Positions 1 through 64,000 of a stretch of DNA of 64,000 bases are shown here, in pieces. Source of the DNA: Acidithiobacillus ferrooxidans ATCC 23270 (GTDB taxonomy: Bacteria > Pseudomonadota > Gammaproteobacteria > Acidithiobacillales > Acidithiobacillaceae). Position 1 is the first letter of the stretch; each line of letters begins with the position of its first letter. A program made the translations under genes and the position numbers. Where the stretch lies: positions 1,332,001 through 1,396,000 of the forward strand of contig NC_011761.1 of assembly GCF_000021485.1 (NCBI RefSeq), given 5' to 3'. A model generated the notes under the pieces. It had not been told where the DNA came from and made no database searches. It saw nothing but the letters and a program-made list of their open reading frames with translations.

Positions 1-990
1 GCCGTCGCCGTCGCCAGTCCGACCCTGGCGTTGATGCTCTGTCTGCGCGCCTACGAACTCGAGGCGGGCGATGAAGTCATTCTCTCGCCCTATAGCTGGT
101 GGCAGATCGGGCATGCCCTCGCGTGGTACGGGGTTCAACCGGTATTCGCGGATATCGACTACTACTCCGGCACGATCTCCCCCAAAGGGGCTGAGACCCT
201 GATCACGGAGAAAACCGGGGCGATCCTCGCCGGCAATACCAAGGGGCATCCCGCCTTTTGGCGGGAACTGCGCACGATGGCCAACGAAAATGGCCTGATT
301 CTGCTGGAAGATTCGACGGAGGCCATCGGCTCCCGTTATCAGGACAAACTGGTCGGCAGCTTTGGAGACAGCGCTATTTTTGCCTTTGCCCAGCCCTCTG
401 CCCTGGTTTGTGGAGAAGGTGCCATGATCGTCACGGACGATACTGAAACCGTCAGCCGTCTGCGTCAATATCGTGCGCGGGGCATCAGTGATCGGGGCTC
501 GGTGGTGGCGCCTACCCGCCCACCTCTGCAGGCAGAAATGAGCGATATTCAGGCTGCCATAGGGCTGGTCCAGCTCGCCCGTCTGGACGGCATCTTGCAA
601 CGTCGACGGCAGGTGGAAGCACTTTACTTTGAATACATGAAGTCCTTTGAAGGGATCAAGGATCCCTACCATGGGCCGGATGCCACCGCGGTGCACTGGT
701 TTGTGTACGAAGTACACCTCGGTACCCGGTTCAGCCGCAGCAGTCGGGATGCCATTGTCACCGATCTCCGCGCCCAGGGTATCGAGGCGGCCTCTTACTG
801 CCTGCCCATGCATACCCAATCCTATTATCGCGAGCGGGGCGGCGGTCACTGTCCAACCGCCGTGCGGGTGTCCGACCGCACCCTGATCCTGCCTTTTCAC
901 CCACGTCTGGGCGAAGAGGAAATCGCATTTATCATCGAAACCTTGAAGGATGCATCCGTCAACGTGGGTGCGGGCGCCGCCATTTATTAG
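1..990 (+). CDS. DegT/DnrJ/EryC1/StrS-fold protein lacking the PLP lysine (5' partial)
   Basis: The reading frame is open from base 1, so the N-terminus lies outside the window. The visible 329 residues follow the DegT/DnrJ/EryC1/StrS aminotransferase fold: an EDSTEAIG strand, a GEGAMIVTDD segment and the QAAIGLVQLARLD helix typical of the family. In the usual family pattern (FSFHxxKxxTTGEGG) a lysine binds PLP. Here the same place reads FAFAQPSALVCGEGA, with serine at the lysine position, so ordinary transamination is unlikely. It may be a sugar-modifying or non-enzymatic paralogue. It lies 41 bp upstream of a nif-type ferredoxin and probably shares its transcript; a nitrogen-fixation role is inferred from that context only. 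Confidence 0.8.
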   Translation, partial: AVAVASPTLALMLCLRAYELEAGDEVILSPYSWWQIGHALAWYGVQPVFADIDYYSGTISPKGAETLITEKTGAILAGNTKGHPAFWRELRTMANENGLILLEDSTEAIGSRYQDKLVGSFGDSAIFAFAQPSALVCGEGAMIVTDDTETVSRLRQYRARGISDRGSVVAPTRPPLQAEMSDIQAAIGLVQLARLDGILQRRRQVEALYFEYMKSFEGIKDPYHGPDATAVHWFVYEVHLGTRFSRSSRDAIVTDLRAQGIEAASYCLPMHTQSYYRERGGGHCPTAVRVSDRTLILPFHPRLGEEEIAFIIETLKDASVNVGAGAAIY

Positions 991-1031
991 TGCGTTGTTT
1001 TTACGTTTATTTTTATAGAGGAGAAGATTGA

Positions 1032-1337
1032 ATGCCCATTATCACCATCAAACCCAGCGGTAAAACCGTCGAGATGCCCGTGGGGGCCAGTCTCGCCGCC
1101 GCGGTGATCGCTGCCGGTGAACCCATGGTCCTGAAGTGTGAAGGCAAAGGCGAATGCGATAGCTGTCATATTTTCGTCCAGGAAGGGCGGAAGAGCGTGT
1201 CGAAGATCCAGCGTCTGGAAAATGAACGACTGGATAGCATCGTTGGGGTTGGCAGCAAATCCCGTCTGGCCTGTCAGGCCATGATCGGCGAAGAAGATGT
1301 CGTTATAGAACTTTTGGGTTTTTCTTCTGGCTTATAA
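1032..1337 (+). CDS. fdxD: 2Fe-2S ferredoxin, nif-cluster type (FdxD-like)
   Basis: This 101-residue protein has the plant-type 2Fe-2S ferredoxin fold with ligand cysteines at 36, 42, 45 and 81 (C-x5-C-x2-C-x35-C). An AGAGGAG ribosome site precedes the ATG. Such small ferredoxins are carried in nif clusters of proteobacteria, where they are thought to pass electrons to nitrogenase or to cofactor assembly; the cellular partner cannot be read from this sequence. It is followed 10 bp later by a 74-residue gene and then a SIR2-like gene, all on one strand with minimal gaps, so the four genes from base 1 look like the end of one operon. The symbol is given by similarity. Confidence 0.85.
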   Translation: MPIITIKPSGKTVEMPVGASLAAAVIAAGEPMVLKCEGKGECDSCHIFVQEGRKSVSKIQRLENERLDSIVGVGSKSRLACQAMIGEEDVVIELLGFSSGL

Positions 1338-1347
1338 GGAGACCATT

Positions 1348-1572
1348 ATGGAGCAAACGCTCGTCGTGATCCATGTACGTTTTGCCAACGATGGCAGTGT
1401 GCGGGAAATTGGCGAGTGTCCCAGCGGGACCAATCCCCAGGACTGGTTCAATGCGCTGAGCAGACACTCTGCCAATGGTTATGAATCCCTCTCCGGGGGA
1501 AGAGGCATTTTTCGCCTCGAACCAGCGGTCATCGAACAGGTCAAGGCTGCGGTTCTTTCTCTCGCTACATAA
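1348..1572 (+). CDS. Small protein of unknown function in nif-type cluster
   Basis: A 74-residue protein starting at an ATG with an AAGGAG ribosome site 7 bases upstream. There is no signal peptide, membrane segment or cysteine pair beyond one Cys (residue 24). The N-terminus (QTLVVIHVRF) reads like a beta strand, and the middle contains a WFNALSRHS segment followed by a glycine-rich turn. I do not recognise the family. Its position between the ferredoxin and the SIR2-like gene, 10 bp and 6 bp away, indicates co-translation and a shared pathway, probably nitrogen fixation or its redox support. Confidence 0.7.
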   Translation: MEQTLVVIHVRFANDGSVREIGECPSGTNPQDWFNALSRHSANGYESLSGGRGIFRLEPAVIEQVKAAVLSLAT

Positions 1573-1578
1573 GGAAGC

Positions 1579-2412
1579 ATGATTATGGACAAGGATCTTT
1601 CGGAAATCTTCAGCGGCCTTGCGGAAGGGCGCATCATTCCGTATCTCGGCCCCGGCCTGTTGCCGGAGGCCGGAGCCACCCTGCCCAGCGGGATGCCGGC
1701 ATTGGCGGAAGTGCTCAGCGGCCAGGTGACGGTGCCTCACAAGGTTCGGCGCAATCTCACCGGGGCCGCGCAGTATATCGAGAACTTCAAGCACCGCAAG
1801 ACCCTCGTGGGCATGATGGACAAGACCTTTGCCGGGGATCCGCCGATCCATCCCTTGCAGCGCGACCTGGCCGCCCGAAAACTCCCGTTGATCGTCCACC
1901 TCTGGTACGACAACGGTATGGCCAAAGCGTTGGCCGAACAGGGTACACGCTGGGGCCGTATCCAGGGACTCAGTCAGACCGAGCATTATGGCGACTGGAC
2001 GGGATACATGGATGCCGAAGGCCAGTCGGTCGAAGCCGCAATGGCTGCCCAGTGGGACACGATACTGTATGAGCCTTGGGGTTCACAAAGTCCGGCCAAC
2101 AATTACCTGGTTTCTGATACGGATTTTGTCGAAGTGCTGACGGAAATTGACATTCAGACGCCTATCCCGGAGATCGTCCAACAAATCCGCGCGGGGCGCC
2201 ATTTTCTTTTTGTCGGATGCCGTTTCAATGACCAGTTGCAGCGCAATTTCGCCCGCCAGATCATGAAGCGTTCATCGGATCGTCATTGGGCGCTGATAGA
2301 GGCGCCGCTGACCAGGAACGAAGCGCGCTTTGTTCGCGAGCAGGGGATTCAGGTACTCCAGATGCCCTCTGGCGTCTTGTTAGGCGAAGCCGCCGTAGCC
2401 AAGGCGGGTTAG
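1579..2412 (+). CDS. SIR2-like domain protein, nif-associated
   Basis: A 277-residue protein with SIR2-like hallmarks: an N-terminal nucleotide-binding GRIIPYLGPGL segment and a later FLFVGCRFNDQLQRNFARQ segment resembling the SIR2_2 group. SIR2-like proteins bind NAD+; members act as deacylases or NAD hydrolases, and which applies here is not visible. Two start codons are possible, at 1579 and 1585. The AAGGA ribosome site ends only a few bases before 1579, so 1585 has the better spacing. It is the last gene of the operon and converges on modD 48 bp away. A nitrogen-fixation link is inferred from the ferredoxin and molybdenum genes nearby, not from the protein. Confidence 0.75.
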   Translation: MIMDKDLSEIFSGLAEGRIIPYLGPGLLPEAGATLPSGMPALAEVLSGQVTVPHKVRRNLTGAAQYIENFKHRKTLVGMMDKTFAGDPPIHPLQRDLAARKLPLIVHLWYDNGMAKALAEQGTRWGRIQGLSQTEHYGDWTGYMDAEGQSVEAAMAAQWDTILYEPWGSQSPANNYLVSDTDFVEVLTEIDIQTPIPEIVQQIRAGRHFLFVGCRFNDQLQRNFARQIMKRSSDRHWALIEAPLTRNEARFVREQGIQVLQMPSGVLLGEAAVAKAG

Positions 2413-2460
2413 GAGGGTGCCTCGCGCTGGTTACAATCCTGTGACGCGGAAATCACGGTC

Positions 2461-3315
2461 TCATACGGGGCGAATCTCCACACCGATATCGGTCGGTGCG
2501 GCGTGATAGACAGCGCTGGTCACGAGGGCATCCATACCGGTTGCCGCATAGGCCTGAATATTCGCAAGGGTAATCCCGCCCGCCGCAAACAACGTTACCT
2601 CCGGCGCCACGGCACGCAGTTTCGCAGCGATTTCCACCAGGGGTTCGGGCGCCATTTTGTCAAACTGGATCCCGGCGACTCCGGCCTGTGCCAGTGCCAG
2701 CGCGTCCGTCAGGGTGTGATCCGTCTTTTGCACTTCCACCACGATCTTGCTGGAGGGGACCCGTCTCCGGTATTGCGCCAATTGTTGCAAAAAAGGCGAT
2801 AAACCACCTAAAAAGGCCAGGTGCTGGTCGAATACCAGAACACTTTCTGAAATGCCCAGCCGGTGCGGCATGACCCCCCCTGCGAGAGCCGTCATGACGG
2901 CAAAACGCCGTATTCCGGGAATATTCTTACGCGTCGCAACCACGGATATTCGGGGATTGATCTGGCGTGCCTGTTGTACCAATTGCGCGGAGTAGGTCGC
3001 GATGCCACACGCGTACTCCAACACGTTTTGCGCCACTTTCCAGGCAGAATGGGCAGCACTTGCGGAACCTTCCGCCGCCAGCAGGGTGGTTCCTGTTGCG
3101 ACCAATGCGCCCGACGGCTGACTTTCGGTCACCATAAGGCCGCAGGCGTCCAATATCTTCACGGCGAGTTCCGTACCGGCGACAGAAATATCCTGACGGC
3201 AGCGAAAACGCATGTCGGCAGCTTTGTCGCCAATGCCCAGCATCCGGGTGGTGAGGTCCAGGAAAGGCTGATCTTCCTGGATGAGTGCGGCAATTTCCTG
3301 CGGGGAGAAGAACAT
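2461..3315 (-). CDS. modD: ModD, pyrophosphorylase-like molybdenum-locus protein
   Basis: This 284-residue protein belongs to the nicotinate-nucleotide pyrophosphorylase (QPRTase) family and matches the ModD branch. The VATRKNIPGIRRFAV segment and the following GGVMPHRLGISESVLVFDQH stretch (in two parts) are characteristic, as is the C-terminal AAGGI phosphate-binding turn. ModD is encoded in molybdate-transport loci of nitrogen fixers, but its substrate is not settled. A molbindin gene lies upstream on the same strand, separated by 123 bp that contain a GGACCATC/GATGGTCC hairpin (3337-3362), so the two may be separate transcripts. The pairing with a nif-type cluster fits supply of molybdenum for the nitrogenase cofactor. 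Confidence 0.85.
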   Translation of the reverse strand: MFFSPQEIAALIQEDQPFLDLTTRMLGIGDKAADMRFRCRQDISVAGTELAVKILDACGLMVTESQPSGALVATGTTLLAAEGSASAAHSAWKVAQNVLEYACGIATYSAQLVQQARQINPRISVVATRKNIPGIRRFAVMTALAGGVMPHRLGISESVLVFDQHLAFLGGLSPFLQQLAQYRRRVPSSKIVVEVQKTDHTLTDALALAQAGVAGIQFDKMAPEPLVEIAAKLRAVAPEVTLFAAGGITLANIQAYAATGMDALVTSAVYHAAPTDIGVEIRPV

Positions 3316-3336
3316 GGCGTAGCCCGTAATAACAAT

Positions 3337-3362
3337 GGACCATCCGCAATGGCAGATGGTCC
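3337..3362 (-). terminator. Hairpin between molbindin gene and modD
   Basis: Arms GGACCATC (3337-3344) and GATGGTCC (3355-3362) pair perfectly over 8 bp around a 10-base loop. There is no long T-run after it on the minus strand, so it is either a weak terminator or attenuator for the molbindin transcript or a protein-binding site for modD. Confidence 0.35.
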
Positions 3363-3438
3363 GTGACAGCGGTTGCAGAGTGACCGGGCAGCGATGCGCT
3401 CTGTTCCGCCGGACGGTTGATCACCTGGAACAGCCGCT

Positions 3439-3645
3439 TCAGGGTTTTTCGATACTTACTTCGCTGGCTTTGATTGCCGCGAAAACCTCGTCACCCACTT
3501 TGAGTCCGAGACGTTCGACGCTCCGTGTGGTAATCACGGAGGTGATTATACCGGCGGAAGTTTCCACCTCGACTTCCGAAACCGCCCCACCTTTGATGAT
3601 CTCAATCACTTTACCCTTCAGATGATTACGCAGACTGGATTCCAT
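3439..3645 (-). CDS. mop: Molbindin (TOBE/Mop domain protein)
   Basis: A 68-residue single Mop/TOBE domain. The pattern SSLRNHLKGKVIEIIKGG followed by EVEVETSAG and a GLKVGDEVFAAIKASEV end is typical of molybdate-binding molbindins, which oligomerise and store molybdate or tungstate in the cytoplasm. Length fits the family (about 67-70 residues). The start is an ATG with an AGGAGG-like site just upstream on the minus strand. Its neighbour modD and the nif-type operon make a role in molybdenum homeostasis for nitrogenase likely. Confidence 0.88.
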   Translation of the reverse strand: MESSLRNHLKGKVIEIIKGGAVSEVEVETSAGIITSVITTRSVERLGLKVGDEVFAAIKASEVSIEKP

Positions 3646-3711
3646 GACCGCCTCCTGATTAACTATAAGAGGATAGTAGTATAGTCTGCCTGGGCGGGCA
3701 GGGATAGGCGA

Positions 3712-5139
3712 TTACCCCGGCAATTGGAAGGAGACATAACGCAGTTGCAAATATTCCTCCAACCCCCATTTGCCACCCTCGGCGCCCAGTCCGGAGAGCT
3801 TGCTGCCGCCGAAAGGCGCCTGTGGGGTGGCGGGAGCCCCGTCATTGACGCCGACGATGCCGCATTGCAGCGCCTCCGCGATGCGGTATGCGCGCCCGAG
3901 ATCGCGGGTCCATAGGTAAGCGGCCAAGCCATAGGGGGTGTCATTGGCGCGGGCGACAGCTTCCGCTTCGCTACGAAACCCCTGTATGGGCAGCAGGGGG
4001 CTGAAGCTTTCCTCGTGGAATATGCGGCTCTGCGGATCGAGGTCGGCGAGGAGGGTCGGGGAGCACCACAGGCCTTGTGCATCCCCTCCGCACAGAAGTC
4101 TTGCACCCCGGGCCATGGCATCCTGCAACTGCGCTTTGAACTTCTGGACAGCGACTTCGGAAACCAGCGGTCCGATGTCGGTATCCTCGGCAAAAGGGTC
4201 TCCGACCTTGAGGTGACCCATAGCTTCAAGGTAGCGCGCCGTAAACTCCGGCAGGATCGCCTCATCCACATAGAGGCGGTTGGCGGCGACACAGGACTGG
4301 CCGGCATAGCGGAATTTGGCATGGATGGTCATGGCCACCGCTGCGTCGATGTCCGCATCGGCAAAAATAAGCACCGGTGCATGCCCTCCCAACTCCAGAG
4401 AAAGCCGTTTGATGGTCGGCGATCCCTGCGCATAAAGCTTCTGCCCGACCGCCGTGGAGCCGGTAAAGCTCAACTTGGCTATGCGCGAGTCCGCCATCAG
4501 CCGTTCCGCCAGGGGTGCAGGATCAGCGCTGGGGAGCACCTGCAGAGTGCCGGCGGGTCCTTCCGCCGCGGCCCAGAGTTCGGCAAGTTTTAATGCGGAG
4601 AGGGGCGTTTGCTCATCGGGCTTGAGGATGACCGTACAGCCGGCAGCCAGAGCCGGCGCTATCTTGCGAACGACCATGGAGACCGGACTGTTCCACGGCG
4701 TAATGGCGAATACCGGGCCAATCGGCACTTTCCAGATCTGTAAGCGCTTGTCCGGAAACTGGGAGGGGATACTTTCGCCGGTGACGCGCTTGCATTCTTC
4801 GGCGTACCAGCGCGCCAGGGCGACTGCGGTTTTGATCTCCGCACGACTCTGGCGTATGGGTTTGCCCATCTCCCAGGTGATGAGACGTGCGAGGTCTTCT
4901 GCGTGAACCTGGATGAGATCCGCCCAACGGCTGAGGATGAGCGCGCGCTGGTAGACGGTAGTTTGACGCCAGGCTGCAAAAGCGACCGTCGCCGCCTGCA
5001 CTGCTGCGTCAGCCTCCCGAGGTCCGCAATCGGACACTTCGGCGAGCATCTGTTGATTGACCGGGCTTTGTACCACAAAGCGCGCCCTGAGGTCTGTCCA
5101 GCATCCATCGATAAATGCGGCTGTCGGTGCGAGGGGCAT
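3712..5139 (-). CDS. gabD: NAD(P)-dependent succinate-semialdehyde-type aldehyde dehydrogenase
   Basis: A 475-residue aldehyde dehydrogenase. It has the PWN motif at 148-150, the cofactor lysine in ILKPDEQTP near 173, the general-base Glu249 in LELGG and the catalytic Cys283 in GQSCVA, so it should be active. Overall pattern and length fit succinate-semialdehyde dehydrogenase, which oxidises succinate semialdehyde to succinate; the exact substrate is inferred. The frame is open upstream, but the ATG at 5139 is chosen because an AGGA site lies 7 bases before it and the protein then begins at the normal family N-terminus. It diverges from the haemoglobin gene across about 200 bp. Confidence 0.88.
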   Translation of the reverse strand: MPLAPTAAFIDGCWTDLRARFVVQSPVNQQMLAEVSDCGPREADAAVQAATVAFAAWRQTTVYQRALILSRWADLIQVHAEDLARLITWEMGKPIRQSRAEIKTAVALARWYAEECKRVTGESIPSQFPDKRLQIWKVPIGPVFAITPWNSPVSMVVRKIAPALAAGCTVILKPDEQTPLSALKLAELWAAAEGPAGTLQVLPSADPAPLAERLMADSRIAKLSFTGSTAVGQKLYAQGSPTIKRLSLELGGHAPVLIFADADIDAAVAMTIHAKFRYAGQSCVAANRLYVDEAILPEFTARYLEAMGHLKVGDPFAEDTDIGPLVSEVAVQKFKAQLQDAMARGARLLCGGDAQGLWCSPTLLADLDPQSRIFHEESFSPLLPIQGFRSEAEAVARANDTPYGLAAYLWTRDLGRAYRIAEALQCGIVGVNDGAPATPQAPFGGSKLSGLGAEGGKWGLEEYLQLRYVSFQLPG

Positions 5140-5340
5140 GAAGTTTTCCTGTGTGCGGTATGCGGGTGGACGGTAGCAGGGACGTTGCCGAATAACGTCC
5201 AAAGAAGGTACTCTTGCGGGGCAGGTTGTATCGGGATGACTGTAGCGCAGGCATGGATAAAGCGCAAAAGGGCCATATCCGCGCAGCATGCATCATTAAC
5301 ATTGTGGCCTTTAATACACCTATCTGGAGCAAGACCATTG

Positions 5341-5730
5341 ATGCTTGAACCCGAAAGTACGCCCTACGTCCGTCTTGGTGGTGAGGAGGCCGTTCGCAAT
5401 CTGGTCAACCGGTTTTATGACCTCATGGACAGCGAGGCGCAATGGCAAACTCCGTTGCGGGATATTCATGCAAAGGACCTTTCCGAATCCAGGGAGAAGC
5501 TCTTTCTGTTTCTTTCCGGCTGGCTGGGAGGGCCTGATCTATATGTGCAGCGTTTTGGGCATCCCCGCTTACGCGCACGGCATGCTTCTGTCCCGGTGGA
5601 TGATCAGGCGCGGGATCAGTGGATGGCCTGTATGCTGCAGGCCATGCACGAGGTAGGGATAGAGCCCGAACTCTATGGCCATCTGCAGGGTGCCTTTCAG
5701 CGCACGGCTGATTTCATGCGGAATCGCTAG
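5341..5730 (+). CDS. glbO: Group II truncated haemoglobin
   Basis: A 129-residue 2/2 haemoglobin of the trHbO group. The RFGHPRLRARH segment contains the proximal haem histidine (His81, aligning with F8), and Trp94 in the following RDQWMACM segment is the group II G8 tryptophan. These proteins bind oxygen or NO and are linked to oxidative and nitrosative stress. The frame is open far upstream, but the ATG at 5341 follows a GGAG site and gives the normal family length. The last 4 bases overlap the convergent MFS transporter gene. Proximity to nitrogen-fixation genes makes oxygen or NO handling plausible, but that is inference. Confidence 0.9.
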   Translation: MLEPESTPYVRLGGEEAVRNLVNRFYDLMDSEAQWQTPLRDIHAKDLSESREKLFLFLSGWLGGPDLYVQRFGHPRLRARHASVPVDDQARDQWMACMLQAMHEVGIEPELYGHLQGAFQRTADFMRNR

Positions 5731-7145
5731 GACTGCGCTTTCTGCGCTGCAACATCATTGTGGATGGCTGGCGCAGCGTCGGGGGTTTGTAATCCATGCC
5801 CCGTCAGCCAGCCGAACAGGATGCCGACCAGAGCTATGGCGGACAGGGATGGGTAGCCGATGAACTGTACCAGCGGACCGCCCAGAAAGGTACCCATCAC
5901 CGTGGCCACTGCGCCACTGGCGTTAAAAAGTCCCATCGCCTCGCCCTGACTGAAAGGCGTGAGCCGCGCTGTCAGACTGGTTCCGGAAATGCTCTGCAGT
6001 GGCCAGGCGATAATAATCAGGACGAAGCCTGCCAGGGCAATCAGCGCCCGGGGTATGGGCAGGAAAAATACCAGCAGTAGCAGGCCAAATCCCAAAAAGC
6101 GGAGCATCAAAGACCAGCGATATACCCTTCCGGCGCCAAAACGCCCGGATAGCTGCCCACCCACGGAGTACAGCACCAACGCTATGGCGGCGGTCATGGC
6201 GTAGACACTGGAGGTCAGTGCCGGGGCCACATTATAGGCCTTTTGCATCGCTACCGGGAAATAGGCGAAAAATGCCGCTACGCCAAAGGCCACCGCAAAC
6301 CAGGAAAATAGAAAGCGGCCAAAACGCGTATGTAGCATATCGCCAAACCGGCGCAGGCCTTGCAGAGAAAGGTGATGCGAAAACCGGAGCAGGCCACCCC
6401 CCAGCAGTTCCGGATGCCCGAAGTTGGCGAGGAAACGCCAGTCCAGATCGCGCCGCATATGACTACCGATCTCCACCGTCCAGTCATAACTTTTGGCGCC
6501 GGCAGGCAAGCCTCTGGCACCCAACCAGATAGCGGGAATCAGTGCCAAGGCTGAGCAGATCAGGCCGAGCTTGAAATTGCTGACGAAAATGCCGGCCAAT
6601 AAAAGTCCGGCGACCTGCCCGCCGCCGTTAAAAGTTTGCAGCCAGCCCAGCCGTGGTTCCCATTCATTTTGGGGGTCGAACTCGACGATGAACAGGCTGG
6701 CCATGGTCGCCACGGCGGAGCTTCCCGCGCCGGCGAGCAGCGAGAGCGCGCTCCAGGTGAGAATGCCCGGAAAAAAAGGCATGACGGCCAGCGCCATTAA
6801 CAATACCAGAAAGCCACAGAAAAAAATGGGGCGATGCAGATGTTTGCTGTCGGCCAGGTTTCCCCACAAGGGAGAGGTCAGCAGTCCGAGGTTGAATCCG
6901 CCCATGACGTAGGCAACCCAACTGAGATGATGAGTGAGGGCGACGATCATCAGAGGCAGGAGAATAGGCAGCAGCCCGGAGGAGACCGCCCCCAGCAGGG
7001 CATAGGCCAAAAACCAGACGGATACCCAGCGGTCTGGTTCTTTCAGGATGGCGCGAAAGCGATCGAGGTGTTCGCGTGCCCGTTGAATGCGGGCTGCGAT
7101 CGCTTTCTCGCCCATGATGGTGCCGGGATTCCTGGTGTCTGCCAT
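5727..7145 (-). CDS. Major facilitator superfamily transporter
   Basis: A 472-residue polytopic membrane protein with about 12 hydrophobic segments starting near residue 50 after a charged cytoplasmic N-terminus (residues 1-45, rich in Arg and Glu). A GNLADSKH loop after the second helix resembles the MFS motif A. The substrate cannot be deduced. An ATG exists at 7166, but the one at 7145 is preceded by an AGGAGA site with proper spacing and is preferred. It is transcribed away from the mechanosensitive channel operon across a 180-bp divergent region. Confidence 0.82.
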   Translation of the reverse strand: MADTRNPGTIMGEKAIAARIQRAREHLDRFRAILKEPDRWVSVWFLAYALLGAVSSGLLPILLPLMIVALTHHLSWVAYVMGGFNLGLLTSPLWGNLADSKHLHRPIFFCGFLVLLMALAVMPFFPGILTWSALSLLAGAGSSAVATMASLFIVEFDPQNEWEPRLGWLQTFNGGGQVAGLLLAGIFVSNFKLGLICSALALIPAIWLGARGLPAGAKSYDWTVEIGSHMRRDLDWRFLANFGHPELLGGGLLRFSHHLSLQGLRRFGDMLHTRFGRFLFSWFAVAFGVAAFFAYFPVAMQKAYNVAPALTSSVYAMTAAIALVLYSVGGQLSGRFGAGRVYRWSLMLRFLGFGLLLLVFFLPIPRALIALAGFVLIIIAWPLQSISGTSLTARLTPFSQGEAMGLFNASGAVATVMGTFLGGPLVQFIGYPSLSAIALVGILFGWLTGHGLQTPDAAPAIHNDVAAQKAQS

Positions 7146-7328
7146 GATCTCTCCTGTGTCGCCCATCGGGCCGCCCTTTACGGTATCGTGCGAGGCATAC
7201 CATTATCTGATAAGCCTTTTCTCGGTTGGTTCCCTGACAATTGGGTTGCCTTACGCCCGTAAGGCGCGGATTTGCCCGTCTGCGTTCGCTACGTTATGGT
7301 AAAAATCAACAGCGGAGGGGAGTGATGT
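7146..7328. promoter_or_regulatory. Divergent promoter region of MFS gene and sucrose operon
   Basis: This 183-bp gene-free stretch separates two divergent genes, so it must hold both promoters. A perfect 7-bp inverted repeat, GCCTTAC (7248-7254) and GTAAGGC (7259-7265), lies about 65 bp before the channel start and could be an operator. A GGAGGGGAG ribosome site precedes the ATG at 7329. I see no convincing -35/-10 pair. Confidence 0.4.
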
Positions 7329-7901
7329 ATGGGCACGATTTTCCATGGGCTGACGATGGACCCTGAGTGGTTGTTACACCGGTCGATGTATACCCTGCTG
7401 ATCGTGGCGGGTAGCTATCTGATATTACGCTGGTATGGCAATGTAGTTGTGCGTCTCATGGACTTTCTCGGCCGACGACGGGCCTTGTCACGCGGCTATG
7501 GCATGATGTTCCAGAGAATCACCACTTGGTTTCTCTGGCTCGTTGTCTGGGTTGTCATACTGCGGGTCTGGGGTGTCGATGTCACAGCCGTCTGGACTAC
7601 CTTTGTCAGCTTGCTGGCGGTGATTGGCGTCGGTATGCTGGCGGTATGGGCCATGGTCAGCAACATTACGGCACGCTTTTTTATCTGGTTCTGGCAGCCA
7701 TTGCAGTTGGGGCAACGTATCGAGATATTGCCGGAATCCCTGACCGGTGAGGTCATCGAAGAAAACCTCATGTTTACCGAGTTGCGCCAGGACGATGGCC
7801 AGATTGTGGTGATACCCAACAATCTCTTTTTCCAGCGCGTTATTCGTCGCTTGCCCGATGTCGAAAAAAAAGCCGGCCCGGATGAGAAGGCCGCACCATG
7901 A
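7329..7901 (+). CDS. MscS-family small-conductance mechanosensitive channel-like protein
   Basis: A 190-residue membrane protein with three predicted hydrophobic segments (about 17-38, 58-82 and 85-112) followed by the short beta domain of MscS: SNITARFFIWFWQPLQLGQ, then GEVIEENLMFTELRQDDG and VVIPNNLFFQ. It lacks the long C-terminal cage of E. coli MscS and resembles the compact family members. Such channels release solutes on hypo-osmotic shock. It is the first gene of a four-gene operon making and processing sucrose, an osmolyte; the kinase gene overlaps its stop by ATGA. That arrangement suggests osmotic regulation of sucrose content, which is an inference. Confidence 0.85.
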   Translation: MGTIFHGLTMDPEWLLHRSMYTLLIVAGSYLILRWYGNVVVRLMDFLGRRRALSRGYGMMFQRITTWFLWLVVWVVILRVWGVDVTAVWTTFVSLLAVIGVGMLAVWAMVSNITARFFIWFWQPLQLGQRIEILPESLTGEVIEENLMFTELRQDDGQIVVIPNNLFFQRVIRRLPDVEKKAGPDEKAAP

Positions 7902-8809
7902 ATGCTGACGTGCCCCCCGGCGTAGTTTTCGGCGAATGTCTGGTCGATGATTTTGGAGAGGCGCAACGACTTGGCGGCGCACCCTTCAATGTTGCGCAAC
8001 ACCTCCATGCGCTGGGGGTGGCATCCGTCTTTGTCAGCAGGGTAGGGCGGGATGCTTCGGGGCAACACATTTTGCAGCACATGCGGGACTGGGGGATGTC
8101 CACGAATGACGTGACAGTGGACGCGTTGCTTCCCACCGGCCGGGTACGGGTGACGGCGGACGCCCGACAGGGGCACCACTTCGAGATTCTGCCGCATCAG
8201 GCCTACGACGCCATTGGTATGCCCTCCAGCGTGATCGCCCCCATTCCCTGGCTCTATCACGGTAGTCTCGCCTTGCGGGAAGACGGGCCATCGCGGGCGA
8301 CCTGGCGCCAGTTGCGCGCCCGTGCCCAGTGGCGCTTTGTGGACATCAATCTGCGCGATCCCTGGTGGAATCCGGAATTACTGGCCGAGATCATACGGGG
8401 TTCATCTATACTAAAATGTAATACGGAGGAACTGGAGCAGATCATTCGCACTTACGAACTCCCCCCGGCCTCGACCTTGCGGGAAGCGATGCAGATGGTG
8501 GCCGGACATTTTCATGTGCAAGCCGTCTTGCTGACCCGCGGTGCTGAGGGTGCCGCTTATGGGGACGGGACCAATTTTTACGAGGCGGAAGCACCCCCCA
8601 CGGTGGTCCAGGACACCGTAGGGGCTGGGGACGCCTTCGCCGCAGGCTGGTTCTGGAGCCTGTTTCGCGGTGATGCCATTGCGCGGCGATTGCAGAGGGC
8701 AGGGGAATTGGCAGCGGCCATTTGTGCGATATCCGGCGCCATACCGGATCAACCCGAGTTTTACCGGGCCATAATGGCGCGATGGGCCAAGGAGGACGGA
8801 TTTGGCTGA
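7898..8809 (+). CDS. PfkB-family sugar kinase, probable fructokinase
   Basis: A 303-residue ribokinase/PfkB family kinase. The N-terminal GGAPFNVAQHLHALG segment is the sugar-binding signature, and DTVGAGDAFAAG near residue 240 carries the anion hole and catalytic Asp. Family members phosphorylate fructose, ribose or related sugars with ATP. Placement between a channel gene (4-bp overlap) and sucrose-phosphate synthase (8-bp overlap) makes fructose from sucrose cleavage the likely substrate. It would regenerate fructose 6-phosphate for the synthase encoded next. Confidence 0.88.
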   Translation: MNADVPPGVVFGECLVDDFGEAQRLGGAPFNVAQHLHALGVASVFVSRVGRDASGQHILQHMRDWGMSTNDVTVDALLPTGRVRVTADARQGHHFEILPHQAYDAIGMPSSVIAPIPWLYHGSLALREDGPSRATWRQLRARAQWRFVDINLRDPWWNPELLAEIIRGSSILKCNTEELEQIIRTYELPPASTLREAMQMVAGHFHVQAVLLTRGAEGAAYGDGTNFYEAEAPPTVVQDTVGAGDAFAAGWFWSLFRGDAIARRLQRAGELAAAICAISGAIPDQPEFYRAIMARWAKEDGFG

Positions 8810-10946
8810 CCACCAAGGTCTTTACATTCTGATGCTGAGTATCCACGGCCGCATTTGCGGTACCCCGGAACTCGGGATCGATGCAGATACCGGCGGCCAG
8901 GTTGGCTATGTACTCGACGAAATGCAGGCGCTGGCACGGGACCCGCGCGTTTCTCGGATCGACCTTCTCACGCGTCGCTTTGATGATTCCGACACGAATC
9001 CCATTTATGGAGCACCGCGCGAGCTATTGGAATCCGGCGCGCGGATTATCCGTCTGCCTGCCGGTCCAGCGCACAAATATCTGCAAAAAGAGCGACTTTG
9101 GGATTATCTGGATACCTTTGTGGACGGCGCGCTGCATTTTATCCGCAGTGAAGACTGTATTCCCGATGTCATCCACAGCCACTATGCCGATGCAGGTTAC
9201 GTAGGGGTACGCCTCTCCCGGCTGCTGGGTATTCCGCTCATGCACACCGGCCATTCCCTGGGGCGGGATAAGCGGGAAAGACTGATCGCTGCCGGCCGTA
9301 AGGCGGAAAGTATCGACCGGCAATTTCATTTTCCGCGGCGTATTGCCGCCGAAGAGTCCGTACTCAGTGAAGCGTCCGTGGTCCTGGCCAGCACCCGTCA
9401 GGAGGTGGACGAGCAGTATGGCCTGTACGAGAATGCCGTGCGGGCGCATTTCAAGATCCTGCCGCCCGGTGTGGACTTGCGACGGTTTTCCCGACCAGGG
9501 CGGCAGCGTTCTTCACCGCTGCTGCCCGGCTTGCGCCACTTTTTGGAGGCTCCGCGCAAGCCCCCCATTCTGGCCATTGCCCGCCCCGATGAACGTAAAA
9601 ATTTTCAGCGTCTGATTGAGGCCTATGCCACGGACCCTGTTCTACGGGAGCAGGCCAACCTGGTTCTGGTCATGGGCCAGCGTGACCGCCTTGGGCAGCT
9701 CCCGCACGGGGCGAAAAGGGTGATTCAGAGCATCCTGCATACCGTTGACGATTACGACCTTTACGGACGAGTCGCCCTCCCCAAGCACCACGAACCGGAA
9801 GATATTCCCGAATATTATCGCTATTCGGCCATCTATAAGGGTGTTTTCGTCAATCCGGCGCTCACCGAACCCTTTGGCCTGACCCTGCTGGAAGCCGCGG
9901 CCTCAGGTTTGCCGGTCGTCGCGACCCGGCACGGTGGCCCGCAGGACATCATCCGCTACTGCCGCAATGGCATTCTGGTGGATCCGCTGAATATCGGAGA
10001 GATGCAGGACGCCCTCAGGCAAATGCTGTTTGATCGCCAACGCTGGCAGCGCGCCAGCCGGGCAGGCTTGCTGGGGGTGCGCCGGGTCTATAGCTGGGAG
10101 GCCCATGCGCGCCGTTATCTGGCAGAAGTGGAACGGATTCTCCGGCGTCAGCGCAAACAGTTGCGGCGTGAGTCCGCCGCCCGCCAGGGGGTACGCCGTG
10201 CCTTACCGACGGCGGATCATCTGCTCATATCCGATATCGACAATACCTTGATTGGCGATCCGGCGGGGCTCGCCACGCTGATGGAATGGCTGAGGGAACA
10301 TCCCCGGGTGGCATTTGGCGTGGCCACAGGACGGAATCTCAAACAAACCATGGAGATACTGGCGGCACACCAAGTTCCTCGCCCGGACATCTGCATCACC
10401 GACGTGGGTACACGTATCATCTATGGCAGCAAACTGCGCGAGGATCAGGACTGGGCCGCTCACCTGCACTATCGCTGGTGGCGTGACGGGGTATTGCAAG
10501 CACTGGCCAGGGTACCCGGACTGCGCCTGCAGGAAAAATTCACCCAGGGTGCGTTCAAGGTAAGCTACTATGTAGACCCCAAGCGCCCGCCAACGGCGAA
10601 GGATCTGCAGCAGCGCTTGCGTGAGCGGCAGATCGCCGCCCATGTGGTGCTTTCCCATAACTGCTTTCTGGATGTGTTGCCCATTCGGGCGTCCAAGGGC
10701 CACGCCATCCGTTTCCTGGCCTTTCGCTGGGGATTGCCTTTGCATGCGGTGCTGACTGCGGGAGACTCTGGCAATGACGCCGATATGATGGGTGGCGAAA
10801 TTTGTGGGGTTATTGTCGGCAACCACAGCCCGGAACTACACGGACTAAAGGATAAACATCACATCTATTTTGCCAGTGCTCACCACGCCTGGGGTATTCT
10901 CGAAGGCATCCAGCACTACCGTTTTCCAGGACAAGCCCATGCCTGA
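8802..10946 (+). CDS. spsA: Sucrose-phosphate synthase with C-terminal sucrose-phosphatase-like HAD domain
   Basis: A 714-residue two-domain enzyme. Residues 1-460 are a GT-B glycosyltransferase family 4 domain with the TGGQVGYVLDEMQAL loop and the EPFGLTLLEA E-x7-E motif near 356. Residues about 470-714 form a HAD domain with DIDNTL near 478 and GDSGNDADM near 653. The first joins UDP-glucose or ADP-glucose to fructose 6-phosphate; the second would remove the phosphate if active. The start is TTG at 8802 with an AAGGAGG site 6 bases upstream. It overlaps the kinase by 8 bases and the sucrose synthase by 8, so translation is coupled. Confidence 0.92.
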   Translation: MADHQGLYILMLSIHGRICGTPELGIDADTGGQVGYVLDEMQALARDPRVSRIDLLTRRFDDSDTNPIYGAPRELLESGARIIRLPAGPAHKYLQKERLWDYLDTFVDGALHFIRSEDCIPDVIHSHYADAGYVGVRLSRLLGIPLMHTGHSLGRDKRERLIAAGRKAESIDRQFHFPRRIAAEESVLSEASVVLASTRQEVDEQYGLYENAVRAHFKILPPGVDLRRFSRPGRQRSSPLLPGLRHFLEAPRKPPILAIARPDERKNFQRLIEAYATDPVLREQANLVLVMGQRDRLGQLPHGAKRVIQSILHTVDDYDLYGRVALPKHHEPEDIPEYYRYSAIYKGVFVNPALTEPFGLTLLEAAASGLPVVATRHGGPQDIIRYCRNGILVDPLNIGEMQDALRQMLFDRQRWQRASRAGLLGVRRVYSWEAHARRYLAEVERILRRQRKQLRRESAARQGVRRALPTADHLLISDIDNTLIGDPAGLATLMEWLREHPRVAFGVATGRNLKQTMEILAAHQVPRPDICITDVGTRIIYGSKLREDQDWAAHLHYRWWRDGVLQALARVPGLRLQEKFTQGAFKVSYYVDPKRPPTAKDLQQRLRERQIAAHVVLSHNCFLDVLPIRASKGHAIRFLAFRWGLPLHAVLTAGDSGNDADMMGGEICGVIVGNHSPELHGLKDKHHIYFASAHHAWGILEGIQHYRFPGQAHA

Positions 10947-13320
10947 CAATCTGCGTCGCTGTATCAGCCAAAATCCCCATTGCGTAGCCGGGCTGTTGCG
11001 ATATCTGTTCAATCTGCAACGCCCATTTCTGCTCTATACCGACTTGCAAAAGGCCATCGGCGACTTTGCCGCAGACTACGGCAGTGATGCAGACCTCGTG
11101 GTGTTGCAGGAGTTTTTCTCCAGACTGCAAGAGGCAGTGCTTGCGGAGCCTTGGATTTATCTGGCCTGGCGTCCCAGCCCTGGGCGCTGGACTTATCTGC
11201 GCATGCACTGGGAACAGCTTCATTTGGAGACACTCGCGCCGAGTGATTATCTGGCCTTTAAGGAAAGACAGGTGCTCCCCGCAAATGATCAGGAGCCGAT
11301 ACTCACCGTGGATTTCGAGGATTTCCGCGCTGCCCCCTATCACCTGCAGGATGAGGACACCATCGGACAAGGACTCATATATATGAACCGCCGTCTGGCT
11401 GGGCGACTGTTCGGGAACATCAAGACGGGGCGCCAGAGCATTCTCGACTTTTTGGCCGTGCACAAGCTCAACGGGCAATCGCTGATGGTGCATGATCAGC
11501 CGCCGGATTTTGAAGCACTACGCCAGACCGTGCAGTATCTGGCGACGCTCCCCAAGACCAAACCGTGGACGGAGTTTGCGGCGGAGATGACCTATCGCGG
11601 CTTCGCCCCCGGCTGGGGAGATACCGCCGGACGGGTGCGCGAGACCATGCGTCTGTTGATGGATCTCTTGGACGCCCCCTCGGCAGAGGGTCTGCAAGCA
11701 TTCATCGACCGTATCCCCATGATCTCCAAAATACTGATCGTGTCTATTCATGGCTGGTTCGCGCAGGACAAGGTGCTTGGACGTCCGGATACCGGCGGGC
11801 AGGTCGTTTACATTCTCGATCAGGCGCGGGCGCTGGAACAGGAAATGCGCCAGCGTCTGGCCCGTCAGGGGGTGGATATCGTACCCCGTATTCTGATCGC
11901 CACCCGCCTGATTCCCAATGCCGACGGCACCACTTGCGACCAGCGCCTGGAACCCGTCCATGGCGCCGATAATGTACAGATTCTCCGTGTACCCTTTCGC
12001 TATGCCAATGGCGAAATATTGCCGCAGTGGATCTCCCGCTTCAATGTCTGGCCCTGGCTGGAACGCTACGCCGATGACCTCGAACGGGAAACCCTGGCGG
12101 AATTTGGTCGTCGTCCTGACCTGATTATCGGCAATTACTCCGATGGTAATCTGGTGGCCACCATCCTCAGTGCGCGGCTGAATGTCACCCAATGCAACAT
12201 CGCCCACGCGTTGGAGAAGAGCAAATACCTCTATAGTGACCTCTACTGGCGCGATCACGATGCCAGCCATCATTTTGCTTGCCAGTTCACCGCGGACCTC
12301 ATCGCCATGAATTCTTCCGACATTATCGTTACCAGCACCTATCAGGAAATCGCCGGGAACGACCGCGAGGTGGGCCAGTACGAAGGATATCAGAATTACA
12401 GCCTCCCCGGACTGTATCGGGTGGAAAACGGGATTGACGTCTTCGATACCAAATTCAATATCGTTTCTCCGGGGGCCGACGCCCACTATTATTTTCCCTA
12501 TTCCGCCAGCGAAGCACGTCTGCGTTATCTGCACGACGATATTGATGCGTTGCTCTTTGGCGAGGAGCCCGCCGCGGATCGGCGCGGCGTACTCAAGGAA
12601 CGGGATAAACCCATCATATTCAGTATGGCGCGCATGGACCACATCAAAAATCTCAGCGGGCTGGCTGAGATTTTTGGTGCCTCGGAACGTCTGCGCAAAC
12701 TGGCCAACCTGGTGATCATCGGTGGCCATGTCGATCTGCAGAATTCTCAGGACGAGGAGGAGGGGGCGCAGATCCAGCGGATGCACGATATTATGGATGC
12801 GCATCAACTCGATGGTCAGATGCGCTGGATAGGCACTTTACTCGAGAAGAATGTGGCGGGGGAACTCTACCGGGTTATTGGTGATTCCCGTGGATGCTTC
12901 GTCCAGCCCGCACTCTTTGAAGCCTTCGGATTGACGGTGATTGAAGCCATGAGCTCGGGTCTGCCGGTTTTTGCCACTCGCTTCGGCGGACCGCTGGAAA
13001 TCATCGAAGACGGTATTTCCGGCTTTCATATCGACCCCAATAACCAGCAGGAGACGGCAGAAAAGCTGGCGGACTTCCTGGAAGCTGCGGCCGCCGATAT
13101 CCGTGTCTGGGAGACCATTTCCGATGGCGCACTGGCGCGGGTCGGCGCGCACTATACCTGGGGCAATTACGCCGCGCAGATGATGACTCTGGCGCGGATT
13201 TTCGGCTTCTGGCGCTTCATGCTCAAGGCCGATCGTCACGCCGCCCGTCGTTATTTGCAGATGTTTCAGCACTTGCAATGGCGGCCTCTGGCCCATGCGG
13301 TGCCGCTGGGGGAGTCATGA
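10939..13320 (+). CDS. susA: Sucrose synthase
   Basis: A 793-residue protein of the sucrose synthase family. It has an N-terminal regulatory region of about 250 residues, then the GT4 catalytic domain beginning at ILIVSIHGWFAQ with RPDTGGQVVYILDQ, HALEKSKYLYSD and the E-x7-E motif FEAFGLTVIEAMSSG near 661. The enzyme interconverts sucrose plus NDP with NDP-glucose plus fructose. With the preceding synthase and kinase it closes a sucrose synthesis and breakdown cycle. The frame opens at 10870, but the ATG at 10939 gives the family N-terminus and overlaps the synthase stop by 8 bases. Confidence 0.93.
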   Translation: MPDNLRRCISQNPHCVAGLLRYLFNLQRPFLLYTDLQKAIGDFAADYGSDADLVVLQEFFSRLQEAVLAEPWIYLAWRPSPGRWTYLRMHWEQLHLETLAPSDYLAFKERQVLPANDQEPILTVDFEDFRAAPYHLQDEDTIGQGLIYMNRRLAGRLFGNIKTGRQSILDFLAVHKLNGQSLMVHDQPPDFEALRQTVQYLATLPKTKPWTEFAAEMTYRGFAPGWGDTAGRVRETMRLLMDLLDAPSAEGLQAFIDRIPMISKILIVSIHGWFAQDKVLGRPDTGGQVVYILDQARALEQEMRQRLARQGVDIVPRILIATRLIPNADGTTCDQRLEPVHGADNVQILRVPFRYANGEILPQWISRFNVWPWLERYADDLERETLAEFGRRPDLIIGNYSDGNLVATILSARLNVTQCNIAHALEKSKYLYSDLYWRDHDASHHFACQFTADLIAMNSSDIIVTSTYQEIAGNDREVGQYEGYQNYSLPGLYRVENGIDVFDTKFNIVSPGADAHYYFPYSASEARLRYLHDDIDALLFGEEPAADRRGVLKERDKPIIFSMARMDHIKNLSGLAEIFGASERLRKLANLVIIGGHVDLQNSQDEEEGAQIQRMHDIMDAHQLDGQMRWIGTLLEKNVAGELYRVIGDSRGCFVQPALFEAFGLTVIEAMSSGLPVFATRFGGPLEIIEDGISGFHIDPNNQQETAEKLADFLEAAAADIRVWETISDGALARVGAHYTWGNYAAQMMTLARIFGFWRFMLKADRHAARRYLQMFQHLQWRPLAHAVPLGES

Positions 13321-13464
13321 GGTGCAACCGCGCGAAGGCTGCGATGTCCGGCGGGCACCCGGTTACCGTCCTTCTCGGTTAGTGTTCGCCGTGACAAGCG
13401 CGGACCACCCGTCAGGCGTTCATTCCCTGATGATGTGGATTTGGTTTGCACTGCGGGCGCAACC

Positions 13465-13989
13465 CTAAAAATCACCACCCTCATGCCGCAACAGCCAGCG
13501 TTTACGCTCTATTCCGCCCGCGTACCCGGTCAGGGTGCCGTTGGCGCCGATGACGCGATGGCAGGGAATGACAATACCAATGGGATTCGCTCCGTTGGCA
13601 CGCCCCACGGCGCGCACCGCCGATGCCCGCTCCATGCCCCTCGCCTGTTCTTGGTAGCTGCGGGTTTCTCCGGGGGGAATGCTGCGCAACCAGGCCCAGG
13701 CCGCCTGCTGAAACGCGGTGCCTGCGGTTTCTACGGGAATGGCGGAGACGGCGTTGAGATCACCCGCCCAGTAGGCTTCCAGACCGTTGCGAACCGGCTG
13801 CGGAGCTGTTCCAGATGTCAACGTTACCCCATCGGAGCCGTAGAGCAGGCGGAGTCGATCCAGCATGCGGGCCTCGCTGTCCGCCCAGTCCAGTGCACGC
13901 AAGGTATTTTGCGCGTCGCTGACCAGCAGCATGACACCCAACGGGGTGGTGACACGATCCAACTGCCATCGCAGCGCTTGGTTCAGCAT
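13465..13989 (-). CDS. ogt: Methylated-DNA--protein-cysteine methyltransferase
   Basis: A 174-residue O6-alkylguanine-DNA alkyltransferase. The acceptor is Cys143 in IPCHRVIG, followed by the GYAGGIERKRWLL segment usual for Ogt. The protein transfers alkyl groups from guanine to itself in a suicide reaction. The ATG at 13989 has a GGGGAGA site. It converges on sucrose synthase with a 144-bp gap where I see no strong terminator. Confidence 0.93.
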   Translation of the reverse strand: MLNQALRWQLDRVTTPLGVMLLVSDAQNTLRALDWADSEARMLDRLRLLYGSDGVTLTSGTAPQPVRNGLEAYWAGDLNAVSAIPVETAGTAFQQAAWAWLRSIPPGETRSYQEQARGMERASAVRAVGRANGANPIGIVIPCHRVIGANGTLTGYAGGIERKRWLLRHEGGDF

Positions 13990-14141
13990 GAAAATCTCCC
14001 CAATATGGACTCTGAAATGATGTTCTAGCCAGGCGCTGGAGAAATGGCAGGAAGGGATCAGTTAACTATCCGTTTCATTGCCTGCCATTGGGCTTGTGAT
14101 GATCACCTGACGCCCGTACAGATGCTTTAGCAATGGCATGT

Positions 14142-14795
14142 TCAGGGCGACACATGGATGATCATGGCAGCCAGCACGATGGTGATACTCAGCAGAATGA
14201 CTCCATAGAGGCCGTAGAGAAATTTGTGGACATGATAAGTGCCCTCGTCCACTTTTTTGACCGTACGAATGAAGTTGATGCCACCGATGACCAGATTGGT
14301 GACCCCGAGAAGAATGAAAACGATGCCCATCCCGGAAAAGCCCGCGCCCATCACGAGTTTGGTATGGAGCATGATGGAGAGTTGCTCCAGGAAAAAATCG
14401 AATTTTTCGATCACGAAACCGAAGGCAATCAGGCCGATGCCGGTGCGTACCCAGGCGAGGAAGGTACGCTCGGCGGCCATGTAAATGCGCGGATCAATGA
14501 TTTCTTTCGCAGCCACGGGAGATCCTTTTTCGATATATTCCAGGTCCGACATAAAACGAAATCCTACCACAAAAACCAGGGCGATGGCGGGCCAGCTCAG
14601 CCAGTAGAAAAGCTCGGTAAAAAAGTGGCCCAGGGTAGCGTAGTGGAGTGCCTTGAAGAGAATGGCCAGGCGTGCGGAAAGCAGGCCGGTGCCTATCGAC
14701 AGGAAGAGGAGCTTGAAATAACCCAGGTAGGTTCGTTCCAAGGCCATGTACAGCCGGGGTTCCTGTACCGTCGGCAAGTATTTCAGAAACATCAT
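14142..14795 (-). CDS. Membrane protein with two DUF202-like units
   Basis: A hydrophobic protein of about 217 residues. The C-terminal half holds a clear DUF202 signature (AAERTFLAWVRTGIGLIAFGF) and the N-terminal half a second, weaker copy (ALERTYLGYFKLLFLSIGTG), suggesting internal duplication. About five membrane segments are visible. DUF202 proteins are small inner-membrane proteins; the yeast homologue Vtc1 acts in polyphosphate synthesis, but no function is established for this form. The frame is open to 14951. I place the start at ATG 14795, where the DUF202 pattern begins, although no good ribosome site is seen, so the start is uncertain. Confidence 0.7.
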   Translation of the reverse strand: MMFLKYLPTVQEPRLYMALERTYLGYFKLLFLSIGTGLLSARLAILFKALHYATLGHFFTELFYWLSWPAIALVFVVGFRFMSDLEYIEKGSPVAAKEIIDPRIYMAAERTFLAWVRTGIGLIAFGFVIEKFDFFLEQLSIMLHTKLVMGAGFSGMGIVFILLGVTNLVIGGINFIRTVKKVDEGTYHVHKFLYGLYGVILLSITIVLAAMIIHVSP

Positions 14796-14954
14796 GGATG
14801 GAGGTGACCGTCTGCGCTTGGGCGTCTGCTGGTATGAAGTTGCGAGAGCTGGCAGTTTAACGGGAAACAAACCATGTGAGAAGGTGGGAAAATGGTTGAC
14901 CCTGATGCCGTTGATTGGTATTTTGTTCCCTCTCCAGGTGAGCCTGCTCACCTT

Positions 14955-15029
14955 GGGCGGTTAGCTCAGCGGTAGAGCACTGCCTTCACACGGCAGGGGT
15001 CGCAGGTTCAAACCCTGCACCGCCCACCA
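14955..15029 (+). tRNA. tRNA-Val (anticodon CAC)
   Basis: A complete cloverleaf can be drawn: acceptor GGGCGGT (14955-14961) pairs with ACCGCCC (15019-15025), the D arm contains TAGCTCAGCGGTAGAGCA, the anticodon stem CTGCC/GGCAG encloses TTCACAC with anticodon CAC, and the T loop is GGTTCAAACC. CCA is encoded. An integrase gene begins its 3' end 20 bp downstream, so the tRNA 3' half is the probable attachment site of the element to the right. Confidence 0.96.
15000..15029. other. Probable attachment site (attL) in tRNA-Val 3' end
   Basis: Tyrosine-recombinase elements commonly insert in the 3' half of tRNA genes and restore it. Here the integrase sits next to an intact tRNA 3' end, so the T arm and acceptor stem are the likely core. 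The exact limits cannot be given because the matching second copy is not in this window; I searched by eye for the T-arm and acceptor sequence and did not find it. Confidence 0.55.
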
Positions 15030-15048
15030 AATAAATCAAGTAGTTATA

Positions 15049-16044
15049 TCACCTACCCAAGGCCGGTTTTTTGTTGAGTGCATTGTTGAGTGCATTTTCC
15101 GAAAAAGCACGCTCCAAGGCGATGGATTGCGCGTCGGTTTGCAGGTGCGCGTAACGCTCTGTCATCTTAGTGGATGAGTGACCTAGGATACGGCTGATGG
15201 TGTACAGGTCTGCTCCTGATGCTAGCAGGATTGATGCGCAAGAGTGCCGTAGATCGTGAAAGTGCAAGTGCGGCAATCCGGCCTTCTCGCGGGCGCGACG
15301 AAATCCAGACTTAAGCCCTTCGGCGTTGATGGGGAGAGGGATGAATGGTAGCCAGAGGCGCATCGGTCCGATGATGGGTACGGTACGCGTTTTAAGCGTT
15401 TTAGTGTTCCCAGCGCGGATGGTGATCGTCGTTTCCCCTACGTCCTCGGCTTTGAGCTTCGTGATTTCGCCGCGACGGCAGCCGGTAAATAGAGCAATCC
15501 AAATCGCGGCAGCGACCGGATCGGATGCGTGGCTGGCGAGTTCGTTGACCTGCTCCAGCGTTAGGTAGATATGCCGCTCGTTGTGCTCCGGCAGGCGCTT
15601 GATCCTGGCACCGTAGTTCTCTGGGGTCAGTTCCTGTTCCCAGGCCAGCGTGAGGGCCTTCTTGAGCGCGCCCAGACTGCGGTTGATCGTCGCGGGCGCA
15701 TAGGCTCCGGTCATGTCGCGGATAATCATCGCGGCGCATTTTGGGGCCTCTGAGGCGGTGTATTGGGCGAGCCAGGGGGTGATGCGGGCAGCATGGAATC
15801 GGGCGGTCTCCGGGCTACGCAGGTGCTCCAGATGCTTGAGGTACAAGGGCATGACAGCGGCAAGCGGTGGATCGCCGGCACGCTCCGGCAGGGGTCTTGC
15901 CGATGTCAGTTCGGCTCGAAGTCTGGCTTCGACTTGCTTGGCGTCACGCGCAGACGACCCGGCTGGCAGGATGCGATGTAGGCGTCTGCCGTCAACTTGA
16001 ACTTGGACATTTCGACGATCTTTGTTGTCGATCCAGATGGACAC
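15049..16044 (-). CDS. int: Tyrosine recombinase (integrase) of the integrated element
   Basis: A 331-residue site-specific tyrosine recombinase. Catalytic residues are all present: Arg190 in TGCRRGE, His263 and Arg266 in HDLRH, His289 in LGHSS and the nucleophile Tyr298 in ERYAHL. An N-terminal SAM-like core-binding region (about 60-150) precedes the catalytic domain. The start is GTG at 16044 with AAGGA 6 bases before it. Its end lies 20 bp from the tRNA-Val 3' terminus. It is the last gene of a chain of overlapping small genes that includes an AlpA-like gene, so integration and excision are probably expressed together. Confidence 0.94.
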   Translation of the reverse strand: MSIWIDNKDRRNVQVQVDGRRLHRILPAGSSARDAKQVEARLRAELTSARPLPERAGDPPLAAVMPLYLKHLEHLRSPETARFHAARITPWLAQYTASEAPKCAAMIIRDMTGAYAPATINRSLGALKKALTLAWEQELTPENYGARIKRLPEHNERHIYLTLEQVNELASHASDPVAAAIWIALFTGCRRGEITKLKAEDVGETTITIRAGNTKTLKTRTVPIIGPMRLWLPFIPLPINAEGLKSGFRRAREKAGLPHLHFHDLRHSCASILLASGADLYTISRILGHSSTKMTERYAHLQTDAQSIALERAFSENALNNALNKKPALGR

Positions 16045-16202
16045 TGCCTATTCCTTTTTGACCACTCAAGCACTTCTGCCAAATTGTACCTTTTACCACG
16101 CTTGCCTACCGGGATAAATGGCATTCCGTCATGCTCCATCCGGCGAATCGTGGACTCACTAGTCTGTAGTTTGGCGCAAAGCTGCTGTCTAGTTAGGTGC
16201 AT
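15906..16202 (-). CDS. AlpA-like helix-turn-helix protein, probable excisionase
   Basis: A 98-residue protein whose N-terminal half is a MerR/AlpA-type winged HTH: LTRQQLCAKLQTSESTIRRMEHDG followed by FIPVGKRGKRYNLAEVLEW, each part of the pattern seen in Xis and AlpA proteins. It overlaps the integrase start by 139 bases in another frame, as xis and int often do, and overlaps the upstream small gene by 14. AlpA-type proteins direct excision or activate it. The C-terminal 40 residues have no recognisable features and may be a by-product of the overlap. Confidence 0.8.
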   Translation of the reverse strand: MHLTRQQLCAKLQTSESTIRRMEHDGMPFIPVGKRGKRYNLAEVLEWSKRNRQCPSGSTTKIVEMSKFKLTADAYIASCQPGRLRVTPSKSKPDFEPN

Positions 16203-16443
16203 TGATCATCCACCGTCTAGTCCATGCCGTAGCGTTATCCCATGCGTCGATCAGCGCTGGTATAGCATCTTCCAGGGAGTACCCGTAGGCGATGGTGGCA
16301 CCGATGGTCGTCTCGAGATCCACGTAAACGCTCCTTACGGACGTTTCCCCATTGGGCTGAAGCCCGGTTATGGGCAGCCTGGTGCCATTAAGCCGGATGA
16401 GTGTGCTAAGGCGCGAGGCATCCTTCTTTGCTGCCGCGATCAT
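16189..16443 (-). CDS. Small protein of unknown function upstream of excisionase
   Basis: An 84-residue protein with no signal or membrane segment. It begins with an ATG overlapping the preceding gene by 4 bases (ATGA) and overlaps the excisionase by 14 bases, so it is translationally embedded in the integrase operon. A hydrophobic YGYSLEDAIPALIDAWDNA helix is the only notable part. I do not recognise it. Confidence 0.6.
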   Translation of the reverse strand: MIAAAKKDASRLSTLIRLNGTRLPITGLQPNGETSVRSVYVDLETTIGATIAYGYSLEDAIPALIDAWDNATAWTRRWMINAPN

Positions 16444-16646
16444 GACGGAACCTCATCCCAGAGTTGAACAGAGCGCCGCCAAGAGGGGGTATCACCACGC
16501 GCAGCTATCCCGATGCGACCAGGCCTCTGGAACAGAAAGGATTCTCTGGGCGCGCACGGGAGTATCCGGCAAAGCAGCAACTCAGAACGGCTCCGTTGCT
16601 CCGCGTCCTTCCCTGTGGTTATGAACAGGAGGGTGCGCTCTATCAC
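16440..16646 (-). CDS. Small arginine-rich protein of unknown function
   Basis: A 68-residue basic protein. It starts at an ATG overlapping the gene before it by 4 bases (ATGA at 16643-16646) and ends in a 4-base overlap with the gene after it. That double coupling is the main support for its being real; the protein itself shows no known motif and no membrane segment. Confidence 0.5.
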   Translation of the reverse strand: MIERTLLFITTGKDAEQRSRSELLLCRILPCAPRESFLFQRPGRIGIAARGDTPSWRRSVQLWDEVPS

Positions 16647-16876
16647 AGCACTACCTTCCGCACCGTGCCCGCGCGGGAGACCATGGCCATGAGGTCCACG
16701 ATGGGTGTGGAGCGATCGAAGAGGAAGGTCAGCACGACGCCGTCGCGGTAGTTGACGGAAACCGTTGCGTGATTCTGAGAGGATCTGAGAGGGATTAGCT
16801 GCTGCGGGACAACTCCGTCCGCATTGGGGCGGACCCCCTGCTTGGTTAATTCATCATTGAGCATTGCTCTTTGCAT
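16643..16876 (-). CDS. Small protein of unknown function, first gene of integrase operon
   Basis: A 77-residue protein, mostly polar with a beta-rich VSVNYRDGVVLTFLF stretch. It is the first of five overlapping genes that end with the integrase. A promoter with two copies of the TAGCGSCGCTA operator flanking a TATAAT box lies 66-90 bp upstream, so the operon is probably controlled by the element's own repressor. I do not recognise the family. Confidence 0.6.
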   Translation of the reverse strand: MQRAMLNDELTKQGVRPNADGVVPQQLIPLRSSQNHATVSVNYRDGVVLTFLFDRSTPIVDLMAMVSRAGTVRKVVL

Positions 16877-16929
16877 GGCTGTTGACCTCCATGATGCCGC
16901 GCGGGTGGGCGGCTTCGATGAGTAAACTA

Positions 16930-16965
16930 TAGCGGCGCTAAATTATAAAGTAAATAGCGCCGCTA
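16930..16965 (-). promoter_or_regulatory. Operator pair around the promoter of the integrase operon
   Basis: TAGCGGCGCTA at 16930-16940 and TAGCGCCGCTA at 16955-16965 are the same odd-length palindrome (TAGCGSCGCTA). Between them the minus strand reads TATAAT (16947-16942), a perfect -10 box for the gene starting at 16876. The -35 is weak. The same operator recurs twice at 19944-19977, around the divergent regulators. Confidence 0.75.
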
Positions 16966-17037
16966 ATTTTTAGAACAAAATGTTTCTATGACAGTCATCG
17001 GTCGGTCTTATATCAAAACTCCCAGCTAGCGTGGCTA

Positions 17038-17065
17038 TTGCAGTCGCCTCTGGATTGTATATACA
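17038..17065 (+). promoter_or_regulatory. Sigma-70-type promoter of the BrnT-like gene
   Basis: TTGCAG (17038-17043) and TATACA (17060-17065) are 16 bp apart, close to the sigma-70 consensus. A GAAGGAGG ribosome site follows just before the ATG at 17087. Confidence 0.5.
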
Positions 17066-17086
17066 CTACCAACCGAAGGAGGGTGT

Positions 17087-17365
17087 ATGTTCATTTCTGA
17101 TGATGTTTTGAGGAAACTAAAAGAAAGGCATCATGTTGAGTCGCACGAAGTTTCGGAGTGCTTGAACAACAGAGAAGGTAAGCTGCTGAAAGATACGCGC
17201 CAGCAACACTGCACGGTGCCGGAAACTTACTGGTTCATCGCCCAAACAAAAAAGGCGAGGTGGCTGAAGGTCGTCTTGATGTTTGTGGATGGAGATCCCC
17301 ATATCAAGAGCGCATTTGAGCCGAACGAGGAAGAATTTCGTATATACAGAAAATATGGAGAGTAG
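17087..17365 (+). CDS. BrnT/DUF4258-like small protein, probable toxin
   Basis: A 92-residue protein resembling a group often auto-named ADP-ribosyl-(dinitrogen reductase) hydrolase and related in size and layout to BrnT RNase toxins. Typical parts are the start FISDDVLRKLKERHHV, the EVSECLNNREGKLL turn, TYWFIAQTKKARWLKVV and the end AFEPNEEEFRIYRKYG. The old enzyme name should not be trusted. The next gene starts 2 bp later and encodes a ribbon-helix-helix-type protein, giving toxin-then-antitoxin order as in BrnTA. A GAAGGAGG ribosome site precedes the ATG. The toxin role is inferred from arrangement. Confidence 0.7.
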   Translation: MFISDDVLRKLKERHHVESHEVSECLNNREGKLLKDTRQQHCTVPETYWFIAQTKKARWLKVVLMFVDGDPHIKSAFEPNEEEFRIYRKYGE

Positions 17366-17367
17366 CA

Positions 17368-17706
17368 ATGAGCAGCAGTGTGGACAACACAGAAGCTTGG
17401 GAGAATCGAGAGCTTGGTGCCGATGAGCAGTTCGTTACCGTGGCGGATGAAAGCGTAGAAACCGCCCTGGACGAAGCGTGCGGGACCAAGTTGATCTCTA
17501 TTCGTATGTCCAAAGAGATGATTGATTGGCTAAAACTGATCGGTGAACGGAATGGTGGCCTGCGGTATCAGACCCTCATCAAAACCGTTTTGGCTCGCTT
17601 TATCGAGAGCGAGCAGAAGATTATATTGAACGAGATGTTGGCCGAAAAGCAGAAGGCGCTGGCTGCCGAAGATGCGCCGGAGCCGCAACGCAAGGTGGCT
17701 GGTTAA
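17368..17706 (+). CDS. BrnA/CopG-like antitoxin
   Basis: A 112-residue protein with an acidic N-terminus (about 1-40) and a central ribbon-helix-helix-like part: LISIRMSKEMIDWLKLIGE followed by RYQTLIKTVLARFIESE. Antitoxins of this type bind DNA through the beta ribbon and neutralise the toxin through the other end. It starts 2 bp after the BrnT-like gene. The ATG at 17368 has a GGAGAG site inside the end of that gene. No terminator of strength is visible after it; a G-rich run follows at 17760. Confidence 0.7.
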   Translation: MSSSVDNTEAWENRELGADEQFVTVADESVETALDEACGTKLISIRMSKEMIDWLKLIGERNGGLRYQTLIKTVLARFIESEQKIILNEMLAEKQKALAAEDAPEPQRKVAG

Positions 17707-17837
17707 GTGGATCTCTGCAAGTGTCAGTAGGAGCTGCACAGGACCCCCAAACCCCATTGGCGGGGGGGGGCAGCTGCAGCTCTATTTCGCCGTGCGCCTG
17801 CTGGTCGGATAGATACTACCGACTGCGTGGATGGCGG

Positions 17838-18692
17838 CTAATTCCCTTCACCATCCGGGGAATGAAACAACGGTGTCCGGATTTTACCTGTAGCTCCTTC
17901 CATAGATGTGAGAAAGTTCTCTACATCCTCCGGAACATCCCATCGGACGACGTTTTCTGCATACCGGTCTAATAACGATACAATTGGCTTCATGTTTTTA
18001 ATCTCTTCTCCTGATATAACTACATAGCTATTAACCGTTTCATTCCTTTCACGCGCAGCTACGTCAAAAATCAGCATTTTGCTCATTGCCTCTTGCCGCT
18101 TTTGAGAAAAGGTTCCAAGTCTGAGATCAACCGATTCGATCAGGTGAAGCTTCCCGTTCTTAAGAGCAAATTCAGCTTTTATGCCGAAGTCTTCAGCTAC
18201 CGGAAAACGTGTAACAATCATGTGGTTATTAATATCTTTATCGTCATACCCTAGCCATCTATACGCTTTAAATGTTTCTTTAATGTCAGAAAATAGTCGA
18301 TCAGTGACATTTCTTTTGGATTTCTTTCTTTCCGGGTTCACCAGAGATAAAAGAATATTTTCGACCATGCTCTCATATCCTTCTTCCCCTACATAAGAAA
18401 ACATGCATGGGTCCGGAAAGCATTTGACCGCCCCAAACTTGGAGAGCACATTAAATATGTCTTCTCCCGTGCATCCCACCTGCTTCAAAAATGCCGGGAT
18501 AGTAACGGAAAGGTCCTTGATTTCATTGATGTTTGCTGCAGGATGTACAGCCAATACCTTCCGGAGATTGTCCGCAATATGGACGCGCACATCTCCTGAT
18601 GGCAGAAAGGATACGATGCCCACATTCACTTGTTCGTTCCGGAAAGGGTACGGCACGTAATATAGAACGGAGTAGTAAGCTAGCTGTCCCAT
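17838..18692 (-). CDS. DUF3037 domain protein
   Basis: A 284-residue protein that begins with the DUF3037 pattern (YYSVLYYVPYPFRNEQVNVGIV) and has no membrane segment. DUF3037 has no established activity; family members are frequently encoded beside HipA-like kinases, as here, where the kinase gene ends 1 bp upstream. Base composition is lower in GC than the flanking core genes. It is the third gene of an HTH, kinase, DUF3037 operon, so it may be the kinase target, a regulator of its activity or the effector. Confidence 0.8.
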   Translation of the reverse strand: MGQLAYYSVLYYVPYPFRNEQVNVGIVSFLPSGDVRVHIADNLRKVLAVHPAANINEIKDLSVTIPAFLKQVGCTGEDIFNVLSKFGAVKCFPDPCMFSYVGEEGYESMVENILLSLVNPERKKSKRNVTDRLFSDIKETFKAYRWLGYDDKDINNHMIVTRFPVAEDFGIKAEFALKNGKLHLIESVDLRLGTFSQKRQEAMSKMLIFDVAARERNETVNSYVVISGEEIKNMKPIVSLLDRYAENVVRWDVPEDVENFLTSMEGATGKIRTPLFHSPDGEGN

Positions 18693-18693
18693 G

Positions 18694-19416
18694 TTAAGGC
18701 ACCTGATGGATGCGAGCCGCTCTGGCTTGGTCCCACGATTGTATCACTTGATTGATCCAAGCGGGATCCTGGTTGGGTATCCATTCTATCGGAGCGGCGT
18801 CTAACCATATTCTCACAGTCGCTCCCGGAATAGCGGCGATGTCCAAGTTTGTCTGGAGCGCGGAGTTCGAATCCCAATCGCCGCGTTGCTTGAGCGCATT
18901 TATCGTTGAAAGACTGTTGTTCGGGGTTTGCCACGGCCAGCCCGCAAACGTGGCAGGGTCGCATGCATGGGACCAGTCAAATGCCAATGCAACCATATGA
19001 TTGCTCGGAAGCTGACGGACAAGGATATTGTTGATATGACGATCAATGTTGGGGAGGAAATAGTCCAGAGAGAGCATTCGGGAGAGGGGCGAAGCGAGGC
19101 TTCTGAGTATGCTATAAATAAATACCGGGTTGGGACTGAGGTACCCAAGAAGGTTGGTGTCTTGATCGATCCGGGAACCGAAGGCTAGTGTCCCATTGGG
19201 ACGCTCTATCACATCCCAGCCGGGGGTCGGGATCCGGACGGTGGAGCACAAATGGTAGCAAAACCATTCGGTGATTGGGAGAAGTGCGCCATCATCAATG
19301 GTTTTGATCGCGTATTGTTCTCCGTTCAATGCGAATCCGGTCAGCCTAAGAGTGGCCGTACCGGAAAATCTCTGCTCCCTTACAATTTTGATTGGGAATA
19401 TGCCTATCTGATTCAT
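18694..19416 (-). CDS. HipA-like kinase
   Basis: A 240-residue protein of the HipA-like kinase group, shorter than classical HipA (about 440). It keeps the likely ATP-binding lysine (Lys38 in YAIKT), the catalytic loop NIDRHINN (123-130, Asp125, Asn130) and the metal Asp147 in FDWSHA. It therefore looks catalytically competent. HipA kinases phosphorylate translation factors and cause dormancy; some group members act in small toxin-antitoxin operons. The start overlaps the stop of the HTH gene by 4 bases (ATGA), and DUF3037 follows 1 bp after its end. The substrate is unknown. Confidence 0.85.
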   Translation of the reverse strand: MNQIGIFPIKIVREQRFSGTATLRLTGFALNGEQYAIKTIDDGALLPITEWFCYHLCSTVRIPTPGWDVIERPNGTLAFGSRIDQDTNLLGYLSPNPVFIYSILRSLASPLSRMLSLDYFLPNIDRHINNILVRQLPSNHMVALAFDWSHACDPATFAGWPWQTPNNSLSTINALKQRGDWDSNSALQTNLDIAAIPGATVRIWLDAAPIEWIPNQDPAWINQVIQSWDQARAARIHQVP

Positions 19417-19907
19417 TTCAGGTCCTTACTGATCCTGCTTACCGCTCCCAGAAGAAACTGGATATCTTCGTCGGTCAGGGATTTCTCAGAAGATCTCTGT
19501 AGGATGATCTCGACCAGCGCTCTTGCAGCGGGGGGAGACTGAACCCAGATATTTTCTAGGCCCGGAGGAGCCCGGAAGGAACCTTCCCCAGTGCTGCCTG
19601 GCTGCTCCTCTGAGTGGTCCTGGTCCATCCGGGCAGACGGAAGGTTTTTCCTTGTCAGGCGAGGGCTAATCTCACTAGTGGAAACGCCAAGCACGTCGGA
19701 ATAGACCAGAACAGCTTTCCAGGTTAGCGCCGTTACTCCAGACAGGTGCTGCGATACAACGGCTTTCGTGACCCCCATTTTGTTCGCCACCGCCTCCTGG
19801 GTGAGCCCTTTTGGTCTTCTCCCCCATAGAGCTTTTAGGCGTGCAGCATCCGCTAGCTCGTCAGGCGTTCTTTCATCTTTCCCGCGTCGCCGCTTCGGTT
19901 TTTCCAT
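19413..19907 (-). CDS. XRE-family HTH regulator of the kinase operon
   Basis: A 164-residue protein with an XRE/Cro HTH at about 35-60 (TQEAVANKMGVTKAVVSQHLSG) and a C-terminal half without recognised domain. The frame is open to 20018, but the ATG at 19907 is chosen because the operators at 19944-19977 and the divergent promoter would otherwise be inside the gene. It is the first gene of the HTH, HipA-like, DUF3037 operon, parallel to HipB in hipBA. It also stands where a phage repressor would stand, opposite a Cro-like gene. It is the best candidate for binding TAGCGSCGCTA. Confidence 0.8.
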   Translation of the reverse strand: MEKPKRRRGKDERTPDELADAARLKALWGRRPKGLTQEAVANKMGVTKAVVSQHLSGVTALTWKAVLVYSDVLGVSTSEISPRLTRKNLPSARMDQDHSEEQPGSTGEGSFRAPPGLENIWVQSPPAARALVEIILQRSSEKSLTDEDIQFLLGAVSRISKDLK

Positions 19908-19937
19908 GACCTGAGTATCGGTGATGACGGGGCAACG

Positions 19938-19977
19938 TTCGACTAGCGGCGCTTGCCTATTATAAATAGCGGCGCTA
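19938..19977. promoter_or_regulatory. Divergent promoters with two operator copies
   Basis: Operators TAGCGGCGCTT (19944-19954) and TAGCGGCGCTA (19967-19977) flank overlapping -10 boxes: TATAAA on the plus strand (19961-19966) and TATAAT on the minus strand (19964-19959). TTCGAC (19938-19943) could be the plus-strand -35, 17 bp away. One operator occupies the spacer and one lies just past the -10, the same geometry as at 16930-16965. Confidence 0.72.
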
Positions 19978-19988
19978 TTCTTATTCCC

Positions 19989-20213
19989 ATGGATATCAGT
20001 TCTTACTGCCAGACTCATTCACAAACCCTCCTTGCGAGAAAGCTAGGGGTGACGCCGGGGCTTGTTTCTCAATGGATAACAGGTCGAACTGTTATTACGG
20101 CTGAACGAGCCGCCCAAATCGAGCTCTCCACTAATGGCGCCGTCACCCGTGCCGAACTCCGGCCCGACATCTTCGGCCCCTTGGATGAGATCAGAGACCG
20201 GGGAGCCACATGA
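19989..20213 (+). CDS. Cro/YdaS-like DNA-binding protein
   Basis: A 74-residue protein with a single HTH (TLLARKLGVTPGLVSQWITG) and the family end AERAAQIELSTNGAVTRAELRPDIFG split over two segments, typical of YdaS/Cro proteins of prophages. The ATG at 19989 is only about 22 bp downstream of a -10 box, so the leader is very short. It diverges from the XRE regulator and leads the replication genes, the position of cro in lambda-like switches. Binding to the neighbouring TAGCGSCGCTA sites is inferred. Confidence 0.82.
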   Translation: MDISSYCQTHSQTLLARKLGVTPGLVSQWITGRTVITAERAAQIELSTNGAVTRAELRPDIFGPLDEIRDRGAT

Positions 20214-20341
20214 GACACCATTCGACTACTACGACTTCTATGCCAGGAAACGGGGGCACCCGGATTGCGTTTTCAGCCGCGCGATCATTCCTGGCGCCCA
20301 TTCGCAGGGCTGAGAAGGCTGGAAGAGACCATGCCAATTGA
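20210..20341 (+). CDS. Possible 43-residue coupling peptide between cro-like and replication genes
   Basis: An ATG overlapping the stop of the Cro-like gene (ATGA, 20210-20213) opens a 43-codon frame that runs into the start of the next gene, overlapping it by 11 bases. GGGGAG precedes it. The peptide is basic (several Arg and Lys in the C-terminal half), with no motif. The double overlap suggests translation, but so short a frame could be chance. Confidence 0.35.
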   Translation: MRHHSTTTTSMPGNGGTRIAFSAARSFLAPIRRAEKAGRDHAN

Positions 20342-21326
20342 CGCACAAGAACTGGATTGTTCAGCACTTTCGTCCCCACCTGTACCGGCAGACATTGATC
20401 TGCGTTCCTATTGCTGGATGAAGCTGGACCTGAGCCGACTCCATTCCAGCGACTTCATCCACCTGGCCAGCAATGAGGAGTTCGGTGCAGCGGTAAAGCT
20501 ATGGACCGAATCCATGCGGCAGGTGCCTGCTGGCAGTCTTCCCAACGATGACAAGATCCTGGCGTGCCTCGCTGGGTATCGAGGTTCTCCCCGACGGTGG
20601 ATGAAAGTCAAGACTATTGCACTGCATGGCTTCTCCCTTTGCTCCGATGGCCGCCTGTACCATCCCGTGCTTTCGGAAATGGTACTGGATGCCTGGGGCA
20701 ACAAGACCCAACAGCCGACATCAAGCCCCTCGGACCCGCGCGCCAAGGATCGCGAGCGCCTTCGTCGCTGGCGGGCGGCACAAAGGGCCAGGCAGGAAAA
20801 CGCTCAGTCTAACAGAACAGAGGAAGCGCACTCTACCCAAGCCGATGAAACGATTGAAACGTTTCAAGGCCGTTTCACTGAAACGTTTCCTGAAACGGCT
20901 GAAACGTTTCATAGAAAAGAAGAAGAGGGAGAAAAGAGAGAGAGAAGAAACGTGGATAACGTTTCCGAAACGGCGGGTGAAACGTTTCAGGAAACGCCGC
21001 TCACAGAGCCCTCTCCACTGCCGACTGCAACCCGCGAAGGCACGTTGTGCAAGAAACTACGGGGGCTTGGCGTCCGTGCGGCCCCTCACATGGTCGTTGT
21101 GCAGGAGATGTGCGCCCGTCATTCCGATGAGCACATCCTGGCGGCGGCGGAGATCGCCCTGGAGAAAAAAGGCAGCGGCATCCACGTCGGCTACATCGCC
21201 GCGATGCTGAAAGACGCGGAGAAATCTTCAGGGAAAGGAGGAAAGAACCAGCCGGCAGCGGGGCCGCCCAACCGCTCTCTCCTGCCGCCCGTCGCCGTTG
21301 CCGAATCTCATTTCATTGCCCTGTAG
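20331..21326 (+). CDS. DUF1376/YdaU-like replication protein with embedded iterons
   Basis: A 331-residue protein. Residues about 20-130 match DUF1376 (YdaU type): DLRSYCWMKLDLSRL and a DDKILACLAGY segment. The middle (about 145-225) is low-complexity and repeats ETF-like triplets because its DNA carries GAAACGTTTC repeats. The C-terminal 90 residues include a helical part (MVVVQEMCARHSDEHILAAAE). Position before a DnaC-like gene matches the O-P order of lambdoid phages, so an origin-binding role is likely. The ATG at 20331 follows GGAAGAG; an upstream TTG is less likely. Confidence 0.72.
   Translation: MPIDAQELDCSALSSPPVPADIDLRSYCWMKLDLSRLHSSDFIHLASNEEFGAAVKLWTESMRQVPAGSLPNDDKILACLAGYRGSPRRWMKVKTIALHGFSLCSDGRLYHPVLSEMVLDAWGNKTQQPTSSPSDPRAKDRERLRRWRAAQRARQENAQSNRTEEAHSTQADETIETFQGRFTETFPETAETFHRKEEEGEKRERRNVDNVSETAGETFQETPLTEPSPLPTATREGTLCKKLRGLGVRAAPHMVVVQEMCARHSDEHILAAAEIALEKKGSGIHVGYIAAMLKDAEKSSGKGGKNQPAAGPPNRSLLPPVAVAESHFIAL
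20847..20996. repeat. GAAACGTTTC iterons, candidate replication origin
   Basis: Four perfect palindromes GAAACGTTTC lie at 20856-20865, 20880-20889, 20901-20910 and 20979-20988. Seven half sites (GAAACG or CGTTTC) are at 20847, 20871, 20892, 20947, 20960, 20967 and 20991. The first three full sites are spaced 24 and 21 bp, about two helical turns. A run of almost only purines, 20911-20950, separates the third and fourth. The array lies inside the DUF1376 gene, as the lambda origin lies inside gene O. Confidence 0.75.
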
Positions 21327-21336
21327 GAGAGCTGCC

Positions 21337-22197
21337 ATGGCAATACCGAAGAAGTCCGATATCCACCATCAGCCATCCGTCCATGCGGGCGATGCTGCCA
21401 GGGATCTCCTTGCCAAATGGGGATTCGACCCTGCCAATGAGGCGATCCTGCCCGACCGTCATCCCCAGTACCGCGAGTGCGCGCGCCACGGCCGCTATCC
21501 GATCTCCATGGTGGATGAGCGGGACGTCATCCGCTACCTGTCCCCTGTTTGTCCGGTGTGCGCGGCGGAGCATGCCTCCCGTCGGCTCATGGAGAGCGCG
21601 GCCATCCCCAGTCGCTACATCGACTGCGGCTTCCACAACTATGTGGTCGAGGTCCCGGGTCAGCAGACGGCCCTCGACGTCTGCCGGGACTACGCAGATC
21701 ATTTCGAAGAGCGCGCCCAAAAGGGATCCTGCCTCATCCTCTGCGGGAATCCCGGCACGGGCAAGAACCACCTGGCGTCTGCCATCGCCCACGTGGTGCT
21801 GGCCAAAGGGCACAGCGTGCTCCAGGTCACGGCCTACGACATCATTGCCCGGATCCGCCAGACCTGGCAGCGGGGAATCGGCAACAGCACGGAGCTGGAG
21901 GTCATCCGCGGGTTTGCGGAAGTGGGCCTGCTCATCATCGACGAGGTCGGGAAAACCTTCGGCAGCGATGGAGAGCGGGTGCATCTCTTCGAGGTGATCG
22001 ATCACCGGTACCGCGACCTGAAACCGACCCTCATCCTGTCCAACGAGAATATGGAGGGCGTGGAGAAATACCTGGGTCCGGCCGCCTTCGACCGGCTGTG
22101 CCAAAATGGCGGCCTGCTACTCTTTGACTGGCAGAGCCATCGCCGGGGGAGGGGGTGCACATCCGACACGGCTCTCTGTCTGCGGGGTGAATCATGA
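21337..22197 (+). CDS. DnaC-like helicase loader ATPase
   Basis: A 286-residue AAA+ protein. An N-terminal region with a Cys pair (PVCPVC near 70) precedes the Walker A GNPGTGKN (137-144), where Asn after the lysine matches DnaC of E. coli, and a Walker B LLIIDEVG near 203. DnaC-type proteins load the replicative helicase at an origin. The ATG at 21337 has an AGGAG site; an upstream GTG/TTG frame extension is ignored. It follows the DUF1376 gene by 10 bp and overlaps the next gene by ATGA. Confidence 0.88.
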   Translation: MAIPKKSDIHHQPSVHAGDAARDLLAKWGFDPANEAILPDRHPQYRECARHGRYPISMVDERDVIRYLSPVCPVCAAEHASRRLMESAAIPSRYIDCGFHNYVVEVPGQQTALDVCRDYADHFEERAQKGSCLILCGNPGTGKNHLASAIAHVVLAKGHSVLQVTAYDIIARIRQTWQRGIGNSTELEVIRGFAEVGLLIIDEVGKTFGSDGERVHLFEVIDHRYRDLKPTLILSNENMEGVEKYLGPAAFDRLCQNGGLLLFDWQSHRRGRGCTSDTALCLRGES

Positions 22198-23390
22198 ACA
22201 GAAATCATGAGCAGCAACTGCTGATAGAGCCCCTCTCAGAAGGCCACCCGATGCTGAACACGCATCCTGTCCGCTCCGCTTGCGCCCGAAGCGCGACCAG
22301 GAACATGGCATCCTACCTGATCGACCTCGGCCCATTCTTTTCAGAGCCAAAGCAGTTCCTGGAGGGCCTGCGCGCGAGTGACTTTGCGCCGAAGGGATAC
22401 GACTGCAGCGCACAGGTGGCCATCCGCCTCATGCGCTGGTCGCAAAGCATCCAGTTGACCCCCCGCCAAAATCACGTGATGAACGAGATCATCTCTGAGG
22501 CCATTCGGCGCGGAGCCGCGATCATCGAATCCAAAATCAGGACGGCTGAATGGTCTATACCAGATCATCGCGACGATCATCACGATCTTGCCGTCACGGC
22601 GGCCACCAAGGCATTGCAACACTTTACGGAGAAACACGACCTGGCGACGGTGCCGCACCCCAATATTGCGACATTCGTTGATGTGCATACCCGGTTTGCT
22701 TCCCGTGATGCCATGGAAGATTTCATGTATCGAAAACGGCTCGATGCGGAATCCGTGTTGCCCCACGAGCCGACGTTCTCGAAAGCATCGCTGGAAAGAG
22801 TCATCCGGCAGAGGCGGTCGGAACTCAAGCATCTCTCCGGAGAAAAACGGCAGAAGAAGATGCGGGAGTTGGAAAGAATGGAAGCCACGCTTCATGGAGC
22901 GAGAACAGAGGTTCGCCTGGAATATGCGCTGGAAGAAAGGGGAGACCATGAGGCACGAGGCAGTAGCGAGCGACTTTCGCTGGAGGACCAGGTGTCCATC
23001 GCAGTTGGGGGTATCGACCTGGAAGAGGAAGATGACAGTTATGAGATGCCCGCCGACCAGCGGGAGTTTCTGGACCTTCTGATTCAGGTGGGCAAGCAGC
23101 AAATCGCTGCAAGGCAGCTCATCCCTTACCTGGCCGAGGCCAGGGAATACCGTGCCATTCTCGGTCTTCTTCAGGTGCTGAAGAACACCGATGAAATCGG
23201 CCTTGAAGCAGGTTCGCTGCGTGAACTGCTGGGCCATCAAAACCTGGCCGATATTCGAAAGAAGGTCCTGCGCATTGGCCGGGCCGACAGCCGTGAAGTG
23301 GTCTCCCTTTTCGAGTCGTGCAAGGCATACCTTCGTGGAGAGAATGGTGAACGTGAGGTGTTGGCTGCACTGCAGGTCGCTTCCATATGA
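22194..23390 (+). CDS. Unknown 398-residue protein in the replication operon
   Basis: A soluble, charged protein with 4-base overlaps to both neighbours, so it belongs to the replication operon. The segment around residues 125-180 (HHDLAVTAATKALQHF, then NIATFVDVHTRFASRDAMEDF) faintly recalls sigma-factor region 2, and 200-260 is strongly helical and basic (coiled-coil-like). A DNA-binding or polymerase-linked role is possible, but the resemblance is too weak for a name. Confidence 0.65.
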   Translation: MNRNHEQQLLIEPLSEGHPMLNTHPVRSACARSATRNMASYLIDLGPFFSEPKQFLEGLRASDFAPKGYDCSAQVAIRLMRWSQSIQLTPRQNHVMNEIISEAIRRGAAIIESKIRTAEWSIPDHRDDHHDLAVTAATKALQHFTEKHDLATVPHPNIATFVDVHTRFASRDAMEDFMYRKRLDAESVLPHEPTFSKASLERVIRQRRSELKHLSGEKRQKKMRELERMEATLHGARTEVRLEYALEERGDHEARGSSERLSLEDQVSIAVGGIDLEEEDDSYEMPADQREFLDLLIQVGKQQIAARQLIPYLAEAREYRAILGLLQVLKNTDEIGLEAGSLRELLGHQNLADIRKKVLRIGRADSREVVSLFESCKAYLRGENGEREVLAALQVASI

Positions 23391-24277
23391 GCGTACATCC
23401 GCCATTCCCCTGGCTGGGCGGCAAGGGGAAACTGGCTGACCAGATTCTTGCCCGGCTTCCCGGGCCGTCGCGAGAGCTGACCTATGTGGAACCGTTCTTT
23501 GGCGGCGGAGCGGTATTCTTTGCCCGTCGTCCCTCGGGCATCGAGGTGATCAATGACGCCAATGGCGAGATCGTGACCTTCTTCCGTGTGCTCCGTGACC
23601 GCACGGACGAACTGATCCGGTATTTGCAGAACACCCCCTATTCGCGCCAACTGTTTTACGAGTGGCGGGCCATTCCGGACCCGGCAAGCCTGCCAGACCT
23701 CGAACGCGCCGCCCGGTTTTTCTATATCGCCAGATCCGCGTTCGCCGCCGAGTCCACCCGCAAAAACCCGGCGTGGGCCTTTGCCAAGGTTTTTGACAAT
23801 AAGGCTCGGTCCATGGCGACGGTTATTGATTCGGAATTGCAACTGGTTCGTGATCGACTGCGGTACGCGCTGATTGAGAATGATGATGCCATTGCGGTGG
23901 TCCGGAGATTCGACAGCCCATCCGCCGTCATCTACTGTGATCCGCCTTATCTCCAGGCTACCCGTAGAGACGGGCAGTATGCCGATGAGATGACTGACCA
24001 GGACCATGAGAGCCTGCTTCGGGTGCTCTGTGCCTGTGACGCCTATGTCGCGATTTCCGGCTATCCCAGTGATTTATATTCGGATCATTTGGAGTCCGGG
24101 CAAGGATGGTCCTATGTGGATTTTGCCCACTCTTGTCACGCGAACCGGTCAGGGCAAGCTGGAGAAGATATTGATCGAGATCGGACAGAAAGGATCTGGA
24201 TGAATCCGCGCCTTACGCAGTGGTATGAGCGGCATGCTCCGCGCCAGTGCTCCCTGTTGGATCTGTATGCAGTGTGA
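23387..24277 (+). CDS. dam: Dam-like DNA adenine methyltransferase (D12 class)
   Basis: A 296-residue N6-adenine methyltransferase with FPWLGGKGKLA and FFGGGA (37-42) for AdoMet and DPPY (185-188) for catalysis, in the order of Dam and T4 Dam. GATC is the expected target if it is a true Dam, but that is not visible. It overlaps the gene before by ATGA. In a replication module it could mark the element's origin or shield its DNA from restriction. Confidence 0.88.
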   Translation: MSVHPPFPWLGGKGKLADQILARLPGPSRELTYVEPFFGGGAVFFARRPSGIEVINDANGEIVTFFRVLRDRTDELIRYLQNTPYSRQLFYEWRAIPDPASLPDLERAARFFYIARSAFAAESTRKNPAWAFAKVFDNKARSMATVIDSELQLVRDRLRYALIENDDAIAVVRRFDSPSAVIYCDPPYLQATRRDGQYADEMTDQDHESLLRVLCACDAYVAISGYPSDLYSDHLESGQGWSYVDFAHSCHANRSGQAGEDIDRDRTERIWMNPRLTQWYERHAPRQCSLLDLYAV

Positions 24278-24286
24278 CGCACTCCT

Positions 24287-24317
24287 GATCTATACCGAAC
24301 CGAAAAAAGAACGGTTC
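24287..24317 (+). promoter_or_regulatory. GATCTATACC promoter motif and short inverted repeat before ssb
   Basis: GATCTATACC (24287-24296) is one of three copies placed 30-44 bp before start codons in this element (others at 44667 and 60182). Immediately after it GAACCG and CGGTTC form a 6-bp inverted repeat around an A-rich loop. Confidence 0.45.
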
Positions 24318-24339
24318 GTCATCTCTCAAGGAGAAAGTC

Positions 24340-24834
24340 ATGGCAGGAGTGAATAAAGTGATCTTGTTGGGCCATCTGGGGCGAGACCCGGAGATGCGGT
24401 ACATGCCAGACGGGACGGCGGTCGCCAATATGACCATCGCCACGTCGGAGTCCTACAAGGATCGGGACGGCAACCGCCAGGAGCGTACCGAGTGGCACCG
24501 CGTTGCACTCTTCGCGAGGACGGCAGAAGTCGCTGGAGAATATCTTCGGAAGGGAAGCCAGGCGTATATCGAGGGACGTATCCGCACCAGAAAATGGACC
24601 GATAAGGACGGTCAGGAGCGGTATTCCACGGAGATCGTGGGCGACCAGCTCCAGTTGATTGGTGGGCGCCGCGATACGCCAGAGAGTGGCAGTCCCGCAC
24701 CACAGCATGGTGGTGGGGGTGGCGGGGACATGGGGGCTGCACCGATGGAGGAATTTGACGACGATATTCCCTTCATCACCAAGGCGGAAACCATCTGTCA
24801 ACCACGCTGGCGGCTTCCGCGAGTGCGGTTCTGA
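24340..24834 (+). CDS. ssb: Single-stranded DNA-binding protein with altered C-terminus
   Basis: A 164-residue SSB. The OB fold is complete ([21 protein letters not shown] and [21 protein letters not shown], each as expected), followed by a glycine-rich linker. In normal SSB the acidic tip (DDDIPF) is the last part and docks partner proteins. Here EFDDDIPF is followed by about 20 more residues ending in basic RLPRVRF. A small indel after the tip codons may have removed the original stop. The protein could still bind DNA, but partner binding may be blocked. An upstream GATCTATACC motif suggests co-regulation with plsC-like and ardC-like genes. Confidence 0.88.
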
Positions 24835-25798
24835 GGGGGGCGGCACTTGCTCAGACTCTGCCATTCAGGTGGTCCCGCCTGCGCCAACCCCTGACCTGTC
24901 GGTCTTCAAGGAAGAACATTTCCATAGAGCCGATTCTTGCCCAGCACGGCGTAGGTATTACCGCTCGGATCTACCCTGAATTCCCCGCAGTGCCAGTACC
25001 GGTGGAGCAGACCATCAAGGCGCTGCGCCCGGAGGGGTGGAAGTTCGCCAGGATGGCGCTAGTCGCATTTTATATCTGCTGGAGAATCCCATACCGGCCC
25101 ACTCACTCTGACGGCGGCCGGCGAGATGTTTGATAAAGGTAGTACCAACAACAACTAACCAGGGGGCGCAATTTGAATCACTCGCACCCGCGATCGCCCC
25201 GGCACAACCCCTATATCTTGCGTTGGCTACGCGGGATTGTGGCTGGGTTTTATGGTGGTCGTGCTGGTGGTGGGGGCATGGCTCGCCTGGTCCGACTGGC
25301 AGTAAATTACTTCATAAGTGCGAGTCCTATGGCCAGATTTGCGCAGCACTGAAGGCACGGAGAAAGGCAGGGGCGCTGTTGCGAGGCAGGGTCTAAAAAA
25401 ACTTGCGGAAATGAATTTCCACAAGCAGTCTGTTTGTTGACAACCAGTAGGCTCAACGGCGGCAGTGCAGCGGGAGTGGCCATTCCCCTTCAAGCTGCGA
25501 ACGAGTAGTATCGGCCACATGCAGTCCTTCATGGGACCAGAAAAAGGCGACGTTGGCCGGCTGGTGTACCTCCGAAAGCCGTCAACCGCACGGTAGAAAT
25601 GTTCGGAAAGCACGGTCACTTGTTCCGTGTAGCTTTTGCGGCTGGCAACAGATCAACTTCCTGCCATTGACCCGGAATGTACGTGTGACACTATGCGTCT
25701 CTTCGACGTCAACGCCGTTGGGCGTCAGCATTTTTCCAGAATGAGCCATGGCAGATATTTAAAAATGGCCGAATTCTGGTTCTGCTAGGGACAGGGAA
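24835..25798. other. 964-bp region without a convincing gene
   Basis: No frame has a start, ribosome site and recognisable protein. A frame on the plus strand is open from about 24,770 to a TGA at 25,133 and has protein-like composition in its second half (IEPILAQHGVGITARIYPEF, then VEQTIKALRPEGWKFARM), but lacks a good start. It may be the remains of a gene fused to or following ssb. Around 25,240 a GTG-rich stretch could encode one membrane helix. The junction with the helicase gene looks like a place where modules were joined. Confidence 0.5.
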
Positions 25799-28700
25799 AT
25801 GAATGATACTGAACTGCTTGATGAATCAGAGTCCAAGAAACCGCATCTGACCATAGCCGTCGCATTGGGTGCGAAGCTCAATCTTGCCGATTTTCAAAAT
25901 GCTGTCCCGATGCTCAGGGAGCTAAGCATTAACAATGATTCTGTTGAGGACGAGAGAGAACTCGACCTCAGTATCGTATCGGCTCCCACATTCCTGAAAA
26001 CCAAGCAATGGCATATCGATGCCGTAAGTGCCGGCCAACGTTGTCACATCACCGATTTGGATGTGCAACTCGATGGCGCTCTGCTGTCTCGCCTCACAGA
26101 AGCCGAGACGGCGACGGTTTCGTTCGTCTTGCGCCGCCGTAGCGAAGCCCGCGAAGAATTGGCCCGGCTTGAACAGACCGTGGAACTCCTGCCACGGAAC
26201 CAATGGGGCGGTTTATCGCACCTGCCAGATATGGTTGCCGCTTTCGTTCAGCCAAACGAGCCCGCAGTCGAACGTGTGCTCAAGCAAACAGCCGATGTCC
26301 TGCGCAAGAACGGCAAGAACCCGGCTCTGGACGGCTATAAAGGCGGTTCGAAGCGTGCCTGGGAACTAACTTCAGGCATCTGGAGCGCAGTGGCGGCAAT
26401 GGGGCTGGATTATGCGCTGCCACCTGCCAGCTTTGAGCATATCGGCCAGAAAGTGCGTGGACCGGGCCAGATTTCCGAGTCAGGTTTGGCCACCTGCCTC
26501 GATCTCGCGTTGTTCTTCTGTTCGGCTATCGAGCAGGCCGGTTTGAACCCGTTGCTGGTCTTTACACGGGGTCATGTCTTTGCAGGCGTGTGGCTCAAGA
26601 ACGAAGAGTTTTCGACCTCCGTGGTCGATGACATAACGGCCTTGCGCAAACGGATCAAGCTCAAGGAATTGGTGCTATTCGAAACCACGGTTGCAACACA
26701 CCGACCAGCGCCGACTTTCTCCTATGCGGTGCAACTCGGGGCGCAGCATGTGGCCGGGGACGAAGAAGAGGCCTTTGAGCTTGCCGTGGACATACGTCGG
26801 ACGCGGCTACAGCGGATCAAGCCGCTGGCCAGCGCCGAGGCGCACGCGGTAGTGGCTCCTATCGAGACCGCACCGGTTATCGAGCCTGTTTTCGATGAGG
26901 CGCCCGATCTGCCGGAAGATGAAACTGTTATCGAACCGGACCCGGCAACGCTGAATCCCAAGGATCGCCTAGCACGCTGGCAACGTAAGTTGTTGGACCT
27001 GTCCCTACGCAACAACCTACTGAATTTTCGTGGCAGCAAGAAGGCGATCAAGCTGGAGGCACCCGATCCTGGCGCCTTGGAAGATTTGCTATCGGATGGC
27101 CAACCCGTGCGTCTGCTCGCTAGGCCCAGCCTCATGGATGGCACCGATCCACGGAATCAGGCGATCCATGAAGGTCGTGAGCGGGAGAATGTGCGACGGG
27201 AACATGCTCGCGATGCTCTGCAACGCCGCGAGGTGTTCGTGGACCTGCCGCAGGAAGAACTGGATACTCGATTCGTGGAATTGTTTCGCTCGGCCCGCTC
27301 CACTTTGCAGGAGGGTGGCGCGAACACCCTGTTTCTCGCCATCGGTTTTCTGTCCTGGACTCGCGAAGACAAGGCCAGCCAGCGTTATCGCGCACCGCTG
27401 ATACTTGTCCCTGTGAACTTGAGCCGCAAGAATATGCGTTCGGGCTTCACCTTAACCCTTCACGACGACGAGCCCCGCTTCAATCCGACGTTGATCGAAA
27501 TGCTGCGCCAGGACTTCAAACTGAACCTGGGCGTGGCCGACGGCGAACTGCCCAGGGACGGTGCCGGCCTGGATGTGGCGGGCATCTGGAAGTCGGTTGC
27601 CCACGCAATCAAGGACATCAAGGGATGGGAGGTAACGGAAGAAGTCGTGCTGGCGATGTTCTCCTTCGCCAAGTATCTGATGTGGAAGGATCTGACCGAG
27701 CGTACCGAGCAGCTACGCGAAAACCCGGTCGTTCGGCACCTGATCGATACGCCGCGCGAGTGTTACCCCCCAGGGATCGATTTTCCGAATCCGAGAAAGC
27801 TCGACATCGAATTACCGCCCGAGCGAACCTTTTGCCCCTTGCCCGCCGATTCCTCGCAACTTTCCGCCGTCATGGCGGCTGCGCGCGGCAAGGACTTCGT
27901 CTTGGTCGGGCCACCCGGTACGGGCAAGAGCCAGACCATCTCCAACCTGATCGCCCAATGTCTGGCGGAAGACAAGCGGGTATTGTTCGTTTCGGAGAAG
28001 ATCGCGGCCCTTGATGTCGTCCACCGGCGACTACGTGAGGTTGGTCTTGGCGAGTTCTGCCTGGAGCTTCACTCCAACAAGGCCAGGAAACTCGATGTGC
28101 TGGTCCAGTTCCAGAAGACCTGGGAGGCAAAGGGGACAGTCGACCCGAAAGTCTGGCAGGCAGAGGCACTGCGTTTGCGAAACCTGCGCGATCAGCTCAA
28201 CGGCTATGTCGAACGACTGCACCATCGGCATGCTAACGGTATGACCATTTACGAGGCGATCGGCCGGGTTGTCGATGGCGCGGATGTTCCAGACCTTGGG
28301 CTGTCCTGGAACGCGCCCCAAGACCACGACTTCACTGCCATAGAGGCCCTCAGGGAAGTGGTAGACCGCCTGGAAGTCAACGCCCGAGCCGTGGGACGGA
28401 ATGCTCTGCTCACCCACCCGCTCGCAGCCATTGGCCACGACGACTGGTCTCCGAGTTGGCAGCACGGGCTGATCGACGCTGCACGTAGCGTGATTTCTGC
28501 TGCGCAAGCGGTGGCACAAGCTTATGAAAGCTTCTCCCAGGCAGTCGGATTGCCATGGCTACCTCTAAACCGGCGTGTCCGGGGCCCGTTGGCCATCCTT
28601 GCCCGAACCTTGCCCCAGGCTGCCGGGCGGGATTGGCGATTCGTCTTGCGGCCTGAGACGAAAACGCTGGCCGACAGGTTGCAAGAAGCTATCGCGTTGC

Positions 28701-31700
28701 TGGCCGAGCACCAGGAACATAGTGCGGCGCTCTCGCCAACGTGGCCGGATTCGGTGGTCGGTGCCTGCAAGCATGGATTGCAGTTATTGCAGAGTCGACG
28801 GGAAACCCATGCCCAGCTTGGCCTGCCCTGGGCCATTGCGACAGTCCAGGAACTCAAGAAGGGATTGGGGTTGCTGGAAAATATCGACCAAGAGGTGAAA
28901 CAACTTTCCGTCCAGTACGGAGAGCAGGTAGAGCAATTGAACGTCACCCAACTCCTGCGCGAGTGGGCCAAGGCCGAGAAATCCATATGGCCGATATCCC
29001 GGTTAGCGAAACGCAAGATCCGCAAGGTCTTCGACGCCATGTTAATGGGCGAGGGCGAACCGGATGTCGCCAAGGACCTCCGCACCTTAGTCAAGATTCG
29101 CGCCTTGCGTTCGGAAGCGATGGCGCTCGACCTGGATACCGATGGTCTATGGGTCGGCCTGAAAACCAAGCCCGGCCTGGCGTATTGCGCCCTGCGCTTT
29201 CAGGCCGCGCTGAGCGCCGCTAGAAGCGAACAAAGCTGGGAAGACACGGGTTTTGAGCCGATTGCCGATGGCCATTGCGGCGAGCGCCTTGCCCAGGAGT
29301 TGGCCCGCATGCGGACTTTGTGCGCCTTGGATAGCCAGTTGGCGGCGCTGGAATACCTGCCCTCAGCCACCGAATCTCTGTGGGCGGGGCTGGCGACGCG
29401 AAGCGAAATATTGGCGGCCGCGCTGCGCTTCCAGGAGGCCACGTCAGCCATACGGGAATCCGGCGCCTTGACCGGCGACCTCGATGCCGTGGCGTCAGGA
29501 GGCTGCGGCACCGCACTATCGGCGGACTATCGGCATCTGCGCGAGCGGGCCGTGGTCGAACAACGACTCGCCGCCTACGACGATCTGATAGACGTCACGG
29601 CTGGTCTTTGGAATGGACTGAAGACCCGCGTCGGCGAGGTGGAGAAGGCGTTGAAGTTCCAGTCCTCCATCTCGGTGGTCATCGCGAATCTCGCCACTAC
29701 GCCGGAGGACATCGAGTCCATCAAGACTGCACTGGAACGGCTCATCGGCGCAGGCAACGCGCTACTGGAACCAAACGGTCCTATCGCGAGAGTCGGCGAA
29801 GCCTACCTCCATGCCTGGGGTAGCCTGCGACCGGCAATCGACCGTCTGGCTGCTGTGGGTGGTTTCTCGAATGCGGCCAAGAACGAATTCGGCGAACAGA
29901 CCCTTGACGACCTTATTCAGCGCTGCGATGCAATCCTTCAAGCTGATAGCCGGCTGCATGCCTGGTGCGCTTGGCGCAAGGTCAGCGGCCAGGGCATGGC
30001 ACTGGGCCTGGCGCCATTGGTTACCGGCATTGAGAACGGTGCGGTGGCCGATGGCCAGGTACGCCGTGCGTTCGAAACGGACTACAGCCGCTGGTGGCTC
30101 AACGCCGTGGTGGATGAAGAACCGGTGATCCGTTCATTTGTCTCGGCGGAGCACGAAAAGCGCATCGACGATTTCCGGGCGCTGGACGAGCGATTCACCG
30201 CGCTGACCCGCGACTGGATCCGGGCGCGACTCTGTGCTGGAATGCCGAGCCAAGACGATGTCACGCGAAACTCTGAGTGGGGCATCCTGCGTCACGAGAT
30301 GAACAAGAAGAAGCGCCACATGCCGTTGCGCGAGCTGATGACCAGCATCCCGACGGTGCTGACCAAGCTGATGCCCTGCCTGCTCATGAGTCCTTTGTCG
30401 ATCGCCCAATACCTGGCCGCCAACGCCACCAGCTTCGACGTGGTGGTCTTTGACGAGGCCTCCCAGATACCGGTCTGGGATGCGGTCGGCGCCATCGCGC
30501 GAGGCAAACAAGTGGTCATGGTGGGCGACCCCAAGCAACTGCCGCCGACCAATTTCTTCGACCGGAGCGAATCGGATCTGGACGACGAAGACGTGGAAGG
30601 CGACCTGGAAAGCATCCTGGACGAATGCCTGGGCGCCAGCCTGCCCATGATGAACTTGGCGTGGCACTACCGCAGCCGCAACGAAAGCCTGATCGCCTTC
30701 TCCAACCACCGCTATTACGGCGGCTCGCTGGTCACCTTCCCATCGCCCGTCACCGAAGACCGGGCAGTGAGCTTCCACCCCGTCAAAGGCGTTTATGAAA
30801 AAGGCGGGGCTCGAATCAACAAGCCCGAAGCCATGGCCCTAGTCACCGATCTGGTTGGGCGCCTCAAATCGCCCGGATTCCGCGAATCAAAGCTGACCAT
30901 CGGCGTGGTCACCTTCAACACCGAACAACAGGGCCTCATCGAAGACCTGCTGGACGAAGAGCGGCGCAAAGACCCCGCTATCGAGCCTTGGTTCTCCGAT
31001 ATTGAGCTGGAGCCGGTATTCGTCAAAAACCTGGAAAGTGTCCAAGGCGACGAGCGCGACATCATGTATTTCTCGATTACCTACGGCCCGGACCTTCACG
31101 GCGCGGTATCGATGAACTTCGGCCCCATGAACCGGGCCGGCGGAGAACGGCGCCTGAACGTTGCGATCACCCGCGCCCGCCACGAACTGCGTGTGTTTTC
31201 CAGCCTCAAGGCCGAGCAGATGGACCTGGCACGTACCCAGGCTATGGGCGTGCGCGACCTGAAGCTATTCCTCGAATTCGCTGAACGTGGCACGCGTGCC
31301 CTGGCAGAGAGCACCGAAGGCAGTCGAGGCAATTTCGAAAGCCCGTTCGAGGAGGCGGTTGCCGCCGCACTCGCCAGGAAAGGTTGGGAACTGCACACCC
31401 AGATCGGTGCCTCGACCTTCCGCATCGACCTGGCCGTCGTCCACCCCGACGCCAAAGGCGTCTACCTGAGCGGTATTGAATGCGACGGCGCCACGTACCA
31501 CCGCTCGGCCACCGCCCGCGACCGCGACAAACTTCGGGAACAGGTACTGCGCGGTCTAGGCTGGGATATCTTGCGAGTCTGGTCGACCGACTGGTGGATC
31601 GATGCCGCCGGCACCTTGGACAAACTGGATGCCAAACTGCGTGTGTTGCTCGAAATAAGCCGGGTGAAGCGCGCGGAAGCGGCGGAGAAAGAGGCAGCTC

Positions 31701-32395
31701 GTCTGGCGGCGGAAGAAGCTGTCGTCAAAGCCAAGGCGAAAGACGTGACGGCGCTAAAGGGCGAAGACGGGCGCGACCACGCCGCCATCCTCCCCTCGGG
31801 CTGGCAACAATTCGACAAGGGTCAGCCCCTGGAAACTGCTGATGTCTACGCCAGGAACGTATCCGAAACGCCGCCCGCGTCTGCCACATACTTCGCCGAA
31901 ACCGATCCCCTGTCCGTGGTCGATGGTGTCGACGTCGATGCTTTTTTTAATACCGCCTACGACCCGATCCTGGCTAGCATGATCGCCCACGTGGTCGAGA
32001 TCGAAGGCCCGGTTCTGGACGCAGTTCTGGCGCGGCGCATCGCCAGGGCCCATGGCTGGCAACGTACCGGCTCGCGCATACGGGAGCGGGTCGAAGCTCT
32101 TGCAGCAAAGCAGTTCAACATAACTGAGGAAGATGTCGGGACGTTCTACTGGCCGGCGGGGCAAAACCCGGATGGACCTATCGTATTCCGGCGAGCTGTT
32201 GGGGATACGGCCAGGATGGTTGATGAAATCTGTATGGAGGAACTGGCTGCGCTGGCGAAGACGGTAATTGCAGCCGGTTTAACGGGAGAAAGTGCCATCA
32301 CCTCGATGGCACGGGCAGTCGGGCTACATCAGATAAGGGCCGTCAGCCGTAGTCGGCTTAATAAGGTAATGCAGATGGTTATGCGGGTGTCCTGA
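25799..32395 (+). CDS. DUF4011-helicase-nuclease protein, Hhe-like anti-phage factor
   Basis: A 2198-residue protein. In order: a transglutaminase-like part near 165-280 (CLDLALFF, then GHVFAGVWL), DUF4011 from about 384 (RWQRKLLDLSLRNNLLNFRG), an SF1 helicase with Walker A GPPGTGKSQTISNLI near 702 and Walker B VVFDEASQIP near 1549, a Vsr/DUF559-type nuclease near 1870-1930 (GIECDGATYHRS, then LRGLGWDILRVWSTDWW), and a DUF3320-like end near 2050. This layout matches the single-gene DUF4011-helicase-Vsr defence system called Hhe, known to protect against phage. All motifs look intact. It opens the defence island of the element. Confidence 0.85.
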   Translation: MNDTELLDESESKKPHLTIAVALGAKLNLADFQNAVPMLRELSINNDSVEDERELDLSIVSAPTFLKTKQWHIDAVSAGQRCHITDLDVQLDGALLSRLTEAETATVSFVLRRRSEAREELARLEQTVELLPRNQWGGLSHLPDMVAAFVQPNEPAVERVLKQTADVLRKNGKNPALDGYKGGSKRAWELTSGIWSAVAAMGLDYALPPASFEHIGQKVRGPGQISESGLATCLDLALFFCSAIEQAGLNPLLVFTRGHVFAGVWLKNEEFSTSVVDDITALRKRIKLKELVLFETTVATHRPAPTFSYAVQLGAQHVAGDEEEAFELAVDIRRTRLQRIKPLASAEAHAVVAPIETAPVIEPVFDEAPDLPEDETVIEPDPATLNPKDRLARWQRKLLDLSLRNNLLNFRGSKKAIKLEAPDPGALEDLLSDGQPVRLLARPSLMDGTDPRNQAIHEGRERENVRREHARDALQRREVFVDLPQEELDTRFVELFRSARSTLQEGGANTLFLAIGFLSWTREDKASQRYRAPLILVPVNLSRKNMRSGFTLTLHDDEPRFNPTLIEMLRQDFKLNLGVADGELPRDGAGLDVAGIWKSVAHAIKDIKGWEVTEEVVLAMFSFAKYLMWKDLTERTEQLRENPVVRHLIDTPRECYPPGIDFPNPRKLDIELPPERTFCPLPADSSQLSAVMAAARGKDFVLVGPPGTGKSQTISNLIAQCLAEDKRVLFVSEKIAALDVVHRRLREVGLGEFCLELHSNKARKLDVLVQFQKTWEAKGTVDPKVWQAEALRLRNLRDQLNGYVERLHHRHANGMTIYEAIGRVVDGADVPDLGLSWNAPQDHDFTAIEALREVVDRLEVNARAVGRNALLTHPLAAIGHDDWSPSWQHGLIDAARSVISAAQAVAQAYESFSQAVGLPWLPLNRRVRGPLAILARTLPQAAGRDWRFVLRPETKTLADRLQEAIALLAEHQEHSAALSPTWPDSVVGACKHGLQLLQSRRETHAQLGLPWAIATVQELKKGLGLLENIDQEVKQLSVQYGEQVEQLNVTQLLREWAKAEKSIWPISRLAKRKIRKVFDAMLMGEGEPDVAKDLRTLVKIRALRSEAMALDLDTDGLWVGLKTKPGLAYCALRFQAALSAARSEQSWEDTGFEPIADGHCGERLAQELARMRTLCALDSQLAALEYLPSATESLWAGLATRSEILAAALRFQEATSAIRESGALTGDLDAVASGGCGTALSADYRHLRERAVVEQRLAAYDDLIDVTAGLWNGLKTRVGEVEKALKFQSSISVVIANLATTPEDIESIKTALERLIGAGNALLEPNGPIARVGEAYLHAWGSLRPAIDRLAAVGGFSNAAKNEFGEQTLDDLIQRCDAILQADSRLHAWCAWRKVSGQGMALGLAPLVTGIENGAVADGQVRRAFETDYSRWWLNAVVDEEPVIRSFVSAEHEKRIDDFRALDERFTALTRDWIRARLCAGMPSQDDVTRNSEWGILRHEMNKKKRHMPLRELMTSIPTVLTKLMPCLLMSPLSIAQYLAANATSFDVVVFDEASQIPVWDAVGAIARGKQVVMVGDPKQLPPTNFFDRSESDLDDEDVEGDLESILDECLGASLPMMNLAWHYRSRNESLIAFSNHRYYGGSLVTFPSPVTEDRAVSFHPVKGVYEKGGARINKPEAMALVTDLVGRLKSPGFRESKLTIGVVTFNTEQQGLIEDLLDEERRKDPAIEPWFSDIELEPVFVKNLESVQGDERDIMYFSITYGPDLHGAVSMNFGPMNRAGGERRLNVAITRARHELRVFSSLKAEQMDLARTQAMGVRDLKLFLEFAERGTRALAESTEGSRGNFESPFEEAVAAALARKGWELHTQIGASTFRIDLAVVHPDAKGVYLSGIECDGATYHRSATARDRDKLREQVLRGLGWDILRVWSTDWWIDAAGTLDKLDAKLRVLLEISRVKRAEAAEKEAARLAAEEAVVKAKAKDVTALKGEDGRDHAAILPSGWQQFDKGQPLETADVYARNVSETPPASATYFAETDPLSVVDGVDVDAFFNTAYDPILASMIAHVVEIEGPVLDAVLARRIARAHGWQRTGSRIRERVEALAAKQFNITEEDVGTFYWPAGQNPDGPIVFRRAVGDTARMVDEICMEELAALAKTVIAAGLTGESAITSMARAVGLHQIRAVSRSRLNKVMQMVMRVS

Positions 32396-32519
32396 TGACC
32401 GGCTTCGCAACTAAACTCCGCGTTGATTCGGTCGTCAATGGGCGCGCTTTACTTGTCATTGTTATCTTCGCGTTCCGAAAATATAATTTTCAACCAACTG
32501 ATTATAAAATAAAACCCAT

Positions 32520-33008
32520 TCATTTATTTATTTTATTTTTTATAACTTTGTGCATCCTCTTTAAAATTAATAGCATTGTTGTGAAGAAATTAAGAAGAAG
32601 AAAAAGCGATAATAATCGGATAGCGCAAAGCAAAATTAAAAATGATGATTTGTTTATTATGGAAAGCAGGAGGAGAAGGGAAATGTCAAAAAGAGCAACT
32701 AATATACAGTAAGAAATGTTATAATATATTTCATTTAGTTGGTCTTTTTCTATGTCCGTTGCATTTTTGTTCTTATCCAATATGAGAATCATGAGATTAA
32801 ACAGCAGAGCTGCAAATACTGATAAAGCAATAATTATGTTTCCTTCTTGGCTGTGGTATGTCATCCCAAAGCAGGGGACTGCCAATATTGATATAAGCAG
32901 AGGAGCAATAAAAGTAATGGTTATATCAAGAACGCTAATTTTATCATCCCTATAATTTCTAAGTGTAGAAAGGTGGTCAATAACAACCTCTGTAATGTCA
33001 AATTTCAT
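32520..33008 (-). CDS. Four-helix membrane protein, candidate effector of unknown two-gene system
   Basis: A 162-residue protein with four strongly hydrophobic stretches at about 30-50, 55-80, 95-115 and 118-148, and short basic termini (RMHKVIKNKINK at the end). It overlaps the 327-residue gene before it by 11 bases. I recognise no family. The gene pair is much richer in A and T than the genes on both sides and lies between a helicase-nuclease gene and a type I restriction system. A membrane effector paired with a sensor is a common design in defence systems, but function here is a guess. Confidence 0.7.
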   Translation of the reverse strand: MKFDITEVVIDHLSTLRNYRDDKISVLDITITFIAPLLISILAVPCFGMTYHSQEGNIIIALSVFAALLFNLMILILDKNKNATDIEKDQLNEIYYNISYCILVALFDISLLLLLSIINKSSFLILLCAIRLLSLFLLLNFFTTMLLILKRMHKVIKNKINK

Positions 33009-33981
33009 TGGTTTGGCCCTGAATTATTTGGGAGAAGTTTTCGTCAATATAGGTATCGCAGGCTGTCTCTAAGGAGTCAAAAGTGGGAAATCGAGTATCA
33101 GAGTACGACACGTATTTTGTTATATCATAACTTAGATTGAAAAGGCTGGACCTAGAGAAGTTAAATACTCTATCTTTTCCATTTATATTTAGAGTAACCT
33201 TTATGTTGTCTATATCTTCGCCATCATGGCTGACCAATTCAAGCAAGTCTTTGTCAAAGAAATCTTTGGGAGCCATTTCCTTCGGCTGGGTAAGCAAGGT
33301 TATCATCTTGGCAAAGAAAGAGGGCATGTTAACTTTAGTTAGTTCAAGTCCTTTAGCAATATGATCAATCTGGTAACGTTTAGTTGTAAAAGAATCAAAT
33401 TTGTCCTCCGGCGTCTCGTACTTTACTATTTCTATTCTGTTTACAATTGCATTTTCAAGTGCTGCTTTGGCTAGCATTCCGGAAACTATAGGTCTTAAAG
33501 TAAAAATTATATCTTTATTCTCTTGGTTGTGTCTTGCAATAATAGCATCTAAGACAGACTTTATGCCGTGCTGCGAAAACTTCTGCAAGCAAACAATTGC
33601 ATTATTTGATTGTTCACTAAATGTTAGGCTGAAATAAAATGGTATTTCTTCGGCATGGTAAGGCTCTCTTGTGATATCAAGCTTTACATCTACATCTCTT
33701 GTATCCTTAAGTGTGGTTTTATAACCATAGTTACCATGGTAGAAAAATCCAGAAATAGATTCCAAGCTGCAACTAAATGATTTTCTTTTTCTTGTAGTAT
33801 GATTTTCTATCCTTGTAATGCTATCATCATCCTGTTTGCTACCATAATTCAAAAAAAGAGCAATAAGCGTATCTTTTATTTTATTGCTTCCAATGGCGCT
33901 GTCAAGTTTTAATAATTTCGTTGGCTCGCTGTGACTTCTTGCTGTTATTATGTATGTGTTTAGCGATATTGTTGGCTTCAT
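32998..33981 (-). CDS. Soluble 327-residue protein, candidate sensor of unknown two-gene system
   Basis: A soluble protein without signal or membrane segment, starting at an ATG with AGGAGAAG just upstream. It alternates beta-like and helical segments and has no recognisable catalytic motif or nucleotide-binding loop; cysteines are few. It is translationally coupled to a four-helix membrane protein. Codon use and base composition are AT-rich, unlike the neighbours, which points to recent acquisition. Size and pairing recall Kiwa (KwaB with KwaA), but I could not match any Kiwa or DUF4868 signature, so it is left unnamed. Confidence 0.72.
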   Translation of the reverse strand: MKPTISLNTYIITARSHSEPTKLLKLDSAIGSNKIKDTLIALFLNYGSKQDDDSITRIENHTTRKRKSFSCSLESISGFFYHGNYGYKTTLKDTRDVDVKLDITREPYHAEEIPFYFSLTFSEQSNNAIVCLQKFSQHGIKSVLDAIIARHNQENKDIIFTLRPIVSGMLAKAALENAIVNRIEIVKYETPEDKFDSFTTKRYQIDHIAKGLELTKVNMPSFFAKMITLLTQPKEMAPKDFFDKDLLELVSHDGEDIDNIKVTLNINGKDRVFNFSRSSLFNLSYDITKYVSYSDTRFPTFDSLETACDTYIDENFSQIIQGQTNEI

Positions 33982-34159
33982 GTCTTCTCCTGCTTTACTT
34001 AACGTTAGATTGGGTTTTTTAGTTTTATATAAAATATATAGTTAACACATTAAACAATTTTTGCTTATCAGAAACAATAAATAGCAATTCTTTTAACTTT
34101 TCATATTGTCTGTCTCCTGTGTTGCATCTCCGAACTTGTAACCAAGAAAATCGGACCCA
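33982..34159. promoter_or_regulatory. AT-rich intergenic region before the two-gene operon
   Basis: This 178-bp stretch separates the AT-rich pair from hsdR. Runs such as TTTTATATAAAATATATAG (34022-34040) would melt easily and probably include the promoter of the pair on the minus strand. The composition changes sharply near 34,130, which marks the edge of the transferred segment. Confidence 0.4.
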
Positions 34160-36442
34160 TTATTGATACAAATACCGCTGAAACCCACTGAACACCTTCC
34201 TCACCTCTGCCGGGCTACCCAGCTCCGCAAAGGCATCAGATATTGCATTGTTGTACTTCAGCCGGAGCAGGGGCGATAGCTTTTCGGTATCCAGTTCCGC
34301 ATCACCCACTTTCACGTATTGCGCCAGTACAAAGTCCAGAAAGGCCCGCTGCTTGTCGGTGAACTGTTGGTCCATACTCTGTTTGGCGTGTTCAGCCCGT
34401 TCTGTTCTGGGGACCGGCTGCAAGGCAAAGGCCACATAGGCCAGCACGTCATAGAGATCGCTATTCCGCGCGTCGATGATTTGCTGCATCTCCATGAGCA
34501 GTTCCCGGTTATAGCCCTTCTCGGCCAGTCCCTGCAGAAAGCTCTTCCGCGTCTCAGGATCGCTCCATATCTGGCGAAGCGCGTCCTCATCCTTGAAGAA
34601 CTCCGGCAGTGTGCCAAAGAGCCCTTCCAGAAACTGCGCTGCCGTAACGGGATTGCCATCAGGTCCGAAATAGATGGTGGAAGATATGCTCTGGATGCTG
34701 CGCTCCTTCCCATCCCGCAGCTTCACCCGGATTTTGACGGGCCGCTCGGTTGGCGGTAGAGGTAGACGGGGTTCCCGCACTTCGCCGCTTCCCCCTGTGG
34801 ATTCCGCTTCCAGCGGCTCGCCATCCCATTCCGGATCACCAAAATGATGATGCGCCTTCACGAAGTCATAGACGGTGAAAAAGTCCTTCCCCTCATACAG
34901 CCGGGTGCCCCGACCGATAATCTGCTTGAATTCGATCATGCTGTTGATTTGGCGTAGCAGAACAATATTGCGAATGTTCCGGGCATCAACACCGGTGCTC
35001 AGTTTTTGGCTGGTGGTCAGGATGGTGGGGATACTCTTTTCGTTGTCCTGGAAGTCTTTCAGATACTGATCGCCCATACTGCCGTCATTGGCCGTCACGC
35101 GGACACAGTAAAGGGGATCGGTGCTGGTCTTCTCCTGGTTGATGATGTCCCGCACCATGGCGGCGTGCTCCTGATTGGCACAGAACACCAAGGTCTTCTC
35201 GCGCTGGTCGATCTGGCTCATGAAGAGCTTTACCCGATAGCGTTCCCGCTCAGGGATGACGATTTTGCGATTGAAGTCTTTTTCCAGATAGGTCTTGCCG
35301 CGCTGGATTTCGCCTTCGAGGAGATCATCATCGGGGGTGTATATGTATTCGTCGATGGTGGTGGCGAATTGCTTGACCTTGAAAGGGGTCAGGAAACCGT
35401 CATTGATGCCGTCCTTGAGGCTGTAAATATAGACCGGCGCGCCAAAGTACGCATAGGTGTCCACGTTGTCGTTGCGCTTGGGGGTGGCGGTGAGGCCCAA
35501 CTGTACCGCAGGCGCAAAGTATTCGAGGATGCCGCGCCAGCTGCTTTCGTCCTTGGCGCCGCCCCGATGACATTCATCCACCACGATGAAGTCGAAGAAG
35601 TCCGGCGGATAGTCCCCAAAGTACGGCGTGTCACCGGGGCCACTCATGAAGGTCTGGAAAATGCTGAAAAAGATACTGCCGTTGGTGGGGACGCGGCCTT
35701 TCTTGCGGATATCCTCAGGGGCAATTCGCACCAGGGCATCTTCGGGGAAAGCGTTGAAGGCATTGAAAGCCTGATTGGCGAGGATATTCCTGTCCGCAAG
35801 AAAAAGAATACGTGGCCTGCGGCTGGGTTCGCGGGAGAGGTTCCAGCGGGCCTGAAAAAGCTTCCAGGCGATCTGGAAGGCGATGAAGGTTTTGCCCGTG
35901 CCGGTGGCCAGCGTCAGGAGGATGCGTTCCTGTCCCTGTGCAATGGCTTCCAGGACGCGCTGTACGGCGGTTTCCTGATAGTAACGGGGTTGGAATGAGC
36001 CGCCGACACTTTCAAACGGAATGGCGGCAAAACGATCCCGCCAGGCATTTTCTACGACATGGGTTTGATTCCAGAGTTCTTCGGGGGAAGGATAACAGGG
36101 TAGTTCACCTTCCGAACCCATTTCCATGTCGATGCCATAGATGGATATTCCGTTGGTGGCATAGGTGAAGCGTATGGCCATCTTCAGGGCGTATTGCTTG
36201 GCCTGCGTCACTCCTTCGGTATGGGGCAGATCGCGGCGCTTGGCTTCGACGATGGCGAGCTTCTCGTTGCGGTACTCCAGCACGTAGTCAGCAATTTCCG
36301 GCTTGCCGCGTTGTCCGGCGCCCTGCAGTCGCCCCTGAGTAATCCGATACTCCCGCAATACCCGGCTGCCTTCCACCACACCCCAGCCAGCGGCCTTGAG
36401 GGCGGGATCTACCAGTTGGGCGCGGGTGTCGGCTTCATTCAT
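34160..36442 (-). CDS. hsdR: Type I restriction enzyme, R subunit (HsdR)
   Basis: A 760-residue HsdR of the shorter EcoAI/EcoEI kind. An N-terminal PD-(D/E)xK nuclease is seen as ADYVLEY followed by IVEAKRR (Asp52, Glu66, Lys68). The SF2 motor has GTGK at 181-184 and DECHRGG at 289-295, and the C-terminal part resembles the EcoEI R C-terminal domain. It cuts unmethylated DNA after translocation, together with HsdM and HsdS. It ends an hsdM-hsdS-hsdR operon with 9 bp to hsdS. No inactivating change is visible. Confidence 0.93.
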   Translation of the reverse strand: MNEADTRAQLVDPALKAAGWGVVEGSRVLREYRITQGRLQGAGQRGKPEIADYVLEYRNEKLAIVEAKRRDLPHTEGVTQAKQYALKMAIRFTYATNGISIYGIDMEMGSEGELPCYPSPEELWNQTHVVENAWRDRFAAIPFESVGGSFQPRYYQETAVQRVLEAIAQGQERILLTLATGTGKTFIAFQIAWKLFQARWNLSREPSRRPRILFLADRNILANQAFNAFNAFPEDALVRIAPEDIRKKGRVPTNGSIFFSIFQTFMSGPGDTPYFGDYPPDFFDFIVVDECHRGGAKDESSWRGILEYFAPAVQLGLTATPKRNDNVDTYAYFGAPVYIYSLKDGINDGFLTPFKVKQFATTIDEYIYTPDDDLLEGEIQRGKTYLEKDFNRKIVIPERERYRVKLFMSQIDQREKTLVFCANQEHAAMVRDIINQEKTSTDPLYCVRVTANDGSMGDQYLKDFQDNEKSIPTILTTSQKLSTGVDARNIRNIVLLRQINSMIEFKQIIGRGTRLYEGKDFFTVYDFVKAHHHFGDPEWDGEPLEAESTGGSGEVREPRLPLPPTERPVKIRVKLRDGKERSIQSISSTIYFGPDGNPVTAAQFLEGLFGTLPEFFKDEDALRQIWSDPETRKSFLQGLAEKGYNRELLMEMQQIIDARNSDLYDVLAYVAFALQPVPRTERAEHAKQSMDQQFTDKQRAFLDFVLAQYVKVGDAELDTEKLSPLLRLKYNNAISDAFAELGSPAEVRKVFSGFQRYLYQ

Positions 36443-36451
36443 GGCAGAATC

Positions 36452-37651
36452 CTATAGGTCGCCGTTAAAGGCTTGGTGTAGGAGGGATTGTTTTAGTTCG
36501 TCGAGGGCGATGAGTTTTTTCTGGTAAAGGGATTCGAGGCGTTGGGTTTCTTCATGTAAATTATCGAGACGAGCAACAATATGGTTCTGCTCATCAACGG
36601 TCGGGGGAATGAATATGGAAAGGGAACTCCACTTCGACTTGTTGATAATGGGAAGGGTCGCTTGTCCAGCATTCTCATGAACGCGACGCTGGAAGTCTAC
36701 AGTGATCATCTGGTAGTAGACCATTTTGGCAGATATTCCAGTCGCTGGAGTTAATGAGTTAATCTGTTGATTAGTTGCAATTATCCTGTTTGCATACGCG
36801 GATTTGCCAATGGTTGCTCCAATACATACCATGATTGCTGATGGTGCCATAACCAATCGTGCTTTTGCCGCTCCATTCTGGCTTAACCCTTCGTTATCGT
36901 AGGTAATGGAGCCATCAGGCTTAAAGTCACCTGGTTTCACGAAGGGAATATGTTTACCCAGGTTTTCGGGCTCAGATGCCTTTGGTGTAGAACCGGTTTG
37001 AGTCTTACCGACTTCATCCAACCGCTTCTCCACCCATCCCTCACCTCGCTGCGAAAACACCGCATTCAGATGGCTCTCAAAGACCTCACGGGCATTCTGA
37101 AGATTCTTCTCGGCGTTCGCTTTTGCGGTTGCTATGCCTTCAAAGGCTTCGTCGAGGATGGCGACTATGCGGCGCTGTTCAGGAATGGAAGTAGGGAAGC
37201 TGACGTGGTAATCGTTTGCTAGCTTGGAACGTGCTAACTCGGTCTGGCCTCCACAACCTTCACCGCCCTCCTGAATCTGATTTTCTATAGCGATTAGCGC
37301 GTAACCAAAAAATTCAGGGAAGAAGAGCCCATCTTTGGGCCGAACAATAGTAACATGAGAGTCTACGGTCGTCGGTTCATGAGGCTCATCACGGACTTGC
37401 GCAACACGCCCTAATGTTCCGGTACCTGTAGAGTTAACGAGCACATCCCCCACACGGACCAGTTTGTCAGCCGACACTCGTTTGGTGGTAACACAGTGGC
37501 GTCGTCCAAGGTCATAGTTAATTGAGTGATCGCGAATACACTTCTGATTTAATACAGCCGTTCCGCCGTCATCAAGATATACCGGAGATATGCCGCGATT
37601 TATAAGCTGACATACTTTGCTCAGTGGCTCGACGTGCCACCCATCCCTCAC
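36452..37651 (-). CDS. hsdS: Type I restriction-modification specificity subunit (HsdS)
   Basis: A 399-residue S subunit with two target-recognition domains separated by a central coiled-coil (about 165-205, AILDEAFEGIATAKANAEKN) and ending in a second coiled-coil with the usual LDNLHEETQRLESLYQKK and LIALDELKQSLLHQAF. Each half has its own target-recognition domain, so the site should be bipartite. Its sequence cannot be predicted here. The start overlaps the hsdM stop by 4 bases. Confidence 0.92.
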   Translation of the reverse strand: MRDGWHVEPLSKVCQLINRGISPVYLDDGGTAVLNQKCIRDHSINYDLGRRHCVTTKRVSADKLVRVGDVLVNSTGTGTLGRVAQVRDEPHEPTTVDSHVTIVRPKDGLFFPEFFGYALIAIENQIQEGGEGCGGQTELARSKLANDYHVSFPTSIPEQRRIVAILDEAFEGIATAKANAEKNLQNAREVFESHLNAVFSQRGEGWVEKRLDEVGKTQTGSTPKASEPENLGKHIPFVKPGDFKPDGSITYDNEGLSQNGAAKARLVMAPSAIMVCIGATIGKSAYANRIIATNQQINSLTPATGISAKMVYYQMITVDFQRRVHENAGQATLPIINKSKWSSLSIFIPPTVDEQNHIVARLDNLHEETQRLESLYQKKLIALDELKQSLLHQAFNGDL

Positions 37652-39102
37652 AGCAGCCCCCGAATAGCCGCCAGCACCTCAGCACTCTCCGCATCCAGTG
37701 CGGCAATCTCATCCAGAATCTCTTCCGGGCTACGCAGCACCTTTTCATCACCGCCATTGGGATTTTTGGCCGACAGGTCATAGGTGCGGGTGTCGATGCC
37801 GGACACGTCCACCGTCCATGATTGCGGCGAGTCGGCCTTGGTCTTCTGAAGTGCGACAAACTCCGCCAGATCGTTGTCATTGAGGGGGTTCGTCTTCCCC
37901 ATGTTCCGTCCGGGGTTGAGCTGGTAGTACCAGACCTTGCGGGTCGGCGCGCCCTTGTCAAAGAACAGCACCACGGTTTTTACTCCCGCCCCCTGAAAAG
38001 TCCCACCCGGCAGATCCAGTACCGTATGCAGGTTGCAATCTTCCAGTAGCAGTTTGCGCAAACTGACCGAGGCATTGTCCGTATTGCTCAGGAAGGTGTT
38101 TTTAATGACTACACCGGCCCGGCCGCCAGCCTTCAGCATGCGGATAAAGTGCTGCAGGAATAAAAAGGCCGTCTCGCCGGTCTTGATGGGGAAGTTCTGC
38201 TGAACCTCCTTGCGTTCCTTGCCGCCAAAGGGTGGATTCGCCAGCACCACATCTACCCGGTCTTTTGGCTGGATATCCATGAGATTTTCGGCCAGGGTGT
38301 TGGTATGGACGATGTTCGGCGCATCGATGCCATGCAGGATCATGTTCATGATAGCGATGACATAGGCCAGACTCTTTTTCTCTTTGCCGTAGAAGGTACG
38401 CTCCTGCAGCGTCTGCATGTCGCCGGTGGTCAGTCCCGGCTGGGCCTTGAGATAGTCGAAGGCTTCGCAGAGAAAGCCCGCAGAGCCCACGGCGCCGTCG
38501 TAAATCTTCTCGCCGACCTTGGGCGCCACCACCTGCACAATCGCCCGAATCAGAGGGCGGGGTGTGTAATATTCGCCGCCGTTACGACCGGCATTCCCCA
38601 TGTTCTTGATCTTGGCTTCATACAGGTGGGAGAGCTCGTGCTTCTCTGTCTGGGACCGGAAGCGCAGACCATCAATGATCTCCACGATCTCCCGCAGGTT
38701 GTAGCCACTTTGAATCTTATTTTTGATCTCGCTGAAGATCTCACCGATCTTGTACTCGATGGTGTTGGAACCAGTAGCACGGCGCTTGAAGCCTGACAGA
38801 TACGGAAACAACCGGATATTCACAAAGTCCCGGAGGTCGTCCCCGGACATGGCCTTGTGGTGGTCCATCCTGCCATCTGCCGTTTTGGGCGCCGCCCAAT
38901 GCTCCCAGCGGAAGGCATCCTCCAGGATGAAGGTGTAGGGACGGCCTTCCAGCTCAGCCTCCATGGCGCGGTCCTGCTCCAGGGCATCGAGGTATTTTAA
39001 AAACAGCAGCCAGGAGGTCTGTTCGGTGTAATCGAGTTCGCTGGAGGAGCCTGCATCTTTGTGGAGGATGTCATCGATATTCTTGAAGGCCTGCTCGAAC
39101 AT
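37648..39102 (-). CDS. hsdM: Type I restriction-modification methyltransferase subunit (HsdM)
   Basis: A 484-residue N6-adenine methyltransferase. An N-terminal HsdM_N helical domain (about 5-140) is followed by AdoMet motif I (YDGAVGSAGFL, 201-211) and catalytic NPPF (289-292). The frame is open to 39276, but the ATG at 39102 with a GAGAG site gives the family N-terminus MFEQAFKNIDDILHKDAG. It is the first gene of the hsdMSR operon. The upstream vapBC pair may help keep the locus in the population. Confidence 0.93.
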   Translation of the reverse strand: MFEQAFKNIDDILHKDAGSSSELDYTEQTSWLLFLKYLDALEQDRAMEAELEGRPYTFILEDAFRWEHWAAPKTADGRMDHHKAMSGDDLRDFVNIRLFPYLSGFKRRATGSNTIEYKIGEIFSEIKNKIQSGYNLREIVEIIDGLRFRSQTEKHELSHLYEAKIKNMGNAGRNGGEYYTPRPLIRAIVQVVAPKVGEKIYDGAVGSAGFLCEAFDYLKAQPGLTTGDMQTLQERTFYGKEKKSLAYVIAIMNMILHGIDAPNIVHTNTLAENLMDIQPKDRVDVVLANPPFGGKERKEVQQNFPIKTGETAFLFLQHFIRMLKAGGRAGVVIKNTFLSNTDNASVSLRKLLLEDCNLHTVLDLPGGTFQGAGVKTVVLFFDKGAPTRKVWYYQLNPGRNMGKTNPLNDNDLAEFVALQKTKADSPQSWTVDVSGIDTRTYDLSAKNPNGGDEKVLRSPEEILDEIAALDAESAEVLAAIRGLL

Positions 39103-39200
39103 GCGTCTCTCTTGCGGTCGGTAGTTGTTATAGATGTGGCTTGAATATAAGGCATTGGAGGCACGGCGGGAAGGAGCGCGGCGTGGGACTGAACTGCCTT

Positions 39201-39575
39201 CTATTCGGATGACGTCGGCGAGTACGCGCAGCCAAGTTCGGTAGCCAGAGCCATGAGACGTTTGTCGCGGGACCATAAATTGGCCTGCACGAGCATGGCG
39301 GAGGCTAGGATACTCGCGTCAATATAGCCTATACCGCGTCCCATCAGGCCGTGACGCCCAATAAAAAACAGGGTTTCTTCTGGAGAGGTGGCGGTGCATC
39401 GGGGTAAGCCTGAGAGCAGATATAAGGTCTGCTGCCGATTTTTGAGATTCCCGCAAGCGATTTCTCCGATGATGAAATCGTGCGTTTGCACCATGGCATG
39501 ATCAAGCAGAGTAGAGAGGTGTGCATCTCCAGAGCGAAAATGGTCGATCCAGACGGAGGTATCGACCAGAATCAA
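39201..39575 (-). CDS. vapC: VapC-family PIN-domain toxin
   Basis: A 124-residue PIN ribonuclease. Acidic residues of the active site are visible at Asp5 (ILVDTSVWIDHF), Glu in IIGEIACG and Asp in GYIDASILASA, with the usual LWSRDKRLMALA near the end. VapC toxins cut tRNA or rRNA when free of VapB. The start overlaps the vapB stop by 4 bases. The set of residues is complete, so it should be active. Confidence 0.92.
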   Translation of the reverse strand: MILVDTSVWIDHFRSGDAHLSTLLDHAMVQTHDFIIGEIACGNLKNRQQTLYLLSGLPRCTATSPEETLFFIGRHGLMGRGIGYIDASILASAMLVQANLWSRDKRLMALATELGCAYSPTSSE

Positions 39576-39769
39576 GCGGCAGGCTCTCGTCTGCGAGGAG
39601 TGTTCTGTAACTGCGGTTCTGTTCCACCCAGGCGAGCGAGGCGACGGGCACTTTCCCGTTCAATCAAAGCACGCAGGGCCTCTTTTAAGAGGGCACCACG
39701 GTCTTCTACGCCACAGAGCGTTTTGGCTTGGGCCAGGAGCTCATCATCCAGGTTGATTGTCGTTCGCAT
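39572..39769 (-). CDS. vapB: VapB-family antitoxin
   Basis: A 65-residue protein of the VapB type with an N-terminal ribbon-helix-helix (MRTTINLDDELLAQAKTL) and an arginine-rich tail that would wrap the toxin. It precedes vapC with a 4-base overlap. Such pairs repress their own promoter, which should lie at 39,770-39,830, where CATCATGGCATCACATGATG forms a near-palindrome. Confidence 0.9.
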   Translation of the reverse strand: MRTTINLDDELLAQAKTLCGVEDRGALLKEALRALIERESARRLARLGGTEPQLQNTPRRREPAA

Positions 39770-40598
39770 AAGATGGACCTCATCATGGCATCACATGATG
39801 TTATTTTAGATGCTTGGCACTGGTTTGTCATGAGCTCGGTGCGCATAGTCGGATGATGATTTTTATGTTGTGTAGCGACCGCCGTAACCTGAGGCCGCCG
39901 TCTTTTAGCCGGTGGAGTATTCACTAGAGAGGGGAGGGGAGGGGAGTGGAACGGAACGCAAGATAAAGAAGGGGGTAACGTGCAGGCATCCTGCGCAATA
40001 TCAACGCGTTGGCAACGCTCCTCGCTGGATCAAAGCACTGACCAAGTTTGGCTTCATCACCTCCGCCACCACCGGGAGCGTTCTTTACAGCAGTAAGAGC
40101 ACCGCCACCGCCGGGTGCACCGCCACCTCCGCCACCACCAGGAGGGCCTCCTGAATTTTTTGGCGGACCCCCTCCAGGGCCTCCGGGTGGACCACCTCCG
40201 CCACCATGAACTCTGCCGCTCCGATTCCCCCGATGAGTCGGAGCATTCTGTTAAGCCGCGCCACGAAACGGCGTCGGCTTGGACGGATTGTTCATGTGAA
40301 AGAGACGGGGTTTACGGGCACAGAAGCTCCTGGCCTGTGAGGACCATTTTACGGGATCTGAAAGCGGCTATGCAGGATCTGGCAGAAATCCGAACTTGAC
40401 CAGCTTAGGATGACGAAGCCATTCTGACAGATACAGGTGGAAAGCGTCTGGGACACGCAGTTCCCAGATGAACCCTGCGGGAAGCTATGCATTCCTCTTT
40501 GCTGCGTATTTCCGTCTGCCCCGGTGGAAGGCCACACACCCCGCCAAGGGGCTGTCTGTAAGATTTGCGAGTCCCCGCCAACATGCTAAATTGCAGCC
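39770..40598. other. 829-bp region without a convincing gene; G/C-skewed repeat tract
   Basis: The stretch 40,080-40,215 is made of GGTGGCGGA-like units on the minus strand. It is open in two minus-strand frames: one gives a Gly/Pro-rich chain, the other a VAEVAVHP-type chain of about 60 residues ending in Leu4. Neither has a good start with a ribosome site. The remainder shows a G-run repeat (GAGGGGAGGGGAGGGGA near 39,938) and nothing else I can support. Confidence 0.45.
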
Positions 40599-41273
40599 AT
40601 GACTAATGTTCACCCATTTCCCAAAGAACGCATCGGCAAATCTGCAAAAGCCAATCGCAAGGAACGCGGCCTTGCAGGCGGCTACCCCGCATTTCATCTG
40701 CCGGATATACATAACGAGCCTGTGGATGTACTCATGGCGGTTATTCAGGCTGGTGGCCTGTATCTTACCCCCACGGCGGAACGCCCTGCCGATGACCTGC
40801 CAACGACCCACCTGCTGCGCACTATCGACGGCCTCAATGCGCTGACGGACGCGGCCAACGTGCTCATTGATTACGCCATGCGTCATCCAGCGGAATTTCC
40901 CCAGGAAGATGTGGACAGTCTGGCCCGGCGAGGCGAACAGGCCCACAAAGTGATGCACAAGCTCGATGAGATGCTGCCGTCGGACGATTTCATCATGACC
41001 ATAGACAGCTACGGTCCTGACCTGATGGCGGAGTACGCCACCAACGCGGCCATCATTGTTGTCAGTGCCTTTGCCCTGGATATCATGGCGCACTACGACG
41101 AATCGTTCATCCAGACCGGCAAGGACAAGCGCAAAGCCATGTTCAGAGATTTTCAGGGGGCCTATCAGGAAGCCCAGGATGAATGCCTGTCCCGTTCAGA
41201 AGGGCATGAATTTCTGATCAAAGAATTGACATCGGCGCAACGTGCCCTAAAAAAGCTACTGAAGGAACCATGA
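40599..41273 (+). CDS. Unknown 224-residue protein leading an HU/IHF gene cluster
   Basis: A soluble, mostly helical protein starting at ATG 40599. The first 40 residues are basic and may bind nucleic acid (KERIGKSAKANRKERG); the rest is acidic helix. There is no known motif. Its stop overlaps the start of an IHF-like gene by 4 bases, so it works with that cluster. I do not recognise the family. Confidence 0.7.
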   Translation: MTNVHPFPKERIGKSAKANRKERGLAGGYPAFHLPDIHNEPVDVLMAVIQAGGLYLTPTAERPADDLPTTHLLRTIDGLNALTDAANVLIDYAMRHPAEFPQEDVDSLARRGEQAHKVMHKLDEMLPSDDFIMTIDSYGPDLMAEYATNAAIIVVSAFALDIMAHYDESFIQTGKDKRKAMFRDFQGAYQEAQDECLSRSEGHEFLIKELTSAQRALKKLLKEP

Positions 41274-41593
41274 CTATTACCAAGAAAGATGTGGCAAATC
41301 ATTTGTGGGAAGTGGGCGGTTGGACCCATCCGCAAGCCGAGCAATTTGTGGATGCCTTCTTTGAACACATGCGTGCCGCTATCATCACAGAGTCGGAACT
41401 CAAGTTATCGGGATTCGGTAGATTTACCGTGCGGGCTAAATCGTCGCGCCCTGGCCGCAATCCCAAAACCGGACAACCATACGAAATCAAAGCCCGTCGA
41501 GTGGTGACATTCAGCGCAAGTGCTCTGTTGCGCGCGAAATCTAATCAGATTTTTCCGTATTCTCGGCGTCTACGCCATAAAACCCCTCAGTAG
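41270..41593 (+). CDS. IHF/HU-family DNA-binding protein (alpha-like)
   Basis: A 107-residue protein with the full HU/IHF fold: MTITKKDVANHLWEVGG helix, LKLSGFGRFTVR strand and the DNA-arm RPGRNPKTGQPYEI with the intercalating Pro. The C-terminus carries about 15 extra residues rich in Arg and Tyr. It is coupled to the 224-residue gene by ATGA. These proteins bend DNA and serve recombination, replication and promoters. As an accessory copy on a mobile element it may serve the integrase or the iteron origin. Confidence 0.88.
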   Translation: MTITKKDVANHLWEVGGWTHPQAEQFVDAFFEHMRAAIITESELKLSGFGRFTVRAKSSRPGRNPKTGQPYEIKARRVVTFSASALLRAKSNQIFPYSRRLRHKTPQ

Positions 41594-41659
41594 CCGCTTG
41601 CGGATTGGAATGGCATTCCTTAAAGTAAGGCGCACCCTTTCCTTTTGTTGAGGTCAATC

Positions 41660-41935
41660 ATGAATAAATTAGAATTCGTCGCTGCCCTGGCGCAACATGG
41701 GGCCATGTCCAAGGTCGACGCCGAAAAAATGTTTCAGGTCTTCCGGCATACGCTGGAAACAGAGTTGCCGACAGCCGGGAAGATCGTCTTTCCGGGTTTC
41801 TGCACGTTTGAGGTTGCAGAAAAGCCAGCCCGTAAGGGTCGTAATCCGGCGACAGGCCAGGAAATCGACATTCCCGCGAAGAAGAGCATCAAGTTCAAGG
41901 CGGGGAAAGAATTTGCGGATAAAGTGAATAGCTAA
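41660..41935 (+). CDS. HU-family DNA-binding protein
   Basis: A 91-residue HU-like protein: MNKLEFVAALAQHGAMSK helix, KIVFPGFCTFEV strand and the arm KARKGRNPATG region, read here as PARKGRNPATGQEIDI. Length fits HU (about 90). The ATG at 41660 is preferred over an upstream start because it gives the family N-terminus, although only a weak GAGG lies before it. It follows the IHF-like gene by 66 bp and precedes a coiled-coil gene by 11 bp. Confidence 0.88.
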   Translation: MNKLEFVAALAQHGAMSKVDAEKMFQVFRHTLETELPTAGKIVFPGFCTFEVAEKPARKGRNPATGQEIDIPAKKSIKFKAGKEFADKVNS

Positions 41936-41946
41936 AGGATCTCATC

Positions 41947-42300
41947 ATGGAAGCAACCAAAAAGTATGTTCGTCGTACTGCCGAGCAACGTCTGGCGGAT
42001 TTGGAAAAGCAGCAAGCCGAAATTCTGGACCGTCAGCGTGCCGCGCTTGCCAAGATTGAGGAAGAAAAGAAAAAACTGATGCAATCCCCGTCCAGCCGCA
42101 AGAAAAATCTGGAACAAGAAAAACGCTTTGCGCGCGCTGCATCGACTCTCGCACCAGATTGGGATTTCCGGCATTACATAGCGGCCATTGAGAAGGTGCT
42201 GGCAGATTCCGCTGATGCAGCCGACCTCTCGGTGCGTGGTGAAGCTTTGCTGGCAGAGCATGGTAAGGGTAAGCGTGGACGGCGGCCCAAGAACGGATAG
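41947..42300 (+). CDS. Coiled-coil protein with AT-hook-like tail
   Basis: A 117-residue protein. Residues 10-60 are a long charged coiled-coil (AEQRLADLEKQQAEILDRQR and onward). The C-terminus ends in GKGKRGRRPKNG, close to an AT-hook core. The layout, an oligomerising coil followed by a DNA-binding tail, resembles H-NS-like silencers, but the sequence does not match H-NS. It follows an HU gene by 11 bp with an AAGGA site, so a nucleoid role is plausible. Confidence 0.7.
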   Translation: MEATKKYVRRTAEQRLADLEKQQAEILDRQRAALAKIEEEKKKLMQSPSSRKKNLEQEKRFARAASTLAPDWDFRHYIAAIEKVLADSADAADLSVRGEALLAEHGKGKRGRRPKNG

Positions 42301-42308
42301 GTCCGACT

Positions 42309-42530
42309 ATGACGGTTACCAGACAGGAATTGATGGATTACCTGGTGGATACCTTCGGTTTCAGCCATAAGGGATGCGCGGAATTGGTTGCCAGTTTTTT
42401 CTCAAGACCGGGGCGCAACCCCGGAACTGGCGTGCCATGTGAAATTACTGCGTGTCGCGTGGTCACTTTCAAGGCCCGCCCCAAATTGCGGCAACGATGT
42501 AACCCACACGTTCAGGATGCGGAAGCATAG
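42309..42530 (+). pseudogene. IHF-like gene with internal deletion
   Basis: A 73-residue frame that begins like IHF (MTVTRQELMDYLVDTFGFSHKG) and then jumps from the second helix (ELVASFF) straight to the DNA arm (SRPGRNPGTGVPCEI). About 28 residues, including the central beta strands, are missing compared with the copy at 41270. It should not fold as a normal HU dimer. It is a decaying third paralogue of this cluster. Confidence 0.7.
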
Positions 42531-43129
42531 GTGGACCATGGGTCAAAAGTCATTATACCGGACATCAACGGCTGTCCCAGTAGACAGATCGTTCGTGTGA
42601 TTGGCCCCGTGTATGGCCGGGTGTCCGATCCCACAACATTGTCGGCAATTTCCTTAGCGGCGTCCGCGCCATCTTTGCCGGCAAGCAATGTCACGGGTCG
42701 GCAATATGGCGCCATTACGCCGACTACGGTGTGGCGCCATATTGCCGATCCGTGACAGCCGCCCCCTATCGTCAACGATCCGCCGTTCTGATCTGAGAAA
42801 TCGCTCTCTCCGAGCCATGCCGCCCCGTTCACAAAATTGGGCTGCATGGCCTTTTTATGCCGCCGTTTGCCCCTCATGTAACTTGACCAGAGAACCATCA
42901 ATTTGGCTGACCACATTCAAGTTTGGCGTTATAACTCACACAGCTTCGAATCATGCGCGATCGCAAATACCTATTTTCTGGTGCCGACTGGTTCTCAGTC
43001 GAGCGCAACCAACTACAAAAGATGTCCGTGGAAATTGCGGGTGTAAACGGCGAGCGCCTGCTCAATACGCGGTTGATGATCTAGCACGGTTCTTCGAGTC
43101 AAAGTTCCAAGTAGAAGTACCTACGCTCG
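42531..43129. other. 599-bp region without a gene
   Basis: No supported gene. The region contains the long inverted repeat at 42690-42756 described separately. Short open frames here have no start signal or recognisable product. The right edge adjoins the truncated YafQ gene, so a deletion or insertion junction lies near 43,130. Confidence 0.5.
42690..42756. repeat. 25-bp inverted repeat with 17-bp loop
   Basis: The arm at 42690-42714 (starting GTCACGGGTCGG) and the arm at 42732-42756 (ending CCGATCCGTGAC) are complementary at 24 of 25 positions. Both contain GGCAATATGGCGCCA at the loop side. It has no T-run, so it is not a simple terminator. It could be a transposon-end pair, a miniature element or a recombinase site. 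Confidence 0.8.
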
Positions 43130-43267
43130 TCATGCATCGAGGGGCTGATCAGTCGCCAGTGCCACCAATACCGGCCTGAGCGTGTCATCGAGCGTGGCCC
43201 GGTGTTGGCCCTTGGCCTCGCGCTTGTAGTCGCGTTTGAACGCGGAGGAACGGTCAATCGTCCGCAT
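43130..43267 (-). pseudogene. Truncated YafQ-family toxin
   Basis: The frame starts with the YafQ N-terminus MRTIDRSSAFKRDYKREAKG and runs to LATDQPLDA, then stops after 45 codons. YafQ toxins have about 90 residues, and the catalytic histidines of the second half are missing. What follows does not match YafQ in any frame, so the end has been replaced, not frameshifted. The start overlaps the end of the antitoxin gene by 14 bases. Confidence 0.75.
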
Positions 43268-43523
43268 GCAAATCCGCCATCAGATCGTCCACGCTAGTGA
43301 ACTTCTTGCCTTTGCCCGCTTCCAGCTCGGCAATGGCCTTCTTGGTGGTGGCGTTGGGCACCTTCACGTGGAAAGGCATGCGTTGTTCGTCGGCGATGCG
43401 CAGCATCAGCAGACGGATGGCGTCGGAAACCGACAGCCCCATTGCTTCAAGCGCGCTGGCGGCCCGCTCCTTGGTGTTGGTGTCAATGCGGGCGCGGACG
43501 TAGGTGTCGGTGGTAGTGCTCAT
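43254..43523 (-). CDS. dinJ: RelB/DinJ-family antitoxin
   Basis: An 89-residue antitoxin with the RelB/DinJ ribbon-helix-helix start (YVRARIDTNTKERAASALEAM followed by GLSVSDAIRLLM) and an acidic tail DDLMADLHADD. The partner toxin gene downstream is cut short, so this is an orphan. It could still repress its own promoter or neutralise a related toxin encoded elsewhere. Confidence 0.88.
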   Translation of the reverse strand: MSTTTDTYVRARIDTNTKERAASALEAMGLSVSDAIRLLMLRIADEQRMPFHVKVPNATTKKAIAELEAGKGKKFTSVDDLMADLHADD

Positions 43524-43547
43524 GGTAATTTTCCAGGAATGCTCAGG

Positions 43548-44444
43548 CTACACCGTGGGCAATTTTAGCTGTGTGGCATGAGTTTTGTGTTCCAGAACTT
43601 TTAATACGGCATAGTCCGTTTTTACCCCGGCATCTGTTTGCCATTGCGTGACCCGGACGCGGCAAATCAAAACGTCCGATTTTGCAAAAGATTCCTTATC
43701 GGAGTTCACTCGAAGAAGGAATTCTGTATCCTCAATAGACACAAATACGGTCGCCTGCCCATCATACAGTCTCCACTTGTTGCCTTCTTGAAACGCCAGA
43801 TTAGCGATAGAGAAAGCCTGTGTTCGCTCTTCAGAGAACAAAATCTCATCCGTGGCTGGTGGAGTAACAAAGTATCCACGCTCCTTTTTGCTAACAGTGA
43901 CATCGACAGATTCATCCCGGCCTAACGCTATAGTCTCAATGCCATCACAGTTCAGGGGATCCAATGCTTTTTCGAGCTTTTCCCGAAATTCGCGGTGCTG
44001 AAGCAAAATAAGAGTATATTCTTCGATTTCAAGCTGATCCTCATCTTCCGTGATGAGAATTCGTTTGTTCCCGTGAATATCTATCCTGTGAATTTTTCGT
44101 CCGCGCAACCATTTCAGAGCAGCGATGGCGCCACCGCCAAAAGCCCCCAACCCCAGGAGTACTGCTGTCGCGTTGGCCAGCCCTTGCCCGTCCTTACCGG
44201 CAAACCAGTCTATCGTTGACTGGAGCACACCGGATGTCAAAGTAAGGTCTACACCAAAACTGCCGGTCTTGAACGATGCCTTGACGTTTACCACCATTTT
44301 GCTCTTCGGGCCAAATAGTGCCTGACTGGCAGCATCACAAGCGTCTGCCAGAGAGAGCAGCGCGGGAGCCAGATCCCGCACATCCATTTCGTGCGTATCC
44401 AAGGCTGGACCATCGTAGGTAATCCGAAAATGTTCAGTGCTCAT
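43548..44444 (-). CDS. Unknown protein with one central membrane segment
   Basis: A 298-residue protein with one hydrophobic segment at about 90-112 (ANATAVLLGLGAFGGGAIAALKW, written in part) between an N-terminal domain (FRITYDGPALDTHEMDVRDL) and a larger soluble C-terminal domain. No signal peptide. I do not recognise a named family. An AT-richer composition than the IS-laden region to its right is noticeable. No operon partner. Confidence 0.7.
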   Translation of the reverse strand: MSTEHFRITYDGPALDTHEMDVRDLAPALLSLADACDAASQALFGPKSKMVVNVKASFKTGSFGVDLTLTSGVLQSTIDWFAGKDGQGLANATAVLLGLGAFGGGAIAALKWLRGRKIHRIDIHGNKRILITEDEDQLEIEEYTLILLQHREFREKLEKALDPLNCDGIETIALGRDESVDVTVSKKERGYFVTPPATDEILFSEERTQAFSIANLAFQEGNKWRLYDGQATVFVSIEDTEFLLRVNSDKESFAKSDVLICRVRVTQWQTDAGVKTDYAVLKVLEHKTHATQLKLPTV

Positions 44445-44666
44445 CGAAATTTTTGTCCGATCTGAAGCTGCTCCTAGGGTAGCACCATCTGCTCAGATTT
44501 TCTTCCGCCAGGTCGTGCGCTTCTTGGCAAATTTGTTCTCAGTCCCAACTATGCTTTGCGGGTGCTGAATTTTTCGCCATGCGCAGAGCACGAAGCCCCG
44601 ACTACAGCCCTGGCTTAGTCGCGGGAGGATTCACTGTCCGCATGCTCCGATACCCGCCCTGTGCAT

Positions 44667-44676
44667 GATCTATACC
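44667..44676 (+). promoter_or_regulatory. GATCTATACC promoter motif before plsC-like gene
   Basis: The second of three identical decamers. It lies 30 bp before the ATG at 44706 and is followed by CTCC, as the copy at 60182 is. TATACC could be a -10 element. Confidence 0.45.
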
Positions 44677-44705
44677 CTCCCATCAGCCTTCACGGGAGTA
44701 TCGCC

Positions 44706-45266
44706 ATGCCGGGTCACCTGATCCTTGTCCGTCCGCATACGTCGTTGCTGGACGGCCCTGTCATTGCCCGTTACCTGCATCAGATGGGTGGACATTGCGG
44801 CTACCTGTTCGCCGTCGATCCAGATTATGCTCGCCACCCTTTCTGGCGAAGGGCGCTGACTTGGTATGGCCGGGTCCACGGCCACCAGCGCATGGTCGCC
44901 CTTGACCAACGATCACCCATGGCGCTTCGGGTGATTTTGCGCACCCTGGAGGCGGGCCACGGAGTGGTGCTGTTCCCGCAGGGAACGGGCATTTCCAATC
45001 CGGTCCGGCCAGATCTGCCTGGAGCATCCTGGTTAGCCCGTAAATCCCGATGCCTGGTCACGGAGATCCGCCTGGATCACTCCCGCTGGATTCCTCAAGT
45101 GGCGTATCATGGACGTGTGCGCCACGCCACTCATGGGGCACCAGCCATGGGACCTCCTCGTGCGCTACATCGTCGCCCAAATTACCCGGTCACCCGTGGC
45201 CACCAGAGGGGGCGATTCCTGCTCTGGCCGGGCCGTAACTGCTTTTTTTCGGTTAATCCGTTTTAG
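44706..45266 (+). CDS. PlsC-like acyltransferase, probably with damaged C-terminus
   Basis: A 186-residue frame resembling 1-acylglycerol-3-phosphate acyltransferases. The catalytic H-x4-D is HTSLLD near residue 10 and the substrate loop is LFPQGTG near 98 (normally FPEGTR). After about residue 150 the sequence becomes arginine-rich and unlike the family, while the +1 frame from 45109 continues to 45339. A frameshift near 45,110 is likely. A GATCTATACC motif upstream suggests control in common with ssb and the ArdC-like gene. Confidence 0.6.
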   Translation: MPGHLILVRPHTSLLDGPVIARYLHQMGGHCGYLFAVDPDYARHPFWRRALTWYGRVHGHQRMVALDQRSPMALRVILRTLEAGHGVVLFPQGTGISNPVRPDLPGASWLARKSRCLVTEIRLDHSRWIPQVAYHGRVRHATHGAPAMGPPRALHRRPNYPVTRGHQRGRFLLWPGRNCFFSVNPF

Positions 45267-45351
45267 GGGGTTGAGAGTGGCGATTATTACGAGAGCACGC
45301 GTGGTAAGATCATCAAAGCATCCGGAATCAACCGGCTAAAAGAAGTTTCCC

Positions 45352-46040
45352 GTGCGCAAGATCGTGGCAACCGTTGGTTTTGCTATCCTCGCCTTGCCTA
45401 CCTGCGCGGCGGTGCACGGCGTAAACCCCATCCCGCGCGCGCAGATCCGCCTCACTACGACAGCCGGCTACCGTGTGCCTGACACCGAACTGCGCGCCAG
45501 CCTTTCGGCGCAGTCCAGCGGATCCGGTCCTCGACGCTTGCCGCCCAGGTCAACCGGACGGTGGCATGGGCGGACGCACAGGTTTCGTCGGTACACCGTT
45601 TGCAACGGCACGCCGACGGATATGCGGCCGTGCGCACGGGGAACAAAACGGCCCCGTGGCGCGTACAGGAAACCCTGGTCGCCGAGAGCGCAGACCCATC
45701 CGCCTTATTACCACTTCTGGGCACGTTGCAAGAACGGCTGCACCTCGATGGACTGGAATACACTGCGTCACCAGGACAAATCCGCACAGCGAACGATCGC
45801 GCCGAGGTAATCGCCCTGCGCCGTTTTCTGGCCGCAGCCAAGCGTGATTGCGCCGCACTTGGGTTCCCCGGCGCGGCGCGTCCTGTGAAGGTGGACCTGC
45901 AGGCCGGTTCACCACCAATTCCTGTCCGGCCCTATCCCGTGATGATGGCGGCCATGCGGGAGGCTCCGGGGCCGGTGGCGGCCAACCCGGGCGTTACTCA
46001 CGGGACCGTTACGGTCAGCGGGATCGCTGATTGCCGGTAG
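45352..46040 (+). pseudogene. Frameshifted SIMPL/DUF541-like secreted protein
   Basis: A GTG start opens a signal peptide (RKIVATVGFAILALPTCAA) and the first strand of a SIMPL-like domain. Near 45,495-45,505 the protein continues in another frame (STLAAQVNRTVAWADAQV and onward to 46040), where the pattern ALLPLLGTLQERLHLDGLEY fits the family. A single-base change joins the halves. SIMPL proteins are periplasmic, of unclear role. Either a true pseudogene or a sequencing error. Confidence 0.6.
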
Positions 46041-46123
46041 TTCCGGCAATGGATAGCGAACGATCCCAGGATCGCGGGGAGATCATGCTCGACGACCGCA
46101 AGGTTGATCCAGATAGGAGGGAG

Positions 46124-46152
46124 GCAGTTTCAGGTTCGATACCTGAAACTGC
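46124..46152. repeat. Perfect 12-bp hairpin
   Basis: GCAGTTTCAGGT (46124-46135) and ACCTGAAACTGC (46141-46152) pair perfectly around TCGAT. No T-run follows on either strand. It lies between the broken SIMPL gene and an IS21 fragment. Confidence 0.7.
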
Positions 46153-46201
46153 AGAAAACGCTGCCCGAGTGGGAAATTACCGTGTCCAGTGCGGTGGGTA
46201 G

Positions 46202-46696
46202 TTACGTGGCCAGCTTCCGGTTCACAGGCGGCCACGGATATTTGGTGGAGGTGCGGTAAGGCATTTGATCACCATTGCCTCCATAGAGAGGTTGATTCCC
46301 CTTGCGGAATTCTACCCAGTCCACTTGCATCTGCTCACCCGGTGCCGTCTCGAAACGCACCACCGGATCGTCGGGCAGCGCAGGTTTGATCCCGCGCAGG
46401 AAACGACGCAGTTGGCTCATCCCTCCAGCATAACCCTGGGCGGCAATCTCCCGGTGCAGCACCGTGGCCGGTATCCAGTGGGGATGTGCTGCCGCCTGCC
46501 GTTCCCGCAGGTACGCTTCATAAGACGATAACTTGCTGGTCCGCTTCTTCTGCCGCTCGTAGTACGGTGTCCGCCCCTTCGACAAGTGGCTGCGCACCGT
46601 ATTTACCGCACATCCTACCTCGGCCGCTATCCGCCGCAGGCTGAAACCGTGTTTCCTTAATACCTCGATTTCCATATACACCTCGTTCGTGATCAC
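46202..46696 (-). pseudogene. IS21-family transposase IstA, N-terminal fragment
   Basis: Starting at a GTG (46696), the frame shows the IstA start (EVYMEIEVLRKHGFSLRRIA) with its HTH and continues to the catalytic-domain start VDWVEFRKG near 46,300. There the sequence departs from IstA (QPLYGGNGDQ) and stops. About two thirds of IstA and all of IstB are absent. It is a remnant. Confidence 0.75.
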
Positions 46697-46758
46697 CGGC
46701 GCCTCAAATACGCCGATCTTCTCAACCCGGTGTATCAACTTTCAATCGCTGGCCTGTA

Positions 46759-47415
46759 TCAATTTACATCCGCCGCTGACAGGGGGTTTCCCTGGCGGAG
46801 GAGCTCCTGTTGTGCGGCTATGGCCGCCGCCTGGTAGGATTGGAGGCGAATATAATCCTTGGCTGTGGCCTGTTGTCGGAGGAAGGCCGCCAAGTCCTGG
46901 ACCAGACCCGTCATCAAGGGTGCCGTAGCCCCGGGGAAAGCACCACCGATGTGATGAAAAAGCCCGATGATCACCTGGCCGACATCCCCCACGGTCGCGG
47001 CGGCCGTCATATTGCCACCGAGCGCGAAGCGGATGGCCCGCTCTCGCCATGGGGCGAAGTCCAGCGCATTCACCACATCACCAACAATCACTCCTCCGCC
47101 CGAACGCAGGGCTCGCCCTCCCGGCCCCTGCCCTTCGGGGATGTCTGCCAAGCTACTGATGCGCAGGCCCTCCGTGTACTCCCTCGCAGCGCCCGCAGTG
47201 GCCATCACCTGCACCCAGGTAGCCCCGGGCCCTAGGCGACCGACCCACGCCACGGGCAGATCCAGATCCGCAGCCAGTCGTTCGGCCACGCGCTGGAATA
47301 CGGTATCAACGGCGTTTTCCAGGCCATCCCGCAGGATGCGCACCATGGCCAGCAGGCTACAATAAAATTGCTCTTGGGACTGCTGTGTTTCCAGGATCAC
47401 CGGGCGCGGCTCCAT
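46759..47415 (-). pseudogene. GAF-domain protein fragment
   Basis: About 218 residues from ATG 47415. Residues 30-190 form a GAF domain (VFQRVAERLAADLDLPVAWVG and ALRSGGGVIVGDVVNAL). The chain ends in a helix (QSYQAAAIAAQQELLR) that normally leads into a GGDEF or kinase domain, followed by a few odd residues and a stop at an IS border. Most likely the front part of a diguanylate cyclase cut by transposition. Confidence 0.6.
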
Positions 47416-47563
47416 TTTTCGGCCATTTGGCTGGGAAGATAGCAAAGCCGTTATCGCTTTGCCATTGACTAGCCTTGTCCAACGACACAGAGTCTGAACG
47501 GGGTAGCATGTTTCCACGCTGAGATGAGTCTGAAAGCGGACTGGAGTCTGGGATCATCCGGAG

Positions 47564-47925
47564 ATGATCGTGACTCTACATACCGAAAAACTCAGCACCC
47601 TGGAGCAACTGCGTGCCTTCGCCGACGGCACCCAGGCCAGCTCCTTTGAGGCGTCTAGCTGCCAGGAAGCCTATGACTGTATCGCCGACACCCTGCGCCG
47701 TTTCCACTACGAGCTGCGCCGCAAGGCCGACAAAGGGCTTATCACCCGCTTTCTCTGCCAGGTGACAGGGCTATCCCGTCAGCAAGTGGTCCGGCATATC
47801 CGCCAGTTCCGTGAGACCCGGCAGGTCCAGGACCGGCGCGGGGCACCCGCCAAGCCGTTTGCGCGGCGCTACACGGACGAGGACGTGCACCTGCTGGCCG
47901 AGCTGGACCGTCTGCACGCCTTCCT
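47564..47925 (+). pseudogene. Transposase N-terminal fragment (DDE, integrase-core type)
   Basis: The frame reads like the N-terminal HTH region of a large integrase-core transposase (CIADTLRRFHYELRRKADKG, RQQVVRHIRQFRETRQVQDRRG). It is intact to about 47,915, where it meets an IS21 fragment on the opposite strand. The catalytic DDE part is missing. Confidence 0.65.
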
Positions 47926-48198
47926 TCTTGATGGCTTCAAACATCATCAGTGCGGTACGTCGGTCGCGCTTGGGCGGTGTGCGTCGGCTTCCAGCCACAA
48001 TCTCAGCCGGGCCTCAAATGGCGTCAGCTTGACGATGGCGCGGGCTCTGCAACACGTGGGCTTGGTACCGTCTGGCGCCCGCAGCCACTTCTTGATGGTG
48101 TTGCGCGACAGACTGGTGCGTCGCCCAATCTCGCTGATGGATACATGTTCCCGGAAGAACATCCGACGAACCTTCGCATACATGACCATGGTAATCAC
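47918..48198 (-). pseudogene. IS21-family IstA fragment, frameshifted
   Basis: From ATG 48198 the N-terminal HTH of IstA is clear (YAKVRRMFFREHVSISEIGR). After residue 75 (LEADAHRP) the protein continues in another frame (KRDRRTALMMFEAIKKEG), then ends at the junction with the transposase fragment. Upstream, AATATTGACCA and AATTTTGACCA-type repeats at 48,235-48,290 are the terminal repeats of this element. Confidence 0.7.
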
Positions 48199-48234
48199 CT
48201 CTTCATTCCTCCTTCTTAAAAAAGCAGGATACGT

Positions 48235-48300
48235 CGTGGGTTACCTGGTCAAAATTCAACGCGCATAAGCGCGTCTAAATGGTCAATATTGGGTTAGCGT
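48235..48300. mobile_element. IS21-type terminal repeats
   Basis: On the minus strand two direct repeats with TTGACCA cores (near 48,285 and 48,250) lie at the outer end of the IS21 remnant, as expected for multiple transposase sites at IS21 ends. The end abuts the IS66-like fragment at about 48,300. Confidence 0.5.
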
Positions 48301-48399
48301 CCACATCCGTGACTTCAGTTCCGTGTTTTCCGCGAGAAGAAATCGGATCAGATCATCCTTGGCAGCGGGGTCCATCGCGCTCAGGTTAGGCTGATTCAT
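48300..48399 (-). pseudogene. IS66-like transposase N-terminal stub
   Basis: The minus strand from ATG 48399 reads MNQPNLSAMDPAAKDDLIRF and then LLAENTELKSR, the typical beginning of IS66-family TnpC with its leucine-zipper-like part. It is interrupted after about 33 codons by the IS21 end. Confidence 0.5.
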
Positions 48400-48701
48400 A
48401 TCATCCTTGTGGCTTGATAGCTTGCGACATTTTACGTCAAAACGATCCATGAAACACTAGGTGGTGAACAGTTACCACCATGATTTATATATAGATATTA
48501 CACAAGCAACAGAATCATGTTTGTTTTTTGTAACAGTTATTTAACATGTGCACACGCTGGGCATAATGTAACACTCTGGAGCTTGCAGTTATTTTCATAT
48601 GGCACATTATTTGCTTATTATTTATCGAAACAGCCGCGCCTGACTAAAAGCGCCGAAGACAAGGGAAATGCCCGACACCTTCATTGTGGAGGGGAAGTGC
48701 C
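48400..48701. other. 302-bp AT-rich region without a gene
   Basis: GGTGGT and ACCACC form a small inverted repeat near 48,471-48,490, then an AT-rich part (TTTATATATAGATATT) suitable as a promoter for the gene at 48702. Nothing else can be supported. Confidence 0.4.
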
Positions 48702-49052
48702 ATGAACAAAATAGCTGACAGGAATTTTATTTCTACCATGAGCCTTGAGGAAGATGTGGAAGCTCTTGTGAGGGATATTTCCTTCTGTTGTGGGCGAAAT
48801 GTGTGTATATCGTGCTATGAGATACATGATGCCAACACGGGAGAATGCATAAACGCCAATGTATTATCTCTCTCTCCCGAATTCCGGGAACGGTTCAACC
48901 TTCTGAAAGAAAAGTTTGAGGCAGCAACTGCGGAACTCCTGAAAGAGAAATACCCGCTTCAGACTGACCATGATAACCAAGATGATGAAGGCTCGGAGTG
49001 GATGTGGTGCCGCCTTCGTTCAGTGGCACCGCTTTTTTGCGTAGCAACATGA
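48702..49052 (+). CDS. Unknown small protein
   Basis: A 116-residue acidic protein with an ATG preceded by GTGGAGGGG. The first 95 residues form a plausible small fold with five cysteines (FCCGRNVCISC and later); the last 16 residues overlap a GGTGCC/GGCACC hairpin followed by T6 (49,006-49,036), which looks like a transcription terminator. The end may therefore be altered. No family recognised. Confidence 0.55.
   Translation: MNKIADRNFISTMSLEEDVEALVRDISFCCGRNVCISCYEIHDANTGECINANVLSLSPEFRERFNLLKEKFEAATAELLKEKYPLQTDHDNQDDEGSEWMWCRLRSVAPLFCVAT
49006..49038 (+). terminator. Hairpin with T-run
   Basis: GGTGCC and GGCACC pair around a 13-base loop and are followed by GC and six T, the form of a weak intrinsic terminator for the gene at 48702. 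Confidence 0.45.
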
Positions 49053-49480
49053 GTTGCTGACACATGGGGCAAAAACCCTCGTTCCCAGCCAATCCTCACT
49101 TTTACAACCGTGGCAGGGACTAGGATTGAAGCAAAATTGTGAGAAGCTGAGCCATTCATCAATATTATGCCATCGATGTAACTGTTCATTGCCCTTTTCC
49201 GGCGCCAGAATCCCATCCATTGATGCACCTTGCCCCCCACCCAATCAGTCCGATCAGGAGCTTTCAATCACTCGGGCCACCTCCCCGTGGCACTTTGAGC
49301 ATCTTCCCTTCAGGATTAGGTTGCCGTCCTAGAGGGTTCCGGAGAAATCGGTGATTGTCACTGAGCATCGGCATTGCCAGCACCAAACATTGGCCAATAA
49401 TATATCTTCCACCGCTTTGTCGAAGAAAAAGGACGGAAGATAAAGGGGTTCAGCGAAGCCGCCCTGCATACCATGAACCA
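49053..49480. other. 428-bp region without a gene
   Basis: Short frames on both strands have no start signals or recognisable products. The segment lies between the terminator at 49,006-49,038 and the IS21 fragment and probably represents broken insertion-sequence or flanking DNA. Confidence 0.4.
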
Positions 49481-49499
49481 CTACGACTGGCCTGGCCCG

Positions 49500-49985
49500 C
49501 AGATACTGATGAAGTCCCACTCCACGCAGCGGCGCTTTCCATCACCGCGTTCGGTCAGGCCCCGATGGTGTGCTCGAACGAGGCGATTTGCCGTTTCCAC
49601 GCTCGCTGCCGGAGTTTCAGCGGTTGTTCCCAGATGAGGCGGTGTGCGCAGCCTAACTTGAGCGTGCGCGATGGAGCAATGGGTTTGCTTGCTCTCTGGA
49701 ATGCGCCCAACTTCGGGATCGGCTGATGCTCGCGTTGATAGCGGGGTTCGGTTTCGGCTTTGAGGTACTTCCTGACAGTATTGCGGGAAAGCCTGAAATC
49801 CCGGGCAATGGCGCTGATGCTCTCGCCCTTGACCAGGTGGCGTCGACGCAACTTGACGATGGTTTCCATGCATAACACTCCAGGTCCCTCCGGCCAAAGA
49901 CCGGATGATGGCACAAACCCGGGGTGGTCAATTTTGCACGCCAATCACCCCGATAACCTGGTCAGTTTTGCACGCCGGTTAACAT
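49500..49985 (-). mobile_element. IS21-family remnant (second type) with terminal repeats
   Basis: From ATG 49869 the IstA HTH is clear (GESISAIARDFRLSRNTVRKYL). After LGAF the reading continues across two or more frames (EQANPLLHRARSS, then HRLIWEQPLKLRQR), so it is degraded by indels. Outside the gene, TGGTCAATTTTGCACGCC (49,929-49,946) and TGGTCAGTTTTGCACGCC (49,960-49,977) are direct repeats of the IS21 end. This differs in sequence from the other two IS21 fragments. Confidence 0.72.
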
Positions 49986-50086
49986 AAGTATCTTTCGACG
50001 TCTCACGTGGTCAACTGCCTCAATGCTTTGAGACGGGTGCGCAGGCGGAATCCACCATTCGCGTGGGAGTGCGCTGAAATGCCGTA

Positions 50087-51223
50087 CTAATCAAGTGATT
50101 TACGAAAACGCAGCACGCTTATCGTCAACATTATCAACGCGAGCAATGCCAAGGCCCCGAGTTCCGGCCAGAGTACCGCGAAGCCTACCCCTTTGAGAAA
50201 AACCGCCCGGATGATCACCAAAAAATAACGCAACGGATTGATCATGGTAAACCATTGCAAGACTTTTGGCATGGCGGCGATCGGAAAAGCGAATCCCGAA
50301 AGGATGAAAAAGGGATTGAGCAGAAAGAAATTGAGGGCGAAGGCTTGCTGCTGCGTGCGCGAAAAAGTTGACATCAGTAAACCCATGCCCACCACCGCCA
50401 GCAAAAACAGTGCGGACCCGACCAGCATCACCCATGGGTCACCGATGAAAGGCACGTGGAACCAGGCGATGCCGACGAAACTGACCAGCGCGATGTCGCC
50501 GAGCCCAATGAGGAAAAATGGCACGGTCTTGCCGAGAATGAACTCAACGGGCCGGATTGGGCTGACGAGAATCTGTTCGAGCGTGCCAACCTCGCGCTCG
50601 CGTACGATGGCGAACGCGGTGAGGCTGACCACCTGCATCAGTGTCAGGGTGCCGATCACTCCGGGGATGAAGAACCAGCGCTCGTCGAGCCCTTCGTTGA
50701 ACCAGGGGCGCATCTGCAGCGAAATACCGACGACCGGAGCCGCAGCGGGGCCTGGCCGGGAAGGAAAGACGCGGCTTGCCGCCTGCTCGGTGGAGAAGTT
50801 GGCGACGATCTGGGCGATGTAGCCGAGTGCAATGAGTGCCGTGTTCGAGTTTGTACCATCCACGATGACTTGCAGTGGTGCGCTCTTCCCGTTTTCCAGG
50901 TCGCGGCTGAAGCCGGCGTGAATGACGATGGCGATCACGGCCCTGTCGTGGTCGATGTCGCTGGTGATTTCCCTCTGATTCGTGGCCATGTCGACGATGT
51001 CGAAGCGGGAGGTGGCGGCGAAATGCGAGATCAGGCTGCGGCTGGCCTGGCTCTGATCGAGATCGAGCACTGCGGTGGTGACATGGTGCACGGTGAAGGT
51101 GGCGGCATAGCCGAAGACAAGCATCTGGAGAATCATCGGGACTATGAGGCGGAACATCGCCCAGCGATCGCGCCGGAGTTCCAGGAACTCCTTCATCAGC
51201 ATGACCGAGAGACGCTCGAACAT
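50087..51223 (-). CDS. ybhR: ABC-2 type exporter permease (YbhR-like)
   Basis: A 378-residue ABC2 permease: one N-terminal helix (MLVFGYAATF), a large periplasmic part (about 45-170) and five C-terminal helices with REREVGTLEQILVSPIRP before the third. With the sister permease it forms the membrane part of a YbhGFSR-like exporter for drugs or other hydrophobic compounds. It is the last gene of the five-gene operon, 3 bp after ybhS. Confidence 0.88.
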   Translation of the reverse strand: MFERLSVMLMKEFLELRRDRWAMFRLIVPMILQMLVFGYAATFTVHHVTTAVLDLDQSQASRSLISHFAATSRFDIVDMATNQREITSDIDHDRAVIAIVIHAGFSRDLENGKSAPLQVIVDGTNSNTALIALGYIAQIVANFSTEQAASRVFPSRPGPAAAPVVGISLQMRPWFNEGLDERWFFIPGVIGTLTLMQVVSLTAFAIVREREVGTLEQILVSPIRPVEFILGKTVPFFLIGLGDIALVSFVGIAWFHVPFIGDPWVMLVGSALFLLAVVGMGLLMSTFSRTQQQAFALNFFLLNPFFILSGFAFPIAAMPKVLQWFTMINPLRYFLVIIRAVFLKGVGFAVLWPELGALALLALIMLTISVLRFRKSLD

Positions 51224-51226
51224 GGC

Positions 51227-52360
51227 CTACAGATGCTTGCGGAAGGCTCTGGCGGCGAGCCAGATGATGATCGCGGCATAGGCGACGAGGCCGAGGACTG
51301 GCGTCCACAGATCGGTCAGCCCGCTACCCTTGAGGAAGATCGCGCGCAGAATGGTAACGTAGTATCGCGAATAGACGGCATATGTGAGGACCTGGATCGC
51401 AGCCGGCATCTGGTCGATGGGGAAGGTGTAGCCTGACAGGAGGGTGGTAGGCAGCATGGTCAGCAAAAGGGCGACCTGGCTCGCCCCGAGTTGGTTGCGG
51501 ATGCGCACGGAGATGAGGTAGCCGATCCCCAGCACGACAAGGTCGAAGAGGGCGGTCGTCACGAACAGTATGCCGATGCTTCCGCGGAACGGGACGTGGA
51601 ACCAGAAGACTGCGACGGCCAGGCAGAACGCCGCATCGAGCAAACCGATGGCGAAGTACGGTATAAGCTTGCCGAACATGACCTCGAGCGGAGTGACCGG
51701 GGTTGAGATCAGTTGCTCCATGGTTCCCCGCTCCCACTCGCGCGAGATGGTCAGCGAGGTGAGCTGGGCGCCGACCAGCGCAAGGATCACCGCGACTACC
51801 CCAGGGATGATGAAGTTGCGGCTTTCCAGGGTTTCATTGAACCAGACGCTGGGTTCGAAATCGACCTGTCCGACCAGCGACGGCTGAACGCCATGGCTGG
51901 CGGCCCATCGGGCAGCAATCGTGGCATTGGCTTGGGCGACCACACCCTGGGCATAGCCCATCGCTATGTTGGTGGTATTGACGTCGGTGGCGTCGAAGAT
52001 GGCTTGCACCGGCGCACTTCCGGTCGCGGCGAGGGTGCGGGAGAAGTCCACCGGGATGACGACCGCTGCGGCGCATTCACCGCGGTCCATTGCCCGGCGG
52101 ATGCCGGCCTCGGAGGCGATGGTATGGCTGATGGTGAACCAGTTCGAAGCCGTGAAATCGTCGACTACCGCGCGGCTGGCCTGGCTGTTCTCCTGGTCGT
52201 AGACGCACAGGGGCACGTGCTTGATGTCGAGACTCACGCCGTAGCCGAGCAGGCCCATTTGCATCAGCGGCATCAGCAGCGCGACGGCCAGGCTGCGCGG
52301 ATCCCGCCAGACTTGCAGCGTCTCCTTGTAAGCCATGGCCAGTAGGCGCTGAATATTCAC
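51227..52360 (-). CDS. ybhS: ABC-2 type exporter permease (YbhS-like)
   Basis: A 377-residue ABC2 permease with the same layout as its neighbour: helix 1 near 25-40, periplasmic domain to about 175, then five helices, and SREWERGTMEQLISTPVTPLE in the cytoplasmic loop. It overlaps the ATPase gene by 4 bases. The two permeases are paralogues and likely form a heterodimer. Confidence 0.88.
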   Translation of the reverse strand: MNIQRLLAMAYKETLQVWRDPRSLAVALLMPLMQMGLLGYGVSLDIKHVPLCVYDQENSQASRAVVDDFTASNWFTISHTIASEAGIRRAMDRGECAAAVVIPVDFSRTLAATGSAPVQAIFDATDVNTTNIAMGYAQGVVAQANATIAARWAASHGVQPSLVGQVDFEPSVWFNETLESRNFIIPGVVAVILALVGAQLTSLTISREWERGTMEQLISTPVTPLEVMFGKLIPYFAIGLLDAAFCLAVAVFWFHVPFRGSIGILFVTTALFDLVVLGIGYLISVRIRNQLGASQVALLLTMLPTTLLSGYTFPIDQMPAAIQVLTYAVYSRYYVTILRAIFLKGSGLTDLWTPVLGLVAYAAIIIWLAARAFRKHL

Positions 52361-53310
52361 GACGCGGCCCTTGTTTCACGCGTGGTGGAAACCAGTCTGA
52401 CGAAAACGTCTTCCAGGGAGGGTGTGGCGGGGCGGACTGACCCGACCCGGATTTCCCGTTCGGCAAGAAACCGGGGAAGCTCCTCGGCCGAAAGGCCGCC
52501 TTGGCCGAGCACGATATGGAGCTTGTCGCCGAAGATGGCTGCTTCGACCACCCCCCGTGCGCTGCCGAGCGCCTTGAGCGCGGCGCCCAATGGCACGCAG
52601 TCGACCTCAAAGAGATCGCCGCCCAGACTCCGTTGACGTAACTCGCTCGGGGTACCCATGGCAACGAGCCTACCCCCATCGATGAGGGCAATACGATTGC
52701 AGTATTCCGCCTCCTCCATGTAATGGGTGGAGACCAGGATGGCGACGCCCCCGGCCGCCAGTTCGTGGATGAGGTCCCAGAAGCGCCGCCGGGCCTCGGG
52801 CTCGACCCCGGAAGTAGGCTCATCCAGGAAAAGGATAGGTGGGCGGTGAAGGATGGCGCAACCGAGGGCCAGGCGCTGTTTCCATCCTCCTGCAAGCGTT
52901 CGTACCAAGACATCCTCCCGCCCCTCCAGTCCGGCCATGGAAATGGCGAAGCGCATCCGTTCGCCAAGGTCGTGATGCGGCACCCGATAAATGCCGGCAA
53001 AAAACCGCAGGTTTTCACGAACCGTCAGGTCACCGTAAAGCGAGAATTTTTGCGACATGTAACCGATGTGTTCGCGCACCTCCTCCGGTTGCCGTCCCAC
53101 ATCGAAGCCAGCCACCGATGCCCGGCCCTCGCTGGGGCGCAACAGGCCGCACAGCATGCGGATGGTGGTTGACTTTCCTGCCCCGTTGGGGCCGATAAAG
53201 CCGACGACCTCGCCCTTTTCGATCCGCAGATCGAGGTGATCGACGGCGGTGAAACTGGCGAATCGTTTGGTCAGTCCCTCGGCCAAGACTGCCGGGTTAT
53301 CAGGGCTCAT
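52357..53310 (-). CDS. ABC transporter ATPase (second half of YbhF-type pair)
   Basis: A 317-residue ATPase with Walker A GPNGAGKST (40-48), Walker B ILFLDEPTSGVEP and a variant signature LAGGWKQ (139-145) in place of LSGGQ. The C-terminal 90 residues are the accessory region of this family. The ATG at 53310 has a GGAGAAG site and is preferred to an upstream start. It overlaps the first ATPase gene by 11 bases. In E. coli YbhF both ATPases are fused; here they are separate. Confidence 0.88.
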   Translation of the reverse strand: MSPDNPAVLAEGLTKRFASFTAVDHLDLRIEKGEVVGFIGPNGAGKSTTIRMLCGLLRPSEGRASVAGFDVGRQPEEVREHIGYMSQKFSLYGDLTVRENLRFFAGIYRVPHHDLGERMRFAISMAGLEGREDVLVRTLAGGWKQRLALGCAILHRPPILFLDEPTSGVEPEARRRFWDLIHELAAGGVAILVSTHYMEEAEYCNRIALIDGGRLVAMGTPSELRQRSLGGDLFEVDCVPLGAALKALGSARGVVEAAIFGDKLHIVLGQGGLSAEELPRFLAEREIRVGSVRPATPSLEDVFVRLVSTTRETRAAS

Positions 53311-54250
53311 GCGGCTTCTCCTCTCCGAGGAGAGCGACGAAGACATCCTCGATGCCGGGTTCGGCGGGCGTGATCACGGCGTCCGCGATGCCCTGGTCGG
53401 CGACGGCGGCGCGTAGTTCGGGGATACGCCGCCCGGCGTCGTCGACACGCACGTGGACGCGGTCACCCATGAGGAGGGCGCCGAGTACTCCGGGTTTGCC
53501 AGACACGGCCCCGCGCACGTCGCGCGGGTGAGCGGAGGCAATGGCGAGCAGAGCTCCCGGCATGGCCTCCTTCAGGTGTTGCGGAGTGTCGCAATGGCGT
53601 ATTTCTCCGCCGTGGAGCAGAGCCAGGCGGGAGCAGCGCTCCGCTTCATCCATGTAAGCGGTGGAGAGTACGATGGTCACGCCGCCCTCACGCAGGTTGT
53701 AGAGGATCGCCCAGAAATCACGGCGGGAGACGGGATCGACCCCGGTGGTCGGCTCATCGAGCAGCAGCACCCGGGGGGTGTGGATGAGGGCGCAGATGAG
53801 GCCGAGTTTCTGCTTCATGCCGCCCGAAAGCTGGCCGGCCAGCCGGTGCCGAAAAGGAAGGAGTCCGGCAGCTTCCAGCAGCTCCTGGCTGCGCGCGATG
53901 CGCTCGCCGCGCGGCACGCCGAAGAGGGCTCCATAAAAGAAGATGTTCTCCGCAATGGTGAGATCCTCATAGAGACCAAAGCGCTGCGGCATGTAGCTCA
54001 GATGCAATTTGGCGCGCTCGGCCTCGGCGACGACATCCACGCCGTCGACAAGGATTTCGCCTGCGTCGGGGCGCAGCACGGCGGCCAGCATCCGCATGAT
54101 GGTGGTCTTGCCCGCCCCATCCGGGCCGACCAACCCGAAAATTTCCCCCTGGGCGACCGCCAGGTCAATATCCCGCACCGCTCGCACCGCTCCGAAGCTC
54201 TTGCTGAGCCCGTGCACTCTGACGGCAATTTCGTTAACCTCTGCCATCAT
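53300..54250 (-). CDS. ABC transporter ATPase (first half of YbhF-type pair)
   Basis: A 316-residue ATPase with Walker A GPDGAGKTT (42-50), signature LSGGMKQ (141-147) and Walker B VLLLDEPTTGVDPVSRRDFW. It is the canonical partner of the variant ATPase encoded next. The start overlaps the stop of the membrane-fusion gene by 4 bases, so the operon is coupled throughout. Confidence 0.9.
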   Translation of the reverse strand: MMAEVNEIAVRVHGLSKSFGAVRAVRDIDLAVAQGEIFGLVGPDGAGKTTIMRMLAAVLRPDAGEILVDGVDVVAEAERAKLHLSYMPQRFGLYEDLTIAENIFFYGALFGVPRGERIARSQELLEAAGLLPFRHRLAGQLSGGMKQKLGLICALIHTPRVLLLDEPTTGVDPVSRRDFWAILYNLREGGVTIVLSTAYMDEAERCSRLALLHGGEIRHCDTPQHLKEAMPGALLAIASAHPRDVRGAVSGKPGVLGALLMGDRVHVRVDDAGRRIPELRAAVADQGIADAVITPAEPGIEDVFVALLGEEKPHEP

Positions 54251-55242
54251 CGTCCCGCCGGCAAAAGCGCGATCGTCGCATCCGCCGGCATTCCAGGGAG
54301 CAGTTCATGTGTCGGGTTGTAGATGTCAATGCGGATTCGGTATACGAGCGTAACCCGTTCTGCGTGGGTTTCCACCGTTTTGGGGGTGAACTCGGCCTGC
54401 GATGCGATGAAGCCGATGCGGCCGTGATAGACCTTTCCGGGGTAGGTGTCGGTAGTGACGTCGACCGGTTCACCGAGGCGGACCTGCCCCAGATTGGTTT
54501 CATTCACATAGGCACGGAGCCAGACATGGTCGAGGTCGTCGAGGGTGAAGATCGCTACCCCGGGGCTGGCCAACTCGCCCAGCTCAGCCTCGCGTACCGC
54601 CAGAACACCGCTGAAAGGCGCTCGCAACGTAGTATAGGATAAGGTCACTTCGTCGAGCTTCATTTTTGCGTCGGCCGCGGTGAGGTTGGCGCGCGCAAGA
54701 GAAATGTTGTCACGCGCCACCCGGACCAATGCCTGATCGCGGGCGAGTGCGGCAGATGCTTGCGCCGCGGCGGTGAAGGCAAGGTCATAAGCCTGACGGG
54801 AAACGGCACCCAGCGGAAGTTGTTCCTTGTCGCGGGCAAGGTCGCGCCGCTTCTCGGCAAGGTCGAAGCGGTCGCTCACGACCGTGTTTTGGGCGGCGGC
54901 GAGATTGCTGGTGTCTACGGCAACCTGTCGGCTCGCCACCTCTAGGTTGGAACGATCAATCTGCACCTGCTGGCGATAGAGACGGTTATCTACCCGGGCC
55001 AGTGGAGTGCCGGCCTTGACGTACTTGCCTTCGTCGAAGGGGAGATAGACGATCGGCGCCTGGACGTCGGTGAAGCTCAATACGCTCTGATGGGCCTCGA
55101 TGTTGCCGGAAACCACGACATGCGCGGGCCCAGCCGACGGACCGAACAAAGCCTGCCGGATGGGTCCCCAAAACAGCAGCCCGACTGCAACAAGGATGAG
55201 AATGATGACTGCGGCTATGCCAAAACGCGTGCGGGGCGTCAT
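54247..55242 (-). CDS. ybhG: HlyD/YbhG-family membrane fusion protein
   Basis: A 331-residue periplasmic adaptor: an N-terminal membrane anchor (IAAVIILILVAVGLLFWG, about 8-25), a lipoyl half (VVVSGNIEAHQSVLSF), a coiled-coil hairpin (about 95-190) and a beta barrel. It links the ABC exporter to an outer-membrane channel, which is not encoded here. The frame is open to 55317; the ATG at 55242 places the anchor at the normal position, although its ribosome site is weak. Confidence 0.88.
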   Translation of the reverse strand: MTPRTRFGIAAVIILILVAVGLLFWGPIRQALFGPSAGPAHVVVSGNIEAHQSVLSFTDVQAPIVYLPFDEGKYVKAGTPLARVDNRLYRQQVQIDRSNLEVASRQVAVDTSNLAAAQNTVVSDRFDLAEKRRDLARDKEQLPLGAVSRQAYDLAFTAAAQASAALARDQALVRVARDNISLARANLTAADAKMKLDEVTLSYTTLRAPFSGVLAVREAELGELASPGVAIFTLDDLDHVWLRAYVNETNLGQVRLGEPVDVTTDTYPGKVYHGRIGFIASQAEFTPKTVETHAERVTLVYRIRIDIYNPTHELLPGMPADATIALLPAGR

Positions 55243-55317
55243 ACTCACCGGATTTCGGGTACATCGCCCCATAACGACGATGGTCGCGTTTCTGGCATTA
55301 GTGGATTGATTGGGCAT

Positions 55318-55811
55318 TCGGGCTGCGATGAGACCGCGGTCGGATGACCATATGGTGCATTCACAGTTGGTCGATGCACCCTAGACCGTCGTCGAGCGCC
55401 GAAGTGGATATTGGACGCGACCTTCACTGTTTGCGCGTCGCAGTACCACAAGCCGGGGCATTTATGGCATGGCGGATGGGTTGGGTTCACGGCACCCCCA
55501 TAATTTTCATTGGACTGGCTTTGGGGGGTCAACCTTCCGCTCGTACGGTAAGGTCTACTCCAACTGCCTCAGTATAAAGCACTATAGGCCGATGGCCGGT
55601 GGTTGGGTAGATCTGTGACTGAAGTTTAGACATACAACCCCCTCGCCAGATCTTCTTGGTGGCGATATGGCGCAATAAATTCGGGTTAAAACTGAGTCAG
55701 GCGGCCTTTTTGCGGGGTGGGTCATCGGTATCGGCCCAAAAGGCGGGTGTGGGGCACTGGAATTTCCCGGACTTCGGATCAAAGCCCTTCCAGAAGAGGA
55801 ACCCGCAGAAA
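55318..55811. other. 494-bp region without an intact gene
   Basis: No intact gene. The minus strand next to the IS3 element carries the displaced 3' end of the interrupted transposase (reading FLRVPLLEGL then a stop at about 55,783). An upstream part probably holds the promoter of the ABC export operon, since its first gene starts at 55242. Confidence 0.45.
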
Positions 55812-55849
55812 TTGTTGAACCGCCCCGGGTTTCGTGGAGGCCATTTGGT

Positions 55850-56765
55850 TTAAGTGCAGGCCGTTAATTCGGTCTGTTCGGCGAGTTGCCGATAGTAGTT
55901 TGCCTCAGCTTTTGCCGGAGGGATATAGCCGATAGGTTCGAGCAGCCTGACATGGTTGAAACCACGCCACCCATTCGAGGGTCGCCAGTTCCACCGCTTC
56001 CCGCGTCCTCCACGGGCCGCGCCGGTGAATCAGTTCCGCCTTGTACAGCCCATTGATCGTCTCGGCCAGGGCATTGTCATAGCTGTCGCCCTTGCTGCCC
56101 ACGGAGGGTTCAACACCCGCTTCGGCGAGACGCTCGCTGTAGCGGATGCTGACGTACTGCGAGCCCCGGTCAGAGTGATGCACGAGGCTGCCATCGCATT
56201 CGGGCTGACGGGCGTAGAGCGCCTGCTCCAGTGCGTCCAGCACGAAGTCCGTCGTCATGCTTCGACTCACTCGCCAGCCAACGATGCGCCGGGCGAACAC
56301 GTCGATCACGAAGGCCACATACAGCCAGCCCTGCCAGGTCGAACCATAGGTGAAATCCGAGACCCAGAGCTGGTTCGGCCGATCCGCCTTGAACTGGCGG
56401 TTCACCCGATCCAGCGGGCACGGTTGTTTGGAGTCGGGTACCGTCGTGCGCACGCTTTTACCCCGCACCGCGCCGCGCAATCCCAGGCGGTTCATCAGGC
56501 GCTCGACGGTGCAGCGCGCGACCTCGGTGCCTTCGCGCTTCATCTGCCGCCAGACCTTGTCCGCGCCGTAGACCTGAAGATTGGCCTGCCAGACGCGTTC
56601 GATCTTGGGTATCAATACATCGTCGCGTTGCGCACGCGCACAACGCAGCGCGGGATTGCGCTGGCGTGTGGCATGAAGCCGGTAGCCCGACGGGGCGATC
56701 TGCAAGACACGGCAGATCGGCTCGACCCCAAAAACATCACGATGCGTATCGACAAAGGTGTTCAT
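55850..56765 (-). pseudogene. IS3-family transposase OrfB with a late frameshift
   Basis: An rve-type DDE transposase: VSDFTYGSTWQGWLYVAFVI, ID at the first Asp region, HSDRGSQYVS for the second. The straightforward frame stops at 55905 with an arginine-rich tail. One extra base in an AAA run near 55,958-55,962 explains this. Without it the protein continues with LLEPIGYIPPAKAEANYY to a stop at 55850, the normal IS3 end. The copy may be inactive, or the base may be a sequencing error. It overlaps orfA by 4 bases. Confidence 0.82.
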
Positions 56766-57094
56766 GACTTCAGACGGCGGTCGAGCTCCGCCTGGGCAAA
56801 AAACGCACTTGCCAGCTTCAGGATTTCGTTGGCACGGCGCAATTCCTTGACCTCACGCTCCAGCGCCTTGATACGTTCACACTCTTCGCTGGTGACGCCG
56901 TCGCGCAATCCGGTATCGACTTCATGCCGTTTAACCCATTCATGCAAGGTATGGGGCGAACAGCCGATCTTAGGAGCAATAGACTCCACCGCCGCCCAGG
57001 GCGAAGAATACTCGCCGCGGTGTTCCTGCACCATGCGCACCGCGCGTTCGCGAACTTCAGGGGAATATTTGGGTGTTTTAGCTTTGTTCATCAT
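56762..57094 (-). CDS. IS3-family transposase OrfA
   Basis: A 110-residue protein with a helix-turn-helix ([23 protein letters not shown] in parts) and a C-terminal leucine zipper ([19 protein letters not shown]). In IS3 elements OrfA binds the ends, and the active OrfAB is made by programmed frameshifting in the overlap with orfB. Confidence 0.9.
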
Positions 57095-57141
57095 GGCTCC
57101 ATTCTCTTGGAAAAAGGAGCCTCCTCAAAATCCGGGGCGGT

Positions 57142-58361
57142 TCATTGTAGATGCAGCCATTGGGCCATTAATCCTGCGGTGACGGGGGTAGCGATACGCC
57201 AAGGCGCTACCGTGGTCATGGGGAAGTCCTCCGCGACCGTTTCCGCGAGGATCTGCACCATGGACCAGGCGATGCAACGAATTTGCACCCAGCGTTCGAG
57301 AACAGCGCGCCTTTGCTGCCAGAGGTTATGGATGCCCCACCAGCGTTTCAGATTGTGGAAGAGGGGTTCGATCTGCCAGCGGTTACTGTAGAGGGCGACG
57401 ATTTCGCTGGCGGCGAGATCCGTCTCGGAAGCGAGATAGAGGCGGGTGGGAGACCACCGATGATGCCTTTCATCGTAGATCGCACTCCATACGGCACGGA
57501 CCGGATGGCCGTTCAGGAATCGTGCATTGGCGATGATGGATTGAAGACGGACCTTCTGCCATTTCCCATAGACAAACAGGTTGAGGATCTCCGTGGGGAG
57601 TGTGGCAATGGCTTCTGGGGTCAGTTTGTCCCCATATTTCCGGGGCCGACCCCGTTGTACTTTGGCGGATTTGGGCGGGGGTTGCCGATACAGTGCGGTA
57701 TCATGGCGCCCCTGGCCGATGAACTGGCCTGCCGGCTGCAGGCCGCTCTGACGCAGCAGGGGCAAGAGCAGGCGGCGGCGCATGAACCAAGCATCGGTGA
57801 GCAACCGGATGGGTACGGGGATGTGGGGTATAAAGGCGCGCAGCAATGCCCCGGCGATTTTCGGCTTGTGGGTATTGCCGGTAAGGGGCACGAGGCGCAA
57901 GCGAATGGGAAAGGAAAGGGCTTTGCCGGAGCGGCTACGCAAGGTCAACGCCAGGCCTACCCAGTTCTGAGCGAGAACATAGCGGGGACGGTTGTGCTTA
58001 TGGCTGTGATCGAAGTGGATGGCCGCACCTGGGGCCTTGGTAGAGTGTCGCAGGACCAGCGTATCGTCGATGATCATCTCGACGATCGGCAGCAACGGCA
58101 AAACGGACAGGAGCCAACGGACTTGAGCGATGGCCAAAGCCTGTGTCCGCAAGGATTCACGCTCCAGGAGTTTGTAATAAGTGGTCCAATGGCAGCGCAG
58201 TGAAATATGGCTGAGGGCGCGGGTGACCCAGCCTTCGGGCGAGATCAGACAACCGCAAAAAGCAGCTCAACAAAACTGCGCCGCGAGCGGGGCGGCACGA
58301 CCGTCAGAAAGTAGGAAATCCACTCCGAGAGGCGGAGGGCAACGAGACGATGAAAGGGCAT
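57142..58361 (-). pseudogene. DDE transposase with internal frameshift and IS3-truncated end
   Basis: From ATG 58361 the protein reads MPFHRLVALRLSEWISYFLT to about residue 35, then needs a one-base shift near 58,253, beside a T5 run, to continue as ISPEGWVTRALSHISLRCHW. The main frame from 58152 holds IIDDTLVLRHSTKAPG (first Asp) and a C-terminal LYSNRWQIEPLFHNLKR block. The IS3 copy is inserted 3 codons before the present stop; the stop TGA is the first three bases of the IS3 repeat. The original end was FLRVPLLEGL beyond it. Family IS4-like, not assigned further. Confidence 0.72.
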
Positions 58362-58397
58362 GGCAGTGATTCCGAGAAGCCTAAAACGCTCCTCATT

Positions 58398-58425
58398 GGC
58401 CGACCCTTTTTTACAAGGGTCGGCC
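58398..58425. terminator. Strong 11-bp hairpin
   Basis: GGCCGACCCTT (58398-58408) and AAGGGTCGGCC (58415-58425) pair perfectly around TTTTAC. It lies just upstream of the transposase start and may block transcription entering the insertion sequence, a known feature of such elements. Confidence 0.5.
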
Positions 58426-58752
58426 GCACGGCACCATCACCGTGTCAAGCACTTTCGTAGCAAAAATAGCAGATAAAAACCCGGCAGTGCCGGGCTGAAT
58501 GTCTAAACTGGAGGATCTGTGATATACTACTCAATTACCGTACGACTGAGCCGCATCAAACGTATCATGGCGCCACCGTCACCGGCGTACCGGGAACCTC
58601 GAAGAACCAGTCGTTTTTGATCGGTACAGAAGATCTCAGGTGGGGCCGTAACACTGTAACGCCTCCTGCGGGCATCCAGGCAAAATCCGTAAGTCCCCAG
58701 TTTGGGACGTCATGGAAAAATGGTGCTGGATGAGGCAGGTTAACCGAGTCCG
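58426..58752. other. 327-bp region without a convincing gene
   Basis: A CCCGGCAGTGCCGGG hairpin at about 58,480 could end a transcript. A 68-codon frame on the minus strand (58565-58771) is Pro-rich and unrecognised, without a ribosome site, and overlaps the PIN gene. I do not support it as a gene. Confidence 0.4.
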
Positions 58753-59325
58753 TCAGATCGCTACCTTCCACTCCCGCAACTGGCCGACGGTCTGTGTCAG
58801 TCCCTGCTTGAGCAGCGTGTCTAGGTACTCGTCAACTGTCTTGGGTGGGTACTTCAGCGATCGGCGATGGTTGGCAGCCGCCTCGCACACTCGGGCTGCG
58901 TGCAGATCCAGTAGATCGAAGATGAAGTCGTCGGGATGCTGGGCGGTCAGGTTGTAGGGTTTGAGCCGTTCCGGCGGAAAATCCTTCAGGTTGAACGTCA
59001 CGATCAGGCTGGCACCACCGTGAATAGCGGCAGCCACCACATGCCGGTCATCGGCGTCCGGCAACTCGACGGACGGGATCAGATGCTCGAAGCCGGTGAC
59101 CAGGCTGTCGCGGACATGGTCATTCATCAACAACCGCGTTCGCTCCAGGTCTTCGGCCTTCAGATCTGGCCGCTGCTTCAGAACGTTACGCGTCCACTCG
59201 TCGTGGATCATGTCCGTCCAACGCGCCCGGTACAGATCGGTCAGCGCCAGGCGCATCAGCAGGTCGCGCAACGGTGCCGGGTAGAGCACGCACGCGTCGT
59301 AGACGACGATGAAGTTCGAACTCAT
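58753..59325 (-). CDS. PIN-domain protein, probable toxin
   Basis: A 190-residue PIN-domain nuclease. Acidic residues are at Asp10 (VVYDACVLYPAPLRD), the conserved ELPDADDRHVVAAAI block and LIVTFNLKDFP, the order of the PIN active site. It directly abuts the upstream antitoxin-like gene (1 bp apart). Longer than VapC, it belongs to the COG-type PIN group paired with excisionase-like proteins. Confidence 0.86.
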   Translation of the reverse strand: MSSNFIVVYDACVLYPAPLRDLLMRLALTDLYRARWTDMIHDEWTRNVLKQRPDLKAEDLERTRLLMNDHVRDSLVTGFEHLIPSVELPDADDRHVVAAAIHGGASLIVTFNLKDFPPERLKPYNLTAQHPDDFIFDLLDLHAARVCEAAANHRRSLKYPPKTVDEYLDTLLKQGLTQTVGQLREWKVAI

Positions 59326-59790
59326 TCATTCGTACCCCATCTTGAGCGCCTGGGCTTGCTCGGCCAGTGCATCAAGGGCCTTGCTGCGCTCAGCGTCGAT
59401 CCGCTCCTTGTACGCGATCACGTCCTGGTAACGGACACGACGATGAGTTCCGATCTTGTGGAATGGGATCTCACCGCGCTCCAGCAACTGGACGAGGAAC
59501 GGTCGCGAGACGTTGAGTACGTCCGCTGCGTCTTGTGTTGTCAGTTCGGCGTGGATCGGGATGATACTGACCGCGTTGCCCTCACCGATTTCGGTCAGTA
59601 CGTCCACGAGAAGGCGCAGCGCCGACACTGGGACGCGGACCGAATGAGACGCGCCCTTGTCGTTGAATATCTCAATCTGCTGGGTTTCCGCGCGGGTCTG
59701 AAGGAAGGCGGACAGCGCCCGGCCGCTCTCACGGGCGATGGCAACTTCTTCGGCCGTCGGCAACGAATGGGTGGGAGAGCGTGTGGTCAT
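59326..59790 (-). CDS. Excisionase-family HTH antitoxin
   Basis: A 154-residue protein with a C-terminal excisionase-type HTH (LTTQDAADVLNVSRPFLVQLLERGEI, then HKIGTHRRVRYQDVIAYKE, both typical) and a helical N-terminal half that may bind the toxin. The ATG at 59790 has GGAGG 6 bases upstream; the longer open frame is ignored. It is followed at once by the PIN gene, the usual antitoxin-toxin order. Confidence 0.86.
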   Translation of the reverse strand: MTTRSPTHSLPTAEEVAIARESGRALSAFLQTRAETQQIEIFNDKGASHSVRVPVSALRLLVDVLTEIGEGNAVSIIPIHAELTTQDAADVLNVSRPFLVQLLERGEIPFHKIGTHRRVRYQDVIAYKERIDAERSKALDALAEQAQALKMGYE

Positions 59791-59807
59791 GGCAGCCTCC
59801 AGGGAGC

Positions 59808-60086
59808 TTAAAACAGCATTATGGGAGGAAGTATAATCGAAATAAACGAATAATCGCAACATCCGAAACAGGATGGTCTTGCCGGGCAGGTAACCAAAGG
59901 GACACCTACGCTCTTGCCATGTTTGAGACTCTCGGTGATCTCCCATTCGACCCACTTGCTCTCAGCACTGTCAGGAGTCAGGTGGACCGCTGTCACCGGT
60001 GTCCGATGGATGCGCTCGCGGATTTTCTGTTTGATATCGTCCTCATTCTCGCTGTTGACCGTCTGTTTCAACGAAAAAGTCGTCAT
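59808..60086 (-). pseudogene. TIR-like (DUF1863) domain fragment
   Basis: From ATG 60086 the frame shows IKQKIRERIHRTPVTAVHL, then SKWVEWEITESLKHGKSVGV, the central part of a DUF1863 TIR-like domain. It then loses similarity at CPARPSC and ends. The first strand and the end of the domain are missing. TIR domains act in NAD-based defence, so this may be the trace of a lost defence gene. Confidence 0.55.
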
Positions 60087-60181
60087 ACATAGCTTATGAG
60101 CGGCCTTTTAGCAGAAATCACGACGATGATGGGCCGCTGTTTCCCTGCTTTCGGCCCGATAAAGCTATACCACGATCGCCC

Positions 60182-60191
60182 GATCTATACC
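60182..60191 (+). promoter_or_regulatory. GATCTATACC promoter motif before ArdC-like gene
   Basis: The third identical decamer, 35 bp before the ATG at 60226 and again followed by CTCC. It supports a shared promoter class with ssb and the plsC-like gene. Confidence 0.45.
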
Positions 60192-60225
60192 CTCCAGTCG
60201 AAGATTGACTGCGCTGGAGAGTACG

Positions 60226-63200
60226 ATGCCCGTCCCCACCCCGTCCCGTTCCGGGAACAACGCCGAAAAGAAAGACCATCGTCTTGAGCTTGCCGACAGA
60301 CTGATTGAACAGATCGAACAGGGCACGGCGCGATGGCAGCGCCCCTGGAAGGCTGGAGAGATCCTTGCGCCCGTGAATGCGGTGACCGGAAAGCCCTACC
60401 GTGGGGTGAATTACGAAAACCTGATGGTTTTTTCGCCGGACCCGTCTGATCCTCGCTGGTGTACCTACAAACAGGCCCAGGAGCAGGGCTGGCAGGTGCG
60501 CCAGGGTGCTTCCGGCTTGCCGCTGGAAGTCTGGAAGGAATACGAGCACAAGCGCACAGAGGAAGAAATCCAGCGATTGGAGAAACAGGGTGTGACAGAT
60601 CCCGAGCCGACGGAGCGCCGGCTGGGTGTCCGGTATTACACCGTGTTTCACGCCTCGCAGATGGACGGCATCCCGCCTCTGGAGCGCCAGGAGCCGGACC
60701 TGAAACTGGAGGGCAAGCCGGATGTGCGGTTGCCAAAGCTGGCCGAGCACCTGGGCGTGGAATTGCGGTACGGCGGCGGCCGGGCGTTTTATCGTCCGTC
60801 GGAAGACCGGGTGCAGATGCCTCCCGTGGAATTTTTCGAGCAGGCTGTGGGGCATGACACCACCCTCCTGCACGAACTGTCCCATGCCACAGGTCATGAG
60901 AGACGACTGAACCGCGATCTGAAAAACTCCTTCGGCAGTGAGAAGTACGCCATTGAGGAGTTGCGGGCGGAGATGTCGGCGGCCATGACCGCGGCGAGTT
61001 TGGGGATCGGCTTTGATCCCGCATCCCAGGACCTGGAAGAAGGCCGCGAGATGGGTAATTCCGCAGCCTACCTCGCTTCATGGCTCAAAGCCCTGCCGAA
61101 GAAAGAGCGCAAGCAGATCCTGATGCAGGCCATCAAAGATGCCCAGGGGATCAGCGACTATCTGATCGAACGGACGCCGGAATTGCAGGTGGAGCAGGAG
61201 CGACCAGCCCTCTCCCGTGGCGATTACGTCCGATACAGGAATGAGATTAGGCAAGAGGTTGAGGGCGTGGTGTTTGACGCCGCCCAGGCCGGTGAAGCGA
61301 CGCGACTGAGGCGCATCTACCGGTGGCCCAACGGCACCCCCGGCCTGGACGGGGCGGACCACATCGCGCCCACGGTACTGCCTAATGACCTGGTGGAACA
61401 CATCCCGGGCGCTGTCATCCCCGGTCCGGATCTGGACGCCATCGATCCGCAGACCGATGCGTACCAACGCACCATGGGCATGGACGATTCGCGCGATCGG
61501 GCGGGCCGCGCCGTGCTCATGGCGGTCGAAACCGCACGCGGGCAGCCGGAGCGGGCGGCGGCCCTGCAGGCGGCAGCCTTGCCGGAACGCGCCCTGGACT
61601 CGGAGCTGATTGCGTTTCTTGAAAACCGCAACAGCGTCCGGCAAGGCGAACACCCGGACTTTGCCGGACTGAGCGATCTCGTCGCCAATGCCGAAGCCTT
61701 CGTGGAGCGGCAAGGCCGTACCGATCCCCAGCGTTCCGCGCAATGGGCCAGAGCGCTTCAGGAAAGCCCGGTGGCTTATGGCGAGGCTGTGGGCCTCAGT
61801 CCGGCCACGGCGGGTCTCGTTGCTACTCAGCTGAATGCGGGGGTGCAGCGCATGGAACGACCCCAGGTCGGCGATCTCGTGCGTTTTGAACCGCATGAAC
61901 CGGGCGTGACATCCAGTCCCTTCTCAGGACGGATCATCACGGCCCTGGATACCTCTGGCGGCGATATCCGCTATCAGTTGCGGGCGGAGACGGGGCCAGA
62001 TCAGGGTATGGAGGCACGGGTCTATGGTCGAGACGGACAGTTCCGCGAGATCGCTCTGGAGCAGGCCGTGGGATTCGACCGGGCTCTCGCTCCAGAGGCA
62101 AAGAAAGCCCCCCAGATGAAGGAACAGGCGCTTCAGGAGTACCAGGCGTTTTACGCCCAGTTGCCACAGCGGGAAGAGAAACTGGTGACGGTAGTCCGCG
62201 AGCGCTCCGAGCGTCTGGCTCCGGCGGATTTTCGGGGCTTCTCCGACATGATGCGGGATTTCCGCACAGGCGTGGACGATACCTTTGGGGTCCTCCGGGA
62301 GGGAGAAAACCGGGGAGCGTCGGCCCCGGAATTGCGCCTGGCGCAGGCATTCTCTCTGGAAGAAATTTCCGATCTGCCCGCCGTCCAAACCGCCCATGAC
62401 CAGGCAAGACGGCTTGGCGAGCGATTTCACGATCTGGACCGGGAAATCCGGGACACTTTCAAGGCACGGCTCAGGGAGCATGGCAAGGCACTGCTGGAGT
62501 CCGGCAGCCTGCGCGAACCCCGGGAAATCGCGCAGGCGACCTACTGGAAGCACGGGATTGAGGCAAGTCCGGACAGCCCGATGATCGGAAAAGTGGTCGG
62601 GGCGATTCAGGACAAGGATCTCAAAACCCTGCTGGGAATGATTGGCCACAACAGCCAAAACCCGGGATCGGAAGAGGTATTTACGCACATTACGGGTGTA
62701 AAACTGGGCAAGACCCAAAAAGAACGGGTCGCACAGTTGCTGGACTGGGCCGGCCCTGAAAAGGCGCAGGCCCTGCGGGAAAGCAATGCGCTGGCGGAGC
62801 GGGAACGGGAAGCTCGGGGCTTGCGGGATGGCGTGGTCAGCGCCTGGGCGGATCTGAAGGGTCTGCGCGTGGATGTTGGTGGCCAGGTGGTGAATGGACA
62901 GGAGTATGTAACGCTGAAAGTCGCAGGCGGCCAGGATCGCATTGCTTCTGGCAAGGAGGGTGCGGCAACCACGTACCATCTGGTCAATGACCGGGGCGAG
63001 TATTCCCGCGTCAAGGACGTGCGGTTCACGGCCTTTGCCAAGCGGGTTTTGGCCATGGACGCCGATGGTATGGTGCGTAACGCCCTGGAGAAGGCGGACA
63101 TTGTGCAAGGGATTGCGCCGGAAGGGGTTACCCCGAAACCGGCTGCCGATCTTCAGAAAGAGCAAAAAACATCAGAAGCTCCCGGGAAGAACGCCTACGA

Positions 63201-64000
63201 GCAAAAAATCGAGGCGCGCAAGGAACGGTATCTTGCCCTTTCGGAAAAGACCCGGGCGCGGGCGAAAGCCCGCATGGAGCAGGCCAGGCGCATGGCGGAC
63301 GCCATCCCTTTTGGTCAGCCGATCCTGGTTGGCCACCACAGCGAAAAACGCGATCGAAAGTTTCGTGAGCGTATCCACCAGAACTTTGGCAAAGGCTTCG
63401 ACCTGCTGGAGAAGGCAGCGTATTACGAACGCCGCGCCAAGGGCGTCAACGACTACGCCATCAGCGCGGATGATCCGGATGCCGTGAAAAAACTCAGGGA
63501 ACGGGTGGAGAATCTGAAGTCTTCCCAGGAGCGCATGAAGGCGGCGAACGCCGCCATCCGCAAACATCAGAAGGAGGGCCCCGAGGCGCAGCAGGCGGCC
63601 CTGGAGCGTCTGGGTTTCCAGCCGGACCGGGCAAAAGCCATTTTGACCCCGGATGTCATGGGGACCGTGGGTTTTGCGTCGTACTCCCTCAGCAACAATA
63701 ACGCCAACATCCGGCGGCTGGAAGATCGTATTCAGATCCTGGAAAAGGCCCAGGCCCTGGAGGACCGTGAGACACCGTATGCCTGGGGAACGGTTCGGGA
63801 GAACAGGGAGATCAACCGCATCCAGTTCCGGTTCGAGGACAAGCCTGACGAAGAGGTCCGCAATCTCATGAAGTCGAGCGGCTTTCGGTGGGCGCCTTCC
63901 GAGGGCGCCTGGCAACGGCAGTGGACGGGCAATGCCGTATATGCCGCGCGGGATGTTATCAAAAAGCTGGACGCACTGATGCCGCCCGAGCAGACGGTGG
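60226..64000 (+). CDS. ArdC-zincin-DUF3560 polyvalent protein (3' partial)
   Basis: The frame is open from ATG 60226 (GGAGAG site) to the window edge, 1258 codons without a stop. Domains in order: ArdC-type ssDNA-binding N-terminus (about 18-110, RWQRPWKAGEILAPVNAVTG), a zincin metallopeptidase with HELSH at 216-220 and a following ATGHE, a long helical middle, and DUF3560 from about 1010 (ILVGHHSEKRDRKFRER). Such polyvalent proteins enter with conjugative DNA and protect it from restriction or toxins. It is the strongest sign that the element is conjugative or mobilisable. The end lies outside the window. Confidence 0.88.
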   Translation, partial: MPVPTPSRSGNNAEKKDHRLELADRLIEQIEQGTARWQRPWKAGEILAPVNAVTGKPYRGVNYENLMVFSPDPSDPRWCTYKQAQEQGWQVRQGASGLPLEVWKEYEHKRTEEEIQRLEKQGVTDPEPTERRLGVRYYTVFHASQMDGIPPLERQEPDLKLEGKPDVRLPKLAEHLGVELRYGGGRAFYRPSEDRVQMPPVEFFEQAVGHDTTLLHELSHATGHERRLNRDLKNSFGSEKYAIEELRAEMSAAMTAASLGIGFDPASQDLEEGREMGNSAAYLASWLKALPKKERKQILMQAIKDAQGISDYLIERTPELQVEQERPALSRGDYVRYRNEIRQEVEGVVFDAAQAGEATRLRRIYRWPNGTPGLDGADHIAPTVLPNDLVEHIPGAVIPGPDLDAIDPQTDAYQRTMGMDDSRDRAGRAVLMAVETARGQPERAAALQAAALPERALDSELIAFLENRNSVRQGEHPDFAGLSDLVANAEAFVERQGRTDPQRSAQWARALQESPVAYGEAVGLSPATAGLVATQLNAGVQRMERPQVGDLVRFEPHEPGVTSSPFSGRIITALDTSGGDIRYQLRAETGPDQGMEARVYGRDGQFREIALEQAVGFDRALAPEAKKAPQMKEQALQEYQAFYAQLPQREEKLVTVVRERSERLAPADFRGFSDMMRDFRTGVDDTFGVLREGENRGASAPELRLAQAFSLEEISDLPAVQTAHDQARRLGERFHDLDREIRDTFKARLREHGKALLESGSLREPREIAQATYWKHGIEASPDSPMIGKVVGAIQDKDLKTLLGMIGHNSQNPGSEEVFTHITGVKLGKTQKERVAQLLDWAGPEKAQALRESNALAEREREARGLRDGVVSAWADLKGLRVDVGGQVVNGQEYVTLKVAGGQDRIASGKEGAATTYHLVNDRGEYSRVKDVRFTAFAKRVLAMDADGMVRNALEKADIVQGIAPEGVTPKPAADLQKEQKTSEAPGKNAYEQKIEARKERYLALSEKTRARAKARMEQARRMADAIPFGQPILVGHHSEKRDRKFRERIHQNFGKGFDLLEKAAYYERRAKGVNDYAISADDPDAVKKLRERVENLKSSQERMKAANAAIRKHQKEGPEAQQAALERLGFQPDRAKAILTPDVMGTVGFASYSLSNNNANIRRLEDRIQILEKAQALEDRETPYAWGTVRENREINRIQFRFEDKPDEEVRNLMKSSGFRWAPSEGAWQRQWTGNAVYAARDVIKKLDALMPPEQTV

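Follow-up and report, generated by a model that had tools for sequence, protein, structure and literature searches.

The analysis of a 64-kb stretch of the Acidithiobacillus ferrooxidans ATCC 23270 genome (hereafter the window; bases 1332001-1396000 of the single contig of 2,982,397 bp) points to a replication origin of an ICE that is embedded in the very gene coding for its initiator. We suggest, with a probability of about 0.85, that this origin is formed by positions 20847-20996 of the window, where the N-domain of a DUF1376 protein would bind an array of iterons and the C-domain of the same protein would recruit a helicase loader. The features concerned are listed in Table 1; positions are counted from the first base of the window, except for the genome coordinates of the mobile elements.

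Table 1. Features of the candidate replication module and of the left end of its carrier element (positions in the window).
Feature	Position	Strand	Remarks
tRNA-Val(CAC), attL side of ICEAfe2/iMGE4	14955..15029	+	found here; listed in Table 1 of PMC10322971
Tyrosine integrase of the element	15049..16044	-	PF00589, 3.2e-24
DUF1376 gene (331 aa) holding the internal candidate origin	20331..21326	+	PF07120; phrog_22470
DUF1376 N-domain, winged-helix-like, predicted to bind iterons	20394..20714	+	AF2 pLDDT 88.6; iteron class tracks the domain
Iteron block 1	20847..20910	.	six sites: half, full, half, full, half, full
Site centres of block 1	20851.5, 20860.5, 20871.5, 20884.5, 20896.5, 20905.5
Purine tract, candidate unwinding element	20913..20950	+	38 nt uninterrupted, 63% A
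Iteron block 2	20947..20996	.	five sites, one a full palindrome
Site centres of block 2	20951.5, 20960.5, 20971.5, 20983.5, 20995.5
C-domain, separate module, predicted helicase-loader recruiter	21027..21323	+	96% identity to L004
DnaC-like helicase loader	21337..22197	+	phrog_50, 3.5e-62
SSB protein, same operon region	24340..24834	+	PF00436, 3.1e-39

The initiator gene and its operon

By score, the gene is a member of the DUF1376/YdaU family (PF07120): its product reached 30.3 bits (E 5.6e-7) against a gathering cut-off of 30.1, and 32.6 bits in a genome-wide search. It also matched phrog_22470, annotated as 'replication protein' (3.4e-33). Replication or primosomal labels had been given to its relatives in PHROGs before, so what is new here is the candidate origin, its location and its coupling to the N-domain; in the DUF1376/YdaU literature outside subscription journals, no origin, iteron or binding specificity was found described.

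The AF2 model of the N-domain shows a winged-helix-like order of elements. Foldseek returned nothing significant for this model (best E 0.48), and a search of solved structures by sequence gave no match. In a second structure comparison, ranks 1-3 and 6 were taken by RepA_N initiators at weak scores (Z 3.9-4.7), one of them being a Rep-DNA complex, and the winged helices of ORC2, among others, ranked below. This model-based likeness is no more than suggestive of a RepA_N-like winged-helix fold. The fold of the C-domain (AF2 pLDDT 68) was set aside as uninformative, the matches being generic AAA+ lid-like helices at Z of at most 5.5.

The helicase-loader gene and one for a D12 adenine methylase are separated by a gene for a 398-aa protein (22194-23390, +), which is kept at the same place in the loci L004, L382, L383 and L384 and had no match in Pfam, PHROGs or NCBIfam.

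The carrier element

In Table 1 of PMC10322971, iMGE4 of this strain is placed at 1346955..1522548 and listed with tRNA-Val(CAC), Int, a Trb T4SS and ParAB. The left end of the element within the window agrees with this record in its tRNA-Val att site, its integrase and its coordinates. The att repeats were re-found at 1346996-1347029 and 1522515-1522548; the second one repeats the 3' end of tRNA-Val with one mismatch and ends exactly at the published end of the element. Also, a PF14384-type antitoxin gene (17368-17706) agrees with TA 9 of ICEAfe2 (PMC4226512). Judging by the coordinates and att sites, the carrier is most probably ICEAfe2/iMGE4, a candidate ICE of 176 kb and not a prophage, and the DUF1376 gene lies about 5 kb inside its left end. 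The features expected of an ICE include the att repeats and integrase found here, and a Trb T4SS that is taken solely from the table cited above. The consulted portions of PMC10322971 describe the element as primarily uncharacterised and mention no replicon on it; they place ICEAfe1 at 909149-1200493, by which a location in that element was ruled out.

Other genes of the region deserve a brief mention. A BrnA-type antitoxin gene with a probable toxin gene upstream (17087-17706, +) and DUF3037, HipA-like and HipB-like genes (17838-20018, -) are situated between the integrase and the replication module. Farther on, a gene at 25799-32395 (+) encodes a 2198-aa protein with DUF4011, AAA helicase domains, an MTES_1575 nuclease and DUF3320, and a full set of type I restriction-modification genes (34160-39276, -) adjoins it; together they resemble a defence island carried by the ICE. 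On the chromosome just outside the ICE, sucrose-phosphate-synthase-like and sucrose-synthase-like genes are adjacent (8802-13320, +).

The array of half-sites and palindromes

An earlier note made from the letters of this DNA had described four palindromes and seven half-sites within 150 bp, inside coding sequence ahead of a helicase-loader gene and with a purine run adjacent, and all of these were recovered. The segment contains 15 GAAACG half-sites, eight of which pair into four exact GAAACGTTTC palindromes at 20856, 20880, 20901 and 20979; the seven single half-sites are located at 20847, 20892, 20947, 20967 and 20991 on the forward strand and at 20871 and 20960 on the reverse strand. The whole 2.98-Mb genome holds only seven copies of GAAACGTTTC, the four of the array included. 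The density of half-sites in the gene is far above chance: against the 15 observed, dinucleotide shuffles of the gene gave a mean of 0.8 (maximum 4), 5000 draws of synonymous codons a mean of 2.3 (maximum 9), and permutation of the gene's own synonymous codons a mean of 3.8 (maximum 10).

Taken together, half-sites and palindromes make up 11 sites in blocks of six and five that flank the purine tract, with centres about one helical turn apart (9, 11, 13, 12 and 9 bp, then a gap of 46 bp, then 9, 11, 12 and 12 bp). The near two-turn spacing proposed before applies to the full palindromes (24, 21 and then 78 bp), and the array as a whole is finer. As for the ETF-like triplets ascribed to the repeats, E-T is encoded by eight of the nine forward half-sites, all in one frame, while three single half-sites (20871, 20947 and 20960) are in another register and encode RF, RNV and NVS, so that the repetition belongs to the DNA and not to the protein. 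The tract inside the 46-bp gap is the longest purine run of the window. Ranked by stability among stretches of 38 bp, it belongs to the weakest 2% in the whole window and to the weakest 0.2% in the replication operon (20-24.9 kb).

Conservation of the array at the DNA level

The array is conserved as DNA among close relatives. At identical residues, synonymous differences from L001 were counted at 1 of 24 positions in the iterons versus 92 of 196 elsewhere (p 1.5e-5); the corresponding values were 0 of 23 versus 48 of 230 for L016, and 0 of 22 versus 49 of 181 for L002. When all bases were compared with L001, 5 of 82 differed in the iterons and 48 of 104 in the remaining linker. On these counts, the iterons are under selection as DNA.

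It might be proposed that the origin was functional in phage ancestors and that in the ICE, which is normally integrated, it is a relic or replicates rarely. We consider this unlikely, because the iterons are under strong purifying selection in the elements of Acidithiobacillus, which speaks for their being in use in these elements at present.

Coupled replacement of N-domain and iterons

Relatives of the DUF1376 gene were found in 9 of the 17 Acidithiobacillus genomes searched, the window's own included. Loci with close N-domains (L001, L002, L003, L008, L009 and L016) keep GAAACG arrays. By contrast, GTAACG / GTAACGTTAC repeats, which likewise surround a purine-rich stretch, occupy the same place in L004, L005 and L006, whose N-domains share 52-61% identity with that of the window. 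The earlier note had named beforehand, as evidence against an origin, repeats that are not conserved in relatives although the protein is; they are kept where the N-domain is related, and relatives with a differing N-domain carry another iteron at the same position.

The iteron class goes with the N-domain each time. The window and L004 share 61% identity in the N-domain and 96% in the C-domain, and L001 and L005 share 57% and 96%, respectively, whereas the N-domains are 85% identical between the window and L001 and 91% between L004 and L005. In the DNA, the identity of 91% between the window and L004 begins at 21028, 32 nt past the last iteron, and continues to at least 24500; between L001 and L005, an identity of 96% begins directly after the last iteron of L001. 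L001 and L004 belong to the same strain. Two natural swaps are seen in these alignments, in which a cassette of N-domain and iterons was exchanged against a cassette of C-domain and loader.

A further combination is seen in L018, which has an N-domain 68% identical to that of the window, GTAACG repeats and a different C-domain (phrog_9474/phrog_270-like), and in which a phrog_10105 gene replaces that of the DnaC-like loader. GAAACG-type repeats are also borne by the distant L015 and by the phage locus L073, so the motif is not set by the N-domain lineage alone. A one-residue recognition code at residue 63 (R in GAAACG proteins, including L015, and H or N in GGGACA proteins) was considered and dropped, since L073 has H there.

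Some Acidithiobacillus elements (L006, at 2500-4109; L015, L019, L021 and L022; L020) have two DUF1376 genes in direct succession; the upstream copy differs in its N-domain or contains an internal TGA stop, and is possibly a displaced older initiator. Furthermore, a 739-aa DUF1376 variant with a long insert was found in an Acidithiobacillus genome (L381, 4121-6337, -). It has at least 11 GTAACG-type sites and differs both in its C-domain and in its partner gene (phrog_10105), and the same genome also has the GAAACG-type copy L009.

The swaps also bear on the possibility that the array is an autoregulatory or other regulator-binding site within the gene and not an origin. Palindromic arrays are typical of operators as well, and a gene for a HipB-like HTH regulator is present just upstream. 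However, the array lies some 520 nt into the coding sequence, whereas the vicinity of the promoter has just one isolated half-site (20247). The array is accompanied by a purine tract and a helicase loader, and in two independent swaps it changes together with the DUF1376 N-domain of the gene that holds it. An operator in place of an origin is thus improbable, and it is possible that the DUF1376 initiator also represses its own transcription.

Spread across phages and other elements

The layout recurs across phages. Scans of IMG/VR and searches of genomes yielded a non-redundant set of 152 window-like DUF1376 genes, mostly from IMG/VR phages, with the viral sample picked by similarity and not at random; 152 other ORFs from the same loci served as controls. 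By a strict test (a hexamer present on both strands, 8 bp or more between sites, no more than 1 of 100 shuffles), arrays after the domain were found in 54 of the 152 genes versus 1 of the 152 controls. A looser test gave 87 genes versus two controls, some of its top motifs (GACAGG) being one-strand tandem purine hexamers and not iterons, and the both-strand test was adopted because such hexamers scored. About two thirds of the sampled genes fail the strict test, which means that the layout is not universal or that degenerate arrays were missed.

Seven iteron classes were distinguished (GGGACA, GAAACG, GTAACG, GTSACG, GTAGACG, GGAATT and GGGGAT). On the tree of N-domains they require nine changes (minimum 6, shuffled mean 28.9), a clustering of the kind that near-copies inflate. 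In YdaU-type DUF1376 genes, a group without a matching control set, the loose test found arrays in 28 of 63, for example AACGACCGT in L035 and TTGAACG in L301. A circular Herbaspirillum record of 43 kb has GGGACA iterons inside its DUF1376 gene and lacks any other annotated initiator; it is annotated as a plasmid yet bears phage genes, and could be an excised prophage. No iteron array was scored in an Acinetobacter plasmid homologue.

A purine-rich tract (at least 32 purines of 36) is present in 40 of the 152 window-like genes and in none of the 152 controls, and it usually lies on the 3' side of the main block of iterons. Directly 3' of the iterons, many phage DUF1376 genes as well as L116, L129 and L376 have tandem purine hexamers, (GACAGG)n or (GGGACA)n, that encode GQGQGQ or TGTGTG, and YdaU-type relatives have (CCAACA)n encoding PTPTPT. 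Tandem hexamers in this position are perhaps the unwinding element of GC-rich phages.

This distribution makes it very improbable that the array serves the maintenance of the ICE, as a centromere-like (parS/ParB) site or otherwise: the listing of iMGE4 with ParAB in the table of PMC10322971 would fit such a site, but many phages share the layout, and the array tracks the N-domain of its host gene and not ParB. Finally, a repeat expansion or disordered ETF peptide repeats, arising by slippage or at the protein level with no DNA function, would fit the shared E-T frame and the low-complexity linkers present in many DUF1376 relatives, but are for practical purposes ruled out by sites on both strands and in other frames, by the almost frozen synonymous positions within the iterons, by the synonymous-codon null that fails to reach the observed count and by a spacing that is helical, not tandem.

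Comparison with known initiators and proposed mechanism

The proposed in-gene origin was compared with two known systems. In the RepA_N family (RepA of pSK41), the winged-helix N-domain binds repeats central in its own rep gene, the origin encodes the linker, and a separate C-domain recruits the replication machinery (PMC5703833). In the natural chimera pPR9, the N-domain and origin are swapped and the C-domain is kept, with replication retained and compatibility with pSK41 (PMC5703833). By analogy, pPR9 offers a direct precedent for the swaps seen among the Acidithiobacillus loci, where central in-gene repeats were likewise swapped together with the N-domain. No RepA_N Pfam domain was found in the DUF1376 protein, the search giving only DUF1376 at E 0.01. 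Unlike RepA_N, the DUF1376 genes are carried by proteobacterial phages and by an ICE, the array consists of half and full palindromes around a purine tract, and the partner is a DnaC-like loader encoded next door, whereas the C-domain of pSK41 RepA binds DnaG primase.

The earlier note had drawn a parallel with the lambda origin in gene O, and all comparative tests made, both of conservation and of replacement by another iteron, favour it. In both systems, the central part of the initiator gene holds iterons and a tract that melts easily (PMC3349717, PMC7466680), and a helicase-loader gene follows, which is P next to O in lambda and that of the DnaC-like loader here. The details differ: in lambda, four 18-bp iterons stand to one side of an AT-rich tract of 38 bp, and the DUF1376 gene has 10-bp palindromes and half-sites on both sides of a purine tract. 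No lambda O family was among the Pfam or PHROGs matches of the DUF1376 protein. The best reading of these likenesses is that DUF1376 initiators may work like lambda O and RepA_N while belonging to neither by sequence.

The following scheme is consistent with these comparisons. The DUF1376 N-domain would bind the GAAACG half-sites and the full GAAACGTTTC palindromes, and the bound sites, about one helical turn apart, would form a nucleoprotein array on either side of the weak purine-only tract. The 38-nt tract would then be opened, the C-domain would bring in the product of the next gene, the DnaC-like loader, which in turn would load the replicative helicase. N-domain and iterons move as one cassette, and C-domain, loader and downstream genes as another. 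We lean slightly towards autonomous copying of the excised ICE by this route.

Implications

On a broader scale, it is an even bet whether DUF1376 as a whole is a large unrecognised family of initiators with an in-gene origin, in which N-domain and iterons form an exchangeable 'incompatibility barcode', and whether Acidithiobacillus ICEs use it to replicate vegetatively in theta mode after excision. In this broader proposal, the seven iteron classes would mark compatibility groups, and several phages, phage-plasmids and ICEs could replicate side by side in one cell.

If the in-gene origin is confirmed, a widespread domain of unknown function would gain a function and a DNA target, and both origin and recognition motif would become readable from the sequence in many phages and mobile elements. 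The natural domain-swap pairs would provide a system for studying how the specificity of winged-helix initiators and the compatibility of elements change. The replicon may be of use for shuttle vectors in a genus with few tools. For biomining bacteria, the analysis suggests a candidate ICE with a phage-type replicon, which would affect the stability of the ICE.
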